Part shown: one piece after another, positions 1-64,000 of the stretch | How the letters are laid out: each line of letters opens with the position of its first letter | How positions within the stretch are numbered: the stretch's first letter is position 1 | Origin: Siniperca chuatsi | Lineage: Eukaryota > Chordata > Actinopteri > Centrarchiformes > Sinipercidae | Reading direction: 5' to 3' | Length of the DNA: 64,000 nucleotides | NCBI RefSeq assembly: GCF_020085105.1 | Contig: NC_058043.1 | Span: 19,913,167-19,977,166, forward strand | Made by a program: the position numbers and the translations under genes | Notes under the pieces: model-generated | What the model saw: the letters and a program-made list of their open reading frames with translations, nothing else | Told to the model about the DNA's origin: nothing | Database searches by the model: none

Positions 1-35
1 TGCAGTGATGTGTACTAAGAGACTTCATTACTTAC

Positions 36-3000
36 AGATACATGTGGGAATTTCTCCGTCCAATTTAGTTTCCGGCATAATCCCCAACCTCTGTTCTAAC
101 TGACGGATGTAGTTGACCAGGTCCTGCGAGTGTCCAATTTCAGAAGAAGAAGACAAAGAATAAGAACTTAATTGATTTAGTAAATAAATTTGAGTGGTTT
201 TTAATGTAAACAGTTCTAATGGTAATGTCCTCCAATTGGTTGTTTCTTACTTTTTGTAATTGAAGATGTCATTATCGATACTATTGTTTTTACTGTGCTA
301 CACGTTGACTGCGCACAGTGGTGGAAGACGTACTCGGATCTTTTACTTAAGTGAAACAGCAATACCACTATGTAGAAATAATCCTTTACAAGTAAAAGTC
401 AAGCATCAAAACGTTACTAAAGTACAATTAGCATCAAAATATACTTAAAGTAGCAAAAATAAAAGTATTCATTATGCAGAATAGCCCACTTGAGAATAAA
501 GTCTTATCTGATCTCAACCTATAATAATACATCATAATTTATTTGTGTTACTTATCTGAATCGGCAAAGTAACTAGTAACTTAAGTTAAATCATCAATCA
601 AATAAATGTAGTGGAGTGAAAAGTACAATATTTCCCTCTGAAATATAGCGGAGTAGAAGTATAAAGTAGCAGAAAATTTAAATAGTCAAGTACCTTAAAA
701 TTGTACCTTAGTACAGTACTTGAATAAATGTACTTAGTTACTTTCCACCACTGGCTGTAAATATGAGCCTGAAATCTGGAAATATCTGACTCACAATGTT
801 ATTTATTTGAAGAGGCCGTCCTGAGTCTCTCTTTTGGCTATGTTATGGGAATTTTCTGTTTCTCATGGAAAATACATGTTGACAGTGCAGATGTAACACA
901 AGTCACCCACCAAACATGAGCAATTTGAAAGGGCAAAAGAGACAAGCATGAACAAAACTTTAGGTGAAATTAATACTCTTGACTAAAAGACCCATCTTCT
1001 TAAGATACATATTAAAATACATAGTATCAACAAATAAAAGCTGGATATGTGGTCTGGTGTGGAATCCTTGCCTGTTTGTCCACCTGCTGCTCCTCTCTCT
1101 CTGCCTGGGCTTTCCTCAGACTGGCTTTCAGCTCCTGCAGCTCTTGCTTAGTATCACTCAGCAGCACCTGTAGGGGGCAGGATTATACTCAGACCAACAA
1201 CACCCACACATCTGACCTGGCTTGTCCTCTGTCCTGCAGTTAATCACATGACAGTGAGAGGAAATGTTTACTCACTGTTCATGGAAGCCTTTCTATTTGT
1301 GCCTGTGTGTGAGTTATAAACGAACTACACTGAACTCTGGCACCGTTCTCCAGTTTCCAAAATGTAATCTGAGCAACTGATGATGCGGATTTGTGGTACA
1401 AGAGTGTTTATATTTAGAGCTGAGTGTGTTTGTGTATTAAATAATAGTGATCGCGATGTACTTTGATTTACTTACTCTGTTACGATCTCTCTCTCGCCCA
1501 AGCTCTACTTCTAGTTTCTCCCTCTCCATCCTCTCCTCCTGGAGCCACTCCTCCTTCCTCTGCACCTCACAGCTCAGTTCCTGATATTTCTTTTTTTCAG
1601 TCTGCATGAAAACAAAAAAACATAAAAGACAGTTTAACAACAAAGTCAGGTTAACATATAGGTCGTATATGTGCAGTGTCAGTCTCTGCCGCATCCTCAC
1701 TTCTGCTGCATGTTTGCATGCCTCTCTTTCCAGGGCCCAGTTGGCGCGCTCCTCCCTGAGGACCAGGTTCTCCTCGGACAGCTGCAGGGTGAGCTGGGCC
1801 ACCTGCAGCCGGGCTTGGTGCAGGTCGGTGTGGGCATGGCCCTGACGGGTGCCCAGGTCTCTCAGCTCCCTATGCAGGCTCTCAGCTACATGCTCACTAG
1901 CCTCCAGACGCTCCTGCAGCCCTCGTGCCTCCACCAGAGCAGCCTCATTCTCCACCTGCAGAGAGACGGGAGATGTACAGAAGTGGCAAACAACTGAAAT
2001 AAGGGAAAGGAATGTTTTAGCGGTCACAATTCTGGCCTAATATAGCTATTAAGGTGTTCTCCCACTGCTGGCAAGATGACACCTTACCACCTAAAATCTG
2101 TGCTGGTTCCAGTGAGTTGTTGGGTTGTAGGACTTTAAAGAGCTGCCTGTCCTCTGTCGCCCTTCTCTGACCAAGCTGTCTGTGTTTCACAACAGAAGAA
2201 GAAGCACCAATTACCTGCAGAGTCTTTCTCTTTTCCTCATCGTGTTTCATTTGACTGGACATTTTCTTCACTCTGTCCTTCAGCCTGTGGGCCAAAAAAA
2301 AGGTTAGTTTCAGGCCCAAGGAAATAAATATACAAAGACAAATGTGTAAGCTAGCATCTGTCTCAAACACTTGCCTTTCCAGTTCCATGTTTTCCTCTTT
2401 CTCCCGGTCATTCAGGACCTTGATGTCCTCCTCCAGTTCTTTGATTCGCTGCTGACTCTCAGCTTTTTCAGCCATAAGTTTACTCAGTTCAGAGGTCAGA
2501 TTTTCCTGACTATATTTCACATTCTTTGTGGAGAGAAGAAAAGTGGTTATAGAGTTTTTTTTCATGTGTGTATTTCTAACCAAAATCTATTATTAGTTAT
2601 CAATGACATTCGGGACATTTTGGAGGTAAAAAGGAGATGGCTACCCCGAGAAATCTGGTGGCATGACCTGTCTGTACCTTGTGTTTTCCATCCATCTTCT
2701 TCAACATCTCACAGTTGTGTCTCAAGTTGTCTCTAAGCTCTGAGATCTCCTCCTTCATAGCTTCTCTTTCACGCTCCCACTCCATCCTTGCTTTTTTGCT
2801 GTTTTTTTTCTCATTCTCTGTCTCCTTTTTTGTCATGTCCAGAGCCTGCTGTATATCCGCTTGTTTTTTTAAGCATTCCTCTAGCTGACTCTGTACCCAA
2901 CACGGAGAGACGTGTAGGTTTGCATTATTTATTGTTCACATTAAAGATTTCTTTTTTTTAACATTTTAACATGAAATGGATAAATTGTCATGCTAGTGGT

Positions 3001-4109
3001 TCTACTAATTTAATTACAGATATCAAATATCCTTTTTTATTCCCACCTGCAGCAGCTGAGCCCTGGGGATGACTAGGAGCATCTCCTCCTCTCCGTCCTC
3101 CTCATCTTGTTCCTCTCTCAGAGTCTCCAGCTCCTCCAGCGGCTTTGGAGCACGGAAAGTGAAGGGGCGACTACGGGCACACACCTCTCCCATCTTATCC
3201 ACATATATAAACTCATACTCCATGGGACTGGGGCGGGGCAGGTAGGATGCTGCATCAAGTAGACACATATTTTAGTTATACGTTTTTATACCTAAGAGTT
3301 ATTGTTTTACCAAATGTTACAGAATACAGTAAAATAAGACTTAAGTCCAAAAAAAGTTAAAAGTGGAGCTCTTAATTAGCCCTCATTGACCCACACAATT
3401 TAGCTTAAATTTGACCACAATGGCCACACTAAGTTAAACTCAGTGTTGACAGTGGTGTTTTTGATGTTGTTCCAAGAAACTGTACAGCAGCAACTTAACA
3501 GCAGCTTTTTTTAAGGTCTCACCATGAACACCAGAATGTTTAAGTACACTGTGACATCACTGTCGGGTGTGGTTACAGGTACAACAGACTCAAAACTTTG
3601 AACCAGGCAGGACAGTGAAACACTGCATTTCAGCCTGCTGTTAAGTTACTTTTTAAATTAGGAATACCAAGAAGATCTATTGAATTATTAACTGTGGCAT
3701 ATTCTTTCAAATGTCTGGCTAAATTCTTACCTTGGAAAAGTACACAGGAGTTGACACAGGTACCCTCAGTGTAGCCTTCAGGAACTAGAGCCCATGTATA
3801 TGTGTAATACTGTTTCAATGAAGACCAGCCTACCTGCAGCATGACAACAAACACATTTTTAAACCACAAAACATTCAAATGTGCATCCCCTTACTGACCC
3901 CGTAACACGCAACTTGCTAAAACAATGATGTTTTCTGTTTTCGTGGGGAGGTATTGTGCCGAAGTGGGCAAATCTACCTCAAAAATCCCTATCCAGTCAC
4001 TGCTGCTCCACTGATGGTCAGAGGTCAGACTGTAGTGGCACTCCACTCTGCTTTGGGGGAAGTACAGTTGCCCCACATTTCGAAACACCACCGTGGCCTG
4101 TTTATCCAT
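36..4109 (-). CDS. calcoco1: calcoco1, calcium-binding and coiled-coil domain protein 1 (N-terminal ~478 residues; 3' end outside window)
   Basis: Member of the CALCOCO family (CALCOCO1, NDP52, TAX1BP1). Mammalian CALCOCO1 is known as a transcription coactivator and an ER-phagy/Golgiphagy receptor. Coding exons in order: 4109-3978, 3833-3731, 3249-3047, 2890-2678, 2523-2375, 2284-2215, 1955-1701, 1601-1476, 1167-1072, 123-36; phases agree throughout. The first three exons give a SKICH domain, with signatures such as VECHYSLTS, SDWIGIFE, VGWSSLKQYYTYTW and ASYLPRP followed by EYEFIYVD. The next seven give a Glu/Lys/Arg-rich coiled coil (for example REREAMKEEISELR). The start ATG at 4109 sits 12 nt inside an exon whose acceptor is at 4122. 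Two introns appear to use GC donors (after 2375 and 1072). The C-terminal zinc-finger part of the family is missing because the gene runs off the left edge. The SKICH sequence resembles CALCOCO1 more than NDP52 or TAX1BP1. Confidence 0.92.
316..753. mobile_element. Short inverted-repeat (MITE-like) element in calcoco1 intron
   Basis: A ~440 bp AT-rich element lies between the last two calcoco1 exons in the window. Its ends are inverted copies of each other: CAGTGGTGGAAG at the left and the complement CTTTCCACCACTG at the right, followed inward by repeated 'agtac' / 'gtactt' words. This is the look of a very abundant non-autonomous teleost DNA element with 'acttaagtac' composition. It has no coding capacity. 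Family assignment is from recognition, not a search. Confidence 0.7.
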
Positions 4110-4746
4110 GGTAATAGGAAGCTGTGCTGTTTAAGAAGAAAACATACATGGATCCAGTGAAATGTGCTCCAGTTTCAGTCTGGAGGAGAACAGCTGATGA
4201 AAGGTGATAGCAAAGTCAGTTCGGGAATGCAGCTTGGTCATAACACCGGTCGCCTATGGCCCCGCAATATGTTTACAGACAACAAGCTTGTATACCTACT
4301 GAGAACTGAGGTTATACCATGTAATGTGTGAATAAATAGAGATATTGAGAGGACTGTTTGTAGCTCTGAACACTGTTTCATTGTATACTTACAATAAAAA
4401 TGATCAACTATCAACCTTCATCATAAATTATATCAAAATCTTATTGTAACAGTTTTTAGAATTAGTAATTGATCATAAAAGATAGTCCTTAGCTAACTAA
4501 TAGCTCTGCTTTATATTCTAATACTGAAACATTGATTTGTTTCACTTTGTCTTCTATTTCATTCCTAAAAACCACAAAACTGACATAATGACTGCATTCA
4601 TAAATATAAAGTTAAAATAAATAAAATATCTATAGTTAAAATAAATAAAATAAAAAACTAAACACATATTCATCCCTATCAGCTTATAAATGTATTGGAT
4701 TGGATTTAAAACATGAATTAACTTCGTGCTGTCAAAATTTTCTTAC

Positions 4747-4900
4747 CTTATTCTGCTGAGAAACGAATGTGATGTCTTTTCTGCCACCTCATGAAGGATA
4801 GAGCTGTGCATCAATCTGTAGATAGTGATGAGCAATTCTGTCAGGTGCAAGAGTTTCACAACATCTCCTGAACCATGTGGACCCCAAGTAAAATTAGGGT
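4747..4900 (-). other. calcoco1: Candidate non-coding first exon of calcoco1 (upper limit uncertain)
   Basis: The coding start exon of calcoco1 has a clear acceptor at 4122, so a 5' untranslated exon must lie further right. The best donor seen is AATAAG|gtaaga, with the exon ending at 4747, which would give an intron of about 625 nt. The transcription start is not visible and the upper limit given here is a guess. Confidence 0.35.
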
Positions 4901-7477
4901 GACTCATGGAAGATGCAGTTCATGAGTACACAGCTCATCAAATGGCAAAGTGGTGCTGCAGACTTCAACTCCCATTACAGGATACAGGATCTGTTGCTGG
5001 TAGTTATTGCTCATTGCAATTCTCAGTAGTGGCAGTGGAGGGTGCTCCAGGTTAAACATTCCCATACCAACATCAGTGAACCCACTTTCCTGAAATCAGT
5101 GAAAGGCATAAAAACAGCAGACATCCATAATATGATCCAAACTAGTATCTTGATCGTATGAGATAAACTTTGTGGGTTTTCAATGGTGTTTTGTGTAAAA
5201 CCCATTAGCCTTCTCCATGCTTCAGTCATTTGGATACAGCCTACAAATATAATATTCTATAAATCTGACTTTTATTCTCAGACTGTCTGTGATTGCTTAA
5301 GAATTGTGGTCCCACTTGTGAACACTTGATGGCAGTGTAGTTTTAGCACAAAGCCACATTCAACAAGTGAGTGATAGTTTTCACATGGTCAAAAGTAAAT
5401 CCAAAATTAAATACAGAACCCTGAAGATTATCATGGGAGACAGTTTGACAACATTTACATTAGTGTAATACATTTGTAAAGTAGATGAATGCAGGTTTGT
5501 TGGGTGCTGAGTACTGTAATAGGCTGCTCTGATGCCAAGCGGTGAACATGACATCCCCATTAACACAGATCCAGCTCAGTGTGTTAGAAGTTTTAAACAA
5601 TTCATTTAAATGTTGTTATTTTAGAATGAATTACTTGCCCTCACATCTTCGGTCCCACTAACTTTACTGCATGACACCTCATCCCCTCTAGGACCTCTGC
5701 CTCTCTACATGCCAGGGAAAAGTCTGCTCTCCATGTGGCATTGGTGGAAAATGTGATTTAAGGTCCTGCTTGGACTTGTGGGCAGGCAATAGCTGCTGAG
5801 AGAAGCAACTTTTTCAAAAGGTCTCCACTCATTTCGCTCATATCTCAGTCACATTCAGTGCTATTTTCAGCTCCAACATGTAGACTGGGAAACTATTAAC
5901 TTGTTTACAAAATCTGTTGGTGTTCCTAAAAAATCAAACATTAACTGCCTTTGGCTTGTCATAGCAGGAAAAGCACAGGTGTTACTAAAGATGGCTTCCT
6001 TCTATTCAAGTGCCCCAGTAAGCCATGGCAGTTTGACAATGAGTCAGCATGCACAATACCAGGACCTTGAAACTGAAGCAGCTACATGGAATTCAGCCAT
6101 CAGTAATTTTAATGTTGTGCTGATTTCTACTGTGACATGTCAAAGTGTTTTCATCTGTCTCCACCGACAGGTGAAAACGTCCACTTGTCCAACACTGCAG
6201 CTCATGACAGGATATGCCCCTTTATGCCTTACTTAGTATATTAGCATGCTAACTTTTAGCATGTTTCGGTAACTAACATAGCTAGCTAGCTAACATAACA
6301 TGATAACATTCAGAGGCTAAATATTAGCCTTAGTTGTCAGTAAGCCTTCATCTTTAGAGTACCAGAGGAAGAAAATTATGTCATATATTTCATTATCCAA
6401 TCTTTATTTAAACAGGAAGCTCTTGATTTCAAGAGTACTGAGCCCAGAAATACACAGAATTGGTAAACATGTGGATAAAATCAGTGTGTAAACAAATAAA
6501 ATACATACAAGACAACTAAAAAGACACTTAAAAAAAGAAAACAAAAGAATAGTCCAGCATGAACAATACATAGAACTGTATTTTTACAAACTATTTTTTG
6601 TCATATCAGAATATTTCTGAACTGTAATGTCACCAGTCAAAAGTTACAGTAGGTCTGTAACGCATGTACATATAAGACCTTGTTTATACAATGTATGCAG
6701 AAAAGTTATAATGACAATTGTTCAATTTGGTAAATTAATACCTTTTGCAGGTAAATTAAAATGTCTAATATGTGCATTCACAGAACTGCATTTTGAAATG
6801 TATTTTTCGTAGTCATGTTTAGGCGTCATTGTGTGTCCCAATATGTATCATCATTAGCTAATACATAATGGGACAGGCTGCAATGCCTGTGATAAGGCTG
6901 AACTGAAAGTTTACACATACTCATTTTAAGTATAGAGCTCCCCCCCCCAAACTATAGTCTTAAGAAGTTTAATGAATGCAATTAACCGACAAGGACACTT
7001 AAACACTGAATTTTCACAAACACCTTGAGCTTACAAATATAAACTTACACATATATCCAAAGTACCTTATACTTACATTAGTGTATAGATATTTTACAAT
7101 GAATGGCGCACAACCTACAGTCATGCTCTGCATGCACCATAAAATAAACCCATCTCGAAATGAACAGACAGATCTTTACGGAAGAGAGAAACGTGCATGC
7201 ATTTGCAGTATTAGTGATGACAGAGGTGGAAGACATAAGTGTACTAACACTCTCCTTGGAGCTATTTGCTGCCATTGTCACTGAAGATCAGACACACAGA
7301 CTGCGCTGTGAAAAGAAATGTGAGTCAGTACTTTTTAGCAGGACATTGAACTATTGATCAAATCACACAGACACTGAGTCTCTTACTCGAACTCCTCACA
7401 TCCACTCCACACATTGTCAGAGTGAGCACACTCCATGCTGCTATTGATAAAGCAAGTATCAGAGAAGGTTGATTAGC
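4901..7477. other. Intergenic, calcoco1 to smug1
   Basis: No supported gene. The open frames here are short and lack splice or homology support. It should contain the calcoco1 promoter at its left and the smug1 3' untranslated region at its right. A 'gctagctagctaac' run near 6280 and a LINE-tail-like stretch at 6395-6560 are the only recognisable items. Confidence 0.5.
6395..6560 (-). repeat. Possible LINE 3'-tail remnant
   Basis: The words 'tttatttaaacaggaag...' followed by an A-rich stretch resemble, in reverse, the end of the LINE fragment at 15385-15785 ('...actttcctggttaaatac'). Degenerate and short. Confidence 0.35.
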
Positions 7478-10144
7478 TCACATGTTGTTCAGCAGTGCCA
7501 TGACACCAAGTTCTGCCAGCTTGGCTTTGGCTACTTCCTCCCAGCCCTTATTGGCTAGTGGGTTCCTGGGCGACGGATGCATGATGCCCTCGACTCGCAC
7601 ATCGACACCTGCAGTGGACAGAGCTCGCCGCGCCCGCTGCTCTGCAACTCTTCCAACCCCGATCACCATGGAGACGCCCAGTACTTCCACCACCTGGCAC
7701 AGTGCAATGTCACAAAGGGCCAGGAGGGCATCCCGTTCACCTGGAATCAGCTCAGGGGGGGTTAAATTCTTTCCACTGGCACTCATGAAAATGAGTGGGC
7801 ATAGATTGTGCACAAAGCAGTGTTGGAAGAACAGTGCTGGTTCACCACACAACTTTCTGAAGAAGCCCCAAAAACGTGCGCCACTCACTTCACTCTGAGT
7901 GCAGGCAAGGCCTGTGATCCGTCGCTTTGGATGCTCATCAGGAGGATGACCGACCTCCCCTGTGATCTTCAGCCAATCAACAACTGACCTTATTTCACCA
8001 AAGGGGACCTGTGCAAAGAAAAATAGCATCATTTTATCTTTTTTGCACACATCAGAGCCACAACATTGAGAGTTACTGCAGTAAAGTCAGAAATTGAACT
8101 TTGTTATAAGTCACACCAACATCTGGTGAGGAAAACTGGAAAAAATATAGCTCAAACTGGGTGTGTATAGTGATATAGCATGCAGGAAAGCAGCATTAGC
8201 AAATACTAACTACGGTAGCAAGATAGGACATGATTACCTGGTGAATAAATGTAATTTTTGCTTCATTTTACACATGGTCAGATTAATCCATTATAGGGGT
8301 TCTGGGGCAAAAATTTGCTGTGGGCTCCATTTGATCCCTTTAAACCACGCTAAACAAAAATTCATATAGGAATATGACACTGCATTCAACCCGGTCGACC
8401 ACAACATATTACTAGACCGACTGGAAAACTGGGTGGGACATTCTGGCTCAGTATTAAACTGGTTTGAATCCTACTTAAAGGACAGGAACTACTTTGTGTC
8501 TATGAGTAATTACACATCTGAGCAGACATAAATTACATGTGAAGTTCCCCAAGGCTCCATTCTGGGGCCTCTTCTGTTTAACATCTACATGCTACCACTG
8601 ACTCACTGATTATTGAAAACAACAAAATATGTTACCATAGTTATGCAGATGACACACAAATTTATATAACAATGTCACCAGGGACTATCGTCCAATACAA
8701 TTGATCAGACAGCTGCAGCTGATTCAGAATGCTGCTGCTCTCGTCCTCACTAAGACCAAGAAAGTGGATCACATCAGGATCTCATCAGTGGATCACATCA
8801 GGTCTTTACACTGGCTTCCTGAATTGAATTTATTTCAAAATAATATTGTTGGTTTATAAAGCACTGAATGGTTTAGGGCCAAAGTACATTTCTGATCTTC
8901 TGTTACGTTATGAACCATCCAGACCTCTTAGGTCGTCTGGGACAGGTCTGCTTTCGGTCCCCAGAGTCAAAACTAAACATGGAGAAGCAGTTTTCAGTTT
9001 TTATGCACCATATATCTGGAACAAACTCCCTGAAAACTGCAGGTCTGCTGCAACTCTCAGTTCTTTTAAATCAAGGCTGAAGACTTCTCTGTTTGCCGCT
9101 GCCTTTTATTAAAACAAATAATGATTAATTTCTTACACAGCACTGTTTTTAAATGTCTTTTTACATTGCCTTATGTTGCTTTTATGTTTTATGTAAAGCA
9201 CTTTGAATTGCCTTGTTGTTGAAATGTGCTATACAAATAAACTTGCCTTGCATGTTTATTTTAACTCATGGTCCCTCAAAAGGACAGGTAGTCAAGACAG
9301 ATAATAATGCAGGATCCACCTGGCTTAAGTTCCTCATAGTAGTGCATATGTCCTAACAAAGTTGCAATCAATCACATCACAAACCAGCTGACACACAATC
9401 AATATGGGGTTTTCGGGGCCCCTGGTGGTCTGGGGACCCAGGGAAGCTGCCTGCTTTGCCCAGTTGGTAATTCAGCCTTGATTTTAAATGCATAATGCAT
9501 ATTCAGAGTAATATCACAGTCATTTGGCTTCGTGATGTTATGATAAAATACAAATAAAAAACGGAAAACGGTGGTGGCTACACATTAAAGTAAGGAAGGG
9601 AATGGAAATGAAAGATTGCTCATGTTTTCAGGTAAAGCAAGGCTGCCCCAGTTAACGAAAAGGCTTGTTATTGTTTGGGTTAGCTTCCGCATTCATAGCC
9701 AATGAGTAAAGAGCATTAGTGCGTAATCAATGCGTTAGTAAAATATCCATACTCCTGTACTGATCTACAAGTTAAACATGCTAAATGAAATCAAACGTAC
9801 ATGTATCTAAATGCTGTCCTCACCCCCGTCTGTGCCATGCCGAAAGGTCCTGGATTCATCCCCAAAAACAGGATCCTTTGTCCGCCCTGACAGTACTTCT
9901 CCACGTAGCAGCGGTGGGTGTCCCAGGCGTACTCCAGCGGGTTGTAAGTGTACCGGACAGGGTCACTGAAGGTGAGCCGACGGATGTGGGTGTTCAACTC
10001 CAGTTCAACCTGCAGAAATCTGGAGGAGCGGGTCACGTTGACCTCCGGTACTGGTTTAAAACCCTGCTCCTTTGAGTCACAAGAAGGCTTCTCTTCATCT
10101 CCACAAGCGCGCTTCACATCTGCAGATGTATTGTCATCCGACAT
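7478..10144 (-). CDS. smug1: smug1, single-strand-selective monofunctional uracil-DNA glycosylase
   Basis: Nuclear base-excision repair enzyme that removes uracil, 5-hydroxymethyluracil and related oxidised pyrimidines. There are two coding exons, 10144-9824 and 8008-7478 (stop TGA at 7480-7478), joined in phase 0, for 283 residues; mammalian SMUG1 is about 270. The exon join reconstitutes the family's active-site strip [13 protein letters not shown] + VPFGE, whose Asn is catalytic in the family. Further family motifs are [44 protein letters not shown] and the C-terminal HPSPRNP loop, which inserts into the DNA helix. The first ~40 residues are charged and poorly conserved, as usual. No catalytic residue is missing. 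The 1.8 kb intron carries an L2 LINE relic. The start ATG at 10144 is the only one that keeps the conserved N-terminal region and has a short leader. Confidence 0.96.
8370..9255 (+). mobile_element. L2/CR1-type LINE, 3' end, internally deleted
   Basis: The plus strand encodes broken reverse-transcriptase blocks: [10 protein letters not shown], then [10 protein letters not shown], then a [16 protein letters not shown] block and YADDTQIY (YADD catalytic box). After a deletion near 8690 comes the LINE C-terminus ([20 protein letters not shown] ... [16 protein letters not shown], 8846-9115). The element ends with the stereotyped 3' tail 'gctatacaaataaacttgccttgc'. Stops and deletions show it is dead. 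It sits in the smug1 intron opposite to that gene's direction. Confidence 0.87.
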
Positions 10145-10420
10145 GTTTTATAGAAAGCGTATTCAATAGCATTAACGTTGCGTTTTCACAGTGTCTCTAA
10201 AGTTAAGGCATTTACAACGTAAAGCTGGAGGCTTTCTGGAACACGGCTTTTTCATAAACACGAACTTTGTCCACCCTACTGTGTGGTTCTTCCTCTGCGC
10301 TTTCCTGCGTGTTTGTCTTCTGGCCGCATTAAAGGCGGCTGCTTCCCTCTACAGCAACACTGGTGTCATTACAGCGAAGAGCTGTAGTCACGGAGAGCAG
10401 TGAGGGTAGTCATAGATAAT
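10145..10420 (-). promoter_or_regulatory. smug1 5' leader and presumed promoter region
   Basis: This is immediately upstream of the smug1 start codon. The sequence is less AT-rich than its surroundings, with several CpGs around 10290-10400. A 'tataaaac' lies only a few bases before the ATG and is too close to act as a TATA box for this start. The transcription start cannot be fixed by eye. Confidence 0.35.
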
Positions 10421-10912
10421 ACACACGGATATCAGCGGCCACTTTATTAGTTACACCTTGCTAGTACCGTGTTGGCTCCCCTTTTGCCTTCAGAACTGCC
10501 TTAATTCTTCGTGGCATAGATTCAACAAGGTGCTGGAAACATTCTTCAGAGATTTTGGTTCATATTGACATGATAGCATCAGACAGTTGCTGCAGTTTCC
10601 TGCACATCCACGATGCAAATCTCCCGTTACACCACATCCCAAAGGTCATCTATTGGATTGAGATCTGGTGACTGTGGAGGCCATTTGAGTACAGTGAAGT
10701 TATTGTCATGTTCAAGAAACCATTTTGGGATGATTTGAGCTTTGTGACATGGCGGTTATCCTGCTGGAAGTAGCCATTAGAAGATGGGTACACTGTGGTC
10801 ATAGAGGGATGGACATGGTCAGCAACAAGGCATCAAGGTTCGACATGTGCGTTCAGAGATGCTCTTCTGCATACCTCGGTTGTACCTAAAAAAGTAGCCG
10901 GTGAATGTATAT
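10421..10912 (-). mobile_element. Tc1/mariner-type DNA transposon, internally deleted
   Basis: The ends are inverted: 'cggccactttattagttacacc' at left and 'gtacctaaaaaagtagccggtg' at right, the familiar ~0.5 kb core-deleted form of an abundant fish element. Between them are pieces of the transposase frame on the minus strand, recognisable by 'catcccaaaggtcatctattggattgagatctggtgactgtggaggcc', which encodes the reverse of a conserved transposase stretch. A large internal deletion joins the two ends near 10840. Not capable of transposition by itself. Confidence 0.82.
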
Positions 10913-11204
10913 CTATGCAGGATAGTAAGGTGTCGTGTGTCAGCAATGGTATGCACAGACTGTCAGGGACTACAAAGAAAAAGGGAGACCTCTCATATTC
11001 ATTTCTGCCCAGTCACACCTGAGGGGCATTAGAGCCAACAACGGGGCACTAAATTGCACTGACCAGAGCAGACTCAGACTCATGGACCCCTCTGGGGGAC
11101 ATTAGGGCAGAAAATGAAGCATAAACGTCCTGGTTTTATAAAGGAAAAAAGGGCGCTTGACTCTCACAGTAGAGCCAGGGTGTTTTCCCCCCTGTGCAAG
11201 CAAA
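10913..11204. other. Unassigned intergenic stretch
   Basis: Moderate-GC sequence between two transposon relics. No gene signal. It may be part of a further degraded element, but I do not recognise it. Confidence 0.4.
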
Positions 11205-11700
11205 GCAAGCAAGCAAAGTTTATTTATATATATCACCTTTCACAGACACCAGTCACAAAGTACTTCACAGTCAAAGAAATAAAATAAAATGAAATAAAAA
11301 AAACAAAGATAAAAAACCAGATAAAATATACAAGGGGAACAGACATAAGACACAAATTAAAACATAAAATGCCACATGCTACCTAAATGCCTGTCTGAAC
11401 AGATATGTTTTAGGTGCTCAGAGTACAAAGACCTCAAGCTTATTGGGAGACTACTCCAAAGCTTAGGGGCTGCCGACTGGAAAGCATGATCCCCCAGAGT
11501 ATTAAAACATGTCTGAGGTACACTTAGAAAACCCTGGTTAGACGGCCTAAGCACTTGGCTTGTTGTGTGAGGGAGCAGAAGGTCCATGATATACAAGTGG
11601 GTCCTGGGCATGTAGGGCTCTATAAGTGAGCACCAACATTTTAAAATTAACAGGAAGCCAATGCAGAGCGGTAAAAATAGGTGTAATATGTGATCCTGTT
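11205..11700 (-). mobile_element. CR1/L2/Rex-like LINE 3' fragment
   Basis: On the minus strand a frame around 11611-11357 reads LRPSNQGFLSVPQTCFNTLG ... AFQSAAPKLWSSLPISLR, the typical C-terminal end of CR1-clade LINE proteins (the 'AP.LWN.LP..LR' signature). The 3' side (toward 11205) runs into an A-rich tail ('tttatttatata' as seen on plus). It is 5'-truncated, like most LINE copies. Confidence 0.72.
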
Positions 11701-12739
11701 GGATCGTGTTAAGAGCCTAACACATTGGATCAGCAGGCAGAAGCTTTATAATCATACAAATAAAAGTTGCCTGACACATTTCAAAATGATCAGCTTGTCG
11801 TCACAGCCACCTGAAATACTATTTAAAGTCTTCACTGGAATTTACTATTTCAGAAACGCCTAATAACACAAAAATGTGTATTTCAATCAGATTCTTGTAT
11901 TTTATGTTCTGCGGAAAGTCTTCTAAAATAGTCAAATGGATATCACTGTTCGTGCACAGAGCGCTACATTGTTCCAACATGTATAAAGGGAACTCAGAAT
12001 GACTTTGTGAAATGTTCATTATTTGAAACAACAGTGTGTGTTATTATCAGGTGGAAAACATATATCACACAGTTTGTTAAGGAAAGAAAATAAATTTTCT
12101 TATACTGTATGTTACTTAAATGATTTGAAAAGATTGAAAAGATTTAAGGTGACTATAACATCCAACAAATGCCCTTTCCTCCCCAAACCAGCAGTTTTTG
12201 TTCTACGGTTTTAGGACATGTATTCTGTTGGTCAGCTGGACGATACGTGTGAGGCTTAAACCTATAACTACTAAGAGTCATTCTTAAAATATTTTTATTA
12301 TTATTGCAAGGACCTAACTTCATATGAATGAAATAACATTTAAATTAAACTATTCCTCATTTTGCCAGGTACCACCATGATGGACAAAATACTGTCCCCT
12401 TATGAGTTCCTCATAGGAAAGTTTGTCTTGTTAATGCCCTTATTTTATTTTCAAGGCCAAAAGACACTGAAACCAGTTTCTCTGCTGCCATGTTGATGGG
12501 ATCCATCTTGCTTGGATAATGAGACAAACCACTGATCATCGATCAGTGAGGTTTGCTGCATCACTGATAAATTGAAAATCCAAATTCTTTTCTACATGTC
12601 TCGAAAATTAAGAAGAGGAATATTTATTAAAATAGAGGTATCTTTGAAACGTGGTATCCTTAAACAATGAACTATAAACAATAAAGCAGGAGATGAAGTG
12701 CAAGTTGGAATATAGAAAAACGCATTAGTAAAGACCTAA

Positions 12740-12895
12740 TCTAACCTAAAGACATGCAGGTTAGGTTAATTGGTGCCTCAAAATTGCCCGTAGGTGTGAA
12801 TGTGAGCATGAATGGTTGTCTGTCTCTATGGTCTACCCGCGACCATCTAAGGATAAGCAGGTATAGCTAATGGATATCTGGATGGATGGCATGAG
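12740..12895 (+). repeat. Dispersed teleost repeat, copy 1 of 3
   Basis: Contains the stereotyped text 'aagacatgcaggttaggttaattggtgcctcaaaattgcccgtaggtgtgaatgtgag', followed by a 'ggatggatgg' end. Related copies are at 42950-43150 (same strand) and 60500-60705 (opposite strand). The family is very common in teleosts; its formal class is not resolvable here. Confidence 0.6.
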
Positions 12896-14240
12896 GAAAG
12901 AGAATAACTGACAAAGTAAATTTAATTATGTACTTTATTATCATTTAAAGAAAGAATATTGAAAAAATATTATTAACTGGCACATTCATATTTATATATG
13001 CAAGACTACTCAAATCTCTATATGTTAAGAGTAGCACCGTAGTGATTTGTGTTTTCTTGTGATTACCTCACAACACAAGAAAAGTGTCTGTGTTGTAACA
13101 GCTCAGGTTAAATACAATTGAAAGTGCCCAGGGCAAGAAAAAACAAACATATACCAATGTCAAACCCTACTGATACAGACACCCTCCTCAAGTGTGAAAG
13201 GAAAAACTATACCAACAAAAGCTTTAATGGGGAAAAAAAGAAGAAACTTTGGGAAAGAGCCCACAAGAAAGAAGCCCCTCCCAAAGCTGAAAGGTACCAA
13301 AAGGGCTACATGACAAAAAAAGATCTGTGATAGAAATTTAACAGGTGCAGCCTTTTGCTCCCAATTTGTAACATGTTGACCTAAACGTGAACTAGACGGG
13401 CGAGGTTACCAGCACATCAACCCTCGTGGCGAGTCTTTATCACTCACTCCCCTAAATGTCTACCAACTACACAGATTATTAGCTAGCTTCAGCTCCAAAG
13501 GTTGGTGGTTAGGACAATGCTTAAACTAAGTCGTAGAACCAAAACATAACAAATCATGGTACATAAGGCCAACAACAAGCTCAGTATTTTGTCCCATATC
13601 GCCTCAGACACATTTACATACAAGAACAAAAATGGTCCACAAACTGTCCAAGGTGTTAAGGGTTAAACTTGTCCAATACTCTCCCTCAGTACTTCTTCAA
13701 AGCATCCCTCATGAAATAACTTGAGAGGACAGGTTATAAGGACATCACTCTAATTAGTGAGTCTTTCCCACTCACTACCCCACACATAATAACTTGAAAC
13801 TATAACTAGAAATCACTTTCCGTACATGGTCGGTGTCCTTAGGATAGGTTGCTGCACTGCAATATGCTCATAATCCTGACTGTTCCTCAAGCAGGGTAAA
13901 TGTTAGTTAAGCTCCATGTTTTGGCAGGTAGTAGCAGGAATAAACTCACTCTCACAACCAATTGTCTCAAAACATTTTCTTTTACAAAAAATTCATGACA
14001 AATTCTGTGACAAAATATTCTAAACTCAAGGTTCACCACTTTCCAGGGCTGTCGTATCTCACAGCCTCTTCAGCAAATGAAACTTGCACAGGTGTCATCA
14101 TGTGACCTAACAACAGAACTATGGTCAAAAATGAACCTCCATAACAAATCCTGTTTCCATCGTGCATAAGTCCATCAACAAGCTCTTTTGCCAAATTTCC
14201 CCATGTAAAAAAGTAAAAATAGCCCATAACGCCTTATTTC
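12896..14240. other. Intergenic, no gene recognised
   Basis: No open frame with homology. Two loosely similar blocks, near 13430 and 13760, share the words 'gagtcttt' and 'cactcactcccc' about 330 nt apart and may be a decayed tandem duplication. Confidence 0.4.
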
Positions 14241-14900
14241 TAACCCCTTCGCCTTCACCAAGCATCTGCTAGGGGACAAGCACAGTGGCAGCCTCATGTG
14301 CTCAGCTGAGGATGTGAACACTGTTCTGCACAACACTCTGAGCGACCCAGAGGGAGACCAGAAGCCCGAGCCACACAAGGCCCTTGTAAGCATACAACCC
14401 CCAATAGTTGAGTTTGCCATGAGGGAGCCCAGCTGGATAGAGGTTCAGGAAGTGGTCAAAGCAGCAAGATCAGCCTCTGCCCCAAGTCCCAACGGAGTGC
14501 CATACACTGTGTACAAGCGCTGCCTGCAACTCCTTCGGCAACTATGGAAAATCCTAAGAGTGATCTGGCGCAGAGGAAGAGTTGCCAACCAGTGGAGGCG
14601 TACTGAGGGTGTTTGGATCCCCAAGGAAGCGAACTCTAAGAACATCAGTCAGTTCAGAACCATCTCACTGCTAAGCCTAGAAGGCAAGATATTTTTCAGT
14701 ACCCTGTCATGACGACTGAGTTCCTTGTAAAGAACTGCTAGATCGACACCTCAGTTCAGAAGGGCGGGATTCCTGGAGTGCATGGCTGTTTGGAACACAC
14801 TGGTGTGGTCACACAACTAATTAGAGAGGCACACGAACACCAACAACACCAACAAGCACCACCACCAGCCAAAGACGATAACGTTCCACAGAGCCCCAGT
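14241..14900 (+). mobile_element. Non-LTR retrotransposon reverse-transcriptase fragment (second LINE type)
   Basis: A plus-strand frame from about 14241 to 14712 encodes a LINE-like region upstream of and into the reverse transcriptase: NPFAFTKHLLGDK, then APSPNGVPYTVYKRC, then EGVWIPKEANSKNISQFRTI and SLLSLEGKIFF. The last two blocks match the first reverse-transcriptase motifs of fish LINEs. After 14712 similarity continues in shifted frames (for example FLVKNC, then GIPGV-like text) with stops. This is a different clade from the fragments at 8370 and 11205. Inactive. Confidence 0.75.
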
Positions 14901-15384
14901 GAAGCCCCACGCCCAACCTAGAGCAAAGTCTGGTCTAGGTTGGTCAGCAGAGATCTTAAGGTGATGAATACATTTTTGGTAAGTGCTGACTCCTTGAAGT
15001 GCTGTGGCTTAAAGAACGGCTAGATATTCTGACAGCCTTGCCATGCAAGAGTCTTCAAAACATAAGAATATGTTATATAGGAATATGTACCCTTGTGAGC
15101 AAAATATAAATCTAAACACTAAAAACTAAACACAGGGCACCTCAACAAGACACAGCCACAAAATAACCTAATAATGCAGGACCCATCCTGAGAGTTAAGC
15201 AGCTCTTTGGGCTTGTCCTAACATCCTTGACTATGGGTAATTATGATCCATCCATACCCCTCCCCGAATCTACAAACATCCTGATGCTAGAGGAAATTAT
15301 ACTTTTCATCAATCAAATGGGTAATCTTGTACATTCTGGTACAGCACTGATATTAATCACACAAAAAAGTGCCAGACAGTGCTC

Positions 15385-15785
15385 TTTGCATTCTCGGGAC
15401 TTCTTTACGCTTTCGGTCCCAAATGCCCATATGGAAATTGGAAAAAGGGCATTTGTGTATTCTGCACCCTCAGCATGGAACACATCGCAGAAGGACTCAG
15501 AAACTCAATGAATTAATCTCGTTAAATGCTTTTAAATCCATAATGAAAGAATTAAGAGACAGATTCCTTACGATGTCAATGTTTTTCATTTACCTGGTTA
15601 CACAACTGACTCCTAGAAATTTCTCTTTTTCAAATGTGAGTTCCCTTTGCTGTTTATTTTATTTTGTCTCATTTTCTGTTTTCTGTAACTGTTTTTTTAT
15701 TTATGCTGCTGACTATCTTGGCCAGGTCTCCCTTGAAAATTAAATTCTTAATCTCAATGGGACTTTCCTGGTTAAATACATTTTT
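15385..15785 (+). mobile_element. CR1/Rex-like LINE 3' end
   Basis: A broken plus-strand frame reads LSVPNAHMEIGKRAFVYSAP and SAWNTSQKD, then NELISLNAFKSIMKEL: the C-terminal end of a fish LINE. It is followed by the well-known tail 'cttggccaggtctcccttg ... tctcaatgggactttcctggttaaatac' and a T-run. 5'-truncated and frameshifted. Confidence 0.77.
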
Positions 15786-17959
15786 TTTAAATGTGTAAAG
15801 TGAAAGGGATGCATTTGTGTTTAAATCAAAACATGAGCGTACCTGGATGCATGAGTAAGTAAAAACAGAATTTCACATGTGCATGTATTAGTGGCATGGT
15901 TTTTTTAATGTTGGAATGGCAGGAAGGCAAGATTCGAAAATGTAGTTCAGAATAACTTAAAACAGAAAATCTCATCTTTATCGGGCTGTCTCTACTGCGT
16001 GAAATGAAAAAAACATCAAAATGAAGTCAAGAGACAGTAAGCATACAAAAGTCCTTTACAAATTCTTTTATTTCAGCATAATAGTAAGAAGCCTCTCCTC
16101 TGATTTTCATATACTTGAAACTAATTGGATCACAAGGGTACATATTAGTTAGCCCATTTTACAATAATCATTGTAACATTTTTTTTAGGAAGTTATTCTT
16201 ATGCACTCATTTTCCTACACAAAATAATCAATATCAAGATCCTATCTTAACTGAGGACCATAACTCTGCATGCAAGACTAATAAAAAAACAACTAATCTG
16301 TGATAGCTACTGTTATGCTGTTGTTCATCTAATACCATTATCAATATAATTTACTACAAATACCAGGGACTTCGTATAAGAAAGAAAACATTTTCTTGTG
16401 GTACTACTGCCTCTAATGTCAAAATTACTTAACATAGTGGGCTCTCAACTGTACTGATCCAAATTGTTCTGTCCACCTTCTGTGTCAAGTTGAGGAGAAA
16501 TAGGCTTTGACCTAAACCTAAAATCTAGTACAGTCTGAAGGAAAAAATATCCATCTCTCTTTTTTGTTTTTTCTTTCTTCCTTTCACTCCAGTGTTTACA
16601 ATTTCATCAGAATAAAAAAAAGGTCCTTGAACAATCATCAAAATGTGATGAGAAATTCTCAGACAAATAAATCCTTGGATCTGTCTGAAAAATCAACCTC
16701 AATCTTATAAACAAATGATCCGAGACTCAAGGATTCTATTGCATTTTAACAATATCGATAATACTAAAAACAATAAATGACAAAAAGGTATTAACAAGTG
16801 ATGTCAACTATATACTGTATTGCCCTTTAGCCGTTTCAGTATGTGCTCATGCCAGCAGTATCCCTTCCACAGATTTGGAATGGTGTTTCCAGAGCAAAAT
16901 GAATGCATTTCTCAAACTTGGCCCCTTCACTGCCAATGGGGTTTTTACTTTATCTTATCAAGTCACTTAAAACTGAATCCCATCTATGTACACACTTTAA
17001 CCATAACACAACATTGCCTTGATATCAATGGACCATTTAAAGAAATCATCCCAATAATACTTTTGGTAAAATCCCACTTAACTCAGTAATCTGCCTCTTA
17101 TTTGTATCAAACACAAACATCATTTCATCCTACAAATCAGAGATCAGATAACGCACTCTGGGATTCCATCTCCACATTCAGACTAAAGCTTATCTGGACC
17201 TTTAAATTAAAAAAGAAGAAAAATCGTTGAAATAAGACTGTAGTCCCCTGAAATCACCCTCCATGGTTTCAGCTGCTCATCTGTTACTTGCTGTGGCATC
17301 AAAGAACAGTTGTAATGTCTTGATATGTACATGTATGTTCAGCCTAGCAGACTAATCATCTCACCGACATTTCTGGGTCAAACAGACCTGTTGGGACAAT
17401 GCAATCCATTAGCTCACCACAGAAAGGATCAAGTTTGAGAAATTGATTAACAGGCAGCAAAGCGGTCCTGATCAACCGGCTCTTTGCTGTCTGACCGTCA
17501 AAGACTTTCACACAGCACGATCACAGTTCATCATAGGTAAAAGAAATCGTTCCTTACAATATCATTTAGTACTACAATGATTATTTGTGTATTCGCACTT
17601 ACTTAAGGCTAAACCCAATGACATGACAGACATCCATTATTACACACCATCCACATAATATTTGGATAGAAAGGCAATTGTTAGTGTGTAGTCGAGTCAA
17701 GCAAGTGTTGATTCTGCTATGGCCTGCGACCGGCCAAAGCACCGCAGCGGGGAACAATTTAGCACCACCAACTTCTCAAAAGGACTGTCAAACTCCCAGG
17801 GGCTCCTTCAGGATTATATACTGTGTTACACTGTAATCAGTAACAAAGACCCAAAATATTCATTATCATAAAAAGACAAACTCTTTCGACACAAGAACAC
17901 ATTAGTCTGTTTTAGCGCCACTGAAGCCATCAACATTCTGTAACCATGACAGCTTTAGG

Positions 17960-17982
17960 AAAAAAAAAAAAAAAAAAAAAAA
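17960..17982. repeat. Poly(A) run (U-run in the znf740 transcript)
   Basis: About 23 consecutive A on the plus strand. Confidence 0.95.
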
Positions 17983-19088
17983 TACTATGATGATGAAAGG
18001 CTGTCTTAGTAAATACATCTGATCCACAATAACAACAGCTGAGAAAAAGGCAAATAAAAAAAAAATAAAGAAACACACTAAGGCCACAAGATTTTGTATA
18101 CCCCCACTAATCTCACAATGTAAGAATCTATACAAACATTATGGGACATCAAGTGGCCAACCTGCACTATTTTAGACCAGGATGTATGGACAGAGCAAGG
18201 AGAGACTTCTAAGTACTGGAGATCTCTGTATATATACACTGTACATATACAGCTGAACGTACAATAGCATGACTCAGTAAGTGTGGGAGGATGACTTACT
18301 AAGGCTGCCATCCTGTGCCATTTCCTGAGTCATCAGCATGTCACACACGACACAGAACATAGTGACTCAACCCTTCATATCTGACAACTGCAGGTTGCCT
18401 TCTCATCATCCACTTCTTGGAAGTCCTGGTTTACAGTTAAGAAGCACTGTTTGATATTACTTCTTTAATAAACACACAAAGTTTTCAGGTTTCCTCAGGA
18501 TTTCACTGAAATAGTGGCAATTTGAACCGATTTCTAATTTTCAGTTTCTTTATGGCCCATTTTGTGCAGGAAAAGAAATTACCACTCAAGTCACATAGCA
18601 AAATAACAAACATTTTCATTTATTTACACAAAGTAATGATCGAAACTGTATCTCCTATGTTAATAAAGTCAGGGAAATCCTATTGCTTGAATGATATTTA
18701 GACCAGATACAGCTTTCAGTGAAATATCTTAACGCTTACCATTATGTTAGCTGCAATGGCAAACAAGACCTGGTCTACATGAGATGTCAACAGAGTGGTT
18801 TCCTTGCTTTACCTGGAAGGAAAGTTCAGTTTTACAAATTTTGGCCTAAGTGACAATCCCTTTAAGTCAAAATGGGCCACATACGGAAAAATTAGAAAGA
18901 AGCTCAACTGCGTTTCCTCACCACTTCATCCCATTTTGTCGCTAACATGTCAGGATAACAACATGCACTGCCCGTCCCGAGTACCACCAAATGTAGATAT
19001 ATTTGAACAATAAAAACTTTTTTTTTTTTGCAAAAATCAAATAGATTAAGTACAAAACAGGACCACTGTTCATCACAGAAAAGTCTCG

Positions 19089-19093
<5 letters not shown>

Positions 19094-19121
<28 letters not shown>
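19094..19121. repeat. Poly(A) run just downstream of the znf740 stop
   Basis: About 28 consecutive A on the plus strand, roughly 200 nt 3' of the znf740 stop codon in transcript sense. Confidence 0.95.
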
Positions 19122-19122
<1 letters not shown>

Positions 19123-19318
19123 AGGGGAGAAAAGGAAACACAGTAAAAAGTCAACAAAACAAAAACACAAATGTCCCTCTGTCATTAGTAATCCCCAGAC
19201 TGGAGCTGCAAGATCAGTCTGTGTAGAGTGTGGCGTCACCCAGCACAGAACTGAGAAGAAGAAACCCTGTGGCTTGTCCCGTCTCTGGCGGTGTTGTGGA
19301 TGTAGGGAAGGTGGAATG

Positions 19319-19492
19319 TCAGACTGCCAGCCGGCCTGGAGGGGGATGCAGGGGACTCCAGGTTGGGGGTGCAGGTGGAGGTTCTTGGGGGTATGGGCGT
19401 GGGTCGCAGCATGGCTGATTCTCTACTTTGGCTACGCTGCGACCCTGGCACAACCGCCGATGCCGCAACAGCCTGTCTGTCCGTGAAAAGTT
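19319..19492 (-). CDS. znf740: znf740 last coding exon: finger 3 (C2HC) and C-terminal tail
   Basis: The acceptor is ...tgaag|AAC at 19492, phase 0. It encodes [15 protein letters not shown], completing a C2HC-type finger whose two cysteines come from the previous exon, then a ~40-residue Pro-rich tail ending at TGA 19321-19319. The mammalian protein ends about 25 residues earlier, so this tail is an extension. Confidence 0.88.
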   Translation of the reverse strand, partial: NFSRTDRLLRHRRLCQGRSVAKVENQPCCDPRPYPQEPPPAPPTWSPLHPPPGRLAV

Positions 19493-22400
19493 CTTCAAAA
19501 TACACAAATTGGACATGGTTAATAATTCGAGTAAATGTGGTGATAAATCAATTTAAATAGTTATCAATAAATCAATCTTCATATTGCACATTTTATATAT
19601 CCAAATGCAACATAAAGTGTCTCAAAGAATGACTTTAAACAATACATGGATATCATAATTATTACATTACAATGCTTACATTACATCACTTTTTGTACAT
19701 ACCTGCTGGCACCGTTCACACTGGTAAGGCTTCTCCCCACTGTGGACACGCTTGTGTCTCTCAAGGTGGTAGCGCTGGATAAACCTCATATCACACATGT
19801 CACAAGCAAATGGCTTCTCTCCTAAAAGATCACACAAATACACAGTCAATGCATCAATTTTAGCGTCTCGTACCAACAAACTGCGTGCAAAATTTCACTT
19901 ACTAAACTTTATTTGCAAACTATATTTCCAACACTTACAAAAAGTTGGGGGGAAAATGCCCTATCAGTAAATTTCAACAGTGTAGTTTCAGGATCTGTCA
20001 ATTAATATTCTAAAAAGGCCTCGTCATCAACTCATTATGTGTAGATCAGAGTGGACTTTCTTGTTTTCATGGCCCAGATCTACGCAACATAGTGGCCCAA
20101 AAGGTGGGGCAAGTAATTTGAGGCTGGTTCAACATCCCATCAAATGACTTGACAATCCAAACTCGAGTTTGTTGTGACCCCATAGTGTTGCAAGCGCCAG
20201 AGCCTCTCTCAGTGATAAGGGTATGGTGAAGGAACGCATACCCGTATGAGTGAGGCTGTGTCTCTCCAGGTGGTTACGCTGAATAAACCTCATGTCACAC
20301 ATGGAACAAGCATACGGCTTCACCCCTACACACACAGAGCAATATATTAGCCCTACCACCCACAGGTACAAGAAATACAACTTTCAAGCTCAAGCTAGCA
20401 CTAAAATACTGACAGATTATAGCTCATCATTTCTTAATATGTGCATTTCCTTATTTTAGAAAATATGTTGAAATGTACAGACATGCAACTAAGACCATAA
20501 GTTAAACTGTGAATAGAGTTAAGTCAGATTTTAACATATGGCGGAGCTAATCATGTCTGGCTTCAAAGCAAAAACACCCAGATCTGTCATATGCACTGTG
20601 TGAGATTAACATTTAATCACTGTCTTTTCTGAAACATAAATAACATCCTCACTTAACACTCAGCATCCTCTCACCTTCCATTAATTATGCTTATATTTAC
20701 ACCACAAAGATATTAATACATAATTAATGGTAATTTAGAAAAATGTTTCCCCTACAAGTCTTTGAGGTTGAATTTGAAACTGTTATTACTGAATATTAAA
20801 GTTTCCTAAAGCCATTATCTGCTTTTAAGGTTACAAAGATTTTTTTTTCCCAAAATGTTGTAGAAAGTTAAAGATACTGTAAGACTCATTAATATTTAAC
20901 AAATTGCCTCGATCCAATTGAATTCTACCGTAAATGCAAAATAATTTTAGTCATGGTAGAATTAGGTGTTTGGTTGTTCCATGTTGATTTGCCAAAAAAA
21001 AAAAGAAGAAAAGTCCTTTCAGATTGATTCATAAGTGACACAGCAGTACAAAGACTGTTTTTAGTAATGTTGGGTTTCAACAACCCATTCTGATTCAAAA
21101 TTTAGAAGAACTGTGGATCTGTTTAGTTTCGTGCTTTTCAGTTATGCTTATTGACTTTTGAGAGCAAAGTTTAAAGCTACTGCACTTCTGTGTGCGTGAC
21201 AAAAGAGATTATTGATTTTGTGATTCTTTTCTAGTTTAAAAAAGTAAAATGACTTATAAGAAATGACGATATCAGCCCAAAATGTGCTGCAAAGGTAGTT
21301 TTTGCTTTTAACATATTTTTGATTTACTTACTTTCTTACTAAAAATTGCAACTAGGACCTAATAAGAACCAGAATTCAATAGTGGAATTTCAGTCAGATT
21401 CTGCAGGCTTGCTCAACTGAATCTAACCAACAGATTGTGTATAAATCAAAACCTGAATATTGGCCTTTAGGATTCCCACCAACACCATCTGGATCAAGAT
21501 AGAATTTAAAGTTAAAGGGGAGGGAAGCAGACAGACGCACGCTACCTCTGTGACACATGGGCCCCATTTCCACCTGGCATTAACATGCGATCTCGTTGTC
21601 CTGACTGTTCCCGCATTGTGATCGGATCTCAAAGTTCAAATTACTTAGCTGGGATTGGCGGACTTGTCAGTAGACATGGCTTCCCAGGTCAAGGGAAGCA
21701 ATGCCATGGACACGCGTCATTTATTTCTAAAATCACTTTTTGTGAGGGAAGACTTGCTAGCTACTGCTACTACTTGTAGCTTTTGCTGGGCTTGCTTAAG
21801 ATAGCAGAAAGACTGCATTTACACCTGCGCATAACGCATTAACATGCGTTTTTCCTTGTCCAGATATCATATCTAGCTACAGATTGCATTTTAATACCAG
21901 GTGTAAATGATGTAATGGTGTCGCTTGCTTTTCGCTAGCCAGGTATTAGCTTAACCAGGAGTGTGTAACACACAAGAGGTTCACACTATCTGCCAACAAT
22001 TCTGGAGGGCAACTTTCATTTTTTGCTAAGTAGCTTCACCTAGTTTCAAGTAAAGGTTACAGAAATGTGAGATGAATAGTAAATACTTCTACTACGTCTT
22101 ACAAACAGCAACTAACCTGAGCACCTACAAAAAACGTGTTCTGACTATTATTGTAACCACAATAATAGTCAGTATATCTCATATTAGCACAATAAAGAGT
22201 AAATTGTGAGCTATATAATGTGAGAAGGGCAGGTGCACGGACCCATACCCGTATGAGTGAGGCTGTGTCTCGCCAGGTGGTAACGCTGAACAAACCTCAT
22301 GTCACACATGGTACAAGCAAAAGGTTTCACACCTAAACGCAGAGCATCAATACATTATTTTCAGGACTTTTAATTTCTGTGTCACAATCCATCAATCAGT

Positions 22401-22690
22401 AAAGTACTTTAAACATTTATTTACAATTGATGGGTTGTTAACCACTTTTCACTTGCTATTTGAAATTTTCCTAAAAAGGATGCATGTGGAGTTTAGATTT
22501 TTCCTCCAAATCCAATTAAGACTACATTAAACCGTGTTGATCAAATTTCAGATCCACAACTAAACACATCACATGAGCTGATGATGTCACAGTCCTGTAT
22601 TCATTTACATGTAAAGACTTGCTTTAATAATGCATTTACACACATAATGCAGGACAGCCTAGATCAAGAAAAATGTACAACTAGTTACTT

Positions 22691-22734
<44 letters not shown>

Positions 22735-25700
22735 TGCCTCAGACAGCTGACCCTGTATCTAATATAATATTAAATACAGTCTGATCTCAGTGACATGGGT
22801 AAGGTGGGCGGACGCATACCCATATGAGTGAGGCTGTGTCTCGCCAGGTGGTAGCGCTGAAAAAACCTCTTGTCACACATGGTGCAAGCATAAGGTTTCA
22901 CACCTAAATGCAAAGTAGCAATATTAAATGACTTTACCTCAATTTTCATTCTTTACAAATAAATACCTAAGCTATTGGTTATTAACCACATATTCGCCAA
23001 TTCATGCAAAAACAAAAAGATGTGTCACATGTTTCCTTCATGTAACAGCAAAGACAACTACACAACTGGTCGTTTTAGCTATATTGCCAATCAAAATGAT
23101 TAGCCATTATTATTCTAAAGAGTTACAATCACAGTCAGGGAGCACTGCAATCAATGCCTTTACTTTTGTGTATCTTGTTAATAGCCCATTGATTTAAATC
23201 ATTCTAAAGATTATCCAAATACGTTGCTTTATCAGCATTGTTAAAAGCACATTTCAATGTGAAAAGATAACACCAACATACATTTCAAGTAACTGAGCAT
23301 TTCACCACTAGTGATCCTGCCTATTAAAAAAGGGTTGATCAAGTAAGATAATTTCTGAAAAGCGATTTGTAAGAACTGTGGTGACCAAAAATGCAGGCAC
23401 AAGATGTGGCCAAATGTGTCAGTATTGCTGGTTTATACAGCCTTTTTAGTGAATTGTTATAAAAAAAAAAAAGGTGCTAAATGTTCTAGAGGGTATCATT
23501 TATTATTATTGTATGTAAATTGCCTTAACCTACTTAGAGTAAAGGTTACAGAAATGTAACACACACACATACTTTGCTGATATTAGCACAATAAAGACTA
23601 TGTAATAATGACCTACAAAATGTGAGGGGCAGGTGCACTGACGCATACCCGTATGAGTGAGGCTGTGTCTCGCCAGGTGGTAACGCTGAACAAACCTCAT
23701 GTCACACATGGTACAAGCAAAAGGTTTCACACCTAAACGCAGAGCATTAAGGTATTATTTTCAGACTTTGTAATTTTTGTGCGTGTTCACAATCCATCAA
23801 TAAGCAATATACTTTAAATACCTATTCAGAATTGATGGGTTGTTAACCACTTTTTTCAATTGTTTTGAAATTTCCTTTGCAAGAAATTAATTCTTGTTTT
23901 TAATGGTTGTTTTTCCTCAAAATCCAATAAAGAATACATAAAACTGTGTGAACCAATTCTCAAATCCACAACTTAACACATCACATGAGCTGATGATGTT
24001 GCAGTCCTATATTTCTTTACACATTAAGACTTGCTTTAATGTCTTTACACACATAATGTAGGGTAGGCTTGATCAAGAAATCTTTCTACTGATCAGTTTA
24101 AGAGTATACTAATGACTACCTTAGATGGCTGACTCTGTATCTAACATGATGTAATAACAGTCTGATCTCAGTGACATGGGTAAGGTGGGCGGACGCATAC
24201 CCATATGAGTGAGGCTGTGTCTCGCCAGGTGGTAGCGCTGAAAAAACCTCTTGTCACACATGGTACAAGCATAAGGTTTCACACCTAAATGCAAAGTGGC
24301 AATATTATATTACTTTGCCTCATTTTCCCTTTTTTTAAATTTAGGAATTAATATCTACACTATTGGTTATTAACCACAGAATTGCCAATTCATGCAAAAA
24401 CACAAAACTTTCTTTTTAAATATTTTCTTTATAATGCCTTTATCCATTTCATAGTGTTGTAGTTACAAACAAACAAACAAAAACTAAATTTATGGTTAAC
24501 CTGCTCAAATAATAATGGCTAACATCAAACAGACTAGGAAACCTTGTTTATTCATAATGACATTTCCCTTAAATGTAACACTGAAATTAAATGTGCACAC
24601 TGATTTCTAACACTGAATGTCATGGGCACGGTGCACGGACCCATACCCGTATGAGTGAGGCTGTGTCTCGCCAGGTGGTAACGCTGAAAAAACTTCATGT
24701 CACACATGGTGCAAGCATAAGGTTTCACACCTAAACGCAGAGCATCAAGAGAATTATTTTTGTGTCTCTGCCACCAAGAGAAAATAAATAAATCTGTACT
24801 CCCATTTTATAACTTAGGAGTACCAATCTGGACTAAATTGTTATCAGTGGTTAATAACCAATGTCATACCCTAAAATTACTTACAAGGGTACAATATGAT
24901 ATAATAAGATGCTTGTTTCAAATTACAAAATTCCCAGAGGGCATCTAAAATCCACTTACACAACACATGAGATGATGATGTCATGTATTTGATATTACTT
25001 TTGAATAATTTGTGTATAAATACATAGACTAGATCAAGAATACAGATGTTGCAGCATCCTAATCTTGTGACAGGGTTAAGATTGGCTGACGCATACCCAT
25101 ATGAGTGAGGCTGTGTCTCGCCAGGTGGTAGCGCTGAAAAAATCTCTTGTCACACATGGTGCAAGCGTACGGCTTCACCCCTATACACACAAAGTACCAA
25201 CTTTAGCATAAAACACTCAACTGCCAAAAATGATCGACATTAAACTTTACTAATTGCTTAGTAAAGTTTGGGTGCACTTATCAGCGCTGTTTACACTGGA
25301 AATTCCAGCACACTTCAAAAATCTGCTTTTCCAATTGGAAATGACATTTTCACATCTGACTTAAGTTTAAATGTAACTGCTTAAGGCCTAAGGCCAAAGT
25401 TTGAATTAGAAAAATTGAGGGATAATGAAAATATCCTGTGTAGAAAGCAAAATTAACTTAACTATTAATTAATTAACTTCAAACCTAAAAAACAACCAAA
25501 TGACCAGACAATTAATTGAGGCGAAACCAAAGTCCCTAGTGGACAAATTCCAACTAGCACAATAGCAAGTTTTTCACACGATGCCAATAGGTGCTTATGT
25601 TCATGTAATTTCAACATACCGCATCCAGATTTCTGGAATAGATGTGTTTAATGTAAATACTTGAATTTTTGTAACGCTGATCGCAGAGGTTAGACAATTT

Positions 25701-28700
25701 TAGGCAGTTGGTAAACAACTATGCACAACACATTAAGACTGGACATTTGTTTGTAGAGCAACTCTTGTGATTTAACTTAAACTCGTTTATAGTAATGGAA
25801 ACTGCTCCTAAAAAACCATAATACAGAACCTAGCTTTTGATTTTATGCAAAAAGAAGCCATTAACTCTGCTCTCTCTTCAAATTTAAAAATTGTACTGTA
25901 AAAGCCAACAGGCAAAATAAAGAACATCCTTATACAAAACCTGTTACCAAATATGATAGACAATGAAACTAAACTATTACTATATAAAACAGAGGATTAT
26001 GTTATTTCCTCACCATTACTTTGAATGTGAAATGACACAATGACTAAGCTGTGTGAGCAGTCAGCTCTAACTTTGCATGTTTTAATTTTTTACAAGAAAA
26101 AAAAAATTCTCTGTGTGAATTCTATTCTAAATATAAGCTAAATATGAAGTCCCATTCACATCAACTGAGACCCCACAATGTTTTCCCCCCATACAGGTCT
26201 AGCTCCCCACCAGGCCACATTACATAGCCTTAATTCAGAATGATAATTTCCACAACTGCTCCAAAATGAACAGGACTCTCTGTGTCATTACCTGGAAAAT
26301 CCTTGAGTCCTTTATAATGGGAGCTACAGCTAATCGGATTCCTGTTTATTTTTAATTGCACAAATCTAGAATTGATCAGCTGTTGGGAGTCACACGCCTG
26401 CAGCTCCTTCCCAGTAAACGCCTTCTTGACCCAGTTTTTCCATTCTTGCAGTTGTTAAAATTCTATGTGATAATTCAAGTTTGATTCATGCTTGTGCTTC
26501 AAACCACATTTTTAAAAATAAATCAATATTTCAAGCACTTTTGTGAGAAAGATTCTTCATTACATCCAGCTATTGGGGCTGACTATGTACTCCATGCTGT
26601 ATTATGTCAAATCAGAATTTCTACTTACAGCTGAGCTGATTCAAATAAATGCTACAAACCAAAGAGTGGTGTTGGCATTTTTGCGTCATGGTCATCATGT
26701 CATTTCATATAAAAAGTATGGGCGGAAGTATTGTTATGCAAGTGCTTATGAAGCTCCTTGCAGATGCTACATGAAATATTAACACTTGTTAATATAGAGA
26801 CAGAATGCAATACAAACTCGAGTTTGAAGCAGCCATGTAAACATTAATGCGCAAGCATGACTAAAATCAGGGAAAGAGAGGGTCAAGGTTGAAAAAAATT
26901 AGGACATACCTGTATGAGTAAGACTGTGTCTCTCCAGTTGGTAACGTTGTATAAACCTCATGTCACACATGGTACAAGCATACGGCTTCACCCCTAAACA
27001 GAGCACAAGAATGTCTGATGAAGTTCATGAAAACCAAGATTTAAAAAGACATCGTGAAATGCTTTCAGCTTGTTTATTATTGCATGCTTTATTACAGACA
27101 CAATTCTGTTAGAGACATTACACAAAAAAAAGACTTTAAAAACCTGCAGACATCAAGAGTAAGGTGCATCATCAATGAAGGAGAAATATGGCTTACATGC
27201 TACAGTTTGGACCAGCTTGATTAATATTCAGTCATCCTGCAAATAAACTGTTGATGGTGGTGAAAAACTTGTTGAAACTTGGTTTTTCAAGTTATCCCAT
27301 GCTCAAGATGCACCATTTCACTATTTAGTCAGGCTGAACATTCTTGTATTTGCCTGAAAAACTCTTGAGAAACATAGCCTCTTTTCCTGACATTTTAGAC
27401 TATTGATGCCTGCATTTAAAACTTTTTAGTGTAATGTGCTTTTTATTGGGTATGTGATATAGTATTCAACAATACACATGCAACAGTACCATTACAATGT
27501 TCACACAAAAGAAGGTAACTGACAAGGGAGAGAGTCACTTTTTCAGTGGACAGTTTTCCAACAAAGCCTAAAAATTCTAATAAACATTTTTTTAGAAGGG
27601 GAAATTTATTTACCAACAATGGCATAATTATGGTATTGTATATAGAGGGAATAAAAAAAATTCATGTGTAGGTTGTTTATATGAAAGGTTTCATAGTGAA
27701 AGGGGAACAATTAATTCAAGCATACCAGTATGAGTGAGGCTGTGTCTTGCCAAATGGTAACGCTGGAAGAACCTCATGTCACACATGGAGCAAGCGTATG
27801 GCTTCACCCCTAAACGCACACAGTACCAAACTTTAGAAAAGTGTTCTCATGAACTATGTACACAAAATATGTCATTTTACATACAGTAGTCAGTGTTATG
27901 TCATTACAAGGTCTCAAGTATTTTCATGGCCAACTAGTCTCTATACATACAAGAAATAAAATGTTATGTCAACCCTAAAAGCAGTTAGCAAATACAGTGA
28001 GTACACCAGAAAAGAAAAAAAAATTATAATAAAATCGACTAGAGCTTAAACAATCCACATTCAAACCTTTCATATTTAAGGTATTGAATGTGGATTGAGT
28101 AATAAAAATTACAATTTGCTTTGTGTCAAAGTACTCTCACAGGTAGGTGATGCCTACACACAAGGGCAAATATCTACAATCCCTGATGCTGTCAAGTGAG
28201 AGGGATAAATAAAAAACTTATACCCGTATGGGTGAGAGTGTGTCTTGCCAGGTGGTATCTTTGGAAAAATCTCATGTCACACATGGAGCAAGCATATGGC
28301 TTCACCCCTGCACACACAGAGCAAAATATTTTGTAAAAACAGCACAATGAACTGAACAGGACACACTCATTTACATCACGTATCCAGACATGCCAAAAGC
28401 AGTGGCACCAGTATGATGTAACAGTAAATGCATTTCGCTAACATTTTATAATCTGTCGACATGCATGATAAAGGGACCTCAATGAAAACGTCTTTCTACT
28501 GAACTCAGTGCAGCTTTTCAATGCCGACATGCATTGCAAAGGCTGAAAACGTCTTTAGACACAAGTCAAGGTGTAATTTACAGGCACTGCTGTGGAGGTA
28601 CTGTAGCTTGAGAAAATCTGTCCAAAATAGTGCCTGAAAGGGTTAAGCCATAAAACTGAAAGGCACTCCTCCCCAATAGTTAAAACTGCTTGATGCTTAT

Positions 28701-31700
28701 GAATATTTTAAAAACCAGACTACAAGTCATTATATAAACAAGGGAAAGATAAACTTCAGTAAACTGGGTATTTGGGCACTAATGTAGCAAAGAAGGGTGA
28801 ACCCATACCCGTGTGAGTGAGGCTGTGTCTTGCCAAGTGGTAGCGTTGGAAAAATCTCATGTCACACATGGAGCAAGCGTATGGCTTCACCCCTACACAC
28901 ATAAAAAAGTATGCAAATGTAAGCTAGAAACAGAAAAAATAAGTTTCAACACATAACCATCAACTCTTCCCTTAGAATAGCTCTTTTGCTTCTACACATT
29001 ATATCATTAGCCTGAGAAAATAGGCATTTGTGTTGTATTGTGACCACGTGGGTTATTTCAGTCAAACAACAACAAAAAAAACTATCTTAAAAAATTAGGA
29101 GTAATGAACAAATTAATTGCGCAGAACAAAGTAGAGCATTCAGCAGGGGAAAAGCTGCAGTTTTATACATTCAGGTGCCCCACGTATGCATGTATTTACA
29201 TCAAGAGCTAAAAATGGCATGTTTTATATTTTACCATCCTAATACATGTCTGGATACAGCTTTGTGTTTCTGAAAATGTGAATATTTGAAGCTGGTAGTC
29301 ATTTTAGACACTCTAAATCTCTGTTTATACTGCTATGAGTGATAAAGTTAAGGCACTTCTAAAACACCACTACCTAATGAGCTAGGGTAAGCAGACGCAT
29401 ACCAGTATGAGTGAGGCTGTGTCTTGCCAGATGGTAACGTTGGAAGAACCTCATGTCACACATGGAGCAAGCGTACGGCTTCACCCCTACATACACAAAG
29501 TATCAACATATTAGCTAAGACGTTCCTTAAGCATCAAAGGAAAGCATCATTCACAGGCATTAAATCACTAGGACCTGGCAGACATTACAGATTCCAATCA
29601 AGCTTCATGTGAAGGGGTCATTTTTTTAATTTATTTTTTTTTACTTCTAATTAGTAAATATCTTCTGTTATAGGGAGCGGTCATTTTCAAAGAATCTGGT
29701 GTACATTATAAAACTAAAGCAGCAACAGGATATAAGCCAAGCATGTTTAAAACAAGACATACAAGTCAGCAGCAAGATGGTAAAGAAACGTCTAAGACGG
29801 TGATCACACTGGCCAGCTGAAGCAGAAACTTAGCACACTAGCACACTTCTCCACTGTTCACAATTGCAAGTGTCAACAGCATTTTTCAGCACTGTGGTGA
29901 GCATATTTGTTGCCATTTACTGCAAATTGGTTTAACGTCTATATAGTGCATATTAATTAAATTTATGGTGGCATGAAAGTGTGTGTTGCTTTGAAGTGTT
30001 ACAAGTGTGCTTGTTTTCTAGCACTCCAAAGTGATGATCTGCCTTAACTTTCAAAAGCTTCCAATCTGATCTCCGCCATAAACTTACAGCAGAAGCATCT
30101 GTATAAGCAACAGTGCAACTATATAATAAAATCAATTTAAAAAGCCAGACAACGACAGCTAAGACACATGAGCTGTGCAGCCATTAATCTGCATATATAA
30201 TAAGTGTGGACATCAAAGGACTATTCCCATAATATACCATGGCCTAGGTTAATCGGCTACTTCAATATGGCTGGATCAGGCAGGAGGGCATTAACAAAAA
30301 CTGTTACCCAATGTAAAATATTAACTTCAAATTCTAACTTAAATAATTAATTAGCTAATTTAAACTTTCTAGTAAAACCATGCACAACCAGATTTTCTAA
30401 ACACTTGAGTAAGCTAGTCTCCTGAAAAATGTGTCTGCAAAATTATATTATTTTGTCCTTAATTCATTGTGACCAGTCAGCCCCATCTCTTATACTGTGG
30501 CTATGACGCAATGTCGATTTCTTCAAAAATCCTAACTATGATGGAGAAATCCATTGATAGTAAATATTGTATCTCAGTTAATGCGACCGGATATGCAAAA
30601 TGTGTAGAACTAACGTACACTACTACGCTACGTCCACAATGTATGATAGCTAACAGCTAGCTTTATATCTTCAGCTCTGCTAGCATGATAAAGCACCAGT
30701 AACAATATCCTTGGAGAATAAAAAATAGAAAAACATAAAGCCAGAGTAAATTTTGTTGAGCCGCAATGGTACAAGAGGGATAATACACTTTGAGGGGTCC
30801 ACGGGAGCTTTTAGTTCATGTCAGGTGTTTACTTACATCTATTCATACCATGCATTACAATAAATGGGCCACAATTGGACATGTTAAACATCAGCCATTG
30901 ACGATGGTGATGATGATTCAACCCTGTAGTAATTCTAGAGGCTATTGTCTCAACTGTTGTTGTGTTGGACTGCAAAAAGATGTTTCTATATTTTGTCCAC
31001 CCAATTCAACAAAAGGATTTATACGTTTCTTAACAGTAGGATGTACTCCAGGTCTTTTGTATTAGATTGTCTTATACTGTATACATATAACTTTTATATT
31101 TCAACGTACTACTGATATTTTTATAAGTCTACATTTTCTAATGATAAATGGTTGAGATCAGGTGCATCTGGGAAAAAGTCTATGTTGAGGAAAAACAATG
31201 GTTTAAAAAAAGGCATGAAATCCTTGAGCCAAACACTGATCCTAGGACTCCTTAATACGGGATAATGAATAATCCTTTTATGATATGCAAAATGCAATAC
31301 TACAGAACTGCTTAAATGTTCTCTTGACCAACAGTCCAACATATAAAAGGTTACTGTAGGATTTTTACAAGACTTTTCTGATCAACTCCTAAAAGGCTGT
31401 TTTGGTCCTGCATGTTTGCTTGTATGTTGTTTGTGTGGTTGTCCAGAGTGTATATGTTTTTGTTCTTAAGCCTCTCCTGAATAAGAACTATTGATCTCAA
31501 TCAGACTACCTGATTAAATAAAGTTTCTTAACTTGAACTGGGTACGGTAAATGGACGCATACCCGTATGAGTGAGTCTGTGTCTCTCCAGGTGGTAACGC
31601 TGGAAAAACCTCATGTCACACATGGAACAAGCGTACGGCTTCACCCCTACACACACAGAGCATAACATTATTAGCTATTCAGTCTATCAAAGAAGCGAAA

Positions 31701-34700
31701 ATGTGGAGAAACAAAATCAGAAAATGTATTATGTTGAAAATAGAAAGAACAGATGCAGTGTTGCCACAAAGAGCAAATGCTTACTCAAGCCACTGGGATA
31801 TTAGAATAAAATAAAATATTTGTATACATAAGTATATATAAACCATGCTAACTGAGATGGGTAGATTTGGCCAACAGTTTACTATTGGTGCATTGCTTTT
31901 GGTGAATACTGGGGCAGTAGTCACTGACTTGGAAAAACGATAAGGTTGGAAGTTGACTTACCCACAGCATACTTCTTAAACAAATGAAAAACAAAGAATT
32001 TTGTGTGAAAGGGTGCAACGCAAATATTGACACTATGCAAATGTTTTAACTCAAGTCCTCAATTTTCATTGTATAAAAACAAGAACATAGTCCTTTGATG
32101 TCCATGCAGTTGTTTTCATTGACAAAGTAATATTTACATATAAAAATTATAAAACAAATAAATCTAGCATGTTTTTTGTGGCCTGTGCTTGGAGGCTTTC
32201 ACATACATACACTGGGGTCCACTTTCAAGTCCACTATCAAAAAGTCTTGTTTACAGAACCGTTTATCATTTGCCAATATAATTGATATAATTTGTTTTTC
32301 CCAGTTGTTTCAATAATATCTTATTTAATACTGATACAAATCTATATTTTTATATCCAAGAAATGCACACAGAAAAGTGACAAAAATATTCTGAATATTC
32401 AAATAGTAGCACAAGTACCTTTTGTAATACATAGTGAGAATTATTTTTCTCTTTCAACAGACAATACCATACTTTGACAAAATTAATATGGTCGCCAATG
32501 TGTCACTACTGCTAGTGCTTTAATGAGTTTCAACTTAACATACTTTCAACTGGTTTGTTAACATTGTTTGAGGAAACCAATATTGTGAAGCCAAGTGGTT
32601 CTCTTGAATATTAAGAAAAGTTTTCCAGCACAGTCTCCTTGTAAACTCAAAAGTTCTACAGGGACTGCATGCTGCAAAGATTTTCTGAAGTCAAATCATC
32701 CAGACCAAGACATAGCAGACTAAGAATAAAGCATCCAGTATGCTTCAACAGAAGTGTTTGTCGGATGGTCAAACAGTGTGGGTGGTCAGATGTGGTCTGT
32801 TGTACTTGTGACCACAACCAGCTGTGATATAGCACTGCCAAATAGTGCACTGTGAAGTGTTGTACTGCACAAGGTGTTTACAGAGCATGCAGCAACTGCT
32901 GGACGGCAGAACACGCAGGATTATTAGCCTGGGTGTGGTTACTCTTTAGTGACCACACCATGTAAAGACCAGTTTATCAAGCTGACATTTGCAGGACCCA
33001 ACAGCATTTACACGAACAACACAATTTCAAGTGAACAAAGAACCTCCTATTTGCCTTGTTAAAACAATTTAACAACAAAACAAGTTAAAACGATGGGCCA
33101 AAAACGGCCATGGGCCAAACAATATCAAAGTATCACAGTTGAAGACAGAAAGAAAGTAGTTTTTACAGACAAATAAAATTTTTAATTTGCAAAAAAAATT
33201 TATCACAAGAGAGGCTAATTTCTCCATCCACAGGCACCAGAGCTCAACCCAACTTAATCTGGAGAAAAGGAGGAATGCGCCTCAAACATCTCTGGGATCC
33301 TCTAAAATAGTGCTAAAAAAATTGTGGATTCTCAAATCCTGCAAACATTTCTACATCTGATGCTAGTCACAATGTAAGCAATGATTAAGGCAAATAATGG
33401 ACATCCAAAAGGGGAATAAAATGTATCATAAATGTTGAAACAACAGTTTTTAATAGTGGACTCTGGACTATTGGACCGCACTGTATTACATCGCCTTCTG
33501 TAAATTTTTCCTGGTGTTGGGGGACCAATATTTATGAGGCAAATACTGTGCTTTACATTTTGGGGTGAACAGATTTTGGGGGGTGGCTTTGTTGGAAATT
33601 ACTGTCCACAGACAAAATGAACCCTGAGCATCTGTCCATTGATTCAAGTGACAGACTACAGATGTAGTCCGATTTATGTAATATGGGTACGGTTAAAGGA
33701 CGCATACCCGTGTGAATGAGGCTGTGTCTCTCCAGGTGGTAACGCTGAATAAACCTCATGTCACATACGGCACAAGCATACGGCTTCTCCCCTAAACCGA
33801 AGAGCACCAGTTTTAGTTCAAGTCCCCACAGATACCACCAATTAGCTGTGAGGAAAAAGCTATTACCAAACAAGGTTTTTAAGCAGGCCATTGCAAAACC
33901 TTACAGTTGCTGCACACTCCTAGATTCAGTCCAACTCAAGCTTTCAGGGCCTCTTTCAACAAATGATTAATGTAATCAAGCATTAAAAGCTGTTTTGCTT
34001 AACTGCAAACGCGACTTGTTCGAAGCATAACTCATACCTGTATGAATGAGGATATGTCTCTTCAGGTGGTATCCACTCCTAAATGCTCCGTAACAGTGAT
34101 CACAAATAAAGTTTTTCTGCACTTTGGATGATGGACCATTCTCATCCCCACCTGTGCCCTAATGAGGACAGTAAAGAATAACGGTTCAACATTTGTTTCA
34201 AATGCCATTTTAACAGTGCACTAATAATATAAACTAAGAACCAGTGCATTTTACCACAAACACAATCTTTCAAACATACCCACCCACAACTGCTCAGGAC
34301 CTGATGAAAATCTAAAACTCCTGTGAAATTTCAGTAAATGTAAGACATATTATGATTTCTACTACACTCTAAAGACTTTATATTTTTAATGGTTTATCTT
34401 TTCTAAAACCCAAGTTATCTTTAACATTTGAATTGAGAAATACCCCACAGTCCCTTCCGATGGCCTAATGCCCTCATGTTACTGCCCCCCGTTATGCACA
34501 CAACTGCAGTTATTGTGCTCCGCTTCACTCTGCTCCCCTCCCCCCTCTTTCCTCTCTAGAGATCCTCCACCCCCTCCACATCTTCCCTGAACTCCTCCCC
34601 CCACAAACAAAAAGTGCACACATGAAAGCTCCAAGTCAGGCGCACTTGAATAAAGTGAAATGCTTTTACAAAAACATGTGCAAGTAGCTAACGACACGTT

Positions 34701-35733
34701 TGAGGTAATAAGGAAAAATGTAAATGAAAAAATAATAGCAGAGACCATTCCCTATTTAGCAACCACAGCCACTGACCTTCCCACCCCTTCCCTCTTGTTC
34801 TCTCACTTTACAGGGCGTTACTGATTTCCTGTTCTTTTTTTTCTGCTGCATGTCCTCGTTGGCCCTCATCTCCTTCTCGTCCAGCAGGCGGGGAGCTTGG
34901 AATTCACCTTCCTTCCGGATAAGCTACAGAGCCAGAAAAAGTAAATTATTTCCTAATTTCAGATCTGTTAGCTTTAAAACAGATTATCTGAACATGACTA
35001 AAATTAAATGATAAATGTGGACCTCTATTATGTGCATTTTTTGCCACTGCCAGCTGAAGAAGCCAGTGTTAAATAGTGTGGGTTTGTACATTTTTACATT
35101 TTGATTTTAGTAAAAGCCAACAATGATTTGAAACTATTTTAATAATTTTCATCCATATACTGTGCTGGTTAGGGCAAGGTTTTGTCCATCTGAAACAAAT
35201 CTAAATTTGAATAAAAACAATAAAACTGTTGTTTCTGGAGGGATAAGGACAATGGGATATGTGGAGCTTCTAAAACTGTTTGCCCTTACCTATAACCTGG
35301 TAGTGATTATGTCAATATGTTTTTCTGTCCTTAAAAGCTTGTATGACATAAATTGGAATATGAGTTCATACGTGAAAACTAAACAAAAAACAATAAGTGG
35401 GGGTTGTTTTAAAGTAGAATAAATCATCATGACTACATTCAGTGGGAAAGTCCTCCCACACTGAAATGTTCAATTCCATAAAGGCGATGGGTTTACACCC
35501 TTCGCAATATTAAAAGCATATAACAGCCCCATTGCCCAGCGGGTCCTAACCAGGGGTGGACAGCTCATTCCAGATGGGAGGATCATATGGCTCTGGGGAC
35601 CACGGTCAGGGCCCTCCCTTTGTGGTGGTCCATGGCCAAGTGGAGCCATCATTTTTTTGGGCGGAGCGGCCATGGAGCTGGCCTGCATCAGGGCCATACT
35701 GGAGAGGACAGCTTCGCAGCCAAGCAGCCCCGC
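19319..35733 (-). CDS. znf740: znf740 homologue with an array of 14 single-finger cassette exons (N-terminal start exon not located)
   Basis: Nuclear C2H2 zinc-finger protein; mammalian ZNF740 binds C-rich DNA. Constant exons: 35733-35551, 34923-34777, 34158-34038 (finger 1), 19821-19703 (finger 2 and start of finger 3), 19492-19319 (rest of finger 3, tail, stop). They match ZNF740 in order: an N-terminal AGLLGCE...KKMM block, a basic middle region, finger [19 protein letters not shown], finger [19 protein letters not shown] and the C2HC finger [19 protein letters not shown]. Joined alone they encode 247 residues plus the missing start, close to the mammalian protein. Between fingers 1 and 2 lie 14 exons of 84 nt, one finger each, all phase 1/1 with intact splice sites. 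Including all of them gives about 639 residues and 17 fingers. The linker in the cassettes is TGVKP instead of TGEKP except in the first. The exon at 35733 starts at an acceptor in phase 0, so the initiator Met lies in an unseen upstream exon. No frameshift or stop is seen in any cassette. Confidence 0.92.
19703..19821 (-). CDS. znf740: znf740 finger-2 exon (constant)
   Basis: 119 nt, phase 1 in, phase 0 out. Encodes [28 protein letters not shown] and the CERC half of finger 3. This is the only copy with the ancestral [15 protein letters not shown] continuation, so it is the orthologue of the mammalian finger-2 exon and the likely source of the cassettes. Confidence 0.93.
20242..20325 (-). 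CDS. znf740: znf740 cassette exon 14 (single C2H2 finger)
   Basis: 84 nt, phase 1/1, acceptor tgtag|GG, donor G|gtatgc. Finger core [17 protein letters not shown]. The only cassette with Asn at helix position 2 (Tyr in the others), a DNA-contact position. It lies 1.9 kb from its nearest cassette neighbour and 420 nt from the constant finger-2 exon. Confidence 0.9.
21564..21909. mobile_element. Short palindromic MITE-like element in znf740 intron
   Basis: Left end 'ccatttccacctggcattaacatgcg' and right end '...attttaataccaggtgtaaatg' are inverted copies. Internal 'acacctgcgcataacgcattaacatgcg' repeats the same words. This pattern matches a common teleost non-autonomous DNA element. No coding capacity. 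Confidence 0.65.
22249..22332 (-). CDS. znf740: znf740 cassette exon 13 (single C2H2 finger)
   Basis: 84 nt, phase 1/1. Finger core [17 protein letters not shown] with linker VKPF. Base-for-base identical to cassette 11 (23649-23732), with homologous flanking intron: the product of a recent duplication. Confidence 0.9.
22692..22733. repeat. (AAT)n microsatellite
   Basis: About 14 perfect 'aat' units in a znf740 intron. It is absent from the matching place in the duplicated unit at 24.1 kb, so it arose or expanded after that duplication. Confidence 0.95.
22820..22903 (-). CDS. znf740: znf740 cassette exon 12 (single C2H2 finger)
   Basis: 84 nt, phase 1/1. Core [17 protein letters not shown], ending in HMG instead of HTG. 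Differs from cassette 10 by one synonymous base; same peptide as cassettes 10 and 8. Confidence 0.9.
23649..23732 (-). CDS. znf740: znf740 cassette exon 11 (single C2H2 finger)
   Basis: 84 nt, phase 1/1, identical to cassette 13. Acceptor tttag|GT, donor G|gtatgc. Core [17 protein letters not shown]. Confidence 0.9.
24201..24284 (-). CDS. znf740: znf740 cassette exon 10 (single C2H2 finger)
   Basis: 84 nt, phase 1/1. Core [17 protein letters not shown], end HMG. The second exon of the middle two-exon duplication unit. Confidence 0.9.
24647..24730 (-). CDS. znf740: znf740 cassette exon 9 (single C2H2 finger)
   Basis: 84 nt, phase 1/1. Core [17 protein letters not shown]; the Lys before Phe is unique to this copy. 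First exon of the third two-exon unit (with cassette 8). Confidence 0.9.
25097..25180 (-). CDS. znf740: znf740 cassette exon 8 (single C2H2 finger)
   Basis: 84 nt, phase 1/1. Same peptide as cassettes 10 and 12 ([17 protein letters not shown], end HMG) but with several synonymous differences, so it is an older copy. Confidence 0.9.
26910..26993 (-). CDS. znf740: znf740 cassette exon 7 (single C2H2 finger)
   Basis: 84 nt, phase 1/1, donor G|gtatgt. Core [17 protein letters not shown]. Gln replaces His at helix position 3, a main base-contact position, while the zinc ligands are intact. Isolated by 1.7 kb from cassette 8 and 0.7 kb from cassette 6. Confidence 0.9.
27726..27809 (-). CDS. znf740: znf740 cassette exon 6 (single C2H2 finger)
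   Basis: 84 nt, phase 1/1. Core [17 protein letters not shown]. Same peptide as cassettes 4 and 3 but with many silent differences. Confidence 0.9.
28224..28307 (-). CDS. znf740: znf740 cassette exon 5 (single C2H2 finger)
   Basis: 84 nt, phase 1/1. Core [17 protein letters not shown] followed by TLTHTG; Thr replaces the usual Ser between the zinc-ligand histidines. Confidence 0.9.
28809..28892 (-). CDS. znf740: znf740 cassette exon 4 (single C2H2 finger)
   Basis: 84 nt, phase 1/1. Core [17 protein letters not shown]. Peptide identical to cassettes 3 and 6. Confidence 0.9.
29403..29486 (-). CDS. znf740: znf740 cassette exon 3 (single C2H2 finger)
   Basis: 84 nt, phase 1/1, donor G|gtatgc. 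Core [17 protein letters not shown]. Cassettes 3 to 6 are spaced evenly, about 500-600 nt apart, which suggests a second duplication cluster. Confidence 0.9.
31370..31540 (+). repeat. LINE 3'-tail remnant in znf740 intron
   Basis: 'attgatctcaatcagactacctgattaaataaag' resembles the LINE tail at 15785 ('atctcaatgggactttcctggttaaata'). Short, non-coding. Confidence 0.45.
31563..31646 (-). CDS. znf740: znf740 cassette exon 2 (single C2H2 finger)
   Basis: 84 nt, phase 1/1. Core [17 protein letters not shown] followed by RLTHTG. Combines the Phe of the middle cluster with the Glu of the ancestral finger 2; about 2 kb of intron on each side. Confidence 0.9.
33225..33480 (+). mobile_element. Possible degenerate Tc1/mariner transposase remnant
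   Basis: 'caccagagctcaacccaac...aatctgg' reads like a decayed version of the SPDLNPIE-type block of Tc1 transposases, and the text after it resembles the transposase 3' end. Heavily mutated, in the intron between cassettes 1 and 2. No terminal repeats were identified. Confidence 0.35.
33708..33791 (-). CDS. znf740: znf740 cassette exon 1 (single C2H2 finger)
   Basis: 84 nt, phase 1/1, acceptor tttag|GG, donor G|gtatgc. Core [17 protein letters not shown] with linker GEKPY. The only cassette that keeps the canonical Glu linker and the one most like the constant finger-2 exon; 246 nt from the finger-1 exon. Confidence 0.9.
34038..34158 (-). CDS. znf740: znf740 finger-1 exon (constant)
   Basis: 121 nt, phase 0 in, phase 1 out. 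Encodes a Gly/Asp/Ser-rich lead, then [20 protein letters not shown] and ILIHTG, the counterpart of mammalian ZNF740 finger 1. It ends ACA G|gtatga, so it can be spliced in frame to any cassette or straight to 19821. Confidence 0.92.
34777..34923 (-). CDS. znf740: znf740 basic linker exon
   Basis: 147 nt, phase 0/0, donor AAG|gtcagt, acceptor tgtag|CTT. 49 residues, starting [18 protein letters not shown], then a Lys-rich QQKKKNRK patch (possible nuclear localisation signal, inference) and EGRGGK. Confidence 0.82.
35551..35733 (-). CDS. znf740: znf740 N-terminal exon
   Basis: 183 nt, phase 0/0, acceptor tttgcag|GCG, donor CTG|gttagg. Begins [16 protein letters not shown] and includes [11 protein letters not shown], aligning with the start of mammalian ZNF740 (a short Met-Ala-Gln lead precedes that block there). 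The initiator codon is expected as a few codons on an upstream exon. An in-exon ATG (MALMQ...) is an alternative start. Confidence 0.8.
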
Positions 35734-35844
35734 CTGCAAAGACAAAGAATGAAGAGCAACACTTTAACAACTATATCAAACATTTAAAAAAAACACTGCA
35801 ATTTGAAATTATATTGCCAGTCACATGGCATTTGCCAAGCTAGT

Positions 35845-38600
35845 CATCAACGACAACATCCTGAGTGACACAAGACTGCAAATAAAGTTATTTGTCACCA
35901 CTTTGGTGTTCTCAAAACAAACCCATTTCATATGGTCGCGGACTGAGCTGCTGGGCAGATGTGACATTGCTGTGGTGTATGTGAGCGCAGGGACAGGGGT
36001 GGGGACAAGGTCATCCAGAGATCCGTCAGTCAGGATGGTCGGGCTGGTGGGAAGCCACACCCACCTCACTCATCTAGCATTAAAACTGAGGAAGAGGAGG
36101 ATGTGGATGAAACAGACAAACATTAAATTACAACAGCATCCCTCGCTGTCTTTATCGTTACATATTCCATTAACTCCAGTTAGGATGGCAATTTTTCACG
36201 ATGACATTTAAAGATCACAAAATATACCGCGCATAAATATTTTTTTTTTGTTGTTTTCATTTTTGTTTATAGAAATTAGTCAGTATACTCACCATTACAA
36301 AAACTGACAGAGTAATAAAATGATCTTGTTTATTTTAGGCAAAAACAGCCCAGTCTAATACGGTGCTACACCTAATGCTTCCTTGTATAAGACAAACCTC
36401 CGAGCTGTATGAAATTATGTGTGTTGTGTTTTGTGGAGTTCACCAATAGTTTTAAGCGGTAGCTCTGGACCGCTATTGTAAAAACTATACACTTCCAGTG
36501 CTGAATGCATAACAAATGAAGCAGATGAAAGTACAATCAAACTTTCAGGAATAGATAAGCACATTTCTTCGTATAACTCTGGAACCAGTTCAGATTCAGA
36601 ACCAGTTACCGATACCAAACACTAACCATTAAAAAGGTACCAATTTTCCCCCCAGCCCTACAATATATAATTACTACCACTAATCCAAGTTTCTCCACTA
36701 CGGTACACACATGGCAGTAAACTGCATGCTGACAATCCAACCACAAAGCACAACTGGATGTTATTGATATACATGAAGTAGTATAGTAGATTCATTTGTA
36801 CTCATATATACAGCTTTCATGTTTTGTAAGAACTGACATTTTATTTATGAGTGTTCGTATGGCACGAGGGAAACAAGTGGAACCGTGAAGACAAGAGGGC
36901 CCTGCACAGAAATTTAGGAAAGGGAAAGAATCTAGGGGGAAAATCTCTACAGCACAACCAGACAAACTACAGAATAATATAATTTTTTGAGTATGATTGA
37001 TGAGACTAGTATTTTTAAATGAGACCTTCCAGCACGTCAAAATATTCAATTTGTGCATACATTTTTTTTAAGAAACATGTGTTGATTATTTGTATAACAT
37101 TAGATAAAAGCTTCCTAAAATACAGAACAAAATTCAACATATATAAAAGCACAAAAATTTTACTGTTATACAGTAAAAGCCTGGAATTTTTTTTTTTAAT
37201 CTAAGTTTAACTGATTAGTGTCAATCAAAACAAAAACTCAAAATGGTTAAAGTTTTACATTGACATGCTTATACTACTTTGCATGTTGCTGTTGAAAAGA
37301 GGACTAATAAGTTCCTGTTCTCTGCCTTACTGTAACATACAACCAATCACACCACCAATGTGTAAAAAATTATTTGATTCAAATGTCTATATTGGTTTTC
37401 AGTGTATTGGATTTTGAGTGTAACATAATTAGGTTTTACGTAGGACAAAGACGTACTGTAATTAGATAACATTTAAGTCATAAGAATAAAAAACTGCTCT
37501 GAAAGTATACCGAATATGGCAAGAAATAGTGAACAAAGTGTGAACAGGTAAATAATGTGAGGGGAGCAGTTATAAATTTATTAACTGCTGTGAGTCTGTT
37601 TGTTGTTTTCATGGAAGTTAGAGACAAGCCCTCATTCTGATTTTAAAAATTATTACATAATTCACCTTGTACAGTACAACTCTGGAGCAAAACTTTTGAG
37701 AAAACGTTAAATCTCCTATATCTATATAATTCTATTTAGTTAAATGGGAAGAAATTTCGAAAGTATAAGCCTACCTGGAAAATGAGTAAGAGTGGTTGTA
37801 ATTCTGCACTTACTGTTTAAGGGGACTGCAAAAGCTAACATTTAACAACTGGGCTATAAATATTCAAGCAAGCAAAGCCCTGGGTCTGCACCCATGCTAA
37901 TCCGGTACATTAAATCATAGTTTTGCATTTTGAGAAGGGATTTTACAAGTATGTTACGAGGAGGCCACGACTTTACTGAAAGAAATATTGCTCTGTCTTG
38001 TGATGGCTGCTCCAGATTTAAAGCTACGTTTTGGCTTAGTTTGTTCTTTTCTCCAACTGTAGCACAAGTTAACTGTTACGCTTTTGTGCCATCATAAAAA
38101 GGTTAACGTTAGCCAGATGGAGGCAGAGATATACTTTAACGCTACAGTGCTTTCGCCATTGGCGTTGGTTAGCTAGCTAATGTTGCTAGGAAAATAGACA
38201 GCTAGCGTAACGCTAATTAAAACACTACGAGGCTACGCCGTATAGTTGGGTTTTTTGCTGTCGTTGTCGAAATGCCATAGCCTTAACATAATGTTGCTTT
38301 GAAAATAAATATGTCATTGTTTCTGCACTGACTGAGCTGGCCGTCGTATGCCAACCTAACGTTAGTTTTGCTGATGTTGAACAAGCTGGCTAATATCAGC
38401 TAGCCAGCAGCTAGCTGCTCGCTGGCGCCCTCGCTCACTGAAATGTTAGTAATATAATTGTTTTTTTTTTTGGCCAACCTGGTCATCGGTTTGATACAGT
38501 AGTTTTAGAAGAGTATGTATCTTGCAGACTGGACCAATGCATATTTTCACCATGATAATACTATAAGACACAAGCTCAACTGGTTCAAGACTGAGCGATA
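35845..38600 (-). other. znf740 first intron(s); no exon confirmed
   Basis: Mostly AT-rich. A locally GC-richer segment at about 35850-36085, open on both strands, may hold an unrecognised exon. 38100-38420 is crowded with 'gctagc' and 'aacgttagc' words, common around teleost gene starts. I found no exon ending in a Met-Ala-Gln-like lead with a phase-0 donor. Confidence 0.4.
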
Positions 38601-39150
38601 AAGACATTCGTGATGGCCGTCGTTGTGAGTGCCTCCCCCTCCCGATGATTAAGCTAACGTTTGTTAGCGACCTAGCAATGGCTAACATTGTCGCTGTAAT
38701 ATCGGGTAAATCACTTTGCTGCCATTTCCGAGCATGAATATTTACAAATGAAACAGCAGACCACCGCATGCAGTCAAAATTCACCGAGCATCGAAGAAAA
38801 ATGAAAAGATATGTATCTACCTTTTAGCTTCACTCGCCCGACGTTTTCAAGACCGTCTAGTTTACAAACACAGGAAACGCCACAGGATGTAACCCACTCC
38901 CCCACACAGCAGCACAGCCTCTTCAAGCGAAGAGAAAGGGGTCATCTTCTTCTCTCAGCTCCTCGTGAACAGACAGCGTTGCTTGAAAGTGCGAACAAAA
39001 TCTGTTGTAAAAAATGTTAATCCATTTTTCATATCGTTGTGGAGATTTCACGCCCACTTAACGTTGTATCGATATATGTTGTTGTGGTGGAGCTGGCCTG
39101 TCGCGGTTTGTAGCAGATTCAGACGACGATTGAAAAGACGCAGATGAAAA
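38600..39150 (-). promoter_or_regulatory. znf740: Presumed znf740 promoter and 5' untranslated exon
   Basis: GC content and CpG frequency rise compared with both flanks. On the minus strand a plausible exon donor, GCTAAAAG|gtagat, ends an exon at 38821. Placed at the 5' end of znf740 and divergent from lima1 by roughly 2.3 kb. The start site is not visible. Confidence 0.42.
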
Positions 39151-40739
39151 GGAAGGAGTAGACACTAAAATGACAGAAAACAGGGACGTGGTAGTTTTAG
39201 TGGCTTAGTTCCCTTTGCCCTGTTTTCCTGAAGTGCCCCAAGGTCCAAATTAATATATATTTTTTATTATTACAATATTATTGCTATTATTGCCGTCGTT
39301 GAATTTTTTTTATTGTATAGGCTAATTAATATTGTGAGATAGCTCCTCCCAAACTGCCATTTAACAGGCGATGGCGTCATCGTCAGTTGTGTCAGTATTG
39401 ATTTCTTTCAATGAGTTTACTCTGCATTTTGCTCCTTTTGTTGTTGTTTTTTTTGTGCTTTATGGTTGTTTTGCATGTTTACCTGAAACTAAAAACATGC
39501 CTTCCTTTTTTAATTGGTTCTCATTAATCACTTAATTAGCATATGGCATAATGTTTGTTTTTTGCCACTGTTGGCATTTTGTAAAATGTATTAGCCTACA
39601 TTTGGGGAAATCGTCATATGTGTGATTACTACTGATTGCTTATATAATGTCCTTAGTAGTCTGTTCTTCATACCCATATTATGGAAACTTTTCATATCCT
39701 TAACACTGTAATATACACCTTATAGACCGTGTAGCTACTTTTATGCGTCAAGTAACATTAAAATGTGGCCTTGAAAGTCGTTAGAACACTGTTGCTAGGC
39801 GACTGACAACAAAAATAAGAGTTCATTCTCATTTCAAAAATTGTAAATTATTTTGTTTGTTCTTTGCGTTTCAGCATCATTTTAGCAACAAGAAAATAAG
39901 AGAAAACTAAAACTGATCGATTATACATCCTATATTTTATTTAATATGCAAGGCAATTAAAATTAATACATCAGCTGATAAGTCTATATGTGGTGGAAAT
40001 ATATCAGTGTCAAGCCTTCACCCAGTGGACACATTATAATACTGTTATTATCAGTTAAAAATAATATGACATCAATGATAAAAGGAAATATGTTTCCTCA
40101 TATGTTGTTTTTAAATGAGCAACAGCTTTACATAAGGTGACTAAATGGACCAAAATGCCCTTTTCTCTGGGTTTAGGTAACTAAAGGTATTGTTTCATTA
40201 GCTTAAGTAGAAAATTGGACAGATGTGTGTTCCTTTGGTTGGTTGGGAAATCAGTGAACTCAAAAAACTCATTCTTAAACCACTCTTTCACTGACCTAAC
40301 ATCTTAGAGTGATCAGTGCGCTTCACTGCAACAGCCCTGGGGCTAAAGGATACAATGTCTTGCACAAGGACTCTTGAGCAGACTGGATGCTTGCTTACCA
40401 ACACTGGAGCATCAAGCAAGGTCTTCAAATTAAAGCCATGATCTTCCTTCTCACTACACCCTCCAGCTGGCCTTATTTACAAGGCAAATGTAATGCAAAC
40501 ATCCCATGCAACATGGGAGCAGCAACCTGTTTGTATTCCCTTTTTCAATTAATAATGCAAGATCTCACACAGGTATGATTGTTTGAATTTTTCTATTTTT
40601 CTGCAGGCACTTAGCTAATATGTAGCCTATTTTAATGTTGTAAATAGCACATTGTCACCTTTGCTTTAAGAGCATGGAAATGCCTGAATTAGGGCTCTCT
40701 TTTAAAATGTGTTTTTTGTAAATTGGATGTCTGCTCATT
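39151..40739. other. Intergenic between divergent znf740 and lima1
   Basis: AT-rich, no gene. A stretch near 40340-40390 ('ggctaaaggatacaatgtcttgcacaaggactcttgagcag') resembles a common fish repeat fragment. Confidence 0.45.
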
Positions 40740-40815
40740 TCTTATCATTTTTTTGTAAAGCACATTGAGCTGCATTTTGTGTATGCAATGTGCTATATAA
40801 ATAAAGTTTATTATG
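40740..40815 (+). repeat. LINE/SINE 3'-tail with trailing microsatellite
   Basis: 'aaagcacattgagctgcattttgtgtatgcaatgtgctatataaataaagtttattatgatt' is a stereotyped teleost retroelement tail, followed by irregular 'att/agt' repeats to about 40875. Confidence 0.6.
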
Positions 40816-41089
40816 ATTATTGTTATTATTAGTAGTAGTAGTGGTAATAGCAATACTATTGTTATTATTATAAAATGTAATAAATCAACCAAACTCTGTC
40901 AGAGTCTCCATCACTGCATTGTCAGTCCCTGGGGAATCAATTACTGCTCTGTCACTGAACTGAAACCTGAGTTCAGTATGTCTGCTTGCTTTCTTTCGTC
41001 TCCTTCCCGTATTTTCTCTTCGCTTGAAAAATGGGCGGATAGCCTATCGCTTGTTCTCAGGAATTTATGTGTGTGGTATGTTAGCGCAC

Positions 41090-41339
41090 CCATAGCCTGT
41101 AGTATGTGAGCGCACCACGCGCACCCCCGCGCGCTCACACAGACATAAATGTACCAGGTAGGGGTAATGCAATACCCAAGGTCATTGGTGCATAAAATCA
41201 CATGACCCAGCTCTTCCACTCCCATGACACCTTTCAGTTCACTCCACCTCTGTCAGTCTGTCCGCACCGGACGGTGACGCAGCGGCAGCAGCAAGTGTCA
41301 GGTGTCTCAAAAAGAGTGACTCGACGGAAGTTCGCACAG
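41090..41339 (+). promoter_or_regulatory. lima1: lima1 promoter and non-coding first exon
   Basis: A local CpG-rich patch ('gcgcaccacgcgcacccccgcgcgctc' near 41110 and 'cgcaccggacggtgacgcagcgg' near 41260) precedes a strong donor, GCACAG|gtaaga, with the exon ending at 41339. The next acceptor in line is that of the start-codon exon (44632), giving a 3.3 kb first intron. The start site lies probably within 41200-41280. Confidence 0.55.
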
Positions 41340-42949
41340 GTAAGACAGAACTCAAAGCAAGGACGTGAAAACATCATTAAATCTAGGTAGGGCTATTGTG
41401 AAAATACTAAAAGTATGTATTTTGAAAATGAGCCTTTAAATGTGTAGATTTAGGCGTTGATTTTTTAATTATGCACGTGCACTACTCGGTCTTGCTCTCA
41501 AAGAACTCACTGTCTTCGAGATAACGTTAATCGATACCAAACCAGTTCAACTGCTGAGTCTGTATTGTAGGGTTAGGTTGCTGCTTTATGCTCCTCAGTC
41601 TAAAAATAACTTACATGTAACGAGTTTATAAATGAAAATATTAAATTTAACGTCACTGTATGTGACGTTAAATATATAGTTTGGCTTTTTACCAGAAGTC
41701 ATAGACGTTCTCTACCAAGTGCTTACAGAGTTACACACCTGAAATTAAAGTTGTTAAAATAACATGTTGGTCTTCAACATAAGTCATGTCTGTTTATTAC
41801 GAGGCCTCAGTACTGATTCTAAGGTTATTTCCATAAAAACAACAGCTTTTGTGCTGTGTTTTTAATGATAATTTCGTCGTAGGTCAATCATGTGTGGAGC
41901 AATGCGGGCTCCTCTTTACTCATGAGTCATACTGTATCTGACTGTGTTGTGGTAACTTGTTGTTAAGGAGAGCTTGGCTTAAAGTGAGGGATAGTGGTCA
42001 GTATCCACCTTTAACTGATAACAAGTGATGGAGATGCAGCTAAATGCTGGTGTTTAGATTATCACATTTCAAAAGCTCATATATCAGATAGCCTGCAATG
42101 CTTTCAAGGTTCCACTTGCAGTGCACCTCACCCCCTGCTGAAACAGGACCGCCACCTTTGTAAAGGCTTTGTTTGCATCCTGTTGCCTTTGTTACCTCTG
42201 ATTAATAACTATTTAGTTAATGTTCTCTCTCCCAAAGCTTGAATTCAAAGAGGTAATACATAAAATGAATGATATGACGGAGTCCACGAGGTGTGGAGCT
42301 GTCAAAAATGAAAGCAAAGGAGCCTTAGTGCAATGTGAAGCTGATAGAGTGGCAATTTATAAAAGATTACATTTACAGTTTGTCATACAAAACAATTTTG
42401 GCTATTACATGATAGTGAAGTGTAGAACACTTTTACAGTTTTCTTTTATTGCTAATTAATAATACTGACAACTGTATTTATAGTTTTTATGTTGTATGTC
42501 TGACCTATGATGCAGAAGTTCCAGTAACAATTAAACCCCCTTACAGGTAAATGCAAATCTATCTATAATTATCTGTTGGACTTGCACATGTGGTTTATGG
42601 GGACTTAAATGTGTTACTTACAAATAGTGGTTTGTACAATTTTTATTTTTGATTTGAATAGTGACCTGCATGTCATAATCAGTGAGGGTGGTCTGCAGAG
42701 TTACAATGGTAATATTAGCTTCTTGGTTTCTTTACTCTCAGGATTTCAAACCAGGTAACACAAAAGAAGGTCAGAATGTAAAACATTACAATTGTTTTCA
42801 CATACAGGAAAAGCACGCCTTGACTCCACCCTATTCTTTATTTAAATCACTAACATTTCCTGCTGTTTATTGATTTTCAGCCGACACCTCTGTTCAGCTC
42901 AGCTATTCTCTTTTGTGCACTTAACTTGAGTTTGATTCTCAACTCTCGT

Positions 42950-43150
42950 TGTTTTTGTGGGGAGTTCATATGTTCTCCCTGTATTCTTTAGTTGCTCTGG
43001 CTTTCTTCAACTATTTAAGGATATGCAAAAGAGGTGGATTGGCAACCTGTGTTATCCTTGTGACGGACTGCTGACCTGTCCAGGGTGTGTCCCTGCCTTT
43101 CATCCAGTGCAGGCTGGAATAGGCTCCAGCCCTCTGATATCCTGCAAAAG
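42950..43150 (+). repeat. Dispersed teleost repeat, copy 2 of 3
   Basis: Contains 'gtggggagttcatatgttctccctgt' and '...gacctgtccagggtgtgtccctgcctttcatccagtgcaggctggaataggctccagc', with the middle decayed. Same family as 12740-12895 and 60500-60705. Lies in lima1 intron 1. Confidence 0.65.
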
Positions 43151-44652
43151 GACTAACACAGTAGAAATGAGAAATTAACTAATGAGGAGCATCTTTTCAG
43201 CATGGCCATCAAGTTAAAATGTTTTTGTGCTGAAACCCAGGTACCCATTCAATAGTAACTGTACACAGCACACAGGCCTCAAAACCTGTAGCAACAGTAA
43301 ACACCCCCAAGCTATTCAGATGCAAGAAACCTAATTCAAGTAGTGGACCGTCCTTCATATCATCGTGTTGGGTCTAACTTGTGGTTTTTTTGTTAATCTT
43401 TGCCTCTGCCCATCTAGAAACACAAACAATAGCCTGACAGTAAATTAAAAATAACATATTATTAATATGTAATATATAAAGTTACATATTGTATGTATCT
43501 AAATTGGTAATTCTGTAGGTAATACAGTCAGAAGTGTAGTTACATTTGACTGTGTTTGAGTGTTTAAAATCAGGGCTATGTTGAAATTCAGTTCAGTCCA
43601 AAGTCCTCACACTGCTTGTCACTGGTATCGCTTTGCATCCAAGTGGTGATGTAATAGCTGCACCTGAGTCAAAAAGCCCAGACAGTAAGATAAATGATTA
43701 TTAAGTCTATCAGCTGTGCACAGTGGTGATTTAAACACATGGTTATAACATACTGTCTGAGCACTAAAAGAAGGATTCATGGCCTGACATTAAGAAATCC
43801 CTCCAGACACAGAAACTGTATCAGAGGCTCGTCATCTGTCTGTAGCAATTATTTAAGTGTGGGTTTGTTCGAGTGAAGCTAAAGAAAGATTGTGTGTTAC
43901 GCAGTGCGGTTGTGGGACGCTGCTTTTCTCTGGTCCTCTGTGAATGTTGCCCTTGGCGAGTTATCCTCTCATAATGATAATGCGCTCCCACTGAGCTTAG
44001 CTGTTTGTAGTTTCTGTTTCTATCTTGCAATCAAGCGGCACGAGATGGAGTGCAAGTTTAAACATGTTGACTTGTTTGTTTGCATGCACAACGTATGAAC
44101 ACATATATGTGCGAGCACTCTTTGGTATGTCAAGGAAGTGGGGGTGTGACAAGAGGTAAACTGATGGAGAGCATCTTGCAAATCAGCGATCATACACAGC
44201 AGATAGTTCCGCTACATGCACGGACCTGGACTCTGGCACCAACACTCTGAAGAGTCTTCTTTTGTTTATCCATTTAAAACACGGCTGTTTTGTCTATGTA
44301 AATCTTGTCTGATGTTGCCATGCAGTAGTGTCAGTATGGTGGTCTCAGTCGGCTAAAACACAACTTGTAGATGGTAGACTGGTGAAGATGTTGGAGAGGA
44401 GCATTTTATTTTATGGCTACAAGAAGCAAGAATTCTTCAGGACAGCGTGTCCTCATTGGCTGGTTTTGAATTCTAATCTAGGATCAGCCTTGGCATAAGA
44501 TGATGGTTAAGGGTACACTATGACTGGAGTTTAGTTTTCTCCGGTAAAGGTTTGGGAAATTATTTAGAAGGGAAGAGTTACAATAGGTGTAGCACTGGAC
44601 ATGGCTAATGGTGGTTGTGTTTGTATTTCAGGTATTCAGATAACTGCCAGAG

Positions 44653-54946
<10,294 letters not shown>

Positions 54947-56190
54947 GCACATCTTACTGTCTTACTGTCACGTCCATCCACAGTTTTGTTTTCTCAGTTT
55001 ATAGGTAGATCACAAATATAGCTTTGCCAGTTTTTATAGTGTCATAGGAGAGATGCAAAAATGTGTAATAGGTGTGTGTATGTCCATATATATTGCAATA
55101 ACTGCCTTTAATTGTTAAAGTTTGATTTTTTACATTTTAATTATATACTTTAAAATATGTAATACAGCTTTTATATGACTCCTGATTATACCAGAAGTGG
55201 GCCTCTGTTAAATTGAATAATTGCATCTCTGGACCTCATCTTTTGATAATTATATGCGCCATCAGTGGTGTATTATTTGCAGGTTGTGTGTCCAAAAACC
55301 ATTATACTTTATGTTGCACTATAAGTGATTTTTAATGACAAGCAAAACTGTCATTAGGTGTAATTTTGCCCTTCCTAGAATGCAGAAAAACCTAAATATC
55401 TTATACCAAAAGGCGTACACCGTTACACCATCAGTGTTGGTGCTCTGACATGTCCAGCTGCCTTTGTGCCGTATCTCCTCTCATGGGACTTTTCTACTGC
55501 TGCTATCAGAGGTATTATTATTACTGGAAATCCCCCTCCTGTTAAAATACTATAGAACAGACTATATGCAGTTTACTGCTTTGAGTGTTATTGAGCCTTT
55601 ACCTTCTCCCACCACCTGAGCAGTCATAAGTAACTGCAGATATTTAAATCTACATGCAGATGAGTCAGTAAACCTTAATAACACTGTCCTGCAGGGGGCT
55701 CTCTGGTTTGATAAAAATACAACTAGAGCTATACAGTTAAGGTAAATTGCAAAGGGAGTATCTTAATCATAGGTGTAGCTGTGTGAAGGAATCATCATAT
55801 ATTATCCGATGGGAGTCAGAACTTCTCCACTATGGCTCCATCAGAAGGGTATTGCATTTATTTCAACCTGGTCCCGGTCAAAATCTGCCCCAGAACTGTT
55901 CTAACCACCATTACCACAATAAAAGGAGAAAATACAATGAATCAAGGTTTCTGCTTATAGCTATCCTTTCAATATAATAACACAATATACAGTATATCAT
56001 CTCTTTGGGCCTTCTGGATTTGTGTGTAACATTTTCATGTGATTCAGTTTATATGGTATGTAAAACACTTTTTAAAATTTGCCGCAGAATATATGTTTGC
56101 ACTGCAGAATATTTTGTAATAATTTGTATAATGACACATTGTGTATTACAGTCTTAACTGTTGTTGAATCACAATTAAAATATATCAATG
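54947..56190 (+). other. lima1: Presumed lima1 3' untranslated region
   Basis: AT-rich, non-coding sequence following the stop TAG at 54944-54946. Candidate poly(A) signals are AATAAA at 55918-55923 and ATTAAA near 56172. The end is not fixed. Confidence 0.5.
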
Positions 56191-59100
56191 ATGAATTGAA
56201 GTTTGCGCAAAGCTGACACTGCCTTCTTCATGACTCACTAGCTATTTGACTTATTGTGCCTTTGTTTTCTATATTTGCTAAGGAACAACAGTTTTATATA
56301 CCATGCACACTAAGGTAAACTAAAAGGGGTCACGGTCCATCTGGACTTTTACTTGAATTCACAAATGAATCTAACATATTGGAACAACAGAACCACCAGC
56401 TTCCTGATTAGTGCACTTTTTAACAGGAGACCATTGCTTTAAATTAACTCAGATTTATTCACTTGCAGGCTATAGTCAGAATATTATCTTTCTTAATTTA
56501 TGTCTTGTTAGGAGTGTCATTCATGTTGGCAGGGGCATTCATTTCCATTTCAGAAGAGACAGCCATGATAACAATCACTGTTGTAAGTACCTAAATAACA
56601 TACATTATTTTAATAGTTTTAAGATACCCAAGACATTGACACAAAATATCTGTAACATCAATAAGCCCAAATAATGCCATAAATGATATGCTTCTCTGCA
56701 CAGCTTCTTCAGATCCTCATTTCTTTTGAAACACTGTTAACCTGCTATATCAAATTATCAAGTGTTTAACCCCCCCAAAAAATCATAATTTTACCCTGGT
56801 ACTACAACACACAACTGTGGGGAGAATATTCTTTATACATATATCATTTGAGGATAGAAATATTGGTTTTCATTTTAAAAACTATCTAAGATTATCTCAT
56901 TTGCATTTAAAGTCAGCAGATAGCACTACATGTTATTCATACTAGACACAAGATAAAAGAGCGAAAGCAGAATCATTGGTGCAGTGAATATAAATATTTT
57001 TTTATATTATTTATTATTTTTGGCATGTTTATCCGATTGCTTTAAGTGGAAAGAGACAAAAGAAAAGTCAAGGTGAAACAAAAACATACATGACAGGATG
57101 TACACAAGGGCTGGATTGAGAGAAAGATGCCCTGATTCAACTTCATTAATGATTAATTACACAAAAGATAAAGTATATGAATATTAACAGCGTGTGGCAG
57201 ATGTCTAACAGCAGCAGATGACCTTTATCAGCTCCTGTGAAGTAATTTGATGAATCACGAAAACTAGATGATGATAGTGAAAAGTGAAAAACCAAATGTG
57301 AGTACACCCGCTCTACAGTACAGGCTGATATGATGATGTGCACAGTGTTTCCTCGGCACACAATTAGCAGCAGTTGAGTATCACATGAACACCAGAGTCT
57401 TTGAAATAGAGACCAGGGAGACACTTCATGGATGCAATTAATCCTTATTCAAATGAATATCCCAGCAGAGTACGGAGTCCAACATGGATCCAACAAGGTT
57501 CTTAGATCTTTTCAGTGACCTGCAGAGTCTACAGATGTGTGACACCTTTGGGATCAGGTGTAGAAGGAGGTTTTCAGTGTGAATGTGGTTCCACAAACTT
57601 GAGAGTCAGTATAAACCAATGTCCAGTTGAACATTTCCAACACACACACACACCTGAATCCCATTACCTGGTGCATCAGGGTCCAGACTGGACCTATTTA
57701 CACAGGCACTTTGCTCATCAGGTCAAATGTTTAAAAGCACTCTGGTTGTAAAGCCTACTTACAACATCAATGAAGTTCTTATATCTGTTTATGTCAGATT
57801 TACAAAAAATAAAAATAAAACAATAATAAACAGTATTGCAGGCAAAAGTTAAAACCCTCTAAAAGTTGCAGTTGTTGTCAGCAATTAATTGTTATATTTT
57901 TATGAATATCTCACAACTTGTAGCACAGACATCTGCAGAGAAACCTGTTGTAAGTGTAGTATAAAATATACCAGAAGCAGCGCCTTTATTTGGTAAAAGG
58001 TAGGTGTTGAGTGTAAAAAGAAAACCTTTTACTATTTAACTATAACTTTACCATTGTAAAGAGTCAGGGGGGAAACAGTCAAAGTCTTCTACTTTAACAG
58101 TTTTCAATTTCAAAAAGATAGATTCATTAGGAAAACAATAACTGAGTTTGGTCACAAACAAAAAACATTTAAAAAAATGCAATGCAATGCAATACAGGTC
58201 TGTGGCAATCAATGGTTGATTTCAACATACACCAAACTCACAAAATATAACTATAGAAAAGACAAGGTATTTAATTTGGATTTTCAAATATACCTGAGAG
58301 CAGCAAATATTAGTTACAGTATGGCTTCTTTTTCAACATTCAGATCTTTAGTAAAATATTAAAATGTTGCACTTATAACAAATTTACCACTATACCATGT
58401 TTAGACCTCAATTATTCTTGTCATGACAGGGTTTAATATTCAAGAGAATTGCTCTTCACGGGTTTCCCTTTTTCCGACATTTGCTATTTCATCCAAAATA
58501 CCTCATGATCCACAGAAAATACATTCAATATTATGACTTCAAATGTGTCTTTTCTTCTGTGAAGTTCAATTTATTTAAAGGCTCTATTGAGTTTGGCTTG
58601 CAAGTTACTTTCGCTAACTTAAATACAGAGATCAGTAATTTTTGTTTTGTTTGACAGTTTGTGTGTGTGTAAGGCAAACTGTAAGATACATGCTCAAAGT
58701 ATGTGTGTGTAGGTACACATGGACACCAATTATCTGTATACTGGAAAAACACATTCAAAGCAATATCAACTGATATTTATATTTCAACACACTCATACTG
58801 TCACCTCAGTAAATGTTGGTCTAAATCTGTTTGGTGTTCTTCCTCTGACATTATTTTGGTTTCACTGTCACAAATGCTTATCCCAAAGATGACTGTATTT
58901 AAGAACAGTACATCAACTACAATTAGGTTAAAATCATACCTGATTAAAAAAGGACAACAGTTAGTCATGATATAAAAACATGATTTGGAATTTTTGCTTT
59001 TAAAAGTGCTTAATCCAATATAACAATTAAATGATGGTTTGGATTTCATTTCATTTCAACAAATTGTTCCTAAGTCCTAATGCCCATGCGGTTTGCACGG

Positions 59101-59700
59101 TTGGCAGAAAATATGCCGTAATGACTCCATGTCAGAACAAGCACCCACACTCGTACAGAACCACAGCCATAAAGCAGCTAGTTTTAATGACTTTGCCTCA
59201 CAAAGTAAACTCACTGTTCTTTCAGTGCACTACTTTTTTTTGGAAGACTTTCTGAACATAATTTTTTCAGACTCTCACCACTGAGTGTCAGTAACACACC
59301 ACCAATAGAAAGAAGTACAGCAGACCTCCGGTAATGAGCACAGTATGGCTGCAGGCTGTGAGAGAGGCGCTACATATCTGCTGACATTTTTTATTGCTGA
59401 TAAGAGGGTCCACTTGTTAGCTGGGCTCTGATTGGATTTTTATATTCATCATTCTGGTGAGACCCCCTTTTTTGGCATTCTATGTTATTTTATTAACTTT
59501 ACTTTGTGTGATGAAATTGTCAAAAATAGTGTTTTACCCTAACAAACCCCTGGTTTAACAATTTCCTGTAAAACCATTTCATTATGAAGCACGTCTTTGA
59601 GGCACGCATGTAATATTAACGTGCATTATTTTGATCATTCTTACAGAATGAGGGAGCCACAGTCACCCCCTACACTGGAGTTGACTTTTCAAGTAACATC
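56191..59700. other. Interval between convergent lima1 and spryd3
   Basis: AT-rich. No gene supported; short open frames lack splice or homology signals. A short (CA)n lies near 57640. The right part probably contains the spryd3 3' UTR: minus-strand AATAAA-type signals are at 59718-59713 and 59494-59489. Confidence 0.45.
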
Positions 59701-59801
59701 TTGGAGGTATTATTTATTGTCCGATCTCCAAAATGTACCAGAGCTCAATCATTCGCCCTTGCTCTGATTTCACCCCTCGGTTTTCATTTCCTCCACTCTG
59801 C

Positions 59802-62800
59802 TCAGCCACTGAGGGGGCGCAGGTCTACTCTGACCTTCTCCCCAGTGCTCATCATGCCAATCGTGGGGTACAAGCCTCCTACAGGTAAGGCCACTTCCCT
59901 CCGGCCCACCACCTTTCCATTTCTGGTGAAGAACACCTGTTCAAACACAAGGGGACAGCAAAGAGATAATAGGTATATTTGCACTGAAGGTTTAAGAGTC
60001 CCTGGTTTTATATTCCTAGATTTTGACAGCATCTCACCATGACCTTTCTCCCATCTAAATCTTCTCCCTCATCCTCCTCATCTTCATTGCTTGCATACAA
60101 GTCATTCTGAACCTCACTGGGCTTGGGAAGCACATCGAAGTCCCAGTCATCCACGTCATCTGAAAGAACCCAGAAAGACACTTAAGAGACTGTACATGAT
60201 GAGGCACAGTGCTTTGGAAACAATATAAAGATGTTCACCTCCACCATCAAGGCTGTAGTCGCGTGGAAACATGATCCCACAGCCCATAATGTCCCCTTCA
60301 AAGCAGCGTGGTCCAAAGGGGTCCCCGACCCCGCTGCCCTGGAACAATTTTCCATCATCTACAAAGAACAATAGCTGATTAGTGTTCGTTGTCACATACA
60401 TGAGAGAGTGTGCTACACTCAAGACACAGATGCAACTATCAAAGCACAAGACAACGTCTGCCATTGCTAATACTTATATCAGTCTTTTTGTTCCATTGAG
60501 CAGTGTGAAGTCACATTCACCCATTCATTTTCTGAGCCACTGATCCTGTTCAGTCGACACGCATTGTACAGACAGACAAACTAGTTCCCACTCACTCCTA
60601 CAGGTAATTTGGAGTTTCCAGTTCACCTGACCTGCATGATTTGGACTGTGGGAGGAAACCAGAGCAACCAGAGGAAACCCACACAGACACAGGGGGAAGA
60701 ACATGTATCAAATATTACGTTGGAACAATAACACTCGTACGTTTAGTGGGAACTGTTTTCAGCAATACACTGCTCTGGCTGGTGGAAGCCAAAGAAAGCT
60801 ACATAGAAATCAATTATAACCTTTTAAATATTTCATTATAATAAAATATTGACAAATCTGTACTTTCTACCATTGCCAGAAACATGAGTGACAGTTTGGT
60901 GACATTAACAATGTAATTGTTGATGACACAATGAATGTGTACACTACTAAATATTAGACAGACATATAATGACAGTGGTACTGTAATATGGATTTCAATT
61001 GAATGAAAATGTTTACAGAGAAAAAACTGACAGATCATCATGCACCAGCCAACACTCACCTGCATGATAGGCTATGGACCCTCTGCTCCAACCTGGATGT
61101 CTGTTTTTGGGATAGTCCTGCGAGACAAAAGAGAAAATAGCATCTAATGATTCATCAACACATCAGCCAGTCTGAACAATGTCATCATTGCATCACAAAC
61201 AGTTAATAGAGTTTTTTTCTGCTCAGAGGCCAGGTATCTGTTATCATCGGGTATTTGCTTCTTCAAGTAGAGCTACACACATTTTGTATCTAGCTTTGGG
61301 GATCCTGACGTGTCACTTCTACGAAGATGGTTTTTGTGGGACAAACACTAAACCAACATCATCTTTCACCAAGCAATGTGACACTGATCCACTAAATCAC
61401 CTCTAGGCTACAGCGACTTTCTATGCAGGGAGGGATTCTTGAATTGGATTTCCTGTAATAAAACAGATCTAATATTGACTTTACAGAATCAGCTTTATTG
61501 GCCAAGTATGTGAACACATACATGGAATTTGACTCCGGTTTTAAGTTGCTCTCAATGTTACACACAGTTCCAAGAGCAATTTTCAGGAAGATAGAAATAG
61601 ACATACAGCTAAAAACATAACACTATTTTGTACATACAAGTAGGTGCAAAACAAGTCTAATTCTAGCAGGTCTAAGTAACCATATAAGCCACTGATGTGA
61701 TGATGGGCACAGCAGGTGAGAAAACTAGGCGTTGGAAGGAGAAAGCATGAGAAAATAAGACTGAAGGAATACCACAGAATTAAAGAGATAAGGTGTCGGT
61801 AATGACTGCTGCATAGAAAACAGAGATTATAAGACTTTTCCCCCAGAAGGAACAAGAGAAAAGGAATGCACCATAAACAATTGCTCCTTTATCCAATTTA
61901 AGCAGCCATTGAGCAACTTGTAAATGTTAACCATGTGTTACCCTGAGACAGAGAGACAGACACCTTTGTTTTGATTTTTGTATTAAGAGTTAATGCTTCC
62001 CATGAGCAGACTGCTGCGTCTTCCAGGAGATGACGGGGGATGGAGCAAAACCTCAGGAATGACCGTTTGATGGATTTATAATGCTCCACCAAACCCGCAG
62101 ACACATCGAGAAAAACAATTCCTGGAAAACAATCAGCGAAATGACAGAGCTCTATTCTCCACACCGCCTGACCCGAGGGCGCAACATGCCCACACACAGT
62201 AACTAACGGCGGGGGAGTCAGGGGGAGCTAAATGTCAAGGGCAAGTGCTACAATGATCCGCCACCTCCCAGGCTGTGAGCACCATCACAGCTGGCAAAAC
62301 AGCAGTGTGATTAGCAAGACTGATGCTCAATCAATTAGCATCCAATGACTGAAAACAATGAGTTCCGGCAGAGAGCAGCAATTTCTGAGCCACACTTCAT
62401 TTCATATCTGTCACTTAATGACATGATGACTGCATCCTAAGCAATTATTAGGCTGTTTTATTTATATTAAAACAGAATGTGCACGAGTTCACAATGATTT
62501 CATGCGAGGCCAAAGGCGGCTGATTGCATGTCTGTGGTGTAAACATTCAACAAGTCTCCTCTCAGACCCAACCTATTTCCAAAATATGGATCATCACTTG
62601 CTGTCAACATTTCTGATTAAAACCACCTAATTGAGCCAAATTAATTAAGATATCAACCTTAAATTGCTTAGCCTGAGGAACTCCTGCATACTTTTAATTC
62701 TTTTCTATTTATTCCTTCTTGTGTACAGTGAATAACTGCATGGAAAGAGAAAGTAAAATAAAGCAGAAATACACAAATACAACAATCAGATATTCTCATC

Positions 62801-63232
62801 TAATCTCAACTAACTTTTCACATACTTGACTGCAGTATTCTAGTTAACATGGTAGATTAGCATGTAAATGGAACAACCTGCTTTCTATGGAAAACCAGAT
62901 GTGGGGATGAAATGAGACAATATTTATTCTGTTATTAGCTTTTCCTCTTTCGGTCATCCATCACTCACACTGGAAACAGTGAGAGCAGTGGTGCGCATGA
63001 GGGAGAGCAATGACGACTTACTGTACACAGACTGTGTACAGTAAGTAACATGGTGTGTCAACGAGGAGGCTCAGGCTCTTACCCTGCGTGCCAGCCCCAG
63101 GGCTATGTAACACTTCTCTCCAGCATCTGTGATCTCCAGTTCATAGTAGTGGAAGCGTGTGTTGAGAGGCCGTCGGGCCTGAGCCAAGCCCACGTCCACG
63201 ATGCTCTTCCCTTTACCCACGTACTCCAGGAG
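59802..63232 (-). CDS. spryd3: spryd3, SPRY domain-containing protein 3 (C-terminal 194 residues; 5' part outside window)
   Basis: Function not established in the family; SPRY folds act as protein-interaction modules. Five exons: 63232-63083, 61117-61060, 60358-60239, 60159-60038, 59936-59802 (stop TGA at 59804-59802), all in phase. Motifs in order: LLEYVGKGKSIVDVGLAQAR, EKCYIALGLARR, DYPKNRHPGWSRGS, AYHADDGKLFQGSGVGDPFG, GDIMGCGIMFPRDY, an acidic spacer (NEDEEDEGEDLDGRKV), and the closing VFFTRNGKVVGRRE and GEKVRVDLRPLSG. This is the second of the two SPRY repeats of mammalian SPRYD3 (about 440 residues), including its acidic insertion and the exact C-terminus. The first SPRY repeat must lie beyond the right edge. 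Confidence 0.94.
60500..60705 (-). repeat. Dispersed teleost repeat, copy 3 of 3
   Basis: In spryd3 intron. On plus it reads 'cattcacccattcattttctgagccactgatcctgttc...' and '...gtgggaggaaaccagagcaaccagaggaaacccacacagac', the reverse orientation of the family seen at 12740 and 42950. Confidence 0.65.
61480..61720 (-). repeat. Dispersed retroelement-like fragment in spryd3 intron
   Basis: 'tcagctttattggccaagtatgtgaacacatacatggaatttgactccgg' is a text found in very many fish loci; it is followed by a degraded 'acatacagctaaaaacataac...tgcaaaac' part. Exact class not determined. Confidence 0.55.
61721..63082. other. spryd3 intron, unique sequence
   Basis: No exon, RNA gene or clear repeat recognised between the exons 61060-61117 and 63083-63232. 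Confidence 0.5.
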
Positions 63233-64000
63233 CTGTGGAAATAACGCAGACACATAAAAGTTATGACTGAACACAGAAACTGGATTCATGTCTCTAAACA
63301 TTTGTTAGCGTCTTAGCATTAGAAGGCAATTTAGATTTATATGAAATCCCTTTATTTTATATTTAAAAATGGACCTGTTAAAATGGACTCAATTTAACAG
63401 GTTAAACAAAGAAAATTTAACTGTTAATTCTGGTCATCTGTCTACTATTACTTCAATGATTAAACACTTAATTTCAGGTAGATTTAAAGCTGCACCAATC
63501 AATATTTTTATATTTATAATGGATCAAATGACTATGTGCCTTTTAGCCTGTTTTAGCTCATGGTTTCGATTTTCCAGTCCACAAACTCCATAAAAAAGAA
63601 ACCTACCATACGCTACCTGCCCAGCAGCAAACAGCAGACAGACAAAGTTAGCGACTAGCTAGGTAGTGAACATAGTGGAGCATCTAGCAAGTAAAGAGAC
63701 AGATCTTTCTTTTAGGAGTTGATCGAGACCAACAGAGCTAAAAGTAGAGTGAATATTAGATTCATATTTGGCCAAAAACACGACTCCAAGTGAATGCTAA
63801 TGTTGCTTCACGACTGATGGATGTGTAAACAGGCAATTGCTTGTCGAAGATGTTGAATGTTTTCACATTTGCTACGCATTTGCCACAACTTTGTAAGGTG
63901 ATAATATAGCAATTTATTCAGCTTATGCTGCTGCCCCCAAGTGGCCAAAATAAATATATCAATAAATGCAGCTTCTAAGCAAGACCTTTGAAAGAAGAAA
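63233..64000. other. spryd3 intron continuing off the right edge
   Basis: AT-rich. No exon with splice support. The next upstream spryd3 exon is not reached. Confidence 0.5.

Follow-up and report, generated by a model that had tools for sequence, protein, structure and literature searches.

In the TFIIIA gene the fingers lie in several separate exons, which are old, non-repetitive and not known to be tandemly amplified, and in the KRAB and fish FiNZ poly-finger genes they lie together in one exon and their contact residues diversify. Dscam-type clusters consist of mutually exclusive exons with docking pairings. In KRAB proteins the fingers usually come from a separate exon, according to passages of a paper that do not name ZNF740 (PMC12539977). 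The closest precedent for an amplified finger exon is piccolo b (pclob) of teleosts, where a zinc-finger exon was tandemly amplified in one copy of a duplicated gene, to 8-16 copies of one phase, with the remaining gene largely unchanged and with unequal crossover as the proposed cause (PMC3484663). RT-PCR and RNAseq in zebrafish indicated that these exons are mostly all included, with some skipping in certain samples (PMC3484663).

Here we describe 14 tandem exons, each encoding a single C2H2 finger, in a znf740-type gene of a genome with the looks of a fish genome, located in a window of 64 kb, the whole stretch of DNA that was analysed. We consider it probable that a finger exon founded as a chimera was amplified in this gene to 14 selected coding copies, many of which would be spliced in together. 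Full-text searches of open-licence PubMed Central gave no report of a znf740 finger-exon array among the matches listed.

The host gene and its relatives

The gene is located on the minus strand. A likely part of the first coding exon, MSHLPSSSVRDHMKW (35923-35967), was recognized from its translation, with an upstream limit that is not fixed, and its SVRDHMKW motif is present in the C10 paralog too. Exons N1 (183 nt, 35551-35733) and N2 (147 nt, 34777-34923) match the paralog with 44% over 81 columns and 49% over 43 columns respectively, and their borders are those given by tblastn to the paralog. The constant exon with finger 1 (F1) is found at 34038-34158 (80% over 35 and 85% over 33 residues to the paralog F1) and the one with finger 2 (F2) and the start of finger 3 at 19703-19821 (90% over 40 residues to the paralog F2), both as originally predicted. 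The last coding exon, with the remainder of finger 3 and the stop (19319-19492), was placed by tblastn to the paralog and by the joined open frame. The ZNF740-like C2H2 fingers F1 (CDHCYGAF..), F2 and F3 (CERC..) are divided among three exons, and N1, N2, F1, F2 and F3 each have a counterpart in the C10 paralog.

We assign the gene putatively to ZNF740 by its likeness to the mammalian sequence. CALCOCO1, SMUG1 and LIMA1 belong to the neighbourhood of ZNF740 on human 12q13, and the surroundings here match this, with CALCOCO1 found in the window by Pfam and SMUG1 and EPLIN/LIMA1 by a PDB sequence search. Pfam gave no match for four of the five neighbouring reading frames, the single match being CALCOCO1, and an Rfam search of the sequence gave 0 matches.

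Five F1-type genes were found in the genome at E <= 0.001, and the expansion is present only in this one. The F1-F2 intron of the C10 paralog is 487 nt long without any cassette. The C12, C20 and C21 genes, which we assume to be of the ZNF148/ZNF281 type, have one 84-nt phase-1/1 single-finger exon each at the F1-F2 position. They share with znf740 the finger order F1-middle-F2-F3 and a middle finger in its own 84-nt exon, but have one middle exon instead of fourteen cassettes and another helix in it, and the cassettes are less similar in DNA to this exon than to their own F2. The original prediction held a finger-per-exon array to be very unusual; since three relatives carry such an exon, the unusual part is the amplification and not the layout, and for amplification there is the pclob precedent (PMC3484663).

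Beyond the znf740 exons, a comparison of the window with some 100 kb surrounding the paralog on C10 gave just two short matches (window positions 5979-6116 and 628-751), each repeat-like with stops in five of six frames. A duplicated block around the two genes is thus not supported, and we speak of a paralog on the strength of the exons of the gene itself.

The fourteen cassette exons

Between the F1 and F2 exons there are 14 exons of exactly 84 nt on the minus strand, here called cassettes, a label that implies no skipping. All 14 are preceded by AG and followed by GTAT, are in phase 1/1 and stop-free, and encode one whole C2H2 finger with both cysteines and both histidines kept, which confirms what had been predicted on their number, length, phase, splice sites and finger content. 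Cassette 1 (33708-33791) is the only one with a GEKP linker. Cassettes 2 (31563-31646), 3 (29403-29486), 4 (28809-28892), 6 (27726-27809), 8 (25097-25180) and 9 (24647-24730) were verified by the same check of 84-nt exons. The weakest donor, GTATAA, belongs to cassette 5 (28224-28307) and the strongest cassette donor to cassette 7 (26910-26993), which has Q at helix position 3, and cassette 14 (20242-20325) has N at helix position 2. Cassette 10 (24201-24284) differs by 1 nucleotide from cassette 12 (22820-22903), and cassettes 11 (23649-23732) and 13 (22249-22332) are identical.

Cassettes 10+11 and 12+13 constitute a unit that occurs twice on the minus strand within 22178-24406 (copies 23577-24406 and 22178-23018), in which 167/168 exon, 91/100 near-flank and 424/542 intron positions are identical. 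An assembly artefact was judged unlikely, since the introns of this longest repeated unit still differ at 118/542 positions (21.8%), with 51 gap columns in addition.

With all exons joined the frame is open and contains 17 finger matches, and 2000 of 2000 random cassette subsets were in frame, so that the arithmetic behind the predicted range of 3 to 17 fingers holds. The claim that the cassettes are tandem coding exons within a znf740-type gene is supported as well. Mammalian ZNF740 has exactly three fingers, a limit exceeded here with up to 17 predicted from the joined exons.

An ungapped cassette profile, run on both strands of the window, gave 126-143 bits for the 14 cassettes on which it was trained, 77 for F2 and -9 for F1, and nothing above -49 bits elsewhere in the 64 kb. 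Gapped blastn, run to an E limit of 10, gave 418 pieces, of which 195 were outside known exons, the best of these (E 0.045) being a 14-nt match. No decayed cassette copy is recognisable in the 64 kb window, against 14 intact ones. A genome-wide search with the cassette finger, in which 150 of 900 first-look candidates were scored and the counts are therefore lower bounds, gave at least 35 matches, 15 of them in the znf740 gene (the 14 cassettes and F2). Among the matches listed, a further one, at 70%, belongs to the paralog F2 and the remaining 19 are at 64% identity or lower, and a spliced retrocopy indicating usage was not found among the at least 35 listed.

Selection, splicing and origin

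The cassettes are mutually 77-100% identical, and the mean ungapped identity of their flanks drops to the background of 0.24-0.31 past about 30 nt from the exons. The pN/pS across all 91 pairs is 0.144 (codon bootstrap with 200 replicates, 0.075-0.25). Neutral simulations at three divergence scales left on average 1.0, 1.3 and 1.6 intact cassettes, with a maximum of 3, 10 and 12 respectively, and all 14 were intact in 0 of 3000 at each scale. These results support the cassettes as genuine coding exons under purifying selection, although gene conversion could have kept the copies intact at weaker selection than the simulations imply. A reading of the cassettes as unused relics or pseudo-exons, which would owe their likeness solely to gene conversion or to a recent duplication, would fit the identity of cassettes 10 and 12 that reaches 44 nt into the intron, the conversion-like pattern of the duplicated unit (about 1/34 silent sites different versus 118/542 in the introns, p 0.004) and the weak donors at several cassettes. 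We consider it very improbable, given a pN/pS of 0.14, the 0/3000 simulations and no recognisable decayed copy; moreover, pure conversion should homogenise silent sites as well, and the median pairwise pS between cassettes is 0.45.

Splice sites were scored with provisional matrices. The donors of 12 of the 14 cassettes score 4.4-6.4, with 1.9 for cassette 5 and 9.6 for cassette 7, compared with 8.0 for F1 and 9.6 for F2, and four (cassettes 5, 8, 10 and 12) do not reach 5.0, the 95th percentile for the GTs of the region as a whole. The acceptors score 3.8-10.8 against 9.5 for F1 and 8.2 for F2, with two of the 14 below the background 90th percentile. Most likely the cassettes are spliced into the znf740 mRNA, many together, which would give a long poly-finger protein with as many as 17 fingers, and shorter isoforms might be formed where some cassettes are skipped. 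A Dscam-like choice of a single cassette per mRNA, giving 4-finger isoforms, has in its favour that tandem exons of equal length and phase are generally known as the usual anatomy of mutually exclusive clusters. It is nevertheless highly unlikely: the first and last introns show no complementarity above shuffled sequence to the 120-nt flanks of 12 of the 14 cassettes, with mean energies near those of mononucleotide shuffles, the exon length is a multiple of 3 and double inclusion is hence not eliminated by frame, each of the 15 introns between F1 and F2 has at least 246 nt and thus presents no obvious steric block, and with near-invariant contact residues the choice would alter little. A stronger contender, to which we give somewhat less than an even chance, is a constitutive array with the 14 exons always in, which would encode one protein of 17 fingers and about 640-655 residues with finger number unregulated. 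The conservation of all 14 cassettes and the open frame on full joining agree with it, as does zebrafish pclob, where head samples splice in every amplified exon with few skipping products; against it, some skipping was seen in other tissue samples (both from PMC3484663), the cassette donors are mostly weaker than the constant donors by the provisional matrices, and no sequence feature forces inclusion.

The chimeric origin in our preferred reading is suggested by the informative sites of the consensus cassette, which are F1-like in 3/28 cases before exon nt 68-71 and in 7/7 after (one-sided permutation p 0.0005, the floor of 2000 permutations), a test that depends on about 7 sites near the exon end, where the donor is obligatory and the linker constrained. 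The break is at nt 68-71 in 11 of the 14 cassettes, at 46-50 in cassette 5 and at 74-75 in cassette 7, with p from 0.0005 to 0.003 in per-cassette tests that are mutually non-independent, and the same test on the middle exons of the three relatives gave p 0.065, 0.15 and 0.03. A tree of the 84 nt resolves the source finger weakly, as the nodes that bear on it have supports between 42 and 82. The cassettes are apparently chimeric, with an F2-like start and an F1-like end, which points to a founder made by unequal crossover between two finger exons. Alternatively, the founder could be an ancestral single-finger exon common to ZNF148/ZNF281 that was retained and then amplified with no new chimera. 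The C12, C20 and C21 genes each carry a single finger exon of 84 nt and phase 1/1 in the same position, and cassette 1 has 19/28 residues in common with the C12 middle finger versus 21/28 with its own F2, a near-equal match that leaves room for such an older founder. We find it rather unlikely, as the cassettes match their own F2 in 58-66/84 nt and the three middle exons in 41-52/84, their tail matches F1, and the helix is KYLLQR in the middle exons and RY[HQ]L[AE]R in the cassettes (RNHLER in cassette 14).

Under the chimeric founder reading, the F1 and F2 finger exons would have crossed over out of register, which joined the acceptor and finger body of F2 to the last codons and donor of F1. 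Such an exon, self-contained in phase 1/1 with one finger, could multiply without breaking the frame. Copies may then have been added by later unequal crossovers, which at least once brought in a pair, and some cassettes were probably homogenised by short gene conversion.

Comparison with known systems

The predicted contact positions -1 and 6 are invariant, and positions 2 and 3 are each the same in 13 of the 14 cassettes, and finger number, not specificity, would vary between isoforms. Since the predicted contact residues of the 14 cassettes are near-identical, we expect the array to make binding to a G-rich repeat-like tract longer or stronger, with unchanged specificity. That a transcription factor here sets its reach by splicing, with graded cassette numbers giving 3- to 17-finger proteins for G-rich tracts of differing length but the same letter preference, from an array born as a chimeric exon, is a tentative and rather doubtful extension. 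If transcripts do vary in finger number, the locus offers a direct test of finger number at constant specificity.

TFIIIA has intron-separated fingers like znf740 but no known tandem amplification. Dscam-type clusters also have many tandem same-phase exons in one gene, but their docking pairings were not detected in znf740 at the places tested (first and last intron against the flanks of 12 of the 14 cassettes). With KRAB and FiNZ genes the array shares many tandem C2H2 fingers and TGEKP-like linkers, and differs by one finger per exon and nearly fixed contact residues. The znf740 array would be a second route to poly-finger proteins, in which a conserved regulator has multiplied exons of one finger each; its founding chimera is apparently still readable, and the unexpanded paralog and the three single-exon relatives are controls in the same genome. 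As in pclob, same-phase tandem exons are found in one of two paralogs and the other is unexpanded, but the pclob finger has four CxxC motifs and is split across exon borders, with zebrafish exons of 702-1350 bp (PMC3484663). The znf740 cassettes have no such Piccolo/Bassoon-type CxxC finger but a whole finger of the DNA-binding C2H2 type in each exon of exactly 84 nt, with a founder that apparently was a chimera.

Structure of the gene and its family

The 14 exons of exactly 84 nt that had been predicted, each with one C2H2 finger, phase 1/1, AG/GT borders and no stop, are all present in the sequence, on the minus strand from 33791 down to 20242, between the constant exons with finger 1 (F1, 34038–34158, minus strand) and finger 2 (F2, 19703–19821, minus strand), both of which are intact. 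The remaining coding frame, with the upstream exons N1 and N2 and the last exon with finger 3, is also intact, and when all exons are joined the frame stays open over 627 amino acids, counted from the methionine of MALMQ, with 17 finger matches. Mammalian ZNF740 has three fingers. The reading frame is kept in 2000 of 2000 random cassette subsets. An extra upstream coding piece, MSHLPSSSVRDHMKW (35923–35967, minus strand), is partly common to the paralog on contig C10 (SVRDHMKW).

With the F1 exon as query five genes were found in the whole genome (719 Mb, 65 contigs) at E ≤ 0.001, all 59 candidates being scored. The gene set, the duplication of the znf740 and ZNF281-like genes and the original prediction suggest a fish genome. 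The F1–F2 intron of the C10 paralog is 487 nt long and has no cassette, and the genes on contigs C12, C20 and C21, which we take to be ZNF148/ZNF281-like, have one 84-nt, phase-1/1 single-finger exon each between F1 and F2, with borders read by eye; the names ZNF740, ZNF148 and ZNF281 are our presumptive assignments. The layout with one finger per splice-separated exon, considered unusual in the original prediction, is therefore native to the family, and it is the 14-fold amplification that distinguishes this copy. None of the other four family members found by this search is amplified.

An ungapped cassette profile gives 126–143 bits for the 14 cassettes, which also trained the profile, and on both strands of the window 77 bits for F2, -9 for F1 and at most -49 for everything else. 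The best match in a gapped search of the window outside the known exons had an E value of only 0.045, and as neither search gave a further good match there is no recognisable decayed cassette in the window. The pooled pN/pS among the cassettes is 0.144 over 91 pairs (0.075–0.25 in a codon bootstrap with 200 replicates), and 654 of the 1005 pairwise differences are at third codon positions. In neutral simulations on the cassette tree at three divergence scales the mean number of copies still intact was 1.0, 1.3 and 1.6, with maxima of 3, 10 and 12, and all 14 were intact in 0 of 3000 runs at each scale, a case for selection that is somewhat overstated since the simulation is without gene conversion. 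The protein sequence of the cassettes is under constraint.

Neighbouring genes in the window are a CALCOCO1-like gene (1437–2027, minus strand, Pfam), SMUG1 (9791–10144, minus strand, PDB match) and an EPLIN/LIMA1-like gene with a LIM exon (53834–54946, plus strand, PDB match). An open frame at 14296–14712 on the plus strand looks by eye like a retroelement fragment and has no Pfam match. About 130–140 nt at 5979–6116 are similar to positions 2890–3019 of L009, a piece of C10 downstream of the paralog, and with stops in five of the six window frames this is probably a repeat or a conserved non-coding element. The two paralog regions are also similar over a second short stretch, 628–751 in the window and positions 886–1015 of the piece L018, which again has stops in five of the six window frames and is probably a repeat.

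Origin, multiplication and age of the cassettes

Set against F1 and F2 of the same gene, each cassette has an F2-like start and an F1-like end. In the cassette consensus 3 of the 28 informative exon sites before nt 68–71 are F1-like, as against all 7 of those that follow; a one-sided permutation test gives p 0.0005, the lowest value it can return. The break is at nt 68–71 in 11 of the 14 cassettes, and at 68–73 in cas02, 74–75 in cas07 and 46–50 in cas05; tests on the separate cassettes, which are not independent because of common descent, give p 0.0005 to 0.003. These few informative sites support an F2/F1 chimera as the putative founder: a misaligned crossover between F2 and F1 would give an exon with the acceptor and finger of F2, the end and donor of F1, and phase 1 on both sides. 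An 84-nt tree resolves the source finger weakly, and at the protein level cassette 1 has 21 of 28 residues in common with its own F2 and nearly as many, 19 of 28, with the C12 middle finger.

Mean ungapped flank identity over all cassette pairs is 0.73–0.77 in the first 10 nt, 0.34–0.46 at 10–30 nt and 0.24–0.31 further out. Cassettes 10+11 and 12+13 are two copies of one two-cassette unit, with exons identical at 167 of 168 positions and near flanks at 91 of 100, whereas the introns differ at 118 of 542 positions, plus 51 gap columns. An assembly duplication is unlikely because of this intron divergence. In this unit a single one of about 34 silent sites differs, a lower divergence than the 118 of 542 in the introns (p 0.004), and cassettes 10 and 12 stay identical for 44 nt beyond the donor, which looks like short conversion tracts besides selection. 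Multiplication of the cassettes by unequal crossover, with some conversion, is supported. A stretch of 131 nt with cassette 2 (31540–31670) recurs at 91% with cassette 14 (20219–20349), 11 kb away, and includes an identical 15 nt at the acceptor. The exons of these two have 5 mismatches in 84 nt, and cassette 2 has more with each of the other cassettes. The stretch GTATGCGTCC..ACC.TACCC, common to many cassettes in the first 30 nt past the donor (e.g. 20212–20241), outlasts the remaining intron similarity and may be an element for splicing or a trace of conversion.

Silent divergence among the cassettes has a median pS of 0.45 and a maximum of 0.71, near the divergence of the two znf740 copies from each other (F2 0.58, F1 0.94), each from only about 15 to 17 silent sites. 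This suggests a considerable age for the older cassettes, which should then occur in other fish too; cassettes 8–13 are younger (pS 0.17).

Predicted DNA contacts and splice sites

The predicted contact residues are Q at -1 and R at 6 in all 14 cassettes, and Y at 2 and H at 3 in 13 of 14 each. By the usual recognition code such a finger prefers a GGA/GGN-like triplet, so each cassette finger would have this preference, fitting the G/C-rich sites of ZNF740. The linker has GVKP in place of GEKP in 13 of 14 cassettes, and three cassettes end in M in place of T. With contacts that are nearly invariant, the array looks built for number, without variety.

Scored with splice-site matrices, the cassette donors are at 4.4–6.4 in 12 of 14, with c5 at 1.9 and c7 at 9.6, against 8.0 for F1 and 9.6 for F2, and four of the 14 do not reach the 95th percentile of the region's GTs taken together; acceptors score 3.8–10.8 against 9.5 and 8.2 for F1 and F2. 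Since most cassette donors are weaker than the constant ones, skipping has room to occur, and it is somewhat less likely that all cassettes are efficiently included; neither is proved by these scores.

Comparison with known amplifications

A full-text literature search of open-licence PubMed Central gave no report of a znf740 cassette array among the matches listed. Teleost piccolo b, one of two duplicates, carries a zinc-finger exon repeated 8–16 times, and in zebrafish RT-PCR and RNAseq show that every repeat is spliced in, with few skipping products in head samples and some skipping in other tissue samples (PMC3484663). The author knew of no other extensive domain amplification in one of two teleost duplicates (PMC3484663). 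The amplification in the znf740-type gene is of the same kind, but differs from piccolo b in its finger class, in having whole fingers and a constant exon length, and in a chimeric founder that is apparently still readable.
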